Assembly: GCA_907163375.1 (NCBI GenBank) | Contig: CAJQUW010004412.1 | Coordinates: 105,001 to 169,000, forward strand | From: Prostheceraeus crozeri | Taxonomy: Eukaryota; Platyhelminthes; Polycladida; Euryleptidae | Direction of reading: 5' to 3' | Length of the DNA stretch: 64,000 nucleotides | Shown here: positions 1 through 64,000 of the stretch, piece after piece | Position numbering within the stretch: the stretch's first letter is position 1 | Layout: each line of letters opens with the position of its first letter | Notes under the pieces: model-generated | Database searches by the model: none | The model's input: only the letters and a program-made list of their open reading frames with translations | Told to the model about the DNA's origin: nothing | Position numbers and translations under genes: made by a program

Positions 1-106
1 AACATTTTACTAACATAACATTCCTAACAACATTATATATACATCTCTATGTAAACATTAGACATAATATGAACTTGTGCTGAATTTCAAAAATATAATC
101 ATTAAT

Positions 107-148
107 CCCTTGAGAAGTCCAAGAAAAGGACTGAAACCGGTCGGGATT
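107..148 (+). ncRNA. Degenerate hammerhead-ribozyme-like motif
   Basis: The order is CTTGAGA, stem AGTCC/GGACT, GAAAC, then a CGGTC arm. This copies the arrangement of a type I hammerhead core (CUGANGA, stem II, GAAA), but the first box does not match the consensus, so catalysis is unlikely. Related motifs with GATAC in place of GAAAC occur at 290-331, 1363-1404 and 2436-2477 (minus) and 3047-3087 (plus). Hammerheads are known from Penelope-like elements; applying that here is inference. Confidence 0.35.
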
Positions 149-187
149 TATATCCTTAGTTTTGATTGCCTTCCTTCGGGCTATTAT

Positions 188-192
<5 letters not shown>

Positions 193-238
<46 letters not shown>
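193..238. repeat. (TA)n microsatellite, left boundary
   Basis: An uninterrupted TA run of about 23 units lies exactly where the first minus-oriented repeat unit begins. A shorter TA tract closes the block at the other side. Confidence 0.95.
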
Positions 239-239
<1 letters not shown>

Positions 240-538
240 GAAAAAAGAGTTACTAAATGAAAAACAATCAAAACTCAGGAGTGACTTGATCCCGACCGGT
301 ATCGTCCAGCTTTGCGGACTTCTCAAGGGATTATGATTTTTATATTTCTTTCTTTCAAAAAACAGAGCACATAGTAAATCTAGCATTTAGCTATAGATAT
401 GAAAAATAATGTTATGGTTAGTAGAGTGTCATATAGTTAGATATCTGTTGGTCATGTCTGCCAACTTTTCTATTATAGTTTCTGTAAGAATATACTTGCT
501 CATTTATCCCATTCATTTGATTAATATCCCTCCAATAA

Positions 539-1459
539 TTAATACATAGTTGATTTGTTGTTGAAAAAAGGACGTTTAGTTCGTTGATTATTTGAAGGAA
601 ATTTGTTACGGCTACTAATTCTTATGAGGTGCTTGTCCGATGTGAAAAATTCAAATTTCGCTTTCCAAATTATTTTACTGTTTCTCTCTTCACCTTCGCT
701 TAGTTGTCTCCACTCTTCTTCCTTCTGTTTAACCTCCTCAGGATCATAAATGGTATGAAAATATTGTTTCATTTCAGCATCAATTGCCTCCACCGTTTTA
801 GTTTTGATATTGGCTGGTGTGCTTTCTCGTAAGGCTCCTTCATATATTTCTGATATTGAATTACATCGCAAGGCCTGATAAAATGAGAATTTTCTTTGAG
901 ATAGTTTCTTCGTCCAGTCCAACTTTGGGATGTTCATTTTTTGAATTTCTCTTGATAGCTCTTTAACTTCAAACTCCATTTCATTTTTCAACGTAATAAT
1001 TTCTGATATACATTTTTGTTTTCCACTTTCATTCTTAAGATTTCTTAGTTCATCTTGAATCGTATGTAACGTACTATCCATGCTTCTACATTTCATAATT
1101 AACATGTCCATTTTATTGTTCAGGATGTCAAATTTAGTATTACCGTCTCCGTTGAATCTTGTAATTAAAATGTCTAACTTCTTATTTAGAATTTCGAATC
1201 TATTATTCATGCACTGTGCTCCCTCCCTAGTTGTTGATGTTCTCCACTTAGCGTCCATTTTGATCAAGTATCCAGAGCAAAGGAGATGAAACTCAAAATG
1301 GCAAATTAATACGAAAAAAGAGTTACTAAATGAAAAACAATCAAAACTCAGGAGTGACTTGATCCCGACCGGTATCGTCCAGCTTTGCGGACTTCTCAAG
1401 GGATTATGATTTTTATATTTCTTTCTTTCAAAAAACAGAGCACATAGTAAATCTAGCAT
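539..1459 (-). CDS. Coiled-coil protein of the 1,073-bp repeat, copy 1
   Basis: An open frame of 306 codons fills most of a repeat unit. I do not recognise the family. The first 65 residues are translated from the hammerhead-like terminal sequence and may be non-coding; a more natural start is the internal methionine of MDAKWRTSTTREG near residue 68. From there the protein shows heptad-like stretches (NNRFEILNKKLDIL, NTKFDILNNKMDML), then a charged region with the motif SFYQALRCNSISEIYEGAL and a basic C-terminus. It has no catalytic motif that I can see. The layout resembles a small nucleic-acid-binding ORF1-type protein of a retroelement, but this is a guess from coiled coil plus basic tail. 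Confidence 0.45.
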   Translation of the reverse strand: MLDLLCALFFERKKYKNHNPLRSPQSWTIPVGIKSLLSFDCFSFSNSFFVLICHFEFHLLCSGYLIKMDAKWRTSTTREGAQCMNNRFEILNKKLDILITRFNGDGNTKFDILNNKMDMLIMKCRSMDSTLHTIQDELRNLKNESGKQKCISEIITLKNEMEFEVKELSREIQKMNIPKLDWTKKLSQRKFSFYQALRCNSISEIYEGALRESTPANIKTKTVEAIDAEMKQYFHTIYDPEEVKQKEEEWRQLSEGEERNSKIIWKAKFEFFTSDKHLIRISSRNKFPSNNQRTKRPFFNNKSTMY

Positions 1460-1611
1460 TTAGCTATAGATATGAAAAATAATGTTATGGTTAGTAGAGT
1501 GTCATATAGTTAGATATCTGTTGGTCATGTCTGCCAACTTTTCTATTATAGTTTCTGTAAGAATATACTTGCTCATTTATCCCATTCATTTGATTAATAT
1601 CCCTCCAATAA

Positions 1612-2532
1612 TTAATACATAGTTGATTTGTTGTTGAAAAAAGGACGTTTAGTTCGTTGATTATTTGAAGGAAATTTGTTACGGCTACTAATTCTTATGA
1701 GGTGCTTGTCCGATGTGAAAAATTCAAATTTCGCTTTCCAAATTATTTTACTGTTTCTCTCTTCACCTTCGCTTAGTTGTCTCCACTCTTCTTCCTTCTG
1801 TTTAACCTCCTCAGGATCATAAATGGTATGAAAATATTGTTTCATTTCAGCATCAATTGCCTCCACCGTTTTAGTTTTGATATTGGCTGGTGTGCTTTCT
1901 CGTAAGGCTCCTTCATATATTTCTGATATTGAATTACATCGCAAGGCCTGATAAAATGAGAATTTTCTTTGAGATAGTTTCTTCGTCCAGTCCAACTTTG
2001 GGATGTTCATTTTTTGAATTTCTCTTGATAGCTCTTTAACTTCAAACTCCATTTCATTTTTCAACGTAATAATTTCTGATATACATTTTTGTTTTCCACT
2101 TTCATTCTTAAGATTTCTTAGTTCATCTTGAATCGTATGTAACGTACTATCCATGCTTCTACATTTCATAATTAACATGTCCATTTTATTGTTCAGGATG
2201 TCAAATTTAGTATTACCGTCTCCGTTGAATCTTGTAATTAAAATGTCTAACTTCTTATTTAGAATTTCGAATCTATTATTCATGCACTGTGCTCCCTCCC
2301 TAGTTGTTGATGTTCTCCACTTAGCGTCCATTTTGATCAAGTATCCAGAGCAAAGGAGATGAAACTCAAAATGGCAAATTAATACGAAAAAAGAGTTACT
2401 AAATGAAAAACAATCAAAACTCAGGAGTGACTTGATCCCGACCGGTATCGTCCAGCTTTGCGGACTTCTCAAGGGATTATGATTTTTATATTTCTTTCTT
2501 TCAAAAAACAGAGCACATAGTAAATCTAGCAT
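1612..2532 (-). CDS. Coiled-coil protein of the 1,073-bp repeat, copy 2
   Basis: This is the second tandem copy of the 306-codon frame at 539-1459, with an identical translation, displaced by exactly 1,073 bp. Identity over the whole unit implies very recent tandem duplication, circular-template integration, or an assembly duplication. The third unit is cut off at 2751 inside this frame, and the inverted partial copy carries only the two ends of the unit. Confidence 0.45.
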   Translation of the reverse strand: MLDLLCALFFERKKYKNHNPLRSPQSWTIPVGIKSLLSFDCFSFSNSFFVLICHFEFHLLCSGYLIKMDAKWRTSTTREGAQCMNNRFEILNKKLDILITRFNGDGNTKFDILNNKMDMLIMKCRSMDSTLHTIQDELRNLKNESGKQKCISEIITLKNEMEFEVKELSREIQKMNIPKLDWTKKLSQRKFSFYQALRCNSISEIYEGALRESTPANIKTKTVEAIDAEMKQYFHTIYDPEEVKQKEEEWRQLSEGEERNSKIIWKAKFEFFTSDKHLIRISSRNKFPSNNQRTKRPFFNNKSTMY

Positions 2533-3175
2533 TTAGCTATAGATATGAAAAATAATGTTATGGTTAGTAGAGTGTCATATAGTTAGATATCTGTTGGTCA
2601 TGTCTGCCAACTTTTCTATTATAGTTTCTGTAAGAATATACTTGCTCATTTATCCCATTCATTTGATTAATATCCCTCCAATAATTAATACATAGTTGAT
2701 TTGTTGTTGAAAAAAGGACGTTTAGTTCGTTGATTATTTGAAGGAAATTTGCTAAGAATTAGTAGCCGTAACAAATTTCCTTCAAATAATCAACGAACTA
2801 AACGTCCTTTTTTCAACAACAAATCAACTATGTATTAATTATTGGAGGGATATTAATCAAATGAATGGGATAAATGAGCAAGTATATTCTTACAGAAACT
2901 ATAATAGAAAAGTTGGCAGACATGACCAACAGATATCTAACTATATGACACTCTACTAACCATAACATTATTTTTCATATCTATAGCTAAATGCTAGATT
3001 TACTATGTGCTCTGTTTTTTGAAAGAAAGAAATATAAAAATCATAATCCCTTGAGAAGTCCGCAAAGCTGGACGATACCGGTCGGGATCAAGTCACTCCT
3101 GAGTTTTGATTGTTTTTCATTTAGTAACTCTTTTTTCGTATTAATTTGCCATTTTGAGTTTCATCTCCTTTGCTC
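2385..3175. repeat. Tail-to-tail inverted junction of the repeat units
   Basis: The minus-oriented unit ends at about 2751 and the same sequence restarts in the opposite direction at about 2754. This leaves a giant near-perfect palindrome with roughly 370- to 400-bp arms and about 20 unpaired bases at the centre. Confidence 0.85.
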
Positions 3176-3192
3176 TATATATATATATATAT
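3176..3192. repeat. (TA)n tract, right boundary
   Basis: A short TA run ends the inverted repeat unit, mirroring the tract at 193-238. Confidence 0.85.
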
Positions 3193-4070
3193 TATTGTAA
3201 ACTTATAAACCTGCAGAGACATCCAAAAATCTGCAACTCGTATTTCTTTCCTGTTTCAGGCGAAAGTTTTGCACTTACAATGAAGCGGCTCGATCCTTTG
3301 TTGAAGGCTAAAGTAAAATTCAACATTCAAGGTGCATTATTTGAGGCCGAGACTCTCTGCACCAGTTCTGCGGAGAAACCAGTACTTGTTCAATTGTAAA
3401 ATGTTAATGTTGAAAGTGATAAAGCGCCATCTGTTTTCAATATTGCTAAGATATACGAAGACATCTGAGTAATTACCCGAATTTTTTCTGTGTTTTTGTA
3501 AATACTGAATATCGCTCATATTCTGACAAGCAGTTGTTAAGATTTGAAGATTTTAACAGAAACATACATGTACATGTACATTGGAAATATTGCTTTTTTA
3601 TTGTTCCCACAAAAATATACATTCACATATTTTTAATCATGATTCCTGATAATAAAACTTCTAACCTTTTGAAAAATCACAACTACGATCTCGAGAAAGC
3701 TGGAGGCATTGAGTCGTTAATAAAACTTGCTTTTTCTGATTAAAAATAGGACCTATATGCTTATTACACTTTTGCTACTTTTTGTTCTTAAAAATTAACT
3801 TGAATATGGTACTTAAAAATAGCTTTTTCCAAGTAAATCGTATTCAAAGTCTTTAAGCAAAGAATGTAATGAACTTTCGAAAGATGAGCACATCTACTTT
3901 ATGGAAATATCACACAGTAAACTTATTTCACTTATCAAAAGAGATCACGACCAAAAACGTCCTCGATGCATGACTTTATCTGGCCAAGATATTTTCCCTA
4001 CATTTGTAATAAAGTAGGTTTTGAAATTCTCTCTGATAGCGGATGCACGCTGAGTGTGATTGTTAGAATC
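3193..4070. other. Intergenic; possible short exon-like stretch
   Basis: This is AT-rich sequence. A pyrimidine-rich TTTCTTTCCTGTTTCAG acceptor-like site at about 3242-3259 precedes an open stretch to 3399 (KRLDPLLKAKVKFNIQG). It could be a host or captured exon, but I cannot identify it. Nothing else is supported. Confidence 0.25.
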
Positions 4071-5056
4071 TCACTCGATGTATTGCCTTAGCACGGCTGA
4101 GGGCACCAAATCCAGCATTTTCAACTTCTGAACGCCAATCTCCAGGTAGTCTCCAAAGCTTCCATCATCGCCATTTCTATCAATATAATTTGGGGGCACA
4201 TATTGTTGATTGCATGCTTCTTTGAAGTTCGTACTTTTCAAATATTTGTGTAAGCAGACAGTAGCTTTCACGATGCTATCAACAGCGCTGCATGCTTTGA
4301 TTGGTCGACGCAAAATCCTCCATCTTGCTGAGAGTATTCCGAACACGTTTTCAACTGTTCTTCTTGCGCGAGAAAGATGATAGTTGAATATTCGCTTTTT
4401 GTCATTCCCATCGATGTCATTTAGATTGTCGGTTAGTTGTCGATTTGACCAGGGTCGCATGATGTTATTTTTCAAGGGGAATCCTTCATCTCTAATGAAT
4501 ACATACGGAGATTTCATGCTGGTCTCTGGTACACTGTAAATCGCTGGATACGAAAATTGCATACAAACATACCAAAATCACATACAATTTGAAACTAGCG
4601 TCTCATGTGAGATTCTGGTATGTTTACAGAGATCGGGTATGTTTTTCATACGAAATCTCACTTACTTTCGTATGTGATTGGTATGTAGCAACGATGGCCA
4701 CATGCTCCATCAATTGCACCCACACAATTTGGGAAATTCCATTTTCTCCAAAAGTCAACAGCAATCTGCTTGAATCTCTCCGCCGTTTGAGGGGCCAGAA
4801 ATTCTTCGCGTAGTATTATCCATAAAGCTTCACAAGTCTCTATAAATATTTGCGAGACAGAAGCATTACTTATCCGGTACTTGATAGCCATGCTTGCCTG
4901 GGAATCTCCACTACTCAAGATCCGTATAGTCAAACAAAGTCTTTCAGCACAACCTATGGGCTGCATGTGAGTTCTCTCATGTTGTATGAGCGGCCGTATT
5001 CTGTTCAATAAATCACGGAAGCGATATTTTGACATCCGGAAATAATTACAGAACAT
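4071..5056 (-). pseudogene. PIF/Harbinger transposase, broken
   Basis: Two minus-strand pieces match a HARBI1-type DDE transposase. The upstream piece (5056 to about 4690) has the helix-turn-helix-like region RISNASVSQIFIETC and the first catalytic aspartate in FPNCVGAIDG. The downstream piece (about 4545-4071) has YVFIRDEGFPL (second aspartate) and LSRARRTVENVFGIL (glutamate) followed by the usual arginine-rich helix. Between them the expected central sequence is missing and replaced by a repeat also present near 29.6 kb. Insertion plus internal deletion make this copy inactive. The Myb-like partner gene of this superfamily is not seen nearby. Confidence 0.8.
4532..4695. mobile_element. Short MITE-like repeat inside the Harbinger remnant
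   Basis: About 150 bp with imperfect inverted ends (ACATACCAA..TCACATAC at each side) and an internal hairpin around CATACGAAAG. A second, inverted copy lies at about 29580-29720. The shared sequence splits the Harbinger coding region. Confidence 0.6.
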
Positions 5057-6286
5057 GTCATGGTCACTGATGAGATCAGGAATTAGAATTCTATATTGTC
5101 AACGTTCCCGTCTTTGTCGCAAAAATTTTCTCATGTAGATGGACCGGGTACGTTTTCTTTTCCGGAGTTTTAGAATCCACAACAATTCCATTGCGAATTC
5201 TGATTCTACATTCATATGTAGGACGTACAAACGGAGTGCTCTACAGAGGTCAATCAATAATCATGTCTAGACATCTGCCGAGCTCTGCAGAGGATGCAAG
5301 AAGACCTCCACATGCATGCGAACTCTGCAGAGGTAAATATAAACCAACCTTAAGGACATAAAAAATTGATGTTATAAAACAACATGAGACCGATGAATAA
5401 AAATGGGAAAAGTGGAAGTAAAACATAGAAATACAATTACACTACTACACCGATTGCTAATGCTACACTATATCTGAGACTACACACGGTGGATAATTGT
5501 AATAGTGGACCAGTGGAAAGTGGGTAATGGAGGTAAACAATAGAACTATAATGACACTCTACTTCACCAAAAGCAATGGAACTATACACACTATGCCTAA
5601 TACCACACATGGAAAATCCTGTTTCTTCACTTGAATTTGTTATCGCCAGTTTCTTAATCTGCCTATATAATATTTCATGGAATCCAACATTTCTTCATTT
5701 GTTCTTCATTTGAAATACAATACATCGACCACTACTTCAGCTACCGATTAAGGGATATAAAACATAATACTGCAGTCCGTCAGTCATCATCAGGTACTCG
5801 TCTAGTTGTGTTTCGACCCCTAGCCTGAGCACTCAAACCCAGACGATCGGGGTCCCACACATAGTTGCTGTCAAAATACTGAATAGGTAATGATATATCT
5901 GGAAAGATATGTCCAGAGACAAGTCAGACATCATTCAAATGTTGCATTTCCTGTCATTCAATTCATCACATCAATAAATACAGAATGTTTTTTGCACATG
6001 TAAACAAATCCTGTTTATCAATCTGTGCCTTTTTTGATTCCCACAAGAAAACAGATCCTGTTCATCCTCGATTTCCATAAAAATGTAATCGTTGTGTGAT
6101 AAATGTACAATCCACAAACTTCGCCTCATTCATCGAGACTTAACAATGGGAGCTCTCTCATCTCCCTTAAGCCATTCTCTCTTCATTGCCCCTCCCCATG
6201 TGATGGCTATAAGCCATTGTTAGTCCTCTCTTCTCCTATGCAGCAAGACGTTAAGGAATATGTAAGTCGTTTGTTGGTCGCGTGCC
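5057..6286. other. Non-coding stretch with CTCTGCAGAG palindromes
   Basis: No gene is recognised. Three related 10-bp palindromes (one variant CTCTACAGAG, two CTCTGCAGAG) recur between about 5236 and 5335. The rest is AT-rich unique-looking sequence. Confidence 0.4.
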
Positions 6287-8155
6287 TCATTGAAATTCAC
6301 AGAGTGAAGTGAATTGTCGAGCCGAGAACAGACCATATTTGTAAAGCGATTCGTTATGTCTTGTCAGAGCATTTTCTGTGTAACTCATCAAGTCATGCTG
6401 AGAATAACCTCTAGATTTCATGATACTTAGTATTTTGTTGGATTTGTGTAAAGCGTCATGTAACTTCGAGCATATTCGACAAAGTCTGACTACTTGTGAG
6501 GTGAAAACATGAAGGACCATCTGTAATGGGATCATGCTCTCCAGAAAAGTCAGTTGCACCACAGAGAAAGAGAAGTCATCCACCTTGTGATATACTGAAG
6601 TTCTCAGGCTGCTCTGTGAGATTTGTATTCTCACATTAAGATAAACTACCTCTTTATTGCTGTTATCATCATTTCTCTCCGTCAACAAGTCAGATGGATA
6701 AATTATTTGAATCAACGAATCAAAGTGTTTAGAATTGACAACACATACATCGTCAGTATCTTGATGTAGGTGATATTAAGCGAGCTAAATGATATCTCTT
6801 AGTTTTTATCAAATTTTGCATAAAACATGTTCGCAGCGTAAAAGGAATAGGTCAGCTAGTAGTGGACTAGAATTTCCTCCCATTGGAAGGCATTTAATCT
6901 GCCTGAAAACTAAATTACCAAATGTCACGTAGGTCTGTGATGATAGGATTGTATGGCTTCTTCTAACTTCTGTTTATCAAAACAGTGATAACCATTACAT
7001 TTATTCATCAAGCAAAAGTACTTACCATATCCAATGCAAATAAATGTTCTATTTTAGGAATTAAACACCAACTGCATAATAGCGAATATGTGATATTCAA
7101 TCAATTTTTGATCAAGATTCGTATATAAGGTTGAAAAATCGAAAACTTGCAATGAATGAACTTGTGTCGAATTTAATCTGTGTAGAAATTCTTGTGTGGA
7201 CTTTATACTCCAGAAACAATCGAAACCGCTGTTTCTCTTAATTGCCATACAATATCTCTGAAAATTGTCATGCAAAATACTTAAGACTGAATTTACTTTG
7301 ATGGAAAGCTTTTTCGATGTGCATTGTCGTGCACCTGCTATGAATCCAAATTTGCATGGAGTTTTGTGAAATTTTGGAATCTAATACAATTTTGGTAATT
7401 TTCTGTCTTTTTCACAGACAGATAGTTTAAACTCGCTTTTCATAATTGTTGTATGTTGCTCAATTACATTCTGCGCTAAAATTTGCTCTGGACCGTAGGC
7501 ATCATTACCCGATATGTTCGCGTGGAAATATCAATTCCCAACTCGGCTAAGAGAATTTGGAGATAAAACTTGTTGCAAATGATGGCTTAATTATTAGATG
7601 CTTTATCAACTGGCGTAATTATGACGTCATTCTGCAATTCTTTCAGATTTTGACCCATTTTGACATTAATTTTGTGTCGATTACTGTGTGCACGAAATCT
7701 ATTCGAAGATTTCTTGGCAAGATATATCCGATCTTTAATCAGTGCCATGATTCTTGATTTCCACGCCGAGAATAAAGTAGCCTCGAGCATTTACTTTAGC
7801 ATTTACTTTACTATTTTAAAATAGCCTCTTATTTACTTTTGTAATATGCTCATCTAATGAATTACTGATTTGAGCTGTTATGGAACTCCAACGGGATTCT
7901 GTGTTTGGTACCAAAACTGAAGAGTTGACGTATGTCTTCATCATCCACAATATCCAGATCACCCGTTATTGCGTGACCATAATGTGGGTAAACAAAATAA
8001 TGCCTCTTGCTACATGAGCATGAATTATTCATGATGTGTATCACACCCTGAAACTTCAGGTTATTAAAAAAACGCCCATAATTGCTCGTCCAAGTAATCT
8101 GCTCGTAGCGCATTGGCAACACAACTGTCTGTGATCTTATCCCTGAATTTATCAC
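6287..8155 (-). pseudogene. Penelope-like element reverse transcriptase, decayed
   Basis: Four minus-strand pieces in different frames lie in the correct order for a Penelope-like polymerase. 8155-7862 has HAITGDLDIVDDEDIRQLF, the upstream conserved region. 7790-7587 has DVIITPVDKASNN, the start of the RT. 7275-7054 has FDFSTLYTNL, the first catalytic aspartate motif. 6715-6287 has VVYLNVRI, SVYHKVDDFSF and the helical RLCRICSKLHDAL region. The frames change at least three times, so the copy is dead. The YADD-containing block between 7054 and 6715 is not readable, and no GIY-YIG endonuclease follows before 6287. An N-terminal extension may run to about 8312. Confidence 0.8.
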
Positions 8156-10657
8156 TCAAGTCACAATCTCGCACACTGCACTGAAGGTATCTAGCGAACA
8201 TTGACTTTTCATTTTTGGCTGGTGTTCCTGTGTTGCTCCTGTGGGTGCTCCTGTGTTGCTCGGAATTTATAAACCACACAATTCTAATGTTCACTTTGAA
8301 CGAATGATACAATTTCTTTAAAACTCATCATGTAATACATCAAATGTTAGTTTCATTATGCAATTTACGCATGGGCAGATCGAATATTCCCGCAGAACAA
8401 ATTCTGATGTTTTCAATTCAATTTAGCAATGGCAATATCATTAACATCACCTTTCCGATATAATCTTCGTATTAACGAGTGTTTCTTTTTTGAAAGCATC
8501 AGTCCTTGTGATACGGGGATGGGAATGCATCCTCAATTTTATTTTATCTCAAGCAAAAGCTTCTTTCGTTGGTAATAAGCATAGAATTAGATTCATCTGC
8601 ACGCGCTTCAGTTTCCTAGAAAGGAAGAGTTATAATATCGAAATGGCACATCAGAGAATTAGACAACTTGGTCCTTCTTGAATGGATAATTCGTGTGTCG
8701 CTTGATATTGGAAATGGCAAACAATAAGCTGTCAGCAGGGGACACCAGAGCCAGTGAGAGATGCGTGCGTGCTGTGACATCACTTCGCACACACCAAAAC
8801 ACACATCGTCTAGCTAACATTCGATTCAGTGTATTCACTATGCAGCAAGGAATGGTGAGAAGACGATGATGAAATCATCAAGTGAACTAATTTTCGCACG
8901 CCTGCTACTTTTTTTAACAATAATCGGAAGGGCCAACATTATGGAGAAAACTTGGACGCAATGATCTGAATTCTTTGAATCTGAAGAAATTTCGGCAATC
9001 GAAGCACTTTGCTGGAACTCACATTAATCCGCAAGCGACGAACGAGGTTTTTCCTATCTCTGTAAGGTACTAGGAATTCCTTTTTGCCCACTTAATAGGT
9101 TCCTCGATCTGCCGGCGATTTCGAATTAATCACACTTCTAGCAAACCGAAGAAGATAAACAAAATATTTAATTCTGTGAGCAGAAGACTGTCTAAAGACT
9201 GCTTGAAGTCACCACTATTAAAGCCAAAATGCAGTCATAGCCGCTTTGTTCATTCCTACAAGCGCAGTCTTCCGACAAGCAGCGATGAGGACGAAACCAC
9301 CCCATTCCGTATATTCCGTAATGAAACACTGACAATCTCTTTTTCTAATATCTAAAATATCAAAATTATCTTTAGAAACATTATGACCAAAATGATTGAA
9401 ATTTATGTAAAATTTTGAGAGTGGCATATCACCATGTGTATCATCGACAGCTACTGAATTAATTGACATTGAAGGCGCATATACACGGGTTAACTTAGTG
9501 AACTTCCATGAAATATCGCGCGTCTTGCTACACCACACACACCCTCTACTTTGCAGAGTGTGTCGGTCAAGTAAGTAACCTCTTGCACGGCAAACTACCT
9601 GTGACGGTCCACTAGCAGACTACAACAGCCACAGAATTCGATTGCTTAAGCGCTTCACTTTACTGGAAGTACAGACTAATTGAAAACGATGCCAAATGCC
9701 GGAACTAGCAAGTGCACTGTAAATCTCTCAAAACCAGTCACATGCGAAGGATGCATGCTAAAATTTTTTTTTGATGTATTTCTGAATCTACTTGCATGCT
9801 TTTCGCATGCCATTTCAGCCGTGGTGTGCTTTCCATACTAAAAGCCATAACAGCGCAATGTTAAAGAAAAGCATCAATGATATCTAAAATATGTTGATTT
9901 AAGGCCTTTTGTCAATAAAGATCACACTAATGTTGCATGATGCTTACTACTGTTTTGTAAGTAGTGAGATTATGACATTCAAGAGTCAAACTTGAAATAC
10001 TGAATTCGATTTTAATACAAGTAAGTGTAAGAAATTTCATAAATAATCAATACGTATTCATCTATCAACATGCATTATGTAATTTTGGAATTAATCATAT
10101 TATCAATCCGAAATAAAAACAATCGGTTGAATGAATTGACGCTAATGAACTTGGTTCATTTACTCTACTTTATAGTAGAGCTAACCAAACGTTCTGTTAA
10201 TGTTACTAGGCATGCAGTACCAATGACGAGATGCAGCATAAAATTCACAATAAAGCTAATCTAGTTAAATACCACACTATCAAAAAGAAATATCCACGAC
10301 TGCTATTACTGAAAAAAAGTTATTTGACAGCAGTATGTAATGTATATATATTTTTTCTACTGTGTGACCTAAAGCTTTACATAGCACAGTGGGTCAGAAG
10401 CTGGCAAAACCTCAAAAAAAGATTTTTGAAATTCTTCTTGAATCATTGTATTTATTGTTACAGATGTTCTGGCTAGCAGATATGCATAAATTTTGGTTCA
10501 CTTGTTTGAATCGTTTTGATTTTACAATATTTTAAATCTGTCTGTTGTATTCAAATTACGTTTCGGTTCGTGAAGTTTACAGATTGGGTCCTGAAGATCT
10601 CATCCATAAATCAGTTGGTAAGTGATCATTTTGATCATTTTTTACTTTAGTTTAGTC
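8156..10657. other. Intergenic, no convincing gene
   Basis: Several short open frames occur but none resembles a known family. The longest (9218-9538, minus) has no motif. Around 9713-9830 a repeat-like stretch with CATGCGAA and GCATGC inverted pieces starts with CACTGTAAATC, recalling the MITE at 4532. 10070-10657 is AT-rich and leads into the Polinton TSD. Confidence 0.4.
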
Positions 10658-10663
10658 AACATA
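10658..10663 (+). repeat. Polinton TSD, left (AACATA)
   Basis: The six bases immediately before the left TIR are repeated directly after the right TIR at 27021-27026. Six-base duplications are typical of Polinton integration. Confidence 0.95.
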
Positions 10664-11196
10664 AGTAGTATATAGTGTGACATCCGGCGCGACGCTTCGC
10701 TTCGCTTTGCTTCGCTTCGCTTGCGCCGGATGTCACACTTTTGCGGGTTTTTTCAAAAAATCAAAATTTCAAAAATTTAGGTAGACTTCAAATTTCACGT
10801 GGCCGAAGACCGAAGGGGGGAAAATTTAGGTAGTGACAAATTTTCAAAAAACAAAATTTCAAAAATTTAGCCGGTCTCAAAATATCACGTAATCTCAAAT
10901 TTGAGATTAAGATCATTTTTTTACTTTGAAAATCATGACCGTTCAAGGACACCGAAAATCATAAAAGTTAAGAATCTCAAAATTTGAGAATTACAATTTT
11001 CATTGCTTAAATCATGACCGTTCCAGGACACCGAAAATCATAAAAGTTGAGAATTTCAAATTCATGAATTTTATCCATCTTTCAGGTTTTTAAAATATAT
11101 CATGTGACTAATAATATTTCTTTAAAAATGGAAGAAACAAAAGTGGAAGGAACCTCAAGAATATATCCTTCGTTATCATATGAACGTAGTTCTACT
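10664..11196 (+). repeat. Polinton left terminal inverted repeat
   Basis: This pairs with 26488-27020; both are 533 bp with about ten differences by eye. It contains the terminal hairpin, GC-rich TTCGC repeats, two copies of a roughly 65-bp block around ATCATGACCGTTC, and the start codon of the first gene at 11128. Confidence 0.95.
10674..10739. repeat. Terminal hairpin, left end
   Basis: A perfect 17-bp stem (AGTGTGACATCCGGCGC and its complement) encloses a 32-nt loop made of TTCGC-type repeats, only ten bases from the element end. The mirror copy is at 26945-27010. Confidence 0.95.
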
Positions 11197-11835
11197 TTAA
11201 TGGACATTGAAAAGATTAACATTGAAAAAATGAATAAAGAAAAACACAAAGATAGAGTAAGGTATATGAAAGATAAGGAATCTCAATTATTATTAAGATT
11301 AGAGCATTATAAAAAATTAAGAAAGAGATGGACTCAAGTTAAGAATGTAACACAAGGAATTGGCATATTCTTAACAATAAGTTTAGGTGCTTTAACAATT
11401 GTTATATCTTCAGGTGTTTTAGTAATTCCAGTAGTTGCTACTGCTTTAACAGGTACGGGTGTTTTTGCAACTTCACTTGTTACAATGTTAGATAAATCTT
11501 TAATAACTAAGAAACGAAAATCATTAAAAACTAAGCATTTACATATTAAAGAAGTCTGTGATAAACTACACTACTACTTTCAAAGAGTATGTGATGATAA
11601 TGTTATTACGTTAGATGAGATTGAAAAATTTGATCAAATAGCTAATGAAGTAAATCAAACCTTTCAATTACAGTCCGAAAAAGTTGATGATAAGAATAGA
11701 CAGGATGGCAAAATTTCTAGTGATGGCAAAATTTCTAATGAAGAAAATGACAAAATTTTTTTAGAAGAGCTAAAAACTTTAAGCGAAAATTTAAGCAAAA
11801 CTTTATTAAACAAAACTTTATTAAACAAAACTTAA
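11128..11835 (+). CDS. Polinton protein with hydrophobic hairpin, unknown
   Basis: The frame is open upstream to 11104, but the first ATG is at 11128 in an AAAAATGG context like the other genes of the element, giving about 235 residues. Its first 23 codons lie inside the left TIR; the matching right-TIR position (26554-26556) has GTG instead. The protein has a charged N-terminus, then a long hydrophobic Gly/Ala/Val segment (IGIFLTISLGALTIVISSGV onward) suggesting one or two membrane helices, then a helical charged region. The C-terminus is a run of KTLLNKT-type repeats. TAA at 11833 lies where neighbouring repeat units have TTA, and the frame stays open to 11904, so the true end is uncertain. 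Family not recognised; membrane-associated virion or assembly protein is a guess. Confidence 0.6.
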   Translation: MEETKVEGTSRIYPSLSYERSSTLMDIEKINIEKMNKEKHKDRVRYMKDKESQLLLRLEHYKKLRKRWTQVKNVTQGIGIFLTISLGALTIVISSGVLVIPVVATALTGTGVFATSLVTMLDKSLITKKRKSLKTKHLHIKEVCDKLHYYFQRVCDDNVITLDEIEKFDQIANEVNQTFQLQSEKVDDKNRQDGKISSDGKISNEENDKIFLEELKTLSENLSKTLLNKTLLNKT

Positions 11836-11971
11836 AACGAGAAAACTTTAAACGAGAAAACTTTAAACGAAAAGATGTCAAACAACAAAGCAATAAAAAA
11901 ATAATTTGTTCAGTAAAATGTTTTTGTTGTATTCCAATGTTATCACAAAATTCAAATATTATATTTTAAAA

Positions 11972-12793
11972 ATGGATAAAATTAAAGCTGATAATCAAAA
12001 AAGAATTAAACAATTAGAAGAGTTAATAAAACAAAGAAATATTATGAAAGAAAATCATCTTCAACATAGAATGATAAAAGCTGGCATTCAATCTGATATG
12101 TTTGAAAAAATGCAGCAAACCGAGCAAGTAAAAACTGATTTTGAGAAAACTATGAAACCATTTAAAACTCTTGAAAAAGAAAGTACAAATAATGATAAAC
12201 AAATTGATATAACAGATCCAGAGCACAAAACTATATTAGATGACTATGGATTACTAGAATCAAACATTAATAAGAAATTACCAAAATCTATGCAATTTGA
12301 ACATTCTATTTCATTTATAGATGGAAAAATAATACCTAGATTTTATCTCGGACAAAAAGAAATATTTCCACAACCTTTTCGAGGTTTAATTTTTTCACCA
12401 GATAAATCTCCTTTTAATTTAGATAGAAATTTTGTTAATCTTTTAAGAGGAGCAGATTTAAATAATTATGCTGTAGAAGATCTTATAAAATGTAAAGCTA
12501 TGTTAGACAGAGTTGGTGCAGTAAAATCTCTAAGACGTTATAAACGATTAGAAAATTTATTATCAACGGGAGTTAAAGTAGGAAAAGGTTTATCTGAAAA
12601 ACAGAAAACAGAAACAACCATATTTTTACCAGATGATCCACAAGAATTACTAAATAGATTAAATATTTTAATATCTGCAATAAAAGAAGGACATAATTCT
12701 AGTTTCAATGAAATTCATGCTATATTGAAAAGACTGTTAGAAAAGAAGATTCTAAATGAAGAGGATTATAAAAGTGTAACTGGACATCTCTGA
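11972..12793 (+). CDS. Conserved-type Polinton protein, unknown function
   Basis: I chose the ATG at 11972 (TTTTAAAAATGG, the start context shared by the element's genes); the frame is open further upstream without a comparable start. About 273 residues: a lysine-rich coiled-coil N-terminus (residues 1-65), a central region with FIDGKIIPRFYLGQKE and PFRGLIFSPDKSPF, then the motif LLRGADLNNYAVEDL with KSLRRYKRLENLLSTG. The last looks like a family-specific signature I associate with other invertebrate Polintons, but I cannot name a function. The last codons and the stop TGA fall inside a GC-rich hairpin element (12782-12813). Confidence 0.65.
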   Translation: MDKIKADNQKRIKQLEELIKQRNIMKENHLQHRMIKAGIQSDMFEKMQQTEQVKTDFEKTMKPFKTLEKESTNNDKQIDITDPEHKTILDDYGLLESNINKKLPKSMQFEHSISFIDGKIIPRFYLGQKEIFPQPFRGLIFSPDKSPFNLDRNFVNLLRGADLNNYAVEDLIKCKAMLDRVGAVKSLRRYKRLENLLSTGVKVGKGLSEKQKTETTIFLPDDPQELLNRLNILISAIKEGHNSSFNEIHAILKRLLEKKILNEEDYKSVTGHL

Positions 12794-12813
12794 TGTCCTC
12801 CAGGGCTTCGCCC
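12782..12813. repeat. Double hairpin element across a stop codon
   Basis: GGACATC-TCT-GATGTCC followed by GGGC-TTC-GCCC. The first hairpin contains the last codons and TGA stop of the gene ending at 12793. An inverted relative with the same two hairpins sits inside the polymerase at 18893-18923. Confidence 0.9.
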
Positions 12814-12879
12814 GTAGCTGAAATATGTTGTTTCTAATTTTTTTTAAAAAAAATATTTATTTAAAATTTTAACTAAAAA

Positions 12880-13663
12880 TTGTGTTCAGCAGATTTAGAC
12901 AAAATTAATAATCATTTAGAAAATTTGACAGAGATTTTGGGTTCATCAACGTACGACGTTAAAAATTATAACAACTACTTCTTCACACACTTGTAATTTA
13001 GAACCCATTCTACATTTAGAACAGAATAAAAATTATCAAATTGCATTGACTAGTTTCTCTACATTTAACACTATTCAAAACGTTATCAAAGATGTGAATG
13101 ATCAATTTAGATATTCTACTGATAAAGTCAAAACGTGGAAAGTACTAACTTTTCTTCCTGGTTCTTACGAAGTTGAATCAATATCAAATGAAATTAAGAG
13201 AAATTTAGGTATACCATTTAAAGATAAGAAACAATTACATTTTGCAGTTGAACCGGCAGTTAATAAATTTTCTCTTACTTTAGACGAAAATCATCAAGTT
13301 GATTTTAATCATGATAGATCATTGTCAAAGCTATTAGGATTTAATAAACAAACCTATAGTCAAGGTTATCATTTAGGTGAGAAGATTCCAAAAATAACTG
13401 AAATAAATTCAACTGTTGTACATTGTGACATTATTGAAGGAGGATATATAAATGGTAAATTATCAAATTTAATATTCAGTTTTCCAGCTTTTACTGTACC
13501 CATTGGTTATAGATTAAATGTATTTCCACAAACATTAATATATTTTCCTATTACAAGAAAAACTATTAACAACATTAACATTAGAATCACTGATGAGAAA
13601 GGGCAAGAAATAAATTTTGGAGGTGAAGAGATTATGATAGATCTTTTGGTTCGGGAGGTATAA
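12880..13663 (+). pseudogene. Beta-rich virion-type protein, frameshifted
   Basis: The readable 3' part (from about 12990) contains LEPILHLEQNKNYQIAL, TFLPGSYEVESISNEI and a C-terminal KTINNINIRITDEKGQEINF block. This beta-rich layout is shared by a family of Polinton proteins that I regard as capsid-associated, possibly penton-like; the assignment is tentative. No ATG opens this frame. The region 12883-12990 reads sensibly only in another frame, so a frameshift lies in the ACACAC run near 12985. The expected start position reads AAAAATTGTG rather than AAAAATG. The stop at 13661-13663 overlaps the first hairpin repeat downstream. Confidence 0.55.
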
Positions 13664-13733
13664 ACTCCCGTTCGGGAGGTATAAACTCCCGTTCGGGAGG
13701 TATAAACTCCCGTTCGAGAGGTATAAACTCCTA
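13650..13733. repeat. Four tandem 21-bp hairpins
   Basis: The unit CGGGAG-GTATAAA-CTCCCG is repeated four times (the last decayed), starting within the last codons of the capsid-like pseudogene. Each unit alone folds; the array could act as a terminator or RNA-end structure. Confidence 0.9.
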
Positions 13734-13816
13734 CGCGAAGCTAGAGAAGTTTAATTTTCTTCTTCTTCTTTAGAAAAAAAAATAAAAAAATAAAAATAAA
13801 ATTTTTTTATTAAAAA

Positions 13817-14584
13817 ATGAGTGAATTACCTCCATTAAATAAAAAAAAACTTAAATTTAATCATCATCCAAATTTATCTAATAAAGTTTTGTCAGTTATT
13901 TGTGGAAGATCAGGTTGTGGAAAAACATATCTATTATTTAAAATTTTAACGACTCCAAATTTTTTGGATTATAACAATCTTATAATTTATACAACAACGG
14001 CAGAACAACCCGTCTATCAATTTTTAAAATATGGATTTGAAAATAATCTTAAAAAAACAGCAATTGCTTCATTATTCAAAGAATATGAAAAATCTGAAGA
14101 TGAAGAAGAAATAAGTTCGTGGTGTGAAGAAGCAACAAAAAATAATCAGTTAGTAGAATCTAATAAAAATAACCATATAAAGATACAATTAATAGATGAT
14201 AGTGGTAATATGCAAGATCCTAGTAAACTAGATAAAACAATGAAAAATTGTGTAATTTTTGATGATTGTGTTAATGATAGAAATCAGTCAGTTCAGAGAA
14301 ATTATTTCACAAGAGGTAGACATAATAACTGTAGTGTTTTTTATTTAACACAAAGTATGTATTCATTAGACGGAAGTGTTATTAGAAAGAATGCAAATAT
14401 ATTTATACTATTTGAAATAAATGCAAGAAACTTAAGTGATTTGTTAAGAGATTTATGTGTAAGAAATAAAGATGAATTTAAACAATCGTGTAACAATGCT
14501 TGGTCAAAAGATTATGGCTTCATTACAATTAATATTGATAAAAAAATTCATGAAAGAGTTATCGAACAATTGTTCTCTGACTGA
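13817..14584 (+). CDS. Polinton packaging ATPase (FtsK/HerA type)
   Basis: A 255-residue protein with the Walker A motif GRSGCGKT (residues 29-36) and Walker B CVIFDDCV (about 148-155). A conserved YLTQSMYSLDGSVIRKNANI segment follows, matching the sensor region of A32-like genome-packaging ATPases. These enzymes translocate linear dsDNA into preformed capsids. The ATG follows TTTTTTTATTAAAAA, the recurring upstream motif of this element. Length is normal for the family and I see no break. It sits on the plus strand after the capsid-like pseudogene and ends 112 bp before the natural end of the convergent polymerase. Confidence 0.88.
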   Translation: MSELPPLNKKKLKFNHHPNLSNKVLSVICGRSGCGKTYLLFKILTTPNFLDYNNLIIYTTTAEQPVYQFLKYGFENNLKKTAIASLFKEYEKSEDEEEISSWCEEATKNNQLVESNKNNHIKIQLIDDSGNMQDPSKLDKTMKNCVIFDDCVNDRNQSVQRNYFTRGRHNNCSVFYLTQSMYSLDGSVIRKNANIFILFEINARNLSDLLRDLCVRNKDEFKQSCNNAWSKDYGFITINIDKKIHERVIEQLFSD

Positions 14585-14695
14585 AAGAGTTATAGAAAAT
14601 ATTTTCGCGGAGTGATAAAAATATACAAATATAGCGTTATAATATTTTTTTATCTTATGTATATATCAAATTTGTCTATCTTAGAAATTAGAAAA
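14585..14695. other. Convergent intergenic gap
   Basis: About 110 bp of AT-rich sequence between the ATPase stop and the end of the reading frame downstream of the polymerase's premature stop. No terminator-like feature beyond T-rich runs. Confidence 0.4.
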
Positions 14696-16191
14696 TTAAA
14701 AAGGTGAAGTAGTTATTCCATCAGGTAAAATTTTTCTTTTATCATCAAATGGATCTAATGCTAATTTATGTTCTTCTTTTCAATACATGTTATGTTTTTT
14801 TGAATTAAGTCTATAATTACATGCTGTTTTTATTTCATTATTAAAAAATACATTTTTATAATCTTGAAATGTTATTTGATTAGCCACTGATGCCTTTGAA
14901 ATTCCTTTTAATGTTTTATGTGTTTTAATATTATTAGTTGTATCATAACAGTAACATTTAGATTTTAAAAATATAGCTTCTGTTATGAAATCTTCATTTC
15001 CTTCTAATTCATCTTTTACTTTACATAAATCAGAAGGATGAATGATATCTTTTTTTTTATCTATTTCTTCATCAAGTGTAGAATTATACGGTATTGTTAA
15101 TTCTAAGAAAACAGAATCTGTATCTGTAAAGTGTAATTTATAGTTTTTGCCATAAGCAGGTGCTAAATAATCATATATAAATCTATACATAAATAGTTTA
15201 GCTAATTCTAATATAGTGAAACCAATGAAATTAAACTTATCATGTTTTACGCTAATTCGACGTAAATGTACAGCACATAGTTCATCACTAAATCTAGTAG
15301 TTCTTTTATATGTAGGTTTCCTTGTTAAATTTTGAAACCTATCTTTATCATAAACTATTTCAATATTTTGTCTATTACGCACATTTTCTAAAGTCTTACC
15401 ATAAAATGCATTATTCATTAATTTGAAGAACACGTTTCCAAAATCATCTTTATTTCTTTTAGCTATTTTGCGTTTTTCAATATTGAACTCTATATAATTT
15501 TTTAACCACCTAGATTTTTGATAAAATAGTTTTCGATGTATTTTGGTGAGAATCATTCCATGATCTAAATACCAATCTAGCATTCTTCCTTCAACAACAT
15601 ACTTTCCTTTTTTGCTTTGTGTTAACATAAGTTTTTTTGTTGGTCTGTATTTTTTAGGAATTAAAGATTTTTGATAATCTGAAAAATCTTCTATATTAGG
15701 AATTTTGTTTTCGGGACAGAAAGGAAAATATTTTGTTTTATCTTTTATTTCATCAGGGTATACTAAATCAACTTCATACATATAACCATGATTATAATTT
15801 CCATCATATGTTTTTTGATAATCAAGAATATTACACCATGACATTTCACCTGTTGGTAATTCTTGTATCATGCAAGAAGAATATAAGCTATTAAAATCAT
15901 AATATAACAAATAGTTTTCTCTCATGATTTCATCAACTGCTGCTTGACTATCTTCATTTGATATAAGTCCTTCTATATTTTGATTAAACAATTTTATAAA
16001 CTGATCACTTTCTTCTGGAGATAAAGGTTTCATTATTCCATAATCATCAGGATCTACTTTTTTATTGTAACATTTAACATATCTATTACCTAAAACTGAT
16101 GAAACTCCACCTCTAATTCCAGATTCAAAAAATAATGATTTATCATATGTATTTTCTTTATAATGTTTAAGTTTAACGGACTTTGTCCTAG

Positions 16192-16582
16192 AGCCATCGG
16201 CTTGAACACCAGTATGTTTTAATCCTGCTAGCCATGTTAAACCTGGTGTAGAATAACAATAACATGGATCTATTCCGTAATATTCTAAACACATGTCACG
16301 AAAGTTTTCGAAAAGATCAGCTAGTATTAATACATCTATCTGAAGATATTTCATTGTATAATCATACATTGTTTTACAATTTAACTCTCTCCAATTCTTT
16401 TCAGCTTCTGCATAGTCTTCGTCAGATAATTGTGATTGTTTTAATGTTGATTTAAATTTATTTATTGGAGGAAGTTGTTCTTCTTCCATAATTTTATTCA
16501 CAGAATTAAAATCAGTCTTCGACTGTGAACCACAGGTTTTATCTCCAGTTACATCAGTCTTCGACTGTGAGCCGCAGGCTAT
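16192..16582. repeat. Three hairpins inside the polymerase gene
   Basis: AGCC-ATC-GGCT at 16192-16202, and CAGTC-TTC-GACTG at 16513-16525 and 16555-16567. The last two are direct duplicates (with CACAGG/CGCAGG tails) and encode the doubled peptide CGSQSKTD. Confidence 0.85.
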
Positions 16583-16957
16583 ATACTCATACGGAAATAT
16601 TCCTTTTAAAGGTTTTAAATTATATTTATTTAATATTTTACATTGTTCAGATTTCAAAGTTTTTCCCATAACATCTAATGAATAAGGAGTAAAAAATCTA
16701 AATGCATCTAAAATTCTAATACAACCTAATTGCATTGAAAAATATTCTTCTTCTGTTTTACATAGTACATTTATTTGTTGTTGTTGTAATTTTTCAGATG
16801 AAAATAAATCTTTCATTACTAGATGGAAATCATATTTAGAACCATTGTAGAAATATAGAGGAACAAAGTTATATTTAAATTTATTAGCATTAAGATTACA
16901 AGAATTATGTGCTGCACCTCTATATAATCCATTTAGATGATCATGATCTTTTACCTT

Positions 16958-16972
16958 GACGGCAGAGCCGTC
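16958..16972. repeat. Hairpin in the polymerase endonuclease-like region
   Basis: GACGGC-AGA-GCCGTC, in frame, encoding KRSDGSAVK between the CxxC and DHDH motifs. Confidence 0.85.
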
Positions 16973-17337
16973 ACTTCGCTTGTCAAGATATCTACCTTTG
17001 CCATTTTTATAATTTTTTGTAAATTCTTTTCCACAGTAATAACATTTTGTTTCATTAATAAAATTTAATTTTTCTTTTTCTGTTAATGGCATCATTGGTA
17101 TATTTGTTTCAAGCAATTGTGAAAAGCGACCTTGTAATTCTTCTACTTTCTTTGTAAACATTTCTGAACTATCTTCACCATAGTATTGAAAATATTCTGA
17201 TTTAAATAATTCAGGATAATTTGAATGAATGTACATTCCCCAACATAATGGTTTTTGTTCAAATAAATATTTTTCTTTGCTTTGTTCAGGCGCACTTCTT
17301 TCAGGCGCACTTTTTCCGGAATTATCATTTTCAGAAT

Positions 17338-17366
17338 CGGGTGAAGCCCTGGAACTTTCCGTTCGA
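17338..17366. repeat. Decayed double hairpin in polymerase
   Basis: A degenerate GGGT/GCCC and GGAAC/GTTC pair encoding RTESSRASPD. Just beside it, two copies of a GGCGCACTT unit encode APERSAPE. Confidence 0.7.
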
Positions 17367-18892
17367 TTTTGTGTCATATTAACATTATATGCTTCAAAAT
17401 CACAATAAATAGTAAAGGGTACTTTATTTTGAAAATACCATTTATTATATTCTAAATAATCATCTTTAGGAAATGTGTTTCTGACTGCTTCATTTTGTTG
17501 GCAATTCTCCAAATGTCTATTCATTTCTTCTTTAGTTCTAAAACTTGTCATACATTGGAGACAAGGAAAATTGGCATTATCTGAAGTTCTTGTGAATATA
17601 GAAACATCTTTACAAAATATAAAATGACCCTGATAATATAATATATTCGCTTGTGCTGGCTGTTTTGTCTGTTCTAGTTTTTCAAATTTATCTTGATATA
17701 TTTCATGTGTTTCATCAATTTCTTTTGTAAGATTAAATGTATTTCGATGAAAATTTTGATTTAAGATTTGTAACTGATAACTATATTCTTTATCATATTG
17801 TTCTTTATATTGTTGTAGACATTTTTTTAAAGATTCATTTATTTTTTGATTGGTTTCATTTTCTTCATTATTTAATTCTTTATTGTCTTCATTTAATTTT
17901 TGAATCGTTTCTATCTTATTTTGATATTTATGGCCATATTCTTGTACTAATATTTTTGTTTGTTGTTGATAATCTGTTTTACATTTTTGTAAACTTTCAT
18001 TTAAATTTTGTAATTTTTGTTGATATTCTAAAAATAAAGATAAATAATCGGAATCATAATCATAATTATAATTACGTCCTTTATAATTATTATGACTAAT
18101 CATTATTGGTGATAATGTTTTTATAATTTCAAATTTTTCAGTACATATTATATTTCCTTGGTAAAAAATATTATGATGCATGTAATTTCCCCTATCATTA
18201 TATACTATTTCTGATTGACATACATTTTTATTATTCAAATAAAATTTTTTTGAATCTGAGTAAAGTGGAGTAATTTTACCAATAGAAACATAATTCACAT
18301 TTAATTCAAAAACATTTACTTCTATTAAATTTTTATTCTTTTTATGAAACTTTTTTAACCTATTATAATCATATGGAAATTCATCTAAGCCATCAGAAAG
18401 ATCAAATTCATTTATGTATTCTTCTTTATTGTAATGACTTAGTCTTTCTTTGTGATATTTTGCAGGATGTAAATGTGCTATAATTCTCCACAGAAAACAA
18501 TAATCATCTTCATTTTTTATGTTGATTATTTGTGGTGAACTGAAAGGCAAAGGAACATAACTACCACCAGTATTATTTTTATATTTATCAATTACTATTT
18601 TCTTAGATAGTATTTTAACAAATCTCCAACCAGATTCACGTAACTGGGCTTCAATTATACAATTTTCTAATTTAAGTATCATCGATTCAAATATGGGTTG
18701 TATATCATTTACATTATGAATTTCTTGTGAATTTGTAAAATGTCCTTGTATTATTTCTTCAGGAATTCCATCAGGTCCATTTTTTGTATAAAGTACTTCT
18801 ACTTTCATATAACATTTGAAAGATTTCTTAAATATATTATAAAAGTTTGTTAATACATTATAAAAAGTTTCATCGGTTTCATTATATTCAAC

Positions 18893-18923
18893 GGGCGAAG
18901 CCCTGAAAGACATCTCCGATGTC
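18893..18923. repeat. Double hairpin in polymerase N-terminus
   Basis: GGGC-GAA-GCCC and GACATC-TCC-GATGTC, the reverse complement arrangement of 12782-12813. It is in frame and encodes RGTSEMSFRASP. Confidence 0.9.
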
Positions 18924-19033
18924 CCGCGAACAGACTGATTAAATAAATATTTTATATCTGTTACGGCTTCATCAAATTCATCTATTTCGTTAAATTCATC
19001 AGTATCGCTAAATAAATATCTTCCATCTGGCAC

Positions 19034-19059
19034 GGGCCAAGCCCTAGAACCTTCGGTTT
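19034..19059. repeat. Double hairpin in polymerase N-terminus
   Basis: GGGC-CAA-GCCC then GAACC-TTC-GGTTT, encoding QTEGSRAWPVPD. Nearly the same element as 20028-20053. Confidence 0.9.
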
Positions 19060-19228
19060 GTAGGGTCTCATCTTCACTATTAAAAACTTTTTTATATTCC
19101 GAATGTGAATAATCATCAAACATTTTTTTAACTTTTATATCAGTAGGTAATGTTTCTAGATAGTTTATATAATTATTTAATTTTAATATATTTCCTTCAT
19201 CAACTCGATCTACATTTTGTAAATGCAA

Positions 19229-19472
19229 CTTCTTTTTGTTTGCAACTTTTTTTTACATAAGACACAATAAAACTTGGTATTTTCCATTTTTTTATTTTTT
19301 TAGAGAAAATTTAAGAAAAAATTTGTGTTTTAATTTTAGATATAAACATTCTAATATCAAGGACTTGAGTGTTATTTTATATTATTATATATTTCACGTT
19401 CTTTAGTTATTTTTTTTCTTTATCACATTAAGTTTTATCATATTACGTTTTATCATATTAAGTTTTATCATA
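19229..19472. other. Gap with 15-bp tandem repeats
   Basis: At 19422-19503 a 15-bp unit (TTTTATCATATTAAG) repeats about five times across the 3' end of the clamp-like gene. On the minus strand each unit encodes YDKT plus TAA or TTA, so the stop codon itself is repeated. Upstream of PolB there are long A/T homopolymers, including ATGTAA just before the frame. Confidence 0.7.
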
Positions 19473-20777
19473 TTAAGTTTCATCATATAATGTTTTATCA
19501 AAAGATAATTTAAATTTTTTTTCACTAACTATTGATTCTTCATCATCATCATCAATTGATTCTTCATCATCATAAATTGATTCTTCATCATCATCATAAA
19601 TTACACTTTTTGGGATTGGATACCATTCCCTGATAGGAATATCTAATTCTAAATTACATTTCTTATCTGATAATAATATAATAGAGAAAAATATTGGTCT
19701 TTGTTCTCTTTTGGAAAATTTAATAACACCACTATAATCTGAATCACTTTTAGTTTTTATTAAAGATGATAAAATTTTAAATTGATTAGATGTAAATCCT
19801 AATTTAAATTTTGTAGACCCGACACATGGTTGTCTAACAGTATCTTCAACTATTCCATCATTATTATTTTCAATTGTAAGAAAATGAAATTTAGATAAAT
19901 TTTTATAATTACTAATATTTTTATAATCTTTTTTACCATTTACACCTTTTTCAGATGTTTCAGAATCATCATTTATATTATCATCATCTATATTATTATC
20001 ATTATTATCATAAGATTCTTTAAGATCGGGCAAAGCCCTAGAACCTTCGGTTCGTTTATTATGATTATGGTCATTGTTAATAGTATAAGGTGTTGTCCAC
20101 ATATAAATTTTCTCTTGTTGAGATAAACCATTTATATAAGATTTTAATAAATTAATATTTAAGTTGGAATATAATCCTATATACGTATCATCATCATATC
20201 TTTGCGGCATTTCTAATGTTTCTTGTTTATAAATTGTATCTCTATAATATACTTGACATAATAATTCTTCGTTATGCTTTTTACTCTCTATATGAATGTT
20301 ATATTGATTTTGTTCATCAACAAATAATCTTATTTTTTCTTTGGAAAAAGATTTTAATTTTTTAACTAATTCTTTAATATTGATATAATTAATAATTTTA
20401 GTTTCTATCCAATCAGTATTACTAATCGGCAAAACTGCTCTAATAAAACCATAAACATTATTATGACCAATAATAACCATATTTTCTTTATTTAATTCAA
20501 CATAAGCTACATCATTATATTTACTAACAATATCCATAAATTTAATAAATGGATCACCTGGAAATAAACAATAATTAGTTTCTATAGAAGGTAAACCTTT
20601 AGTCTGTTCTCTAAATATTTCGGCTTGTAATTGAAATAAAATATTAACATCTATACATGGATTATTATTATTATTATTATTATCAAAACATTTATTTTCA
20701 AATCCCGTTGATCTCGTCGAATAAGAAGAACAGGATGATGCGGACGAATATAATTTTTTTAAATTTGGTTTTTCCAT
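19473..20777 (-). CDS. Possible sliding-clamp-like protein
   Basis: 434 residues. After a serine/asparagine-rich N-terminus, residues about 75-185 show the alternating strand-helix-strand pattern of a PCNA-type half domain (PFIKFMDIVSKYNDVAYVEL, NINIKELVKKLKSF-like helix, then IRLFVDEQNQYNIHIES). A second such region follows at about 200-225 and 300-390, split by an acidic linker (DNNDNNIDDDNIND). The linker contains a hairpin-encoded TEGSRALPD peptide (20028-20053). The tail is acidic (DDDDEES repeats). The gene lies next to the polymerase on the same strand, which suits a processivity factor, but the assignment rests on pattern only; a capsid-related or family-specific protein is possible. 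Confidence 0.4.
   Translation of the reverse strand: MEKPNLKKLYSSASSCSSYSTRSTGFENKCFDNNNNNNNPCIDVNILFQLQAEIFREQTKGLPSIETNYCLFPGDPFIKFMDIVSKYNDVAYVELNKENMVIIGHNNVYGFIRAVLPISNTDWIETKIINYINIKELVKKLKSFSKEKIRLFVDEQNQYNIHIESKKHNEELLCQVYYRDTIYKQETLEMPQRYDDDTYIGLYSNLNINLLKSYINGLSQQEKIYMWTTPYTINNDHNHNKRTEGSRALPDLKESYDNNDNNIDDDNINDDSETSEKGVNGKKDYKNISNYKNLSKFHFLTIENNNDGIVEDTVRQPCVGSTKFKLGFTSNQFKILSSLIKTKSDSDYSGVIKFSKREQRPIFFSIILLSDKKCNLELDIPIREWYPIPKSVIYDDDEESIYDDEESIDDDDEESIVSEKKFKLSFDKTLYDET
20028..20053. repeat. Double hairpin in clamp-like gene
   Basis: GGGC-AAA-GCCC then GAACC-TTC-GGTTC, both stems perfect; it encodes RTEGSRALPD within the acidic linker. This is the clearest reference copy of the family. 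Confidence 0.95.
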
Positions 20778-20853
20778 TTTTTTATTTTTATTAGAAAAAA
20801 ATTTATTTTTTTTATTTTTATTAGAAAAAATTTTATTTTTTTATTGTTAACAA
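20778..20853. promoter_or_regulatory. Divergent AT-rich promoter region
   Basis: The 76 bp between the clamp-like gene (minus) and the fibre-like gene (plus) hold two direct copies of a block around TTTTTATTAGAAAAAA. Similar T-rich/ATTAAAAA sequence precedes several other start codons of the element (ATPase, MCP, 23914 gene), suggesting a common virus-style promoter. Function is inferred. Confidence 0.45.
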
Positions 20854-21741
20854 ATGATGTTAACAAATGTTGGTGGAGGTGCATATATCCCGAATAATCG
20901 TGAATTAGAAATAGAGATGGAAAATTATATCATGAAAACTGGAGACGTTTTATCTGGTCCATTGCATCTTTCTATTCTTCCGCAACAAAATACAGAGTTA
21001 ACAAATAAACAATATGTTGATACACAAATCAATGACTTAAAAGAAAAATATATAAACGATGTTTTGGTTCCACTGATGAATGAATTAAAGTTGCTAAAAC
21101 TTAATGACAAATCATTAAACGAAAAATTATTAAAACTTGATAAAAAGGATAGAGAGCTAGAAGCAGATATAGCAAAACTTTTTAAAAAGATTTCTGAACA
21201 ATCAAAAATTTTAATATTACTTTCTTTAAATTTAAAATCTGCTGTAATTAAAAATAAACATCAGATAAAAATGTTAAAAGAACAATTAGAAGATGAAATA
21301 GAAAATCTACCTGAAAGAATTTAAAAAAATTTAAAGCAGTTACAAACTACATTCCAAAAAAGTGTTGATGAATTGAGTTCTAAAATTACTCAACAAATGA
21401 AAAAGATGAATAGAATAATAAATGAAGTAAACTCGCTTAATCAAAAAGTTGATAAAATGAAAACTCTTAAAATCAATTTAGAAAATGAATTAAAGAAAAA
21501 TTTACAAGAAAACTCTAAAGAAAATAAAGAACAGTTAGATGCTGTTAAAAGACAATTAGATGTTCTTAAAATTAAGTTAAATGCACTTAAAACGGCGTTG
21601 AAGATGAATCAGGAGAAAATGCAAGTTAATAGAAAATAAATTAAAGTACATCACACGCTGCTTGACGCAATAGATAAAGTGCAACAGTCAATTAATAAAG
21701 TTATCTCGAAGTTGTTGTCCATTCACAAACGTAAATCTTAA
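20854..21741 (+). pseudogene. Fibre-like coiled-coil protein with two in-frame stops
   Basis: One uninterrupted frame from ATG 20854 to TAA 21739-21741 is broken by TAA at 21322-21324 and 21637-21639 without any frame change. Residues about 27-60 carry the signature MKTGDVLSGPLHL..TNKQYVD, typical of attachment regions of phage and virus fibre proteins. The rest is long heptad coiled coil (KLNDKSLNEKLLKLDKKDRE, then IINEVNSLNQKVDKMK, then LLDAIDKVQQSINKVISKL). Coiled coil continuing across both stops in the same frame is good evidence that they are nonsense substitutions. Likely a trimeric surface fibre in the ancestral element. Confidence 0.65.
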
Positions 21742-21783
21742 CACGTAAATATTTTTCCCAAAAGTCAAATTTAATCTTAAAAA

Positions 21784-22329
21784 ATGCCTATAATTTATAA
21801 ACACAATCTTAAACATTTTGCTTCAAATCAAAAAATTGCTCATGAACCACGTATGAATCCTGTTTATCATTATGATAATAGAGAAACAGTCGGAACACAA
21901 AAGTTCCTAGGCACCGCAGGTGCCGTTCACACGGAAGGAGCTGGGATCTTCTCTGGTATTGGAAGTATCGTTAACTTAATTAAAAATAATAAAGATTTGA
22001 TTACATCTGCCGCAAAAGGAGCAGCTGCTATAGGTAGTACAGCTAGTGCAATATCAAATGCTGTCAAGTCTCAAAACGAATTAAAACAACTAGAAGCTAT
22101 TCGTAAACTTAGGAATGATTCCGAAGAACTAAAAAAATTAAAAAAACTTTCAGAGGAAACAAAAAACAAAATTGCTAACATAGCTGTTGGGGAAACCTTG
22201 AGGAGCGGAGCTCCGTCTGATAGTAAACATAATGAAAAAACAATTGAAGAAATAAGAGGTAATGGCGTGAGCAGCAACCTTCGGTCTAACCAGCAAAGCT
22301 GTAGCGGAGCTGGTCTAGCAAAATTCTAA
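21784..22329 (+). CDS. Small hydrophobic virion-type protein
   Basis: 181 residues, starting at an AAAAATG context. Basic N-terminus, then GAGIFSGIGSIVNLIKNNKD followed by an Ala/Gly-rich helix (SAAKGAAAIGSTASAISNAV), which looks membrane-active like internal capsid proteins of adenovirus-type viruses. Three GC-rich hairpin elements lie in its coding region: 21910-21924 (GGCACC/GGTGCC, encoding GTAGAVH), about 22203-22220, and about 22265-22320 at the C-terminus. The gene directly precedes the major capsid gene. No family name is certain. Confidence 0.6.
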   Translation: MPIIYKHNLKHFASNQKIAHEPRMNPVYHYDNRETVGTQKFLGTAGAVHTEGAGIFSGIGSIVNLIKNNKDLITSAAKGAAAIGSTASAISNAVKSQNELKQLEAIRKLRNDSEELKKLKKLSEETKNKIANIAVGETLRSGAPSDSKHNEKTIEEIRGNGVSSNLRSNQQSCSGAGLAKF

Positions 22330-22421
22330 AATTATATTTTAGTAAAATTTTTAGTAATTTTTTTAGTAAAAATTTTTTCTGTCTGTGAGAAAAACAAAAA
22401 GTCAAATTATTTTTTATAAAA

Positions 22422-23756
22422 ATGTCTTCGCTTATCGAAAATAAATTTAGATTAGACGATCCTCCGTTCGTCAGTAATAATCAAAAAAAGAATGACTATA
22501 TAAGAATTGCTATGAATCCCGGATCTTCCAGTAGAGTAAATACTGGAGGTGATTTAATTTTTGAAGTTGATAATCAGCAGAGTTATATATATTTACCTGA
22601 TTCGTTTTTACATTGTGAATATTCTTTATATAGTGATGCTAATTTTACAACACCATTACCAGAAACCGATAATATTGCATTAGAGAATAATTTTTTTCCA
22701 AGATTATTTACACAAATACGTTTAGATGTTGCAACTCAAAATATAGAAACAATAAGTGATTCTCCAGGTGTAATTGATACAATGCTTAGATTTATAACAA
22801 TTGGTGAAAATAATAAAAAGTATGAAATCGAAGGTTGGTTTCCTGATACTAATGATGGTATAATTGTTGATGATTTAACTCACGCTGGAACAGATGCAGC
22901 AGGAATTGCGAATGATGTAGAAAATATTGCAAAACATTTAAATAGAACAAATAATGATGCATATAAAGAAAGACGTGAATTTAACAAGAAAAGTAAACAG
23001 ACAGTAAATTGGTCGTTGACTCCATTATTCGTATATTTAGATTATGACAAAATATCATATCAATTAAAATTTAAGTTAATAATTCATCGTACAGCAAATA
23101 ATGAATTAATCTTTTTTGGTAAGACTGGAAAAAAAGCATATCTAAAAATTGATAGACTTGAATGGTGGATTAAGCATATTACTCCTAGTTTAGAGATTGA
23201 AACAGCTATTGCTAAAAGATTAAATACTAACAAACCAATTCCAGTTAATTTTCTAAAGAGAACTGCTAGTTCAGTAACTTTTTCCGAACAAAGATTTAAC
23301 TGGCATTTTACTAGAACTGCGAATACTCCAAGATATTTATTACTAACATTTCAAAGAAATAATTCTCCAAGTTTTGATAAGAACAACAATATTTTTCATA
23401 TTAATACAATTCGAAGTTTACAAGTTTCATTAAATCAAACCCGATATCCAATTGATCCATTAAGATTCGATGATACCAATAATCAATTTATGGAAGGATA
23501 TGATGCTTATAGAAATCTTTGTATAGAATTTGGAGTTGAACCACAATTAACTCCTGGAGATTGGAGACATTTATATCCAATTTTCTGTTTCGATTTAAGT
23601 GCACAATCTGAAGATATTATCAAGACTGGTTGTGATGTAACAATTAATATTGAAAAGAAAGATTCCACAACTTCATTGATGGCTTATGGTTTATTGCTAG
23701 AAGATGTAAAATATTCTATTGAAATTCTTAATGGAAAGATGACTAGGATCGGTTAG
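22422..23756 (+). CDS. MCP: Major capsid protein, double jelly roll type
   Basis: 444 residues, apparently intact, starting at ATG 22422 after TTTTTTATAAAA. Beta-rich throughout. Characteristic points: the early YIYLPDSFLHCEYSLY strand pair, NWSLTPLFVYLDYDKISYQL in the middle, SVTFSEQRFNWHFT, and the C-terminal GDWRHLYPIFCFDLSAQ segment that marks Polinton/adintovirus capsid proteins. It would assemble as pseudo-hexameric trimers forming the icosahedral shell. Neighbours on both sides are small hydrophobic virion-type genes, as expected for a structural cluster. No hairpin element is inserted in this gene; the nearest lies just after the stop. Confidence 0.8.
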   Translation: MSSLIENKFRLDDPPFVSNNQKKNDYIRIAMNPGSSSRVNTGGDLIFEVDNQQSYIYLPDSFLHCEYSLYSDANFTTPLPETDNIALENNFFPRLFTQIRLDVATQNIETISDSPGVIDTMLRFITIGENNKKYEIEGWFPDTNDGIIVDDLTHAGTDAAGIANDVENIAKHLNRTNNDAYKERREFNKKSKQTVNWSLTPLFVYLDYDKISYQLKFKLIIHRTANNELIFFGKTGKKAYLKIDRLEWWIKHITPSLEIETAIAKRLNTNKPIPVNFLKRTASSVTFSEQRFNWHFTRTANTPRYLLLTFQRNNSPSFDKNNNIFHINTIRSLQVSLNQTRYPIDPLRFDDTNNQFMEGYDAYRNLCIEFGVEPQLTPGDWRHLYPIFCFDLSAQSEDIIKTGCDVTINIEKKDSTTSLMAYGLLLEDVKYSIEILNGKMTRIG

Positions 23757-23913
23757 TAACCTGAGGACCTTTGGTCCAATCGGCTAAAGCCCAAGACTTC
23801 GTCGATTAATTAATTTTTTCATAACTAGAATAGATTAAAAAAATTCTTAACTTAAAATTTTTTCATAACTAGAATAGATTAAAAATTCCTAATTTAAAAT
23901 TTTTTTATTAAAA
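23757..23913. repeat. Intergenic double hairpin and duplicated A/T block
   Basis: Directly after the MCP stop, GGACC-TTT-GGTCC (23765-23777) is followed by a GGC/GCC hairpin (23782-23791). Then comes a roughly 55-bp AT-rich block around CATAACTAGAATAGATTAAA present twice before the next gene. Confidence 0.8.
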
Positions 23914-24393
23914 ATGTCGCAAGCGAAAAGTAATAATAAAACTGTTGAATTAAAATTACGTAATATTGTTGACAAAAATACACCTAAAGCTATTACGATT
24001 AACAAAAAAAAGTATTACATAAGTAAACCAATGATAGAGAATATTCAATTACAAGAAAAAAAGAATGGCGGGATTCTCCCATTAATTCCCCTAATAATAG
24101 GTGGCATAGCAGCTGCAGGAAGTGTTGCAGGTGGGACAGCTGGTATTGTCCAAGCAGTAAATAAAAATAAATCAGAGAAGGCAGCATTAGAAGAACAAAA
24201 ACGTCATAATAGAGAGTTAGAGAAAGTTGCTAGGGGTGAAGGAGTAGTAGATAATTTTATTAGTAAATTAAAATTAGTTGATGAAGGAAAACGAGTTCTT
24301 AAAAATATTCTCCACAATGTTGATGATTTAATTGAAATTAAAGAAACTAAAGATGGTTCTGGAATATATCTAAGTCCTAGTATGATTCGGTAA
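23914..24393 (+). CDS. Gly-rich hydrophobic virion-associated protein
   Basis: 159 residues from ATG 23914 (TTTTATTAAAAATG). Basic N-terminus, then NGGILPLIPLIIGGIAAAGS continuing into a Gly/Ala hydrophobic hairpin, then a charged helix (EEQKRHNRELEKVARGEG), ending in GSGIYLSPSMIR. The GG-LP-hydrophobic-GIV-K pattern followed by KRHNR recurs in Polinton and adintovirus minor virion proteins compared with adenovirus pX-like core peptides; the equivalence is tentative. It lies between the MCP and the phospholipase-integrase gene. Confidence 0.6.
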   Translation: MSQAKSNNKTVELKLRNIVDKNTPKAITINKKKYYISKPMIENIQLQEKKNGGILPLIPLIIGGIAAAGSVAGGTAGIVQAVNKNKSEKAALEEQKRHNRELEKVARGEGVVDNFISKLKLVDEGKRVLKNILHNVDDLIEIKETKDGSGIYLSPSMIR

Positions 24394-24540
24394 TAACCTC
24401 AGGACCTTTGGTCCGATCGGCTAATGCCTCTGAACAAAGTTCTATCGGCTAAAGCCTCAGGACCTTTGGTCCGATTAGGTAAAACATTTATTTTATCTTT
24501 TAAATTTTTTTTATCTTTTAAATTTTTTTTATCTTTTAAA
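24394..24540. promoter_or_regulatory. Hairpin cluster and tandem T-rich leader
   Basis: 24402-24478 holds GGACC-TTT-GGTCC twice and two GGCT-type hairpins, with ATGCC in between that would extend the next frame upstream. Three tandem copies of TTTTATCTTTTAAATTTTT then lead into ATG 24541, the start I prefer for the next gene. Confidence 0.6.
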
Positions 24541-25884
24541 ATGAATTCTACAAATTCCGAAAATCTAATTAAATTAAAAATTTCTAATTTAGATTTATTG
24601 AATTATCTATTAAACAAAAATGAAAACTCAAATTGTCAGCATATTGGAGGTGACAAGAACAAAGTTCCATACCACTTCGGTGGTGATATACAAAAAACAT
24701 TAGAAAACTTTCCTGGATTTATTTGGAGTAAATATTCGAAAGAAAAACATCTTCCTGGTCATTCATATACCGGTCCAGGAACTCGATTAGATATAAGACT
24801 AGATGAGAATAATAATCCGAAACCAGGTGAAGAACCAATAAATAGAGTAGATGCCGCCGCTTACAGGCATGATTTAGCTTATCGAAATCATGATCTAAGT
24901 TCTCGACATGCAGCTGATAAGAAGATGATTCAAGAATTAGATAGTATTCAAAATCCAACATTTAGAGAAAAAATTGAAAGAATGTTTGTTAAGAAAGCTT
25001 TACAAGCTAAAATATTATTCGGACAGGGTTTAAATGAAACTAATAACTCTGAGAGCAACGCTCGAACTAATAACTCTGAGAGCAACGCTCGAACCTACGC
25101 GTCTGAAATTCATAAAGAATACAGAAGGCCTAAATATTTATTGAAAGTAAAAGTATTTAATAAAGATGATATTTGGAGTTCTGATCTTATTCATATGCCG
25201 AATGAAAGGGACTACAAATACGCATTGACCGTTATAGATTTATATACACGATATGCTTGGGTAAAGCCTTTAAAAAATAAAAGTGGTCTATCAGTTAAAT
25301 ATGCGTTTGAAGAAATCTTTAAAGAAAGTAATAGAAAGCCAAGGAAATTGTTTGTTGATAAAGGGTCGGAATTTTATAACCGAAACGTTCAGCCACTATT
25401 TGAAACTGTTTATTCAACTGAAAACGCAGGAAAAGCTGTAGTGATAGAAAGATTCAATCGGACGTTAAAAAATAAATTATTCAAGAAATTTACTGAGCAA
25501 AGAAATCAGAAATGGTTGAAGATATTACCAGGCATTGTAGAACAGTACAATAATAAAGTTCATACAGGTATTGAAGAAACTCCAAAGAATGCTTCTGTCG
25601 ACCCTGATTTGATAAGAAAAAAAATATTCGAGAATAATAATTTGAATGAGAGTAATCCGAATTTGCAGAAACTTAAGCCGAAATTTAAAATTGGAGATAG
25701 AGTTAGAATATTTAAATATAAGAATAAATTTGAAAAAGGCTTCGTCGGATACTGGACGAAAGAGATATTTGAAATTTCTAAAATAAATGAAAGTTATCCG
25801 ATTTCTTACGAAATCAAAGATTTAGATGATGAAGATATCAGAGGCCGATTTTATCAAAATGAATTACAACGAAGTGATTTTTAA
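24541..25884 (+). CDS. Phospholipase A2 domain fused to integrase
   Basis: 447 residues from ATG 24541 (an upstream ATG at 24424 lies inside the hairpin cluster). Residues about 68-135 match the parvovirus-type phospholipase A2: SYTGPGTRLD (calcium loop), then DAAAYRHDLAYR with the His110-Asp111 dyad and HAADKKMI. Residues about 208-345 are a retroviral/Polinton integrase core: D215 (WSSDLIH), D273 (VDKGSEF), E303 (VIERFNRTLK). A basic SH3/chromo-like region follows (KPKFKIGDRVRIF). The D-to-E gap is 29 residues, shorter than the usual 35. No HHCC zinc region is seen. The linker (168-185) is a duplicated 27-bp hairpin unit. Viral PLA2 acts on endosomal membranes; integrase inserts the element DNA. 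Whether one fused product is natural is unknown. Confidence 0.85.
   Translation: MNSTNSENLIKLKISNLDLLNYLLNKNENSNCQHIGGDKNKVPYHFGGDIQKTLENFPGFIWSKYSKEKHLPGHSYTGPGTRLDIRLDENNNPKPGEEPINRVDAAAYRHDLAYRNHDLSSRHAADKKMIQELDSIQNPTFREKIERMFVKKALQAKILFGQGLNETNNSESNARTNNSESNARTYASEIHKEYRRPKYLLKVKVFNKDDIWSSDLIHMPNERDYKYALTVIDLYTRYAWVKPLKNKSGLSVKYAFEEIFKESNRKPRKLFVDKGSEFYNRNVQPLFETVYSTENAGKAVVIERFNRTLKNKLFKKFTEQRNQKWLKILPGIVEQYNNKVHTGIEETPKNASVDPDLIRKKIFENNNLNESNPNLQKLKPKFKIGDRVRIFKYKNKFEKGFVGYWTKEIFEISKINESYPISYEIKDLDDEDIRGRFYQNELQRSDF
25040..25093. repeat. Tandem 27-bp hairpin units in the PLA2-integrase linker
   Basis: Two direct copies of a 27-bp unit containing GAGC-AAC-GCTC encode NNSESNART twice, exactly between the phospholipase and integrase domains. 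Confidence 0.85.
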
Positions 25885-25918
25885 TTATCATTATTATTAT
25901 TATTGGAACTAACGTTTC

Positions 25919-25964
25919 GGGAATGAAATTCCCTTGTTAGGCGTAGCCATAGAACCTACGGTTC
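25919..25964. repeat. Triple hairpin element after integrase
   Basis: GGGAAT-GAA-ATTCCC, GGC-GTA-GCC and GAACC-TAC-GGTTC in a row. It lies between the convergent integrase and protease genes and overlaps the end of the open frame downstream of the protease stop. Confidence 0.9.
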
Positions 25965-26414
25965 GTTCAATTCTAACATTATATCTAGAAATGGTACTCC
26001 TTTTTGTAATTTGTACAAAACGTATTAACATAATTGTCCACAATAGGTAGTGCCTGGTGTTTGAATTTGAAACGTATTGTATGTTCCCGTTCCAAGTAAT
26101 TCTGTTGCTTCATTTGTAGGGGGCAAACCGTATGAATCAAAATAATAGTTCTGCTGATGATTTTTAACGCCTGCTGACCAATGTACGCCTTTTTGGTCTG
26201 AAGTGTGAAGATTGGTTACGAAATTTACAGTTATTGATGGAACTTTGTTCCGGGAACTGAAGGTTCCTGTTGGCTTATTTTTTAGGAATTGTAATTCGTC
26301 TCTCATTAGAACATGAAAATTCTTTATTCCTAATTCATTTGCGATTTTCTTTAGGTCGAAATTTGTCGTAGTTTGCGTTCCATATAATTTTAAAAACTCA
26401 TTTATGTTGTTCAT
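25956..26414 (-). pseudogene. Adenain-like cysteine protease, in-frame TAA
   Basis: The frame starts at ATG 26414 and meets TAA at 26025-26027 after 129 codons, then stays open for 22 more codons to TAG at 25956-25958 with family-like hydrophobic sequence. The catalytic set of the adenovirus-type protease is present: His78 in GVHWSAG, Asp93 in YYFDSYG, Gln117 in FQIQTPG and Cys125 in YCGQ. The enzyme would mature capsid proteins. The stop falls four codons after the nucleophile, inside the C-terminal helix, so the truncated form is probably unstable. A double hairpin element (26239-26267) is inserted in frame and encodes GTFSSRNKVP. Confidence 0.82.
26239..26267. repeat. Double hairpin in protease gene
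   Basis: GGAAC-TTT-GTTCC followed by a GGAAC/GTTCC stem with loop TGAAG; in frame within the protease. Confidence 0.9.
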
Positions 26415-26487
26415 TTTAAAATAAAAAAATTTCTTAAGGGAACCCTAGAAGTCAGAAGGGACCCCTAGAAGTTAGAAGGGAGGGGGT
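26415..26487. other. Short GGGA-rich gap before right TIR
   Basis: Two tandem imperfect copies of a unit around GGGACCCCTAGAAGT lie between the protease start and the right TIR. Confidence 0.5.
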
Positions 26488-27020
26488 AGTAGAACTACGT
26501 TCATATGATATTGAAGGATATATTCTTGCGGCTTCTTCCACTTTTGTTTCTTCCACTTTTAAAGAAATATTATTAGTCACATGATATATTTTAAAAACCT
26601 GAAAGATGGATAAAATTCATGAATTTGAAATTCTCAACTTTTATGATTTTTGGTGTCCTTGAACGGTCATGATTTAAGCAATGAAAATTGTAATTCTCAA
26701 ATTTTGAGATTCTTTACTTTTATGATTTTCGGTGTCCTTGAACGGTCATGATTTTCAAAGTAAAAAAATGATCTTAATCTCAAATTTGAGATTACGTGAT
26801 ATTTTGAGACCGGCTAAATTTTTGAAATTTTGTTTTTTGAAAATTTGTCACTACCTAAATTTTCCCCCCTTCGGCCTTCGGCCACGTGAAATTTGAAGTC
26901 TACCTAAATTTTTGAAATTTTGATTTTTTGAAAAAACCCGCAAAAGTGTGACATCCGGCGCAAGCGAAGCGAAGCAAAGCGAAGCGAAGCGTCGCGCCGG
27001 ATGTCACACTATATACTACT
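26488..27020 (-). repeat. Polinton right terminal inverted repeat
   Basis: Inverted copy of 10664-11196, same length (533 bp), about 98% identical by eye. It includes the terminal hairpin at 26945-27010. The position equivalent to the first gene's ATG is GTG here. Confidence 0.95.
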
Positions 27021-27026
27021 AACATA
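27021..27026 (+). repeat. Polinton TSD, right (AACATA)
   Basis: Direct duplication of 10658-10663, abutting the CT end of the element. Confidence 0.95.
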
Positions 27027-27536
27027 TGTGTTAATTCTTTAAATCGGAGTGGTTAAATGGAGGCTCTCATTATTTTTTAGTAGACAAAACTTAGTTTTCT
27101 CTAAAACAGCATGTGTAATTGATTAGTTAAATGTACTAAAATTCATAAAACTATGCGCGCTTTCTGAGTTCTGTCGAATTCCGTCCTTAAATTACCTTTA
27201 AGATATGTAATTCAGTATACCAAACAATATTACGAAGAAATATTCTGCCAAGCAGTGCCTATTAACGTTTTATACCACAATGATTGATCATCTTTGTTGC
27301 TCATTGAGTTCGAACCCAATCCCTGCTACACGCAAACCGTAAGCACTATCCGTTATTCCATACCGATGCTTGTGACACGATAATGCAGCAGCGTTTCAGG
27401 TGAATCTTTCATCAAGTCACAACAACTACTACTCACAACACTATAGCTGCATATCAATTGTAGTGATAATTCGTAAAAAAAGCTGCGAGAAACCTAATTA
27501 AGATTTTTATTCTTTCAGATTGAACCACCATTCGGT
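27027..27536. other. Intergenic right of Polinton
   Basis: No gene seen. A TTTTTATTCTTTCAG acceptor-like sequence at about 27505-27519 precedes the next reading frame, so an upstream exon may exist. Confidence 0.35.
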
Positions 27537-28962
27537 ATGGATAGGAAAAGCCTGGTATCCTACCTTTTTGATAACAAGACATCTATTCAAAGCGAAAACG
27601 CAATAACACAATTGACACAACACATTAAAGACACGACAAACTTACAACTTCCTGATGATATCAATAAGGTCATTACTGAATTCGTGTACAAGGTACGCAT
27701 TAGATGGCAGAAGGCAAATAGAACGAAGGATGTTTCTCTAAAACAAAATGAATCCTGGCTTTCTGAAATGCTATTCAAGAGTGGTGCCGGTAATACGAGT
27801 AAGGGTGGAAGACCCTCTGTAGAATTTGAGTCGACGTCTACCAGGACAAAAAATCGAAAGGTCACGGGTATTGTGAGTGAATATTCTTCAAACGAACTCT
27901 TATACGCATCAAGCAAGAGATTAACAATCGAACAGAACACTGAAAAAGCTAGAGAAGTGAGAAATTTGATTTCTGATGAACACCAGACCAGTCCAAAAGA
28001 GGCTCTAGCTCTCATACTAGACACTAATCTAACAAAATCCAGTTATCAACTACTGCGAAACCATGCATGTTAAAAAAGGCTTATGACATCAGCAATCTTA
28101 GATGCGGGATTTCGATCCTGCATGCGTGGATACGATTTTTTGAAACTGTGTTGCATATTGCATACAAATTGCCGATCAAAAAATATCAGGCAAAAACATT
28201 GGCCGAGAAACGTTCTGTAGAAGAGAGAAAAAAAGAAATTCAGAAACAATTCCGAGAGAGAATAGGTCTTGTAGTTGATCAACCTCGAACAGGAGGGTCT
28301 GGAACGTCAAATGACGGCGACAGTGCGAGAAGAGTGTTCCAAAACTCGAATGTAGCTTCCGAAATCCTACAGATTGATCGCACACTACTCGAAAAACTAC
28401 ATGTCATCCTCATCACAATTTCATGCAACTTTGACATAGACTCAGAAAAATTCAAATCACACTGCATTCAAACAGCAAGATATTACACGCGACATTACAA
28501 ATGGTATCCCATGCCACAATCAGTACACAAAATCTTATTACACGGACATGCAATCATAGAAGTGTGCAGTTTGCCTCTCGGGATGTACTCAGAAGAAGCG
28601 CAAGAGGCCTCAACCAAATATTTCAAGAAATACAGGTATGTCTATAGATGAAATTCCGAAATTGCCATGTTGTGCTTCTGCACGAGCTCTTAATCTTAAA
28701 AATGTCTGTGAAATTAGTTAATAATATTATTATACTTGTGCTATTACGGATGCATGAAAGAGTCTTTTTTTTAATTTCCAGAGAACAATTTCCGAGGAAG
28801 ATATCAAGGTCATCGGCAAACAATGATCTCATGAGAAGGTTGCTGTGCAATTCGGACCCCCTGATCGCAACTTATCGCAATAATCGAAATACAAAGAAAT
28901 TGGCTTTGTCATTAGATGTACTTTCCCTTCTAAAGGAGCCCAATGAGCTACATTTCATTTGA
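27537..28962 (+). pseudogene. RAG1/Transib-like repeated-family gene, broken
   Basis: The N-terminal part (27537-28073) has a helical start (MDRKSLVSYLFDNK) and a basic RPSVEF..TRTKNRKVTG region. The frame shifts near 28070 and part of the middle is missing. The second part (28067-28635) has GISILHAWIRFFETVLHIAY, EERKKEIQKQFRERIGL, SNDGDSARR, then WYPMPQSVHKILLHG and LPLGMYSEEAQEA. A GTATGT donor at 28636 and TTTTAATTTCCAG acceptor ending 28781 define an intron that joins KKYR to EQFPRKISRS in frame; the gene ends at 28962. The C-terminal SEEAQEA..KKYR..RKISR pattern resembles the last catalytic region of RAG1/Transib transposases, but the aspartate expected in the LHxxI motif is absent. The assignment is inference. 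Confidence 0.5.
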
Positions 28963-29579
28963 TGTGATTTGATTGATTGATCAAATTTTCCGTGCGTATG
29001 TTGTAGTCTACACAGTAAAATTGTTCCAAAAATATTGGTTTTACATGAATGGTGTCGGTCAGTGAATATAATACGCTTTATACACAAAATCGCAAAGGTG
29101 CATCTAACACAGTTTTCTGGTTGCTATGCAGAAATAGGCCCCCTAGCAGCCGTTGCTAAGGGAAAACATCATTAAATCAGGCGCTATCGATTTAGTTAGA
29201 ATTCATATCAAGTTTTTTTATCTTGTGATAGCAGCTCAACAGCAAGTTTTGTACATACAGTTTTAATATCTATATCTAACATGGTTTTCTGGTTGCTATG
29301 CAGAAATAGGCTCCCTAGCAACCGTTGCTATGGGAAAATATTACCATTAAATTCGGCGCTATCGATTTAGTCGGAATGCATGTTAAGTTTTTTATCAACA
29401 GATGCTCATAGCCGAGGAGAAGGTTTTGTCCCGTTTTGCGGGTTTTGACCCACTGTGCATAGGGAAGACAAATGAATGAGGACGAATTTGCATCAAGGCT
29501 CGTATATAAATAATGCCGACAACTCGCATTTCATCGTAAAACAGCCAATCACAGATAGAATAGTTCTTTATCGCTACAT
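28963..29579. repeat. Two direct copies of a roughly 120-bp repeat
   Basis: 29101-29225 and 29273-29398 share the sequence around TTTCTGGTTGCTATGCAGAA and GGCGCTATCGATTTAGT, with a period of about 172 bp. The family is not recognised. The rest holds no gene. Confidence 0.7.
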
Positions 29580-29720
29580 AACCTACCAATCACATACGAA
29601 AGTAAGTGAGCTTTCGTATCAATAACATATCGTATACACACGAGAATCTCCTATCAAATACTAGTTTCAAATTGTATCTGAATTTGGTATATGTTTGTAT
29701 TTAATTTTCGCATCCAGCGA
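29580..29720 (-). mobile_element. Second copy of the 4.5-kb MITE-like repeat
   Basis: Reverse-complement similarity to 4532-4695, including ACTTACTTTCGTATGTGATT and the ATCGCTGGAT end. Diverged, with several indels. Confidence 0.6.
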
Positions 29721-30918
29721 TACTGAGATGGGAAAAATTGTCGTTCATCGCTTGCAGATTGCTGTGAATTCATTGAATTCATTCCAATGCCCTCCCATAG
29801 CAACTTTTCATCGATCAATATCGAATGCATTTAATTCCTCAGGTTCTGTTAACTCATCATGTCACGCCTCACTCTTATTTCAAGATAGAAAATACAAATT
29901 GAAACAAGAGATCTACTCGAATACCTCATGAATAAATGCTGAAATCATACAAACGCCAGCAAATGAAGCACTAGTTGAAGATATTTAGAAAGCTGTCGCA
30001 TCAGAGAAATAAGCGTTGCAGTTTTGTCAACGAAGAGACGTATCAGCCTCAAACGACGCTTCGGCAACGAGGAATTTGCCAGATTTATTGCTGAAATCAT
30101 AAAAGTGTCATCGTTCACTGAATTTTGATACATAACTCAACAGAATGTTGAGCATGGGTAGCCTTAGAACATAGATATCTGAATTTTTATAAAAGTCATC
30201 ATACGGCTCTTCGTCCAGATGCCGTTGATGTGTTGATGCATTACCTCTATTTCACAGCATATCAAGAAACGTGTTCATGAAATACACATTGTGAATTTGA
30301 TAGATCACTTAAATTAGCAATATACGTGTATTATTGAAAGCCGAAATGAGTAGTATCAATAAACTTTATAACATGGACATTCTTGGACAAGAATATTGCA
30401 AAAAACCAAGCTAGACGGTATAATCATTGAAGTTTTCAAACTTGCCAAATTTATCATGCACTTGCTGATGGGAAAAGCTTCAACCGCGCATGATATGAAA
30501 CGCACATACCGTACAAAACGAGGAAACCATGTAATGCACCTTTTTAATGTCACGTACAATGACATCAAATGTAAATCAAGACGCATAACACTGTGATAAC
30601 TGTGATAGCTCCACGTGAAGATTTCGCAGAGTGTTTATTGCAAAGGTAAAAGTATTGCGGGAGTGAAGAAAGGCCCAAGCCACAAGGATCTAGACACATT
30701 GTTTGTCAATGTACTTTCCTGGATGCCAATATGTAAAATTTATTCTTGTCCAACTTATGTTCAGTCACTTTGCAAAGTTAATGAAACAGTAATGCGTATT
30801 TAATTTTTCTTACTGTGATAGCGCTGATCTGATAAGATTGGTAGAGATGACAATATTGATGCAAAAGCGGTTAATGTCACATTATTGGCATTTGCTGATT
30901 CTGCACTCTGTTGAATGT
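29721..30918. other. No gene recognised
   Basis: AT-rich sequence with only short meaningless open stretches and no repeat I can define. Confidence 0.4.
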
Positions 30919-31959
30919 TTATGGACAAACTCTCATGAAATGTTGGACTTCTGATTGTGTGAGCCCAGTGTTAAAGATAGCAAGACAAGACATGTTGCCC
31001 AAGTATCTATTTCCAGCAAAAGCAGGTCCATCAAGTCGAAACCCCACAGCCATGGATGTTGGCTGAAGCACAACTGCTGACAAATGTGCGGAAGTCAATA
31101 AAGACCATGCTGTGCCGTTGAGAAAGAAGCTCATGTTACCAATACTGTGATACGAAACTGCAATATGCTTCCAATAATTCAGTCCTGTTGCATTTACTTT
31201 TGATAAATAATAGTTTTCTGTACCTGCATTGGTTGCGAGCATTAGCTGCTTACCAAACTCATAAAACCACAGTCTCACACTGTCCAATGGTAAACCGTCA
31301 AGGATGGGCGCATACTGATCAATAGTGGACTCCGTGTTCACCCAAGCTGTAATCGAGAAACAATTGGAAAAATCGACAAGTTTATTGGTACCAATTTTGG
31401 TTTGAATGCTCGCTTGTTGCGTTGAAATGAACCTCGCAAATCTTCTGTCTGAGGAAAGACCCAAAGGACCAACTGCATCCCACAATAAACCTGTAACGGT
31501 CATATCCAACTCTGAACCTCCGATGCCCAAATTTTTCCCTCTATATTTGTCATCTAAGACATACGAGGCTTTTGGCTTTTTATCCACATACTTGGTTGAG
31601 GATCCCGAAAAATAAGTTGACCAATTAGGACCTGATGGAATGGTGATTAACGCAGGGAAAACGGTGGAATTCTTCATACCCAAGCAAATTCGAGATTTTT
31701 TATTGTAAGAAAGAGCACATGGCTGTCGTGTACATGGACATACAGCAATAGCGCATTCTAGGCCAGAGTCAGCTGTTCCATTTTTATCAATGTAGATGTC
31801 TTCAATAATGCGACCATGAAGGCGAGAATGAGAACAGGAGGCAACATTAGACTCTGTCTCTGCAGACCAGGTAATTCGAAGAAGAAATATGAGGACGGTA
31901 ATCATTATACAAAGTGTCACGGTATGATGTTTTAGGTGAAATATGCAAGTGAGCTTCAC
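30919..31959 (-). CDS. Secreted LamG/concanavalin-like domain protein
   Basis: 346 residues in one exon, apparently intact. A hydrophobic segment at 14-32 (TVTLCIMITVLIFLLRITW) is a signal peptide or signal anchor. Residues about 40-115 have paired cysteines (CAIAVCPCTRQPC, SRICLGMKNS), reminiscent of a small apple/PAN-like or EGF-like module. Residues about 145-345 form a laminin-G-type beta sandwich: FSNCFSITAWVNTES, PILDGLPLDSVRLWFYEFGK, LNYWKHIAVSYHSIGNMSFFLNG and AIFNTGLTQSEVQHFM are the usual strand signatures. Several N-x-S/T sites fit an extracellular glycoprotein. It is the one clear host-type gene in the window. Ligand and function unknown; a retrogene is possible because it lacks introns. 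Confidence 0.75.
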   Translation of the reverse strand: MKLTCIFHLKHHTVTLCIMITVLIFLLRITWSAETESNVASCSHSRLHGRIIEDIYIDKNGTADSGLECAIAVCPCTRQPCALSYNKKSRICLGMKNSTVFPALITIPSGPNWSTYFSGSSTKYVDKKPKASYVLDDKYRGKNLGIGGSELDMTVTGLLWDAVGPLGLSSDRRFARFISTQQASIQTKIGTNKLVDFSNCFSITAWVNTESTIDQYAPILDGLPLDSVRLWFYEFGKQLMLATNAGTENYYLSKVNATGLNYWKHIAVSYHSIGNMSFFLNGTAWSLLTSAHLSAVVLQPTSMAVGFRLDGPAFAGNRYLGNMSCLAIFNTGLTQSEVQHFMRVCP

Positions 31960-33044
31960 GTATTGAAGTGCTTCATCGTCGAATGCATTTTTATCGGCTT
32001 CTATGAGATGAAAATTACTTCTGCTCCCCTAGTGGGGAGCATATTGGATTACCAATGGTTGAAGTGACGAATTGCAGATGCCTGACTTTGCCCAACTGTC
32101 TCACGGGATCAGATTACGACTTAAATCGAGCTCCCCGTGAACACCACTTGAAAAGAGTCTCAAAATCCTGGTCACAAATCGTGATATGGCAATTGACGAC
32201 AAGATCTTAGCGTCGAGTAGCAGCTGTCCATATATATTTTTTGAGCACTGATCTAGTGAATTCAATGTCGAGATCTCGACTACTCGAGATTAGACTTTTA
32301 GTGCAACAGGTAAAAATTAATGCTCCATTGAATTGATTGGTCTGACAATAGGTCTACTGATGACTAGCACAGAATTTTGGCTTTTTGTTGCTGTGCAATT
32401 TTAAGCGTTTCCAAAATATCGACAGGCAAGTTTTTTATTAGCCGGCATAGTCATCAATTAGCCGGCCAATTTATTGGTCGGCTTTTCATAGACGCATAGC
32501 GCACAACTGCAACTCAAGAGTGCTGCGTTTGGGCAGAAATTCATGACTCGCTGTTTTTGTCTCTTGTGGGCCATCTATCCCTTTGCAGCTAACTTTAAGA
32601 TAACATGTACAGTTGCTGTTGTTATGATGGAGGGAATAGGATTTCCATGACCCAATTGATCAAATAGAGTGTGTCTGTAATTGCTAACTCTTTAGAAAAT
32701 CGCAAGGCAAAGACAGCCAGACTAGAGATCAATAGTTCAGACGATCTGCTAACTCATCTTTGAAATGTTCATCTTGCTGTTATGTGTCAGGGCACAAAAT
32801 ATATAGGACACAATCCGCAGTGTAGGAATACCTCTGAGAGGATTTCGTCGGAATAAGAACATTGATATTCCTCTCTCAGATACTCCTTTCAACATCATCC
32901 CACAAATGCGTGAATATGAGCATTTCTAACTGGCTCAAGTAAATTTATTTGTATTTTATCGCATTTTTGCATACACATTTTTATGACTTTTACTTGCCTT
33001 TAGCTGTATATATTTAAGTGCTTGCTACCATCATTTATGGTTTA
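31960..33044. other. Intergenic upstream of the LamG gene
   Basis: No gene seen. It probably includes the LamG promoter or 5' exon. Short GC-richer patches occur around 32030-32180. Confidence 0.35.
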
Positions 33045-33275
33045 TACAGAGTGTTTCAAATGTAGGCTAACAGTTGATCTTGTCCCTATAAATCTATGTC
33101 AACTGTTGTACTGGCCATGGACATCTGAATAAGCCCAACTTTGGCCTTGAATTGGCAAAGAAATATTGAAATCTATGAATGAAATCATAGACATGTTAGT
33201 TTATGGTAATGACATTACGTACATGGATGAAATGACGTTTTTATCAATTAGTGAATTGAATAAGCTTTTCGGATT

Positions 33276-34638
33276 TTGCTGCTTATGCCATGTCAGGTAA
33301 TCAGAAAGATGAGGAGAGAAAAGGGAATCTCTCTGAAAATTGTTCAAAGTCCGAAGAGGTCAACTGGAAGGGCATCATTTGAATTAGATATTCCCCTAAC
33401 CTCTACTTGGAGACTGATGAGGAAAGTTAAGTTGAGGCCATACAGACCCAGACTGCTACATCACCTATCGGATTATGCTGAAATTCATGAGAACCAAGAT
33501 TTACTTGATTAGTTTGGTCTGACAAAGCCAGCTTCAAACTATCAGTTCACGTAAATAAAGATAACTTTGTCCATTGATTCCATGAAAATCCGCACATTGT
33601 CTCAACAAATGAGCTTAACCAGCTTGGCTTAACCGACTGTGCCGGTGTGCCAGTCAATTTTTACTCCCGCCAAAATTTACTCCCCAGTAAATTTTTCCTA
33701 GGATATTTTTACTCCCCAGTAAATTTTGTCTAGGAAATTTTTACTCCCCCAGTAAATTTTTCCTAGGATATTTTTACTCCCCCCTGACAAAATTTACTGA
33801 TATGAGACAGAATTTCACAATTCTGATTGCAGATTCGTTCTTAGGAACCTCAAATTGATGGGACTAGCATGAATTGAAGAAAACAGTAGTCAGTAACAAA
33901 AAATGGTTCCGCTAACTTCACAAACTGACTTCCAAAAAAGTAAAATCGCATTTACTGAGCAAAAACTGGGTTTTTTTCTGGAATAACAATGACAGATTTG
34001 AAATCAGCGAGTCAATCTGCATCGGATAGGCTAAATTTACTAGGGAGTAGAATATTCTAGGCCAAATTTACTGGGGGAGTAAATTTTGTCTGGTGGGAGT
34101 AAAAATTTCCTAGGAAAAATTTACTGGGGAGTAAATTTTGTCAGGGAGTAAAAATAAACTGTTACACCGGCATGTCATGCATCGGTGCGATTGTGCCAGT
34201 GTTTTTTGAAGGTGCTGTGACCGCTGACGTGCATCTTCAAATGCTTTAATCCTTTGTGATTCCTGAGATGCAGTCTTTGAACAACTTCAATTAACTGCAC
34301 TTTCAGCACGATGGTGCGCCAGCGCATTTTGCACTGAGTTGTAGAAACTGCCTGAATGTTAATTTTCATGGAAAGTGGATCAGAAGATGTGGTAGCTCCC
34401 TCGCTCTTCCGATCTTACTCCCATGGACGTTTTGTGTAGGGGTGTTGTAAAGGAGAAAGTGTACGGACGAAAGCCACGCACACCTTCTCAACTCAGTTCT
34501 TTTATCACAGATGACTGTCAAGAGATAAGTGATTACAAGACTTCAGGCAGAACTGTACCGGTATGCCACAGTGTGGCCGAAAGACTTCAGGAGAGTGTCG
34601 ATGTCCATGGAGGACATTTTGAGCACTTGCGCTAGTGA
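33276..34638 (+). pseudogene. Mariner-like DDE transposase remnant
   Basis: 33276-33512 encodes the second helix-turn-helix region (PLTSTWRLMRKVKLRPYRPR followed by LLHHLSD). The catalytic core is largely lost or split by the MITE at 33640-34172. Beyond it, 34265-34350 reads as the motif around QHDGAPAHF in shifted frames, and 34423 onward has VVKEKVYGRKPRTPSQL, the region after the last catalytic residue. Multiple frameshifts; dead. Confidence 0.7.
33640..34172. mobile_element. MITE with subterminal palindromic repeats
   Basis: The TIRs are TGCCGGTGTgcCAGTC and its complement with TTTTTACTCCC inside. Each end carries several repeats of CCCCAGTAAATTTTTCCTAG type, themselves palindromic (GTAAA/TTTAC and TCCTAGGA). 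The centre is unique AT-rich sequence. It is inserted in the mariner transposase. Confidence 0.85.
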
Positions 34639-34827
34639 ATTTTGTGTCATTTACTTTTTGTTGCTTGATTTTCTACTAGATGTTGAATCATCATTCGACG
34701 TCTCATTACCGCTATAATTCCAAATTGGTTTGTTGTGAAATGTATAAACATCAAAAGATGGGAGAATATAAGATTTAACCAACACCAGTAAATTGTAGAA
34801 GTGCATGAAATTCCAGTCAGTTAATTA

Positions 34828-35559
34828 CATAGAAATTAACAATACCACAGAAAGTCCTAGAATGGAAATTGCATGAAAATTATGGCACACACCGGGGGAA
34901 CTTAGTTGGGGCAAAATGCAACTTTTGCGAGCTGGCTTTCTTGTTTTCTGGTTGACATTCTAAATTATCAAGTCAATTTGTGATCTGGATTGTTGGCCCT
35001 TGTCCAAAGATCATGTACACAAAAGCAATAGTGAATTTACAAAATAGTGCAGCGACAGGATGACAGAGAAGGAAATCCTTTAAAACGTTCTGTATGGTCA
35101 TCATTTTGAAATATCGCTCCTATAATCAATCAAGAACATAATCAGACACATATGCAACTTGTTATATCCATTTACAGATCATACATTGCTCCAGCTTGAA
35201 ATCAGAGGCCAAGAAATCTTACAGTATTCATTTTATTTTGAAAGATTCCCCTGTTCATTATATTTGAACAATTTCAAAACTTTTGCATGTTTTCGAATAT
35301 GAGCCTCCATAATATCATCACACTATGTCATATTAATCATTTAGTGATTAATTGAAAAGTTGCAACGACATTTCATTTATCTGATCGATGACTGTCGCTA
35401 GAGAAGCTTTCGATGTGTTTATTCCAGAAGAGCGCTAGGTTTCTTGACCGTTAGGAGGAGAAATTATCCAATAATTAGAATTTTATCTTTGAATTCTTGA
35501 AATGTTCTTGCAACCAGTACACCGACTACTTTCGATTATGACTTCTATCCACTTCTATG
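34828..35559 (+). mobile_element. hAT-like non-autonomous element, copy 1
   Basis: Ends CATAGAAATTAACAATACCA and TATCCACTTCTATG, flanked by a perfect 8-bp TSD GTTAATTA (34820-34827 and 35560-35567). Shares about 700 bp in inverted orientation with copy 3. An 8-bp TSD is typical of hAT insertion; no transposase is present. Confidence 0.9.
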
Positions 35560-35659
35560 GTTAATTACCATGCGAATATTAGCTATCTGTGTCACTGATA
35601 AAAATATATGTAACATAGATTTTCATGGGTAAGTTCGACTGTTAGCCTACATTTGAAAC

Positions 35660-35702
35660 CATAGAAGTGGATAGACTTTCTATGGTATTATTAATTTCTA
35701 TG
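35660..35702 (+). mobile_element. hAT-like element, 43-bp minimal copy
   Basis: It starts CATAGAAGTGGATA and ends GTATTATTAATTTCTATG, with a perfect 8-bp TSD TTTGAAAC (35652-35659 and 35703-35710). Only the two ends remain, so transposition of little more than ends, or a near-complete internal deletion, occurred. Confidence 0.85.
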
Positions 35703-35800
35703 TTTGAAACACTCTGTATAATCATGGAATCCTAGATATATAACACCTGGACTGAAAGCTGAAATTCATTTATACACTAGACGGCCGGCTTGACTCAATA

Positions 35801-36844
35801 CATAGAAGTAGATAATAGTACACTAGAATGGAAGTTTGATATCCTATACATGTACAATGATGGCACATGGAAAAATCTATGGTTTGTAGATCTGCTCCGA
35901 TCTAGAGCATTTTATCATAGTCAAACTATTTGCCAAGTTGGTTGTGGAAGTTGTTGACAGGAAATTACAGGATTTTGTTGAAGAGAATTTTATGTGATAT
36001 GGTAGTATTGTTTCACATGAAATAGCCCACTATTCCGTGGATTAATATACCGTGTCTATTTGTAGCAGTCACTGACAACTATTATCCAATTTTTCAATGC
36101 TGGAATGCGAATTAAAAATTGGTTCACCGAGTCATAATTGAAAGTGGTCAGTGTACCGGCTGTGAGAACATTTCAAGGAGTCACAGATAAAAAATCTAAT
36201 TATTGGATAATTTCTCCTTCAAGCAATAAAGAAACCTGGAGCTTTTCTGGAATAAACACACTGAGGGCCTGTTTACCTACAATAATTACTCAAATAGATG
36301 AAATGTCACTGGAACTTTTCAATTAATCATTGAATGATGCATCTGATGCAGTGTGATGTTTTGGAAGCTTATATTCGAAAGCATGCAAAGATTTTGAAAA
36401 TTGTTCCAATACATTGATCAGGGGAGCCCTTTAAAGTAAAATGAATACTCTGAGATTTCTTGGCCTCTGATTTCAAGCTGGAGTAATGCATGTTCTGTAA
36501 ATCGACATTACAAGTTGCATATGTGTCTGATTATACTCTTGATAGATTATCGGAGCGATATTTCAAAATGATGAACGTACAGAACGTTTTAAAGGATTTT
36601 CTTCTTTGTCATCCTGTCGCTGCAGTATTTAGGAAATTCACTATTGCTTTTGTGTACATGATCTTTGGACAAGGGCTAACAATCCAGATCACAAATTGAC
36701 TTGATAATTTAGAATGTCAACCAGAAAACAAGAAAGCCAGCTCGCAAAAGTTGCATTTTGCCCCAACTAAGTTCCCCCGGCGTGTGCCATAATTTTCATG
36801 CAATTTCCATTCTAGGACTTTCTATGGTATTGTTAATTTCTATG
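35801..36844 (-). mobile_element. hAT-like non-autonomous element, copy 3
   Basis: 1,044 bp, inverted relative to copy 1, with perfect 8-bp TSD ACTCAATA (35793-35800 and 36845-36852). It has about 310 bp not present in copy 1 near its left end. It splits the left TIR of the element at 35724-38433. Confidence 0.9.
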
Positions 36845-37129
36845 ACTCAATAGCTGTCGATGGTGGAAAGCAATTAATCAAGTGAAAACGAAGTGTCTAC
36901 AGAAAAATAAGCTGAAGTTTCTGGAAAACGGAAGAACATGGGATTGCAACTAACTTATCCTCGTTATCACTGAATACAGAATATAATGACTATATCAAAT
37001 CAAGCAAATGAATTAGAATGAACTTGGCTATTGTAATCTCTTTTCAGTGGAAAGCTTTTTACTGCTATATTCTTTTGGACAGTGAAAATACGAAATACTA
37101 ACTAGTAACACTCATAAAGTAGCCACGGT

Positions 37130-37720
37130 TGGTTTGATTTAACAATGAAAGGACAGGCACATTCCCATTTGATTGCAAAAAATGCCGATGCATTTACAAA
37201 AGAAAAATCACTTCCTGGAACATCTAAAAAATGTATGACGATTAGAATGATAGAATGAATGGTGCAGTGATAGGAAGTGATGAATTCAAATCCTCATGTG
37301 TTGATTCGAAGATCGAGACATGGATAAAAGACAGTGGATATCTCAGCGATATAGCGTCTGAAGATCCACAAGCTGCTTTTTCAGAATGCACAACAGGTCT
37401 CTGTCACAGGAGGACCTTCATGCAACAAACAGTTGATGACATCAGTAATAACCTTGTGATAACTTTCAGAGGTTGGAAGAAGTTATACGTCAGAAATTCA
37501 TCCCTTTAGAAATGCAGGTATGGTCTGGGAAATGCTGATCCTTATATACCTTCAAATCGCGAGTGTAAGGTGAAAATTACAGAATGTTTGACAAATGTAA
37601 CTTATGACAAGGAAAACAATCTACTGGCAGATCGACTTCACAGAATGGAAATAAGAGGTACATCGCACATGTGAAAAGAGAAGAAGAAACTTTTTTCCAT
37701 GAATAATACATGACTGTATC
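37130..37720 (+). pseudogene. Reverse-transcriptase C-terminal fragment
   Basis: The translation includes MNGAVIGSDEFKSSCVDSK, LSDIASEDPQAAFSECTTG and HRRTFMQQTVDDIS, then after a frameshift YGGLGNADPYIP and further homologous-looking sequence to a VKREEETFFHE segment. The pattern (G-xxIGS, QPQAA-type motif, WTY-like, GGLGI) is that of the post-palm part of an invertebrate retroelement RT. Truncated at both sides and frameshifted. Confidence 0.5.
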
Positions 37721-38433
37721 ATGAATCTTGATGCCGATGACAAAAGAACTCTCGCATGTTCCAAAAAATGATTGATCAGGTCCCTTGGCTAATTTACTTC
37801 ACAAAAGAATTGCCTCTTTAATATCCGCAAGAGAAATAAAAAGAGATGTATGACGACATCATGGTTTGGTACTGTTATCTCTCGGAGATTTTTATTTGAT
37901 TCGCTTTATGAGATGCACAACTCGTGGACTGGAATGACAACAGTAGCGAATCTTACAAAAAGTTGCAGGATGAGGGCTATGCACGTAGTAATCTGCTCAA
38001 TTACCATCATCATTGAAGAAGCTTCAAATTTTACTTTTCTCAACACTTAAACTTGCTCGATTAAACAGTTGACCCAAACATCTGATCTAATCGGGAATGA
38101 CTTCATCATTTTTCGGGCATATTTGCAACCTAACATTATTACCAAGTGAATTCTTTGAATTAAACAGATATCTAACCTTTATTGTAAAGTATCAAAATGC
38201 AAAAATTACTGAATCAGGAGCAATGTCACAATTGTTCAATTTTGCAAAGTTACATCGTCGATGATTACCGAAATAGTGAATGATCAAATCAATCATCTTA
38301 TTATTCTTTAGACACTTTGTTTTCACTTGATTAATTGCTTTCCACCATCGACAGCTATTGAGTCAAGCCGGCCGTCTAGTGTATAAATGAATTTCAGCTT
38401 TCAGTCCAGGTGTTATATGTCTAGGAGTCCATG

Positions 38434-39382
38434 GTATAATAAGGTTATGGATCAGGACACAAAATTAAAATATCTCTATGTTTGAAACTCATTCATTTTG
38501 GGTCTGATTGTTGAAATGTTATAGATTCCAGACATAGAAATTGATAGCAATAAAACCTCTAGAATCATAGAAGTGGACAACAATAAGGCCTCTAGAATGG
38601 AAGTTCATGCAATGCACAATAGTGGCACATAAATCGCACGCATTTTCACCTAGATACACTTGTCAACTGCTGAATCATTGGATTGAAATAGTCACATGTG
38701 CAATTTTAAGCTTTTCATTGCTTCTTCATGCTCCAACTTAGCTTCAATGGATGTGCCGCGACCTTGTGTCAAATTCCATTCTAGTCAACTTCAGATAAAC
38801 AATCTATTTCTATGTCTAGAAATGAAGTTAAGCTTCATGCTGTACACAATAGTGGCACATGAATCGCATGCATTTTCACCTAGATACATTTGTCAGCGAC
38901 TAGGTACATCATTGGGCTAGAATCAGTCACATTTGTAATTCTAAGCTTTCATTGGTGTCTCATGCCCCAACTTAGTTCCCCCGCCTTTGCCGCGACCTTG
39001 AGTCAATTTCCATTCTATAAGGCCTCAGCCACACTGAAAGCAAAGCAAACACGAGCGTCTCGAGCAAATGTATGTCCGTAAGGTATTAATCGCTATCGTT
39101 TGCTTTGCTCGCAGTGTGGCAGTCTACAACTGCTGTAATGATGACTTTATATTTGCTGCAAAACGCTTGGAAAAGCTCGCAGTGTGGCTGAGGCCTAAGT
39201 CAATTTCAGATAAACAATTTATTTCTATGATTCCAGACATAGTTCTAGGACATAGTAGTACATAGAAATCGGTTAAATGTGGTGTATCACAATTGCAAAG
39301 AATTCGCATCATGGTCATACCTGTCAGTCTCATAAGTCTGGGCTCAAGTGAATGAGCACGCGGTGAGCTGTTTTTTCGTGCT
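38434..39382. repeat. Diverged repeat pair and a foldback MITE
   Basis: 38597-38790 and 38838-39030 are direct diverged copies (AATAGTGGCACATRAATCGCA, TTTTCACCTAGATACA). They share CATAGAAGTGG-type pieces with the hAT-like family and so may be decayed relatives. Confidence 0.6.
39020..39196. mobile_element. Foldback MITE with AGGCCTCAGCCACACTG ends
   Basis: Perfect 17-bp terminal inverted repeats (39020-39036 and 39180-39196) and further internal pairing between AAGCAAAGCAAAC and GTTTGCTTTGCTCG. Non-coding. Confidence 0.8.
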
Positions 39383-39395
39383 TAATGATCCTTTA
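39383..39395 (+). repeat. LINE TSD, left
   Basis: TAATGATCCTTTA, repeated at 42816-42828. Confidence 0.9.
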
Positions 39396-39790
39396 AGCAG
39401 CCCATCTTGCAGTCAATAAGTTCTTGGGGAACCGTAGCTGACCGGTACGGGGCGCGTCCACAGGTGGCGGATAGTGGAAGGCCTTCAGATATGGAGGCTC
39501 GCTGCGAATAAGTGCAAACGAATAAGCAGCCGCGGACCAAAAGCGGCAGGTTTAGCAGGGGAGAGGAGCCAGCTGGTGACGCGGCTGGGTCATTAAAAGC
39601 TCTCACAACCCCATTACGAACCTGCGGCAAGGCGATTATAGGCCACCTTTAAATAAGCCTAGTCGACGGCCAACGGCGGAAACCAGGCGAAGACGGCAGA
39701 AGAACTACGACGGCAAGAGACAACGACTTCGGGCGGATGATCTTTTGCTAAGAGAAATGGTGATTTCTTCAGTTCACCCAGCAGAGGGCA

Positions 39791-41260
39791 ATGGCAAACC
39801 ACTGCTGTATGTTGCCAAGAACAATCATGGTTATGGAAGAAATAATGGATTCTCGATTTAACAGCGTTAATGGAGTCGCATCAGGAGATGTTGACTCCTC
39901 GCTCGGTAGAGGGATTCATGCGAGGCGGGTGTCTCTCGACCGTCATCAAGCGACTGTCTCAAGCAATAATAGAATTATGAAAAGAATTGGAACCTGGAAT
40001 GTCAGAACCTTGAATCAACCGGGAAGACTAGACAATGTCCAACAGGAAATGAAAAGATTAAAAGTTGATGTCATGGGCCTCTGTGAGACCAGATGGAGCG
40101 GCTCGGGAATTGTGCAACACAAAGACCACAAAATTGTCTACTCTAGTAGTGATGGACACGTTAGAGGAGTGGCTGTAATGCTGAATAGCGAGATGTCGAG
40201 AAGCTTGTTCGGTTTCTGGACTATTTCAGATAGGGTTATACTCGTCAAGCTGAGAGGACATCCGTTCGATCTCTGCATCATACAAGTATATGCTCCGACC
40301 TCAGCCAGTGCAGATGACGAACTGGACAGTTTCTACGAAAGCGTCGATAAAGCAAAAAATGAATGTAAGTCTCAAGACATAATAAAAGTCATGGGTGACT
40401 TTAACGCTAAAGTTGGATCATCGAAGGACGGTTTTGTGACTGGGAAATTTGGTTTAGGAGACAGGAACGACAGAGGAGATAGATTAGTCGATTGGTGCAA
40501 ACAAAATGATCAAGTTATTATGAACACGTGGTTTGAGGAACATCCCAGAAGATTATGGACTTGGAAAAGTCCGGATGACAGAACCAAAAAACAGATCGAC
40601 TTTGTCACGATCAACAAACGATTCAGAAACGCCGTAAAGCACACAAAGAGCTATCCAGGGGCAGACTGTAGTAGCGATCACATTCCAGTAATCTGCAAGA
40701 TTTCGGTTAAACTGAGAAAACTCAAAGTGTCGAACAAATCGTGTAAACGTGATTTTTCTCTTTTGCATAAAGACGAGGCAACACTTGCTAACTTTGTGAA
40801 TGGTGTGATGGACAAACTTTCGACTTACCAGCATAACGAGAATTCCTATGAGACATTCAAAGCTGCGCTGATCGATGCCTCGAAAGAAACAATTCCGAAG
40901 AAACAACAACTATCGAAGAACCAATGGATGAAAAGAGAAATACTCGAAATGATGGAGAACAGGCGGAAAATACAGAATAGGGACAGCAATAAGTACAAAA
41001 ACCTAAACAAACGGATCAAGAAAGAGTGCAGCAAGGCAAAAGAGGAATGGATAAGTGAACAGTGCCAGATCGTGGAAAATCAATACTTCACTGACACCAA
41101 ATCGGCGCATGAAAACATCAAAATTCTGACTCGAAAATACGTATGTTCAGATGCAGGATGTATAGAAGATAAAAATGGAAACATCTTCATGGGAAAAGAA
41201 GAAATTCTAAACAAATGGTCTGAATACATAGAAGAGCTCTATTCTGACGACAGGCAATAA
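39791..41260 (+). pseudogene. LINE ORF, apurinic endonuclease part
   Basis: A frame of 489 codons holds a complete-looking EEP endonuclease: GTWNVRTLNQPGRL at about residue 66, GLCETRW, QVYAPTSAS, VMGDFNAKVG, RRLWTWKSPD and SDHIPV. A probable start is the methionine of MKRIGTWNV. A basic linker leads to a stop TAA at 41258-41260, beyond which the same frame continues into RT-like sequence, so this stop is a mutation. The enzyme would nick the genomic target for target-primed reverse transcription. Confidence 0.85.
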
Positions 41261-42788
41261 ATTCCTAAAATCAATAAGCCCATAGAAGGTCCTCCTATTC
41301 TGAAATAAGAAATCAGAGCAGCCATCAGAAAGCTGAAACGTGGGAAAGCTGCGGGCCCGGATGAAATCGTTATTGAAATGATAGAAAGCACTGGACGAAT
41401 TTGGCATCGAGTATCTAACGAAAATAGCTAATGACATTTACGACAGCGGCGAAATACCTCACGATCTCTGCAAGTCTGTCTTTATTGCGATACCAAAGAA
41501 ACACGGTGCCATCAAATGTGAGTTTCATCGAACAATCAGCCTAATTAGCCACATTGTAAAAGTCGTTCTTCGAGTCATCATGGAACGAGTTCGCTGCCAC
41601 ATTAACCCCAAAATTTCAGAGTCACAATATGGTTTCAAGAAAGACAATGCCACAAGAAACGCTATATTCACATTGAGAACCGTAGCTGAGCGAGCAGTCG
41701 AATTGGATAATGACATATACATTTGCTTCATTGACTATGCAAAAGCATTCGATAAAGTCAAGCATAGTCAACTGTTCGATACATTGAAACAACTTGACCT
41801 TGACGGAAAAGATATTCGTCTAATCCGTAACCTGTACTGGAAGCAAACGGCAGCCATCAAAGTGAAATGAGAAACAGGTCAATTCGTTAACATTCAAAGG
41901 GTAGTACGGCAGGAGTGTGTTTTGTCTCCAGACCTGTTCAATTTGTACAGTGAAGAAATTTTCGACGAAACAAATCACATGAAAGGTTTAAACATCGGTG
42001 GTCACAACATCAATAACACAAGATTCGCAGATGACACCACTCTGCTCGCCGAATCGGAGAGTATGCTGCAACAATTGCTGGACGGTGTAATTAAAGAAAG
42101 TTCCAAGAAAGGTCTTACAATAAACATAAAGAAAACAAAATGTATAACTATTAGTAAGAAAGGGGTGACTCCAAGGTGCAGGATCCACGTGAGAGGCGAA
42201 CCAGTGGAGCAAGTCAACTCTTTTACCTACCTTGGAAACATAATAACATCTAACGGGAAATGTGACGATGAAATCAAAAGAAGAATTGGGATAGTGAAAA
42301 GTGCCTTCCAAAAGATGCACAAACTATTTAAAGACCGGAAAATAAACAGCCAAGTCAAGAATAGAATCCTCGAATGCTACTTCTACCCCATCCTGATGTA
42401 CGGTTGCGAAGGTTGGACTATTTCCCCAGAGAACGAGAGAAGACTGAATGCGGCGGAAATGTGGTTTTACCGACGAATTCTAAGAATATCTTGGATCCAG
42501 CATGTCCCAAACGATGAGGTGTTGCGTCGGTGCAGTGCAAGGCGCAGTGTACTACACAATGTAAGAGTACGGCAAGCCAAGTTCTACGGGCACGCGATGA
42601 GAAAAAGACAAATGAAGAACATCGCCATAACAGGAAAGCTAAATGGACGACGAGCAAGAGGGAGACCAAGGCTCACCTACATCCATAGTCTCTCCAACTG
42701 GCTACAGACCGGAGAAGCCGAAGCAATTCGATCAACGAATAATCGAGAAAGATGGAGAACCATGATCGCCAACGTCCGCATCGGATAG
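41261..42788 (+). pseudogene. LINE ORF, reverse transcriptase part, broken
   Basis: RT motifs occur in sequence: AIRKLKRGKAAGPDEI (41315 on), then after a frameshift near 41385 IPKKHGAIK, SQYGFKKDNATRNAI, FIDYAKAFDKVKH (motif A), a TGA at 41868-41870, then NNTRFADDTTLLA (motif C, FADD for YADD) and FTYLGNIIT. The C-terminal part has MYGCEGWTI and RRILRISW. Stops at 41258 and 41309, the frameshift and the TGA make it inactive. Confidence 0.88.
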
Positions 42789-42815
42789 GGCACCGGGAGT
42801 GAGTGAGTGAGTGAG

Positions 42816-42828
42816 TAATGATCCTTTA
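42816..42828 (+). repeat. LINE TSD, right
   Basis: TAATGATCCTTTA, direct copy of 39383-39395. Confidence 0.9.
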
Positions 42829-43190
42829 CTATAGAGTCAAAATAAATAACATAGCAGCAAAAAGAACAAATCTAGCAAAACGTCTACGCATTTCTGCAGA
42901 AAACGCAATAGAGACAAAATTAAGGTCTACAGGTTTTCACTCAACACCACACCAAGTTTTATGAATATCCATGCAATACTCTGCCATACAGCCTTCACAA
43001 CATGACAAAATCAAATTAGATCTTTTGTTGACATCGGTCGGGATTAATCAAAGAATGCTAAAAAGCAATCTTATGCGACCGTGCAGTTGTATATTCCCTA
43101 TGTTTCGGCTTAGCCTTTATCAAGGGATACAGAAAAAGGAATTCTACTGAATGTCGTAAAGAAAAATTAAACTACCTATATAGCACACAT
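42829..43190 (-). mobile_element. PLE-like terminal repeat remnant
   Basis: 42829-43010 is similar to 59210-59460 (TTTACTATAGRGTCAAAAT, AGGTCTACAGG, ATATCCATGCAATA). Next to the second copy lies a GIY-YIG endonuclease remnant, and here a hammerhead-like motif follows, so both are taken as Penelope-like element ends. Confidence 0.55.
43095..43127 (-). ncRNA. Degenerate hammerhead-ribozyme-like motif
   Basis: On the minus strand: TCCC, TTGATAA, stem AGGC-TAA-GCC, GAAAC, ATA, GGGA. Stem I (TCCC/GGGA) and stem II can pair and GAAAC is intact, but the first core box is TTGATAA instead of CTGATGA. This is the minimal type I layout with a very short stem III known from Penelope-like elements. Confidence 0.5.
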
Positions 43191-44308
43191 AGATCTATAT
43201 ATAGATCATAAACATTGTGACATGCTAATGCAGAATTTAAGAAAAATATCATGGATTGCTTGAGATATCACAAGGATAAAAAGAACTAATCTATGCAAAA
43301 AGGAATAACTTAAAGTTACGCAGAATTAATTGGGCAATTATTTTTCGACCCATCACTGTATATTGAAACATGTCAGGGACGCTTTAATTACTTGTTACGT
43401 GAGTACAGCATTACATGCACGTACTAATCGTCAGACTTAAGTCAGTCTTACCTAACTTCTCTACTAATCATGATGAGTTTGCGAATATACTGAACGGTGA
43501 ATACATACCTCTATCATTTCTACATCAGGCCAATTAGCTACATAAGGAGTGGGTATTGATTTAGGTTTGTGACTTGTATTCAACAAAGACTATAAAATAG
43601 TTCGCCATCTGCGAACGCCAAAAACGAACATCTGCTTGGAAGTCAGCATGAATTTTTGAACCTAAACGTAGCCCAAAATAGACAATTCTTTACAGAAAAC
43701 TCACTTCAATTAACGAAGGCAGCCATCAACAATGAAATACGAAATCCTAACACCTAGACTACTTTTGGTGTTAAGTTTTAGGCGTAAGAGTTTTACGCCC
43801 CTTCGTAAAGTTACAATTCGTACAGCTTGGGATCATATCAAACTCATATAACACTTCAGGTTTGAGTCTTGAACATGTCACCATTGAAAAGAGCGACACG
43901 GAAAACCCCTGGATATGTTCTTATCTCAAAAAGTCAAATTTTGCTTATACGCCAGTTCGTCAACATAGCGACGTCGTGTTGTTTTTCATGCAGCATTTCT
44001 TGATTGAGAAAGCGCGTGCGCATTTCAAAATTGTGAAAATTGATTTACGTGTTGAAGTCATAGAATTCGACCCGTCCATTAGCAGCCTATGTCACAATTT
44101 CAATTCGAATTTTTAACGAATGATGAAGGATTAACCAGTGCTTGCATATAGTCAATGAAGAAACCTGATCAGTACGTGGAGCTCGGTTTTGCCAAGTAAG
44201 TGGCATTATTGTTGAAGTATGAACTACTTTGCTAGCTTGTTAGATATGTAATCCTGCTTTATCTATTCAATTTTATTGATAACACGCAATTCATGTAAAT
44301 AGCCTGAA

Positions 44309-44450
44309 TGTATATAGCGTAGGTCGGTTAAGTCAAATCATTTCTGCATGTCCTATCATCCATGGTGTGCAATCGGGATCCGTTGGAGGTCGGATCGAGT
44401 TCTGGTTGAAAAAATAGCAAAGTATAGAATTGATTAGCTACCTGGGCCAG
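44309..44450 (+). repeat. tRNA-derived SINE-like copy 1
   Basis: About 140 bp with a box-A-like TAGCGTAGGTCGGTTAAG and a box-B-like GGATCGAGTTC about 75 bp later. A direct copy lies 434 bp downstream. Confidence 0.4.
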
Positions 44451-44742
44451 GTAAGTGAATCGACAAGACTTTTAACAACTCATTCAATGATGACAGGAAA
44501 CGGGAGCATTTATGACATGATCAGCCATGATATGATCAAGAATAATTTTTCTAATCACTAATTGCTTCATTTAATTAGGCACACCACACTGTTTCCTACG
44601 CCAAGCAAGTGTCTCGGCTGACCAAGTGGATAAGTTCAGTAATCAATTACTACATGAGCTTAAGCAGCTTACGGTTAAATTTTATGAGAATAAGTAAGAG
44701 ATAAAAGAGCTTTTCGGGTTGTGCAACGAATTAGGAAATGAA

Positions 44743-44883
44743 CTGTATATAGCGTAGGTCGGTTAAGTCAAATCATTCCTGTATGTCCTATCATCCATGG
44801 TGTGCAATCGGGATTCGTTAGAGGTCGGGTCGGGTTCTGGTTGAAAAAATAGCAAAGTATAAAATTGATTAGCTACCTGGGCA
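44743..44883 (+). repeat. tRNA-derived SINE-like copy 2
   Basis: Direct repeat of 44309-44450 with a few substitutions; the box-B-like part reads GGGTCGGGTTC. The two copies could alternatively be a short LTR-like pair. Confidence 0.4.
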
Positions 44884-46364
44884 TATGTGGGTGAAAAGCT
44901 CCAGTGAACGTAGGCAAACAAATGTGTATTGAATTACAACTTTATGTCATAAATATAGTTCAGGTTTATATAAAGCCTAGGTTTGCTTGAATTTTTGAAT
45001 AGACTTTATCACATAACGAAGAGCGCACCTGTTTCTTATTATATGTAAATAACTTTTCATGAATATATTTATTATTTTTATTTTGAAGCATGTACCATCG
45101 GATATTGTTCGCAGATAGAAAGGGCTGTGTTGGAAGATTGTATTCCATTCTATAGACCCTAATATAGGCCTCTACCAACATTTGTTGTGCTTTTAGACCA
45201 GGGGGTGGGGCTAGGGAGGGCCTTCCTAAAATTTCACCTACTCGCAGCAGCTCCGAAACATTCAGTTAAACTATAGTCTAATTCATCAATAGGCTATGTC
45301 TTAAAATGCAAAGCAAATATTTCCTTAACAATTCTGAATGATTTCATTTTAATTACCCTACCATCCATATGCCTCTTTCTCCTGTCACGTGACTCATGAT
45401 CATGATTCTTCAATGACTCATGATCATTGAATGAAATAAAGCTACCACAGCGAGTTTAGAGATGCAGACCGACCTCTTTGATACAGGACCCCACAGATTT
45501 AGATTGTTTAATCCTCTAAGTTCGCTGAAGATGCGATAAACGGGAATTTTCACTAGGGCTGTAAGATCTTACTGAATGGACGAGAATCTCATGCATCAGT
45601 TGAAAAGCAAAAACTTTCATCTCTTGCGCTTATCTTATGTCATGAATATCTTCAGAATGTTCATTGTCATTCCATCAAATTTTAAGAAATCCCATCCACA
45701 TGTCAGACTGTTTCTGCCTACATTAGAACGTGATTGACTTCTGCTAGTATGACAACTTGACCATGACATCTTAAGAACATTTCCGCGACAACTTCGCCTG
45801 ACCGGTCGGCCAGAGAAATTCGACTTGTGCCTATAAACAACAATAAGGGCTCTTTGATAATCTGGTTAATGGTAAAATAAGACGAAAATTCAACCTATCC
45901 AGCAGGATGATGATTAATTAAACCCTCTTAAAATAATTCTTGCACTCGGAAAGTCTAAGGAAAACACTCGTTGACATCGTTGCCAAAGTAAAAAGCTAGA
46001 ACATGATTGTACGACACACGGGTGACGGGAAGACCAGTTAAGGGACAAAAAAATGACACCTCTAAACATTCATTTTTTGGATATTATATAACATGTGCAT
46101 TTCATACATAAAAGTTATTAAAATATTTATCGGGCTCATTGTGTGTAATAGGTGATTTTTCAAAATGGCCGCCAAAAACTATAAAAACCCAATTTTCAAG
46201 TAATGAATCTGTCAAGAGCTATACAATTTTTCTTCTATGCATTAAATACCATCCGGAAATTCCAAAGGCATGATATAATACATCATATCTGCTGTTTAGT
46301 GTCATAGATACACCTATATATAGCTTATACTACTCATAAATTAAATATGTATAAGTAGTAATTT

Positions 46365-46555
46365 TTTATTTGTTAAGATACATGTGTAGAAAATCTCCCC
46401 AATGTTATGGTCGAATTTATAAATTTGATAAGAGTAAATAGAAGATTGAACGGCCTTCGGCGTCCTGCGCCTTCTCTAGGTCGATGGTAACCATTAAATT
46501 TACAAATTCGGCCGTAACATTGGGGAGTTTTTCTATCTTAACCAATAAAAATATT
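46365..46555. repeat. Foldback repeat inside the left part of the 5.3-kb element
   Basis: Inverted arms around AATCTCCCCAATGTTATGG and its near-complement surround a GC-rich centre (GGCCTTCGGCGTCCTGCGCC). Looks like a nested MITE. Confidence 0.65.
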
Positions 46556-48097
46556 ATCTCCCGCTGTCTGGTCAATTATATACTGAGTAGTATGTCTACA
46601 GGTACTCAAGTTTGGCTTATAACAAATACATGTACTATTACATATAGACCTATAAGAAGATGGAACATTAAAACGTTGGGTCATTTTACTTTCATACGAA
46701 CAGTAAGTAAAGTTTACAAATTAAATGTAAATACTAATGAGTTATCTGATACTCGATATATCTAGTGCACATAAAAAATCTGTCATTTGTGTTGTATTTA
46801 ATATTCTTTAATGGTCAGAATAGATGACAATGTGAAGGAAACCAAAGAAAGTGAACTCATTAAAAACTTTTCACAATGTCGTATTTGAAATATGGCATAT
46901 CTATGACCGTGTTGCAGCTATAAAGCTTACAATGTAGATATCTATTACAATATCTATTACATTCCTTTATAGTGTAGATTATCTGAAATATTCAAATGTA
47001 TTGATTCGTTGATGCTATTAATGACAAACTCATCTCATTACATTCTTGTTCAAAATGGCTCACGCACGACGTCTTATGTCTCATGATGAAAATCGCTACA
47101 AAGTGTGTATCATTTGCTTTGAGAAGGGTTCCTATCAAATCACCGCCACTTTTCTTCAGCGGATTAAAGATTACTTCATCGAAAATTATGAAATCGACGA
47201 CGAATGTTTGCCTGCCGTTGTTTATGGAAAATGTAGAGCAACATTAACAGACATCAGTTCGGGTAAGAAGGATCGCTCTGTTCTTCCACAAGTGTATGAC
47301 TTTTCAAAAATTCTACCAGAATACTCCAGGTCAACACGCTCTTCTCCTAATCCAATTTGTAACTGTGATATTTGTAAAGTTGCCAAGGAAACCATACACG
47401 CACCTAAAGCAAGAAAAGGTCGCCCTCCTCTGACTCCTGGATCTAGCAAAACGCCGAAACTCGTCGCAAAAGTATGCATTCATTGTAAAACACCTGTTGG
47501 AAGAGGATTACCGCATAAATGCAACGTGAGTACCTTACGTCGAAATCTAATCGAAACTTGTGACAACTCTGACGAAAGAACAAAAGAAATTGTGGCAAGC
47601 AAGATAATAAAAGATAGGTGCGATGCTTCTTCTTCAAGATCGATATGTTTACAGACTAGAGGTCCAAAACAGTTACCTGTAAACGTCATCTCATCAGGCG
47701 ACAAGGCATCACAATTCTTCTCCGCAGATGAGCTCTCTCCAGTTGGCAATGGGGATCTCGAATAAGCAGATGAGGTTAACTCTTATTCCATTCCTTCGAA
47801 GTGTGATGGGCAGAGAAGTTGTGCAACCGTATACGGATACATTTCTACAAGATCGGGACAAAAAATTGGAAGACTTTTTTGTACACTCTCAGATAGATTT
47901 CGGAACTGTAACAAAGGAAGTTGTGTACTGTGTCGACGTTCCTGCTCTGATACAACACGTCTGCCTACTACGTGGTCTTGACCTGCACAGTCATGACCTA
48001 AATATCAAACTAGGCATTGACAGTGGAGGAATGTTTATGAAGTTTTGCCTTAACATCTTCATGACTGATGAGGAGGAATCAAAATCATTTCAAAATA

Positions 48098-49775
48098 CAG
48101 ATTGTTTCATAAAAAATGGATCACCCTTAAACATCGCCTAAAACTTCAACTTTGTCTAACTCCGCCAAACTTGAACGAATTTCTCTGAAATTTGGAAGAT
48201 ATGTCAGTTGTGCTTACTAATATCATTGTTGGAAATTTCAAGCATGAATATTGAGTTGTTTTCCTGTTATAGATGAAAAAGTAGTATATAATTTGATCTT
48301 CATTTAGCAATGTTATACAAAATCATACCTCACTCTTATAAAATTACATTTGTGTTCCTTTGTTATGTAATATGCTGTTCTACAAGCCAAAAGCTATCAA
48401 GCAAAACAAAAATAAAGAAAATCGGTCAATCAGAGCCAGTACAGCACCATCATTCATCAACAATAATGTAACTGCTACATGTGATTAACTGGACTTCATG
48501 TTCCATAGCTTCCTGACTTCGTTGCGGTGGCGGTGTTGGCAGCACTCCTGATTGCTTTCAGCTAGAAATCTATCTCTTACCGGTTGAAAACAATACAAAG
48601 CACAAATGAACAATAACGAGATCGCATTCACAAAAGTCACCTAGTCAGCCTTGCTAGAACTAGGGTTTTCTTTGCGAGCTACAAGCAAGCGACTAAATGT
48701 CCCTTACACAAATGTGCATCGATGGCATAATGATGATTTTCGACTCTGTCGTAAAGAGGGCTGTGGCCGTCCACGCAAAACATCCAAACTTAGAGACCGC
48801 CTAATTTTGAGATTTGTTAAAGTTGATCCAAGTCTCTCGTTAACTGAGATGGCTGCACTAGCCTCGTCTATTTCTAAGTCCACTATTCATAGAAGACTTA
48901 TTGAGTCGAATTTCAAGAGCTGTAAAAGACCCTCTCAGATCGAATTATCAGATCAGCATGCAAAAAGACGTCTCAGATGGGCAATGAGTCATTGTCACTG
49001 GCGAAATCGATGGGATCGGGTTGTCTGGTCTGATGAGGCATCAGTCCGTCTGAAGGATAGTGATGGTCGATTGAGATTATGGATAAAATCTGATCAGGAA
49101 ATTCCGAGACATTTACATCATCCCCGGGTACAAGGTGGTGCGACTCTACTGATTTGGGCTGGCATTTGGACCAATGGCCGCTCTGAACTTCACATACAGC
49201 AAGGAACCATGAATTCTGAACGCTACGTGAATGTTTTACGAATGAACATTGGCCAAATGACAGATCAACTTGGTTATTTATGGATGATAATGCTGTGTAT
49301 AATGATAATGCTGTGTATAATGATAATGTGTGTCACAGGAGTAGTAGAGTCAACTTATGCAAGTCTCAATTAGGGCTTAGGACATTATCTTGGCCAGCTC
49401 GTTCTCCTGATCTGAATCCCATAGAAAATGTATGGAGTATTCTAAAACGTAACGTTCGTCGTTCACTGCTACCTACAGATGGCGTATCACAACTTACGTC
49501 ACTGTTAAAAAGAGAGTGGAGAAAGTTAGATCAGTCAAAAATCAACGATATCATCGAATCAATGCCTAGACGAATTGGTAATGTCATTGACAATAAGGGT
49601 AGGGCCACAAAATATTAGCTTCTTTAGAACCGTTACTGTATCATAACTTATCAGACTATATAAGGACATTTAAATATATTAGGGACATGAAATAACATGA
49701 AAAATGCTTTCTGTATCATACTTATGTTATATTTAGTCAAATTTTAGGATGATCCACTTTTTATGAAACGAACTG
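48098..49775 (+). mobile_element. Tc1-like element nested in the 5.3-kb transposon
   Basis: 1,678 bp with TIRs starting CAG-TTNGTTTCATAAAAA followed by TGGATCA, and a TA duplication (48096-48097 and 49776-49777). Size and TSD are typical of Tc1. Confidence 0.9.
48651..49618 (+). pseudogene. Tc1-like DDE transposase, frameshifted
   Basis: The first part has paired helix-turn-helix regions (RATSKRLNVPYTNVHRW and SISKSTIHRRLIES) joined by the GRPRK hook, then VVWSDEASV (first Asp). A frameshift falls near 49265, and the second frame starts at MDDNA (second Asp) and reaches WPARSPDLNPIENVW (Glu). An 18-bp unit (ATGATAATGCTGTGTATA) is tandemly repeated right at the second Asp, inserting NDNAVY-type residues. 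Inactive as it stands. Confidence 0.88.
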
Positions 49776-51346
49776 TAGTTCTGTAAGGAAGACTATCATC
49801 ATCGCAATTATTCCGGATCTCAAGGAGACACATTTTAATGTTAAAAAAGTCATGGACTTATTGGAATTCAAGAACTTAGATATTACTTTTACTTATGCAA
49901 TGGACTTCAAGCTGGCTAACATCGTTGCTGGTATCCAAGCTCACGGCTGTAGTTACCCATGCTTATGGTGTGAATGCCCTAAAACCGACTTCTCCTCACC
50001 ACGACGTGCAAGACAGTATCCGTTGAGATCGATAGGTGATGTCCGCTCGAAGTCCTCTCGATTCCGTTCCGATCATAATGTCGCAGCGAAAGACGTGCAG
50101 AACTGTGTTAATGATCCCCTCATACTGGCTCCAGATAATGACATTTTCCTACGACACATTCCTCCACCATAGCTTCACATGCTATTGCGCATTACGAATG
50201 AGATGTTCAAGGAAATGAAAAAGTCAGAAGTTGGCAAATTGTCTCCGATGTTTGGGTACACAAACTTGGAATATCACGTCCAGCGTACCACTCTCATGAT
50301 TTCAATGGGAATATGTGCAAACAGATCTTAACAAATGTCGATATTTTGTATCGAATTATTATGGAGAATAATGCCCATCAGCTCATGCCATATTTGTCTG
50401 CATTTAAGAGCTTCGATGATGTGAGGATTTCCTGCTTTGGAAAGGATCTCTTACCTGATTTTGAGAAACGAATTGCGATATTTCAAGAAAGGTACCATCT
50501 TTTGATTATAAGTACCACTCCAGCATTTCATATTTTATTATGTCACGTTGTGCAATTCTGCAAATTTTTTAAATCTGCTTTAGGAAAATTTTCAGAACAA
50601 GCATCAGAAAGTGTCCATCATGACTTTTACAATATGTGGAACTCATCAGGAAAGGTGGACAAGTCAAATGTTAATTATGGAACTAACTTATATAAAGCGG
50701 TACTACGCTATAACGGACGACACCTTGGTGAATATATAACGCTTAGGTACTCATGAATGTTCTTAAGCAAGTCGTATAAAGAAATATATACGTAACTATG
50801 TTTGATTTATTCGTTTTTTGAAAAAAACATCTTTGACTATGAAACATCTATGATAGAGTATTATGATGTATTCTAATACCTTTGCTTAGAACATAATAAG
50901 TGATTCAAAAATATATTTTGATCTCCCCATACAACAGGAGCACGCAGTATCGTTTTCTAGACAAAACTCATAGAAACTAAAGTCCAAAAAAGAAGCCTTA
51001 GACCTACCTACTTAGCATTTCATTTATGAGTAGTACAAGCTATGTATAGGCGTATTTATGACACTAAACAGCAGATATAATGTATTATATCATGCCTTTG
51101 GAATTTCCGGATGGTATTTAATGCATAGAAGAAAAATTGTATAGCTCTTGACAGATTCATTACTTGGAAATTGGGTTTTTATAGTTTTTGGCGGCCATTT
51201 TGAAAAGTCACCTATTACACACAATGAGCCCGATAAATATTTTAATAACTTTTATGTATGAAATGCACATGTTATATAATATCCAAAAAATGAATGTTTA
51301 GAGGTGTCATTTTTTTGTCCCTTAACTGGTCTTCCCGTCACCCGTG

Positions 51347-54300
51347 GAGAGTTCGTATACATAGCAGCGATGAAACAGGGCCAGTGGTTCAAAGGCACCA
51401 TTCGGTGACCCAATCAATAACCCGGTTTTTTCGTTTCTGGGCTTTGCTGCTTTTGTAGCCATAGAGCAAGCTTTTAACTAAAATTTGAAATCAGAGTAAA
51501 TTATGCAAAAGGCAACATAAATGTTCAAAAATAGAAGTCTTCTTGTATGCCAATTTAGGTCCCATTTTGGTTGATATAACTTAAATGCATGTAGGCCCAT
51601 ATATTTTCAGAGGAACATTCAGAGGATCTTGGTTAGATTTGAACAGATCTGTAGTGGTTTGTGCGGAACGTGATCAAATTAATATCACTCCTCCCTGAAC
51701 GAACTGCTTTACTAGTGAAAGGCAGTACAAAGCTGCTACAAACACAAAACTAATTAATGACGCCATTACTAGTTCAATTTAAAGCGCCTTCAATTTCACA
51801 GTATTTGACATGTAGGCCTTGTATCGATTTGAACTTTTTTGTACATCGACTAGCCTTAGTTTCATCAATAATCATTTACGTACAGTTCATCGGAATCTTT
51901 TGATAGCAATCTTCTTCTTGTAAACAATATATTGTCACAATATATTATTACAATACATATTCTCTTGTAAGTCAAATATATGGTAGAATTCAACTATATC
52001 ACAAAAATGCAGCTTGAATAAATTGTCTTCTTATTCCTTCGAGTGTCATATCCAACAGCATAATATAGTACATGCAGCAATAAATTAAGTAATCCAGCAC
52101 ATATGCAGCATATTGATAAGCAAGCGCCTTAAAAAATTGCCAAAACAGAAGAATTGGCGGAAAATACATCCCTGTTTCCTAATAATTGAAATGCTCGTTA
52201 TCAGAATAAAATTTGTCAAAGCACAATCCAATTTCAATGACTACAATGAAATCAAAATATATTTCTTTCTATACTGGTATAATAGAATGTGGATAGCATG
52301 TTGTTATGAAACGTGTGAGTACAACTGTCATTTAGTCTATGACAACAATGAAGCAAACTCAAGATTACGGGATGCCATGATGATAAATAAGCTGAAGCCA
52401 GAACAAAGCAACAGCATTCAGCTTAAATGTAAAAAAAATTGTAAAAGAAATATCAGAGTTTCATCCAAGACGAATGCAGTTTCCGCCAGAATGAGCAGTA
52501 TGCATCCGTTAACCGCCTAGAAATTTGTTTTGCAATCCCTAAAATGTTAGCCCCCCCCTACCGAAAAATCATTCCCGCGTGCCTGTTTTAGACCTTCATG
52601 TAGCCTACATCCTATTAATTTCATGCGGGCCTACATTAGGGGTGTCAGGCGAAATCGGTCGTGCCATTGTTTTATGAAGAAAGTGCTGTCGGGGAAATCG
52701 AAAGAAATTTTGTCGAGGATAATAATAATTATTGAGCTTTACGATCATAATTTTCCCGACGAGATATCTTCGATTTCTCCGACAGGAACGACTATATGTT
52801 TCCCCACGGAACGTAAGCTTTATCATAACCTAGGTTGCAACTTTGTAAGGTTAACTAGGGATAAATTAGGCCATGCCCCGTATGTATATAGGCGATATAG
52901 GCCTATATCGCAAAGGCTCCACAATAGTGTCAGTTGTGAATATCTGACCTACATGTATTTCTATATGCTTTTACAGGGAAGCTAGAATTCATATTTTTGG
53001 AAGTTACATTATTTCTGAAACTAGACACGTGGTCATGTCAGTCGGACATGCTAGATGCTGTTGCAGTTGCATATAGTGATACTAATTGTTTAACCTGCTT
53101 TAGACTGATGTTCACCATCCCCGTAAATCGGAAATCATTCTTGCAGAAATTAAATCCATCTCTACTCAAACATAATCTTGCCCTTTGGAAAATCCTACAA
53201 TTGCTAAAAAATTCGTCTGCTTTTGCAGAGCTCAAACCGATTTAGTTGCTCTCAACATTGAGAAAGAATAAAAATTTAACATGTCTTTCGTTTATCAACT
53301 CTTCCGTTCTGCATACAACTGCAACTTTGATTAAATTATACCTGAAACTTGACTGCTTTTTTAGCCTGTATGCGTACATACATGTACATGTACACTATAT
53401 ACACGTAGCATTAGTATTGTTGCCTAGACTCGAGTAATATTGTTGTAAATCTACCGGTCATTTCTCAAAAAGTCAGTAATTTCTGAGAGTCAATAATTTT
53501 CCTAATTTTGGTGATTTAAATCAAAAATATTGCAAATGGATCACTTTCTGCTATTTCATAGGAGTCTTGCACTCATTTTGTCCGAGATCGCGATGATCCG
53601 TTGGCCTACTCAGCATTTATAGCCTATCGCGCTAGCTGTCGTAGCGGAAACAGAGGGAGGGGCAATTCGATAACTACATAACTACTTCGCAAATTTTGTA
53701 AACTCAGTTTTCCCGAAAAGTTTACGGTGCTAGAACATTTAATTATTTAGATCTAATTATGACTTGGAGCAACTGCTCAAATGGTAGCATTCAAAAACCG
53801 GCTACGTTCGATTAGATGTGCATTCATATATTTCAACAAATGTAAAATACTGCAGGCTATATTACTATTATTACATTATTAAGTTCACCAGATTACAATA
53901 GCTTTATGCATTAATTAAAAATGAAATTGACAACAGATATGGTTGCAACGTTTCAAAAAAATTTTCGACAAAATCTACAATTGCTGATCAAATCAGCAAA
54001 TTCAAATTGGATTTGTGATCTAAGAATCGTTTATAGAATGATGTTTCATTATAAAAGTATTGTTCAAGTGGTTGGAAAGAATTAGGCATACTGTATTGCT
54101 TGAACAAGCAGTGTCCATTTTTTGTTATCTAATAAAACTTGTTTTAATTGAATTCTCTTTCCTCATTAGGCCTACATTAAATATATAAAAAGTTAGCCTA
54201 GATTCAAACTATGGTGGGAACAAAGACACACTGCATAGATTTCTGAATACACTTTTGAAGAGACTGCTCGGCTAGGAATTTCAAAATAGTCGCTGAAATT

Positions 54301-55061
54301 GCTCATAAAATTGACTTCTTTAGATTATCACTTCCAGCAAGGATTTTTTATCATCTAGCCGTCCACCAACTGGCGGAATCTTTCAAAAAGTTTCACTATA
54401 ATGAAAGTATGGTAATTTTGATGGCAAAAATTGCATGCACATTATTCCAGCACTACACGTCACGTAGGCTTTTGTCTATATTAGCTTCAGTCCATTTCTA
54501 TCAACAAAATCTGATGAATCAAGTGCAACAAAGACGCTGATTGAAGTACACATTTTTTGATATGAAATTATATTGGATTAGCTTGTAGGCAATAATTGAA
54601 CTCTTTTGTAATACTTTTGTGTGGAACTTGTTCAAGTTACTCATTTTGTTATGAAGGAACAGGATTGCAAGATGAAGGCTTGCTCTTCGCTACAACCACA
54701 GAATCATAACATTCGTGGCTCTATGTGAAGCGCCTTCAATTTCCGGCAAGCTCAATGATATTTCTGTGACAAAATGAACTAATTTCTATTATACCGTAAT
54801 TGCATTGTGAGCATATTATCAGATTACTTCACTTCATTGAACCTGTTTAATAAGTATAATTTTTGAGCGTTTGAAACATAGGTCCTAGACATCATTTGAC
54901 GTTTTTGATGCTGCATGAACTTGTTTTTCTCATAATCAATTATCATTCTATAGCATAATCAGAGGCTTTTGATAATTATTTGTTCTATCGGCGATTGAAT
55001 TTGGCTGAAGCAAATTTCCGCAACTATTATGTATATAGTTTTTTTAATGGAGTCTACTTAA
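51347..55061. other. Long non-coding stretch
   Basis: No recognisable gene. A foldback of about 100 bp lies at 52687-52790 (CTGTCGGGGAAATCGAAAG paired with CTTCGATTTCTCCGACAG). A frame at 52113-52520 shows no family resemblance; a diverged relative of its start recurs near 57640, so it is probably repeat-derived. Confidence 0.4.
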
Positions 55062-57535
55062 CACTAGAACTACGGATGAGGTCAAAACGACCTCAGTCAC
55101 ATTTTGAAATTTCATACTTGGCGAACAAAGCTTCTCTAGGAATTGATATTTACCGACTTTTAATATATTTTGTCTGTTCTATCGTAGATGAAATTTCATT
55201 TAAATTGGTGATTCCCTTCACACTTAAATCCACCTGTTACCCTACAACTACGGAGTGATGTCATTTTGACCTCTCCTGTGTGAGAAAATTTTCGCAAAAC
55301 TGAATTGCCTTTCAAATTAGAAATCTATGACAGCCGGATGTATATAATTGATAGTTCACGATCTACAAAGATTTCTATGATTTATGGCAACATGAATTTC
55401 ACTTTGAATGACATACTGTTGTTCAAAACATAGACTTGGTTCAAAACACTTTTCATATTGTAGATCTATGTTCCGCTCTCCATGACAATACCATTGATTT
55501 CTTATTTGTCATTGTATTGCTTCTCATAAAGTCACTGATATTCAACACTAAGTATCAAAAGCCTGAAGAGTGAGTTCATACGCTATGAAACGTCGGCGAC
55601 ATTCCGCAGAAAAAGCAGCAATACTCCTCGCACAATTGAGCGATAGTGGTTCTACTTGTGAATCCAACAGTGAAGACGAGATAACACAAGCAAACAATGA
55701 TGAATGTGACTCAACATCATCTGACACTGACACAGGATCTGTCGAAAATATCGAGCCACTACGAAAGCGGTTGAATGTACATGTGCATCCGGAAATCGAC
55801 AGTGGTGGTGATGAACTAGCTACACCTATGGTTACCCAGTGTGACGATAACTTGACGCATGATGACGTACCGACGTTCACCAGTCGTAGTGGCAAAGTGT
55901 GGCAAGAGGACAAGTTGGTGGGTGTTGGACGCTTGCCATCACATAATATCTTTCGTGCGAATGCGGGAATTACCACAAAGACTCGAGCTGCCGTAAATGA
56001 TTCCAAACAAAGTGCTTTTTCATTATTGATGGATGAGAAGATGCTCAGATACATAAGAAGTTGCACTGAGATGGAAGCTAAACGTGTGCTAGGTAACAGT
56101 GATTGGACATTGACACTTGATGAATTAGAAAAATTTATTGGATTATGCTATTTACGAGGCGTTTTTGATGGGAAAAATATACCTCTACATAGCTTCTGGA
56201 GCAACGAATTTGGGTTGCCGATTTTCAAAGCTACCATGTCCAGAGACCGCTTTTCTGCAATTATGAAGTTCCTTCGCTTTGATGTAAAATCCTCTCGCAA
56301 AGCTCGACTTTCTGCTGATAAATTTGCACTAGCTTCAGATGTATGGAAACCCTTTATTCATAACTGTCAACAATGTTTTGTGCCATTTGAAAACTTAACA
56401 GTAGATGAACAATTACTGCCCTGTAAATCAAGATGTCCGTCTACACAGTTTTTCCGAACAAGCCTGATAAATACGGCATCAAGTTCTTTCTGCTTGTTGA
56501 TGTCGAGACCAAATATTTGTGCAACGGGTTTCCTTATCTAGGAAAATATGATCCAAATTCTCAAAAGAAGCCTTTCGGCGACTTCGTTGTTCTTGAGCTG
56601 ATGAAGCCTTATTATGGCCTTGGATATGGTGTAACAACCGACAATTATCTGACATCTCTAAAATTATGCGACGATTTGAAGTCTAAAAACACCAGCTTGG
56701 TTGGAACAGTAAAGAAAAGCAGACGTGAGTTACCCGACGTCCAAAAAATCATGACAAAGAATCATGTATATGACTCTAAAATTCTTCGCTCGAAATCTGG
56801 GTGTACGTTGACAGTCTACAAAGCCAAAAAGACCAAAGTTGTCGCTTTGTTGAGCACTTTACACGATAATGTCAACATCTCAGACAGTGAGAAGCGAAAA
56901 CCAGAAACAATCTTGCATTATAACACAACAAAGGTCGGCGTTGATTGCATAGATCAGATGGCTCGGTTGTATTCCACCAAATTTGCTTCGAGACGCTGGC
57001 CAGTCGCTGTATTTTTCAACATACTGGACATGGTCGCTATCAATGCTTGGATTTTGTTCAGATATGCAAACAACTCATTCATCAGCCGACGACATTTTAT
57101 CCTTGATCTCGGTAAGGAACTGACAGGCTTCAACACTCAAACAACAAGCCTTCCGTCTACTCCTTCACAGTCACGTCGATTTTGTGCTGAGCGTGGATGC
57201 CGAAACAAAACTCAAAATATGTGTGTTTCCTGTGCTTCTCACGTCTGTGGTAAACACGCTGAAAAAACCATAGTTTGTCTACACTGCAGAAAATAATGAT
57301 GTTTTTTCGTTCATGCTTTGTCACTGTTCGTGCTCCTATTTCATACTCTTAAATTTTTTACATGTTATAAATATAGTCTACATCCTCAATCAAGTAGGCC
57401 CTAGAAAGTTTTGAATACATGTATATTAGCTTATGGAAAGCAATTCCGACAATTAGATGATAATATTCTGTATGTGAGGTCATTTTGACCTCAGTCCGTA
57501 GTTTTAGTAATACATTTTCCACCGTATTTCTAGTG
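55062..57535 (+). mobile_element. piggyBac-type element, 2,474 bp
   Basis: TTAA duplications at 55058-55061 and 57536-57539. Ends CACTAGAA-TACGG. Both ends have a subterminal block TGAGGTCAAAAYGACCTCA, itself an inverted repeat, with one further related block at about 55240-55275. The size is that of an intact piggyBac element. Confidence 0.93.
55585..57296 (+). pseudogene. piggyBac transposase with one frameshift
   Basis: The start is the ATG at 55585. An acidic N-terminus leads into the DDD core: ENLTVDEQLLPCKSR (first Asp), YGVTTDNYLTS (second) and KVGVDCIDQMARLYS (third). The C-terminus is a cysteine-rich domain (CAERGCRNKT..CVSCASHVCGKH..CLHC) that binds the ends. A single-base shift in the T-run at about 56447-56451 separates the two frames; the frame at 56433-57296 otherwise continues without a visible break. 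The family excises precisely at TTAA. With apparently intact termini this copy could still be mobilised in trans. Confidence 0.9.
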
Positions 57536-57539
57536 TTAA

Positions 57540-59203
57540 TAAGTCAATGTTGATAATATTGAATACCGCAGTCATCTTGAGTATCAAATTCAGCAGGAGG
57601 GGCAGCCATCAGTAAAAAAAGTTGCAATGTTTGCTAAAACGAAATTGGATTGATGGAAGGCATCTGTTTCCTAACAACTGAGATAATCAGAATAAATCTT
57701 GTCTATTCTGACTATAAATTTTAATGAACTATATAAGTTGCAATGTAGTCAGGGCTGCCGTGCCGTGCTTATTTCTAGAATACGTGCCCATTTTAAAGAA
57801 AGAAATCCTAGAAAATAATTTTTTGCCTATTTTTGAGAAAAGTCCTTATTTTCTATAATGCATGCTTATTATTTATTCCTTCTCAGTAACGTAATACCGG
57901 TATATAAAGTATTCTAAGGAGTAAAGATCGGTAACTTGCCTATCAGCTGATCAAATTGAATTTTTTCCAGTGACAGCACTGAGTTTACATTTTTGTCTTT
58001 TACAATGTACGGTACACATTATTCTTTTCTGAAAAGTAGTGATTTTTCCATGCAGAAAGCGGCTCTGTCAAATACACCTTGTATTCCGGCGAGTTTTTGA
58101 AACTGAATCTTTTTGCGGAATTTTGAAGAAAATCAGTAATATATGAGGGTGGGTGTGGGGAGAGAACAGAAGTTGATCAAGGGATTAGCAACAGGAAAGA
58201 AGATCTTTATTGCATGAATATTGTCTAGGTTTGTCACAATAAACTTGCATCGACTGTGCCTTTATTGCCCATCTCAGGTATCACAGTCAATTAATTTCTC
58301 TTTTCTACGCGCAATATTTTATATGTAAATATAATAATGGCCTTATCCTTATTTTTCAGCAATGGAACAAATGAAATTTCCGAACGCAGAAGTGACGATC
58401 CTGAGAACTGCTGTTCGATACCGCATCAATAACGCCAGAAGAATAACATGTCTCTATGACGCATGTAGGACTCTTTCGTAGATCGAGTTTAATGGGACTA
58501 CTGGATCAAACAGTTTCTATGAAATCCAACTTTGAAAAGAATATTACCCCATATACCTATTTCTTCAGAGGTTTAATTTTCTTCTTCTTTTCTCCTTCTT
58601 GTCTGTATTGTCCAGGTTCTTCAATGTAAATGCGATGATGTATATAATCTATATTGTACGAACAAGTATTGAATCTACATGTACATGTACTTTACAGAGT
58701 CACTTCAACATTGTGCGCTGAATGCATTCTGTAATGCATTTCGCACTGAATGCATTGCCTAAGATAACTAATACAGTGCGACTTATATCAAGCATCTCAC
58801 ATTTCACAAGTAATCATAAATACCAATGATTTTGGAAATTTCAATTTTTTCAAGACATTCGACTGTTAAATGGAAAGATCCAAAGGCTTATACGTAGGAG
58901 TTTTTAGCTTCTACAACAGTATTTGTCAACAAGGCTGATGAGCGACTTGGTTGAAAATTCACAAGCTTTGTCTTGCTAGCAGTAAGCATGTTCCGAAGAC
59001 CATGAAATGATGTGTTCAAATTCATTTGCAATCGCATCATCATTCCGTACAAAATGTAGCAAGGTCAGAATCTTTTTTAAGAAATGTTCTCAGAATGTTA
59101 TTCATCAACAGCAAGGCTAAGTGACAAATGTGCTAAGAAACCGCCTCGGGGACTACCGCCAGAAGCGGAAAACAATCTAGAAAACTTGTTATCCACCCTG
59201 GGT
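57540..59203. other. Non-coding stretch right of piggyBac
   Basis: No gene seen. GAATGCATT-type inverted pieces occur around 58720-58760; otherwise unremarkable AT-rich DNA. Confidence 0.4.
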
Positions 59204-59870
59204 CAATAATCCTTTACTATAGGGTCAAAATGTACGGTATAACACAGCGACAAAAAGAGCACATCTAGCCAAAGCAAGATAGAAATTAGCATATAAGAAA
59301 TAGAAATAAAAATAGAGGTATATAGAGAACAGTCATTTAACAGAGAACACAATAGAGCCAAAGTTTAGGTCTACAGGTCTTCACTCACCACCACAACAAG
59401 TTCCATAAATATCCATGCAATAGGCCTACTCCGACCTACTCACAACATGACAAAATTAATAAAATTTCAATCTTTAAAACACACAACAAGCCACTCCCAC
59501 GCATGTTTGCGGAAAACGCAGTAGAGCCAAACTTTCATATATACAGAAAAGTTAAACGCAAGATTAGCGAGCTTGTCACAAGAACCCATCTTTCTGATCA
59601 TGTGCGACCAGCATTCACCAGCCCTTCATTGAAACGCCTGCTTAAGAAGAAGCAAAACAAACAGTAATATGAGCATGTAATATTGTATCCAAAAATGGAA
59701 TAAGTGATGGAGAATGTAACACCAAAGACTGTGTATACCTGCTACAATGTAACAACAATAAATGTGATTAACAATATATTGGGGGAAGCCTCGAGAACAA
59801 TGAGATCAAGAATAAATGAATACACTGCCGATGAGACATCATTGCTAACTTGACTGCTAGAACATTTCAA
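59204..59870 (+). pseudogene. Penelope-like element tail with GIY-YIG endonuclease
   Basis: 59210-59460 is the second copy of the repeat at 42829. It is followed by VRPAFTSPSLKRLLKKK and then a GIY-YIG start (TKDCVYLLQC, and after a stop and one-base shift QYIG followed by EASRTMRSRINEYT). This is the C-terminal endonuclease of Penelope-like elements, decayed. Confidence 0.65.
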
Positions 59871-59927
59871 TTTGAATTTCCTCAACAATGTGAATGGTAA
59901 ATAGTTTTCAAACCACTTTCTAAGCTA

Positions 59928-60945
59928 TTGATTGGTAGAAAGCGGGATCTCAGCGAGCATCAAAAAGGCATCATTGATACCCTCATAAATGAAGGATTCA
60001 GTCAGGTCTACGTTGCTGCTAAATTGAAAGTCAACAAATCAACAATCAGCCGATTTGTCAAAGGCAAGAGTTGTTCGAAGAAGAATTCGGGGAGCAAGAA
60101 AATGACATTCAGCATACAAGATAGAATTCTCAAACACCTGTGTCTCGCTAAACACAAGGCTTCTTCAGTTGAACTTGCTCGCGAGTGGGAGGAGTTGGCT
60201 GCCGTACATGCAGATCCCAGCACCATCCGTAAACGGCTCTATTCTTCTGGAATCATCTCAAGACGCATGGTGAAGAAGACCCTTTTCACTCGGAAGCAGC
60301 GCATGGCTAGGGTAGCATGGTGTCGAGAACACAGAAACTGGACCGAAGATCAGTGGAAGAATGTCTTCTTCTTCGATGAATCGAAAATCGAGATGACTTA
60401 CCATTCCGGCAACAGTCGAGTCCGAAGATATTCATGGGAAGCGCAACAACCTTATTGTCAATTGCCGACAGTGAAGCATCCAACCAGCCTAATGATATGG
60501 GCAGACTTCAGTGCACATGAAATTGGATACCTCCATCCCTGCGAAAATTCTGTGAAATTACGTGAAGATCCTCAGACCTCGCGTTTTGACCTATCAAAAT
60601 GGCATCTTCGATGGGGATATGATATTTCAAGATGACTAGGCACCTGCTCATCGATCGAAGGTCACAAAAGCCTTCAAAGCAGCCAAAGGGATCACCTCTC
60701 TCCATTGACCTTCAAACAGCCCAGATTTAAATCCCGTGGAAAATTTGTAGCAGATTTTGAAGAGGAAGCCAACTTACACCGACCACGCACCAAAAGTGAG
60801 TTGCTTGCATTTATTATTCGTGCTTGGACTCGCTAAATACCCGAGACACTAATAAAGCTCACAATCAATATGCCGAGAATGAGAGAAAAAGTGCTGAAAG
60901 CGGGCGGTGGACCCACCAAATACTGGCTCTGGTGAGTTTACTATT
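59928..60945 (+). pseudogene. Tc1-like transposase, dead
   Basis: It begins with a HTH domain (RDLSEHQKGIIDTLINEGF, KVNKSTISRFVKG), then the Tc1 core: VFFFDESKIEMT (first Asp), a frameshift near 60590, the second motif QDD directly followed by a TAG where Asn is usual, and SPDLNPVENL (Glu) followed by another stop. GGGPTKYW near 60925 is the usual C-terminal end. A possible right TIR ends at about 61069 (CCCAGCACTGTA); the left TIR was not found. Confidence 0.85.
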
Positions 60946-63900
60946 GTTGCAAGTTGTTGTTGCAGTTATAAATGCTCAGAAACTTGATAAATAAATTTCA
61001 GAGAACACGTGAACTAGTTTTTTCTTATTTCTTCAGAAAGTTGCTAATTTTCGTCCCAGCACTGTACAATACCTCCACCCTTCTTCTCCAGATAAGGTAG
61101 AGTCTGGTCTTCCAAAATAGTTTAGATATCAAAATATTGCTGAAGTAGTCCTTTGCCAAACCATGGCTTTGATTAAAGTGTTTGATGCATCATCTTGAAC
61201 AGTTACTCCTGATAGGCCTATTGCACATGCAAGCCGCTTAGCGTTACCTGTGCTAAATTTCAAATTTTCTCTCGTCACTACGTAGCCCTACCTTCACTCG
61301 CAGAGAATGGTTTGGTTGCCAAAAATAGCACTGAACTACACGTAAATATGCCTCAATAGGCATTCCTATTTCTCCATTAATGGTCATTAATAAGTCATTA
61401 TGGCATTAACTGTTATTTCATGTTACCGAATATTACATTCCACATCGACATTTACTATTGTATCGTCATCTAGGCCTACTTTATATCGTCATTGCATGCA
61501 ATACGCTGCACAACAAATGATGATTTAAACTGCGGAAATTTAGATGAGGCAGAATAGTCTAAAAGTAGATCTATTTGAAAGTGCGTTGTGCTATGGCTCA
61601 TGATATGTAGGTATCTGCAGTATTGAATCTGTGAAATTGTTGTAGACTTATATGCAGGCTTTTCCGCTTTTTAGATTTCGTCCGGTGTTACAAATATTAT
61701 TTTCTAGGCCTACTATCATAGTCTAAGTATTCATTTCCGCAGTATGCGTTTTAGAAGTGCATGAAGTTTCTGAAACTGACAAAATAAAATACCTAGCATT
61801 TTAAATTTTCACGTATAGGATCTTTTGTACAAGTATGCACATATAAAGATATGGGACTGTCATACTGAAGGGGAGTTGTATTTTGCAAATAGAGGAAGAT
61901 AAGAATTTTCTGTTGTCGGGTTCGCCTTTAGATTATGAGAATAACTAGAAGAATTTCTGGACGACTGGTTCTTACCCCCAACAAGAGACTAGAAAATGTG
62001 ATCCCACCAGAAGCCAAAAGCGCTTGTGAATCCAATAGAACTCATGCGAGTCATATTTAACTGGAATCCTGTTAAACAAATAGTCTACCGCTTAGTTCGA
62101 CGATGGAACTTTGTTAAACAAATTACCATTGTTGCTTAATTTATCATTATTTATCTCTGTTTATTATTCTCTCTAGTCGTTGTAGTTTGCAGTTTTGGAG
62201 CTAGTTCAGATTAACAGCTTTAACTTTGCCTTCTTGAAAACTGATTCAATGTGGGAGGGCAGGGCAACCGTTAGATATTCGGTAAAGTGAAAAGGCACTC
62301 TAGTTATAGACCACCATAGGTCTATAACTAGAGTGCCTTTTTACTTTACCGAATATCTAACGGTTGCCCTGCCCTCCCACATTGAATCATATGGCTAAGC
62401 AGGGATTATTTCGTTCTTGAAAACTAAAAAGTAGGTGTGCTTCTGGATTATGTATTCTTGATTTTAGTAAATATCTTGGTGTTGATGACATAAAGTACGT
62501 TTTATCACATACATAAATTTCTGGTTCGCAGATCTGAGGCTAGTTCGGCAAAGATATGGCTGGTTCTGAGTTTTGGTTAGTAGGCTACTTATTCGATAAT
62601 TTAACAATCCCTGACTAGCCAGATGTTGTACGTGTGGGCATGAACATTCTTCTTGAATACAATTGGAGTTTTTAGAAAATGGAAATATGGTTTCAAGTTT
62701 GCGTGAGCCTTAACAAAAGATAAATGAAGTGGTCACAAAATACATTCATGTTCGTATGTTTACGCTCACTGAATCACGTTATTGTTGGAAGAAAAAAACA
62801 CGATAGAACTTTAAATCAAATCCAATAAAAACAATTCCATGTACATAAATGATAATGAAATTTTCCGTACAGCATTCCTGTACCAGCCATTGCATTTTCA
62901 CAAAGATGATGTCAACAAACCTTTCTGTAAACAGACAAAAAGAAAGACTTTTCTGGCTTAGTGATACTTATCATTGAAAATCAGGGAATTCAAAACTGAC
63001 AAATTTCTTCAATTGAATCATGATCATGTAGAACAACCAAATTCCAGGTCTAGAAATCGAAAAATAGCTCCAATATATTAATCCTAACGCCACTTCTGAT
63101 TTGGTGACATATACATCGGGATGCAGCATGACCCGCTACGATATTTCACTTCGCAAAAATCTCTCGCTTCATGAAAAAATATAAATCGTTGTTTTGAGCC
63201 TCATCATTTGGCAGAACGTGGGAACTTCATCCAGAGTTGCAAGAGCTCTTGCGAGACATATTGAGAGTACCATCTCAGTTGACGGCCATCATCTATGACT
63301 GTCGAACTTCAAGAAACATTTCATTAAATAGGGGCAGAGTCAGACATTTAATTTATCAAACTTGCGGCAAGCCCGGAAACGAGAGGTGCACGCGATTGCT
63401 GTTTCATTACCAAGGCCTTTCATGTAATAGCCTGCTGGAGGCTATCTTCAGGCGAATATATCTATCGAGTCTCTCGCTTTTGGACTTTCCTCAAATTTGA
63501 TAATCAACAAATATTGCCAACATGTACAGCATGTGCATTGATAGTGAGCGTGACTGGAAAATCTCGGTATGTCGAAAATATAATGAGTGATCATGATATG
63601 CAAATTATCAGTTGCAAAAATGTGAAAATCCTGGAGTTGGAGTGAATGAGCCTTTACAGCTAGGTTTCAGGTCGCGAAGCGATGCAGTGTATTCAGTTCT
63701 GAAATTTACCAATCAAGGTCAAAAATTAATAGTTGTCAAACCTGATTGTGTTTACTAATCCATGCCAAGAATATCATCATCAAAATATGACGACGCGACT
63801 TGATGTCGTAAGTTTCAGGTTCGGTGCCTGTTAATTAGGAATCAGGATCATAAGAGGTTTATATAAGTCAATGCCACATTAATGACGCAAGATCTTTGGT

Positions 63901-64000
63901 CCATATTTGACTTGATTGGTAATATCCAACTAACTTTCCAACTTATATTTGGTGTTTTGCATGCATGTTTACGTGACAACCATTACAATTTGCAATGGAT
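60946..64000. other. Non-coding end of the window with a large palindrome
   Basis: No gene is recognised; an open stretch at 63237-63500 has no family resemblance. The palindrome at 62242-62389 is the only clear structure. Confidence 0.4.
62242..62389. repeat. 71-bp near-perfect palindrome
   Basis: Two 71-bp arms with one mismatch and a 6-nt spacer (ACCATA). Any transcript would fold into a long RNA hairpin; as DNA it can extrude a cruciform. Could be a small foldback element. Confidence 0.95.

Follow-up and report, generated by a model that had tools for sequence, protein, structure and literature searches.

The GC-rich hairpins scattered through a Polinton of the flatworm Prostheceraeus crozeri probably represent a family of ultra-short, non-coding mobile double-hairpin elements, which lives on one Polinton family and works like the GC clusters of yeast mitochondria. 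We give this reading, which is built on sequence comparison, a probability of roughly 0.78. The carrier occupies positions 10664..27020 of the window, i.e. the whole stretch of 64,000 nucleotides that was analysed (strands are given below where assigned). It has terminal inverted repeats of ~533 bp (10664-11196 and 26488-27020, 98.1% identical) and a 6-bp target duplication, AACATA, at 10658-10663 and 27021-27026. Domains of an integrase, a DJR capsid protein (MCP) and a packaging ATPase were matched and PolB was recognized by its relatives; with all of these present, the element is a Polinton. It belongs to a high-copy family of the 2.05 Gb genome, which by its COX1 is probably that of a polyclad flatworm; a COX1 search of viral contigs gave no match. 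Clear Polinton genes were present in 18 of 20 regions fetched around unit matches; one further region (L023) gave a weak Polinton gene match and the other (L013) gave none, with an inverted-repeat context being present. A capsid profile found no relative in a collection of viral contigs, and a PDB sequence search with PolB gave no match.

The basic unit of 28 nt opens with a C, followed by two hairpins, each with a stem of 4 bp and a loop of 3 nt, that are separated by a 3-nt linker, and closes with two further bases. In longer forms, the second hairpin has a 6-bp GACATC stem. The core GGGCNAAGCCCTAGAACC was matched 8608 times genome-wide and its reversed control not once, while full 28-mers with restricted outer bases and GACATC-type units were found 4312 and 1465 times, respectively, with both controls at 0. 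The core pattern had no match in viral contigs or in a collection of genome contigs, and a scan of 156 proteins for the peptide motif found none. Strict GC-rich double hairpins, in which both stems had to be perfect and 4 bp or longer, with loops of 3-4 nt, were indeed concentrated in the element as the first-pass annotation had claimed: its 16.2-kb interior had 9 and the 47.6 kb on either side of it in the window had 2. When the interior was shuffled 60 times (order-2 Markov), the mean was 0.07 and the maximum 2. The 12 ORFs examined contained 7 of them, more than codon-matched sequence did (200 shuffles of synonymous codons, mean 0.05, maximum 1).

R1, a covariance model for the 28-nt unit, was built from 13 units, which match it by construction. 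In the window, searched with filters off, it gave 7 matches with E < 1e-5 and 11 with E up to 1, every one within the element. No R1 match was present in the 47.6 kb of flanks, in 50 kb of further host DNA, in 14.2 kb of a 100.7-kb COX1-bearing contig, or at the one distant locus (L029) that a PolB profile search for relatives elsewhere found. The earlier impression, gained by eye, that the flanking DNA is free of such hairpins is supported by these searches. An Rfam scan of 10001-28000 found no family. Five units were folded and formed two hairpins each, with z-scores from -1.5 to -3.4. Among 13 related sequences with 3 variable pairs, the covariation score was 0.327 vs 0.143 in shuffles and was reached by 0 of 500 shuffles, whereas pairs with double changes alone (3 vs 2.2; 168/500) and pair types (5 vs 5.7) did not exceed shuffles. 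Compensatory changes could also arise by quasi-palindrome correction.

Not all hairpins of the interval 12782..26267 given in the first-pass annotation belong to this family: R1 was silent even at E <= 1 at 21891, 22202, 23765, 24402-24472, 24657, 25040-25095 and 26239. Several R1-negative hairpins are likewise optional between Polinton copies. These loci include a divergent double hairpin in ORF 21784-22329 (21891..21924; 36 bp with GT duplication, absent from L011, L014 and L022), a 33-bp double hairpin in the PLA2/integrase ORF (24655..24687; absent from L016, L018 and L028) and another of 33 bp in ORF 26025-26414, taken for a protease in the earlier reading (26238..26270; absent from L025). 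Near the end of ORF 21784-22329, a 48-bp hairpin-rich insertion (22262..22312) is absent from L012 and L024, and L011 differs further.

Comparison of Polinton copies yielded 16 independent filled/empty sites. A duplication of at least 2 bp was counted at 14 of these 16 sites with the best allele and at 11 with the worst, compared with 0.096 per site expected for random placement; only alleles with an exact empty partner were counted, and the sites were chosen from indels between copies and hence are not a random sample. Five of the 22 site entries (17304-17366, 20024, 22195, 23755 and 25030) were not clean filled/empty pairs. The duplications were mostly TA, AT and AA, with GTA, TAA, GAA, AAC, GT and others also occurring. 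A 2-bp duplication was not seen at 16954 and, for a single type of allele per site, at 24654, 21889, 19030 and 11108. The clean filled and empty sites with their 2-bp duplications support the suspicion that the hairpins are mobile or copied.

Copying would not necessarily require a dedicated element, and at somewhat less than even odds the hairpins could be by-products of polymerase template switching, with the growing end, during strand-displacement synthesis, jumping at 2-nt microhomology to a hairpin located elsewhere, copying it and returning. Such jumps would fit the short, microhomology-like flanking matches, the second hairpins exchanged between copies at 18891, 19030 and 12776, the tandem units of L019 at 12776, and the site 15828, where one and the same unit is flanked on each side by AT in L019 and by AA in L026. 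However, many sites share the same unit boundaries, and genome-wide a single 28-nt type predominates, which argues against this process.

Inside PolB, 28-nt units on the plus strand were located at 16177..16204 (10 additional residues in the QADGSRTKS region; duplication AA, with 8 of 10 copies having an empty site), 16513..16540 (CGSQSKTD; AT duplication), 16555..16582 (second CGSQSKTD; supported by R1, copy comparison and PolB relatives), 17338..17365 (TESSRASPD, second stem imperfect; R1) and 19033..19060 (TEGSRAWPV; other copies clearly show a TA duplication). A GACATC-type unit of PolB at 18890..18931 (plus strand, TSEMSFRASP) has AAC on both sides; in other copies, this place is empty or holds a GAACC-type unit. 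As first proposed, the hairpins at 12782 and 18893 are of one type in opposite orientations, and those at 19034 and 20028 are of one type. The peptide TEGSRALPD, on the other hand, first given as an example of the additions to PolB and other genes, belongs to the 434-aa ORF 19473-20777, in which a plus-strand 28-nt unit (20027..20054; R1, copy comparison) reads RTEGSRALPD; the peptides of PolB itself are TEGSRAWPV, TESSRASPD, QADGSRTKS and CGSQSKTD (twice). Another plus-strand 28-nt unit matched by R1 lies downstream of the integrase ORF (25938..25965).

Insertions inside genes were 24-48 bp long and multiples of three in all 18 alleles (14 sites), compared with 2 of 6 alleles at 3 sites that lie upstream of a gene or within the final codons of one ORF. 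One reading frame (RTEGSRASPD-like) was shared by 8 of 9 canonical coding sites, the L014 and L027 contexts at 18967 being one place and counted once. None of the 37 unit readings in PolB and 8 in ORF 19473 contained a stop; a stop-containing reading of L014 belongs to the 12776 site, where an ORF has its final codons, and was excluded from in-gene readings. The conserved peptide recurs in unrelated genes, namely PolB, ORF 19473-20777 and the L016 homologue of ORF 23914-24393 (SEMSSRASP). Insertion in frame, already suggested by the first-pass annotation, is thus supported by lengths and, where comparable, by PolB relatives without the peptides.

As comparison of copies shows, a unit of 28 nt is accompanied by a 2-bp duplication (mostly TA, AT or AA) where it lies in the Polinton, so that the basic insertion is 30 bp long and the frame is kept. 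For the movement, we propose that hairpins or cruciforms become exposed while PolB replicates by strand displacement and that a structure-specific nuclease cuts them; the ends, staggered by 2 nt, would then be joined or copied into another location. Frame-breaking insertions in genes would be removed by selection on Polinton proteins, as is suggested by the presence inside genes of only frame-keeping insertions with mostly one hydrophilic reading.

The nearest candidate for the nuclease, judging from sequence, is an Endonuclease-VII-like domain within the PolB that the Polinton itself encodes. The stretch 16780..17110 (minus strand) matches Endonuclease_7 (PF02945) with E 5.6e-4 and 20.2 bits, below the Pfam cut-off of 23.6 bits, and matches to Endonuclease_7 were also found in PolB relatives. 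A 24-bp hairpin insertion (16954..16987, RSDGSAVK) lies within this region. The Polinton integrase is unlikely to be the mover, because the element's own duplication is 6 bp. A stronger version, in which the hairpin is a hyperparasite and substrate of this domain, which would cut and move hairpins even into the polymerase gene and right beside the domain itself, with the 30-bp insertion and hydrophilic peptide sparing the carrier, seems to us rather unlikely.

Still less probable is that the hairpins are functional cis signals for transcript ends, processing or packaging, comparable to the hairpin rule described for Mimivirus and Marseilleviridae (PMC5413956). Hairpins are indeed found at gene ends, such as a minus-strand GACATC-type unit with TA on both sides (12779..12814), which sits in the final codons of ORF 11906-12793 and supplies its stop, those at the capsid gene end (23751..23790), and tandem GGACC/GGCT hairpins spanning the end of ORF 23914-24393 and the start of the next ORF (24402..24475). 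Nevertheless, most allelic sites are inside genes and empty in other copies, and gene-end hairpins, too, are absent from several copies: the 12779..12814 unit is missing from L015 and L020, with 31-bp or 68-bp forms in others, and the capsid-end hairpins are variable or absent.

Two further explanations are very improbable. Ribosomes might skip the units, as with mitochondrial byp elements, and bypassed GC clusters are described from Magnusiomyces mitochondria (PMC8811140); this is at odds with the in-gene lengths divisible by three, the stop-free readings and the preferred frame. Alternatively, a Tc1/mariner-type transposase of the host could move the units as MITEs, in line with TA among the duplications and an HTH_Tnp_Tc3_2 match at 48651-49373 of the window, but AT, AA, AAC and GT duplications also occur, terminal inverted repeats past the C..G end are lacking, and R1 had no match in the host DNA examined. 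That the peptides are ancestral protein parts lost in some copies has next to no probability, as only their optional presence fits it, while QADGSRTKS and both CGSQSKTD are absent from 8 of 8 aligned PolB relatives, the sites have flanking duplications and the same units also occur outside genes.

A mobile double-hairpin family has counterparts elsewhere. Mitochondrial mobile hairpins have been a puzzle for decades, since, to our knowledge, nobody knows the mover of these ultra-short elements. In fungal (Allomyces) mitochondria, double-hairpin elements consist of adjacent small-loop hairpins, are dispersed and are presumably mobile. Submariner MITEs are larger than the Polinton units and transposase-dependent. 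Dispersed, presumably mobile repetitive hairpin-forming elements are also described from sponge mitochondria (PMC2800124). As far as such accounts go, the Polinton units resemble the fungal and sponge elements by form, in keeping two adjacent small-loop hairpins through sequence change, whereas those elements are mitochondrial and mostly intergenic. Yeast mitochondrial GC clusters, including those in var1, are 30-80 bp long, have AG or TAG duplications and are linked to recombination (PMC8811140, PMC4464245). Going by these reports, both are short palindromes rich in GC within AT-rich DNA, with short duplications, optional between copies, inserted in frame in a gene and present in tandem forms; the units described here differ by their 28-nt basic length, mostly TA/AT/AA duplications, one preferred frame and residence in nuclear virus-like Polintons. 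Rickettsia palindromic elements similarly occur in frame in unrelated genes with a conserved peptide, but are, according to the source, ~150 bp long and bacterial (PMC10969869), compared with 24-48 bp for the in-gene Polinton insertions. Pandoravirus, a eukaryotic DNA virus, likewise has palindromic mobile elements, the submariner MITEs, some of which are reported to lie in genes (PMC5799277), but these differ from 28-nt double hairpins. The resemblance to mitochondrial hairpins and Rickettsia elements noted at the outset is supported for behaviour rather than membership. No report of such elements in Polintons was present among the matches listed, mainly from open-access literature.

Here, a nuclear virus-like transposon of very high copy number shows behaviour similar to that of mitochondrial hairpins; its filled and empty sites can be dated by comparison, the 2-bp duplication is exact and the carrier's gene set is small enough for gene-by-gene testing. 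The family would be an instance of selfish DNA that parasitises a virus-like element, and would show a replicative polymerase that acquires new peptides (~10 aa) and still works.

Finally, the units are shared by copies that are only distantly related and are found in mirrored places of both inverted repeats, which suggests that they also spread by recombination or gene conversion and by copying of one Polinton end onto the other. In the left inverted repeat, the site 10996..10999 (mirror 26686) is empty in the window and filled in L016 and L026 (CGGGCGAAGCCCTAGAACCTTCGGTTCG + AT), both forms being frequent genome-wide. Insertion homoplasy was found on a tree of a PolB piece from 10 copies. 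Furthermore, a stretch with four units common to the window and L019 showed 11/840 differences vs 68/707 and 58/707 beside it. Because this stretch is likewise conserved in other copies (5/723 to 25/742), its low divergence is only suggestive of gene conversion.

The GC-rich double hairpins occur in a Polinton that forms an AT-rich stretch from 10664 to 27020 of the window, in an assembly of 2.05 Gb. The inverted repeats of this element span about 533 bp, with 98.1% identity, and its duplication is 6 bp (AACATA). Its gene content includes a match to a packaging ATPase, a capsid protein of the double jelly-roll type and an ORF carrying both phospholipase-A2-like and integrase domains. Its PolB comprises 1482 residues; PolB relatives matched DNA_pol_B_2, and the full-length window protein gave no match against Pfam.

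The hairpins are real and local to the Polinton. Strict double hairpins (two perfect stems of at least 4 bp, loops of 3-4 nt) numbered nine in the Polinton interior versus two in the 47.6 kb of flanks, with a shuffle mean of 0.07. The first-pass annotation named a hairpin count no higher than in codon-matched shuffled sequence as a refutation, and saw none by eye in flanking DNA. That refutation does not hold, with seven strict double hairpins in the coding DNA of the Polinton versus 0.05 in codon-preserving shuffles. The absence from flanks agrees with a covariance model built from 13 observed 28-nt units, for which all seven strong matches in the window fell within the Polinton. Across 20 copy regions, the model gave 49 matches at E <= 0.01. 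It had no match in 50 kb of control host DNA, where one strict double hairpin was present, nor in 14.2 kb of the contig that carries COX1. This contig, C6227 (L035, G000:C6227), has the sole strong COX1 match of the assembly, whose best named relatives are the polyclads Pseudostylochus intermedius (71% identity) and Stylochus stellae (70%), with closer matches at 91, 77 and 76%. The host is thus probably a polyclad flatworm. At 100.7 kb the contig exceeds an ordinary animal mitochondrial genome; its COX1 reading, in which TGA stands for tryptophan, is 594 aa long, with protein ends of unusual length. In the host flank, 39791-42788 and 55570-57296 hold a LINE-like reverse transcriptase/endonuclease ORF and a piggyBac-type transposase (DDE_Tnp_1_7) ORF, and a 178-aa ORF without a Pfam match adjoins the Polinton at 27537-28073.

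As for unit structure, pairing was retained in 96.2% of cells of the unit alignment, and the covariation score lay above 500 of 500 shuffles, two of the five measures being no higher than in shuffles. Five units folded as single-strand DNA gave two hairpins every time (z-scores -1.5 to -3.4).

Alignment of Polinton copies revealed sites that are cleanly filled in some copies and empty in others. In the window, the inverted repeat has the sequence ACAAT-TTTC, an empty form with 524 exact matches genome-wide, versus ACAAT-(28-nt unit)-AT-TTTC in copies L016 and L026; in a second example, L015 and L027 differ by precisely a 28-nt unit plus TA. Counting mirrored positions in the two inverted repeats as one, and taking 16511 from a separate comparison of copies, gave 16 independent sites. 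At 14 of them the best allele shows a duplication of 2 bp or more, and at 11 the worst allele does so, the expectation under random placement being 0.096 per site. The exceptions were 16954 and some alleles at 24654, 21889, 19030 and 11108.

We propose that copying by PolB would expose the units as hairpins or cruciforms, which might then receive cuts staggered by 2 nt, followed by re-insertion or by copying into another place. An Endonuclease_7-like region was detected in five of nine members of the PolB alignment at E <= 1e-3, and in precomputed domains of more than 30 among the 120 PolB relatives listed; the window PolB stretch scored 20.2 bits, below the cut-off of 23.6. The cuts of T4 endonuclease VII lie some 2 nt away from the junction. 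This enzyme is described as acting on many branched DNA forms (PMC3157427). A strong rival is that template switching at 2-nt microhomology makes the units, for which a dedicated enzyme would be unnecessary. The Polinton integrase is not a likely agent of unit insertion, since the duplication flanking the Polinton itself measures 6 bp.

Inside genes, the insertions seen keep the reading frame. At 14 such sites, allele length differences were a multiple of three in 18 of 18 cases. This applied to two of six alleles at three further sites, of which two lie in the inverted repeats, upstream of genes, and the third falls in the final codons of ORF 11906-12793. All six model-detected units in window genes share one phase. 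Across copies, eight of nine canonical coding sites, most of them in PolB, use the frame reading RTEGSRASPD, ADGSRTKS or CGSQSKTD; none of the other five possible frames is as hydrophilic. The remaining site uses a different open frame, TGQALEPSV. Longer units with a 6-bp GACATC second stem keep the register and read TSEMSSRASP. QADGSRTKS and both CGSQSKTD peptides are absent in 8/8 aligned PolB relatives; the closest relative, P0037 (75%), begins too late for comparison at two N-terminal units. A long stretch rich in glutamine and glutamate (PolB residues about 445-575, around 17500-17900) is also absent in 8/8 aligned relatives.

Genome-wide, there were 8608 matches to the unit core, 4312 to the 28-nt form when its outer bases were restricted, and 1465 to the GACATC form, each with zero in the control, which for the core was its reversed sequence. 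Many of these matches are inherited copies at few sites. Among the 28-nt matches listed, flanks judged by eye belonged to three sites, namely 20027, 18891 and that in the inverted repeats; one further listed match, on contig C94, was unplaced, between inverted-repeat matches of a single element. Among the GACATC matches listed, the three bases preceding the unit took at least nine forms, indicating that this type occupies several sites. When 20 regions around matches were retrieved, Polinton genes were clear in 18 and weakly matched in one, and the last had inverted-repeat context alone.

Units also differ between copies at the same site. At 18891, 19030 and 12776 the first hairpin is constant, while the second differs or two units stand in tandem; at 15828 an identical 37-nt unit is flanked on both sides by AT in L019 and by AA in L026. 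Unit presence is discordant with the tree of a PolB piece, on which two changes were counted at 16174, five at 16511/16553, three at 16954, five at 18891 and four at 19030. The window and L019 have four units in common within a stretch differing at 11/840 positions, the neighbouring stretches differing at 68/707 and 58/707. This only suggests conversion, because other copies are also conserved over the same stretch (5/723 to 25/742).

The best behavioural match among known systems is provided by yeast mitochondrial GC clusters, for which in-frame var1 insertions, short duplications and recombination are described (PMC8811140, PMC4464245). Next in likeness are the double-hairpin elements of mitochondria and those of sponges (PMC2800124), then the palindromic elements of Rickettsia (PMC10969869); palindromes of a different kind are described in coding DNA of nematomorph mitochondria (PMC6649704). 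Membership of the Polinton units in these systems is not supported, given differences in location, duplication bases or length. Our literature search found no report of such hairpin units in Polintons.

Other features of the carrier element were also observed. A single ORF at 24424-25884 combines the phospholipase-A2-like domain (Pfam Phospholip_A2_4) with the integrase core (rve), and copy L024 has additional sequence where the two domains meet; this may represent a fusion, or local loss between two genes. At 13645-13730, at the end of ORF 13046-13663, a 21-bp GGGAG-GTATAAA-CTCCC hairpin repeat stands four times in tandem; its copy number varies between elements, and the covariance model gives no match to it. 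Finally, repeats of about 90 bp lie within the inverted repeats (10750-11100 and mirror); their number varies among genome-wide copies, with a match spacing of 78-115 bp.
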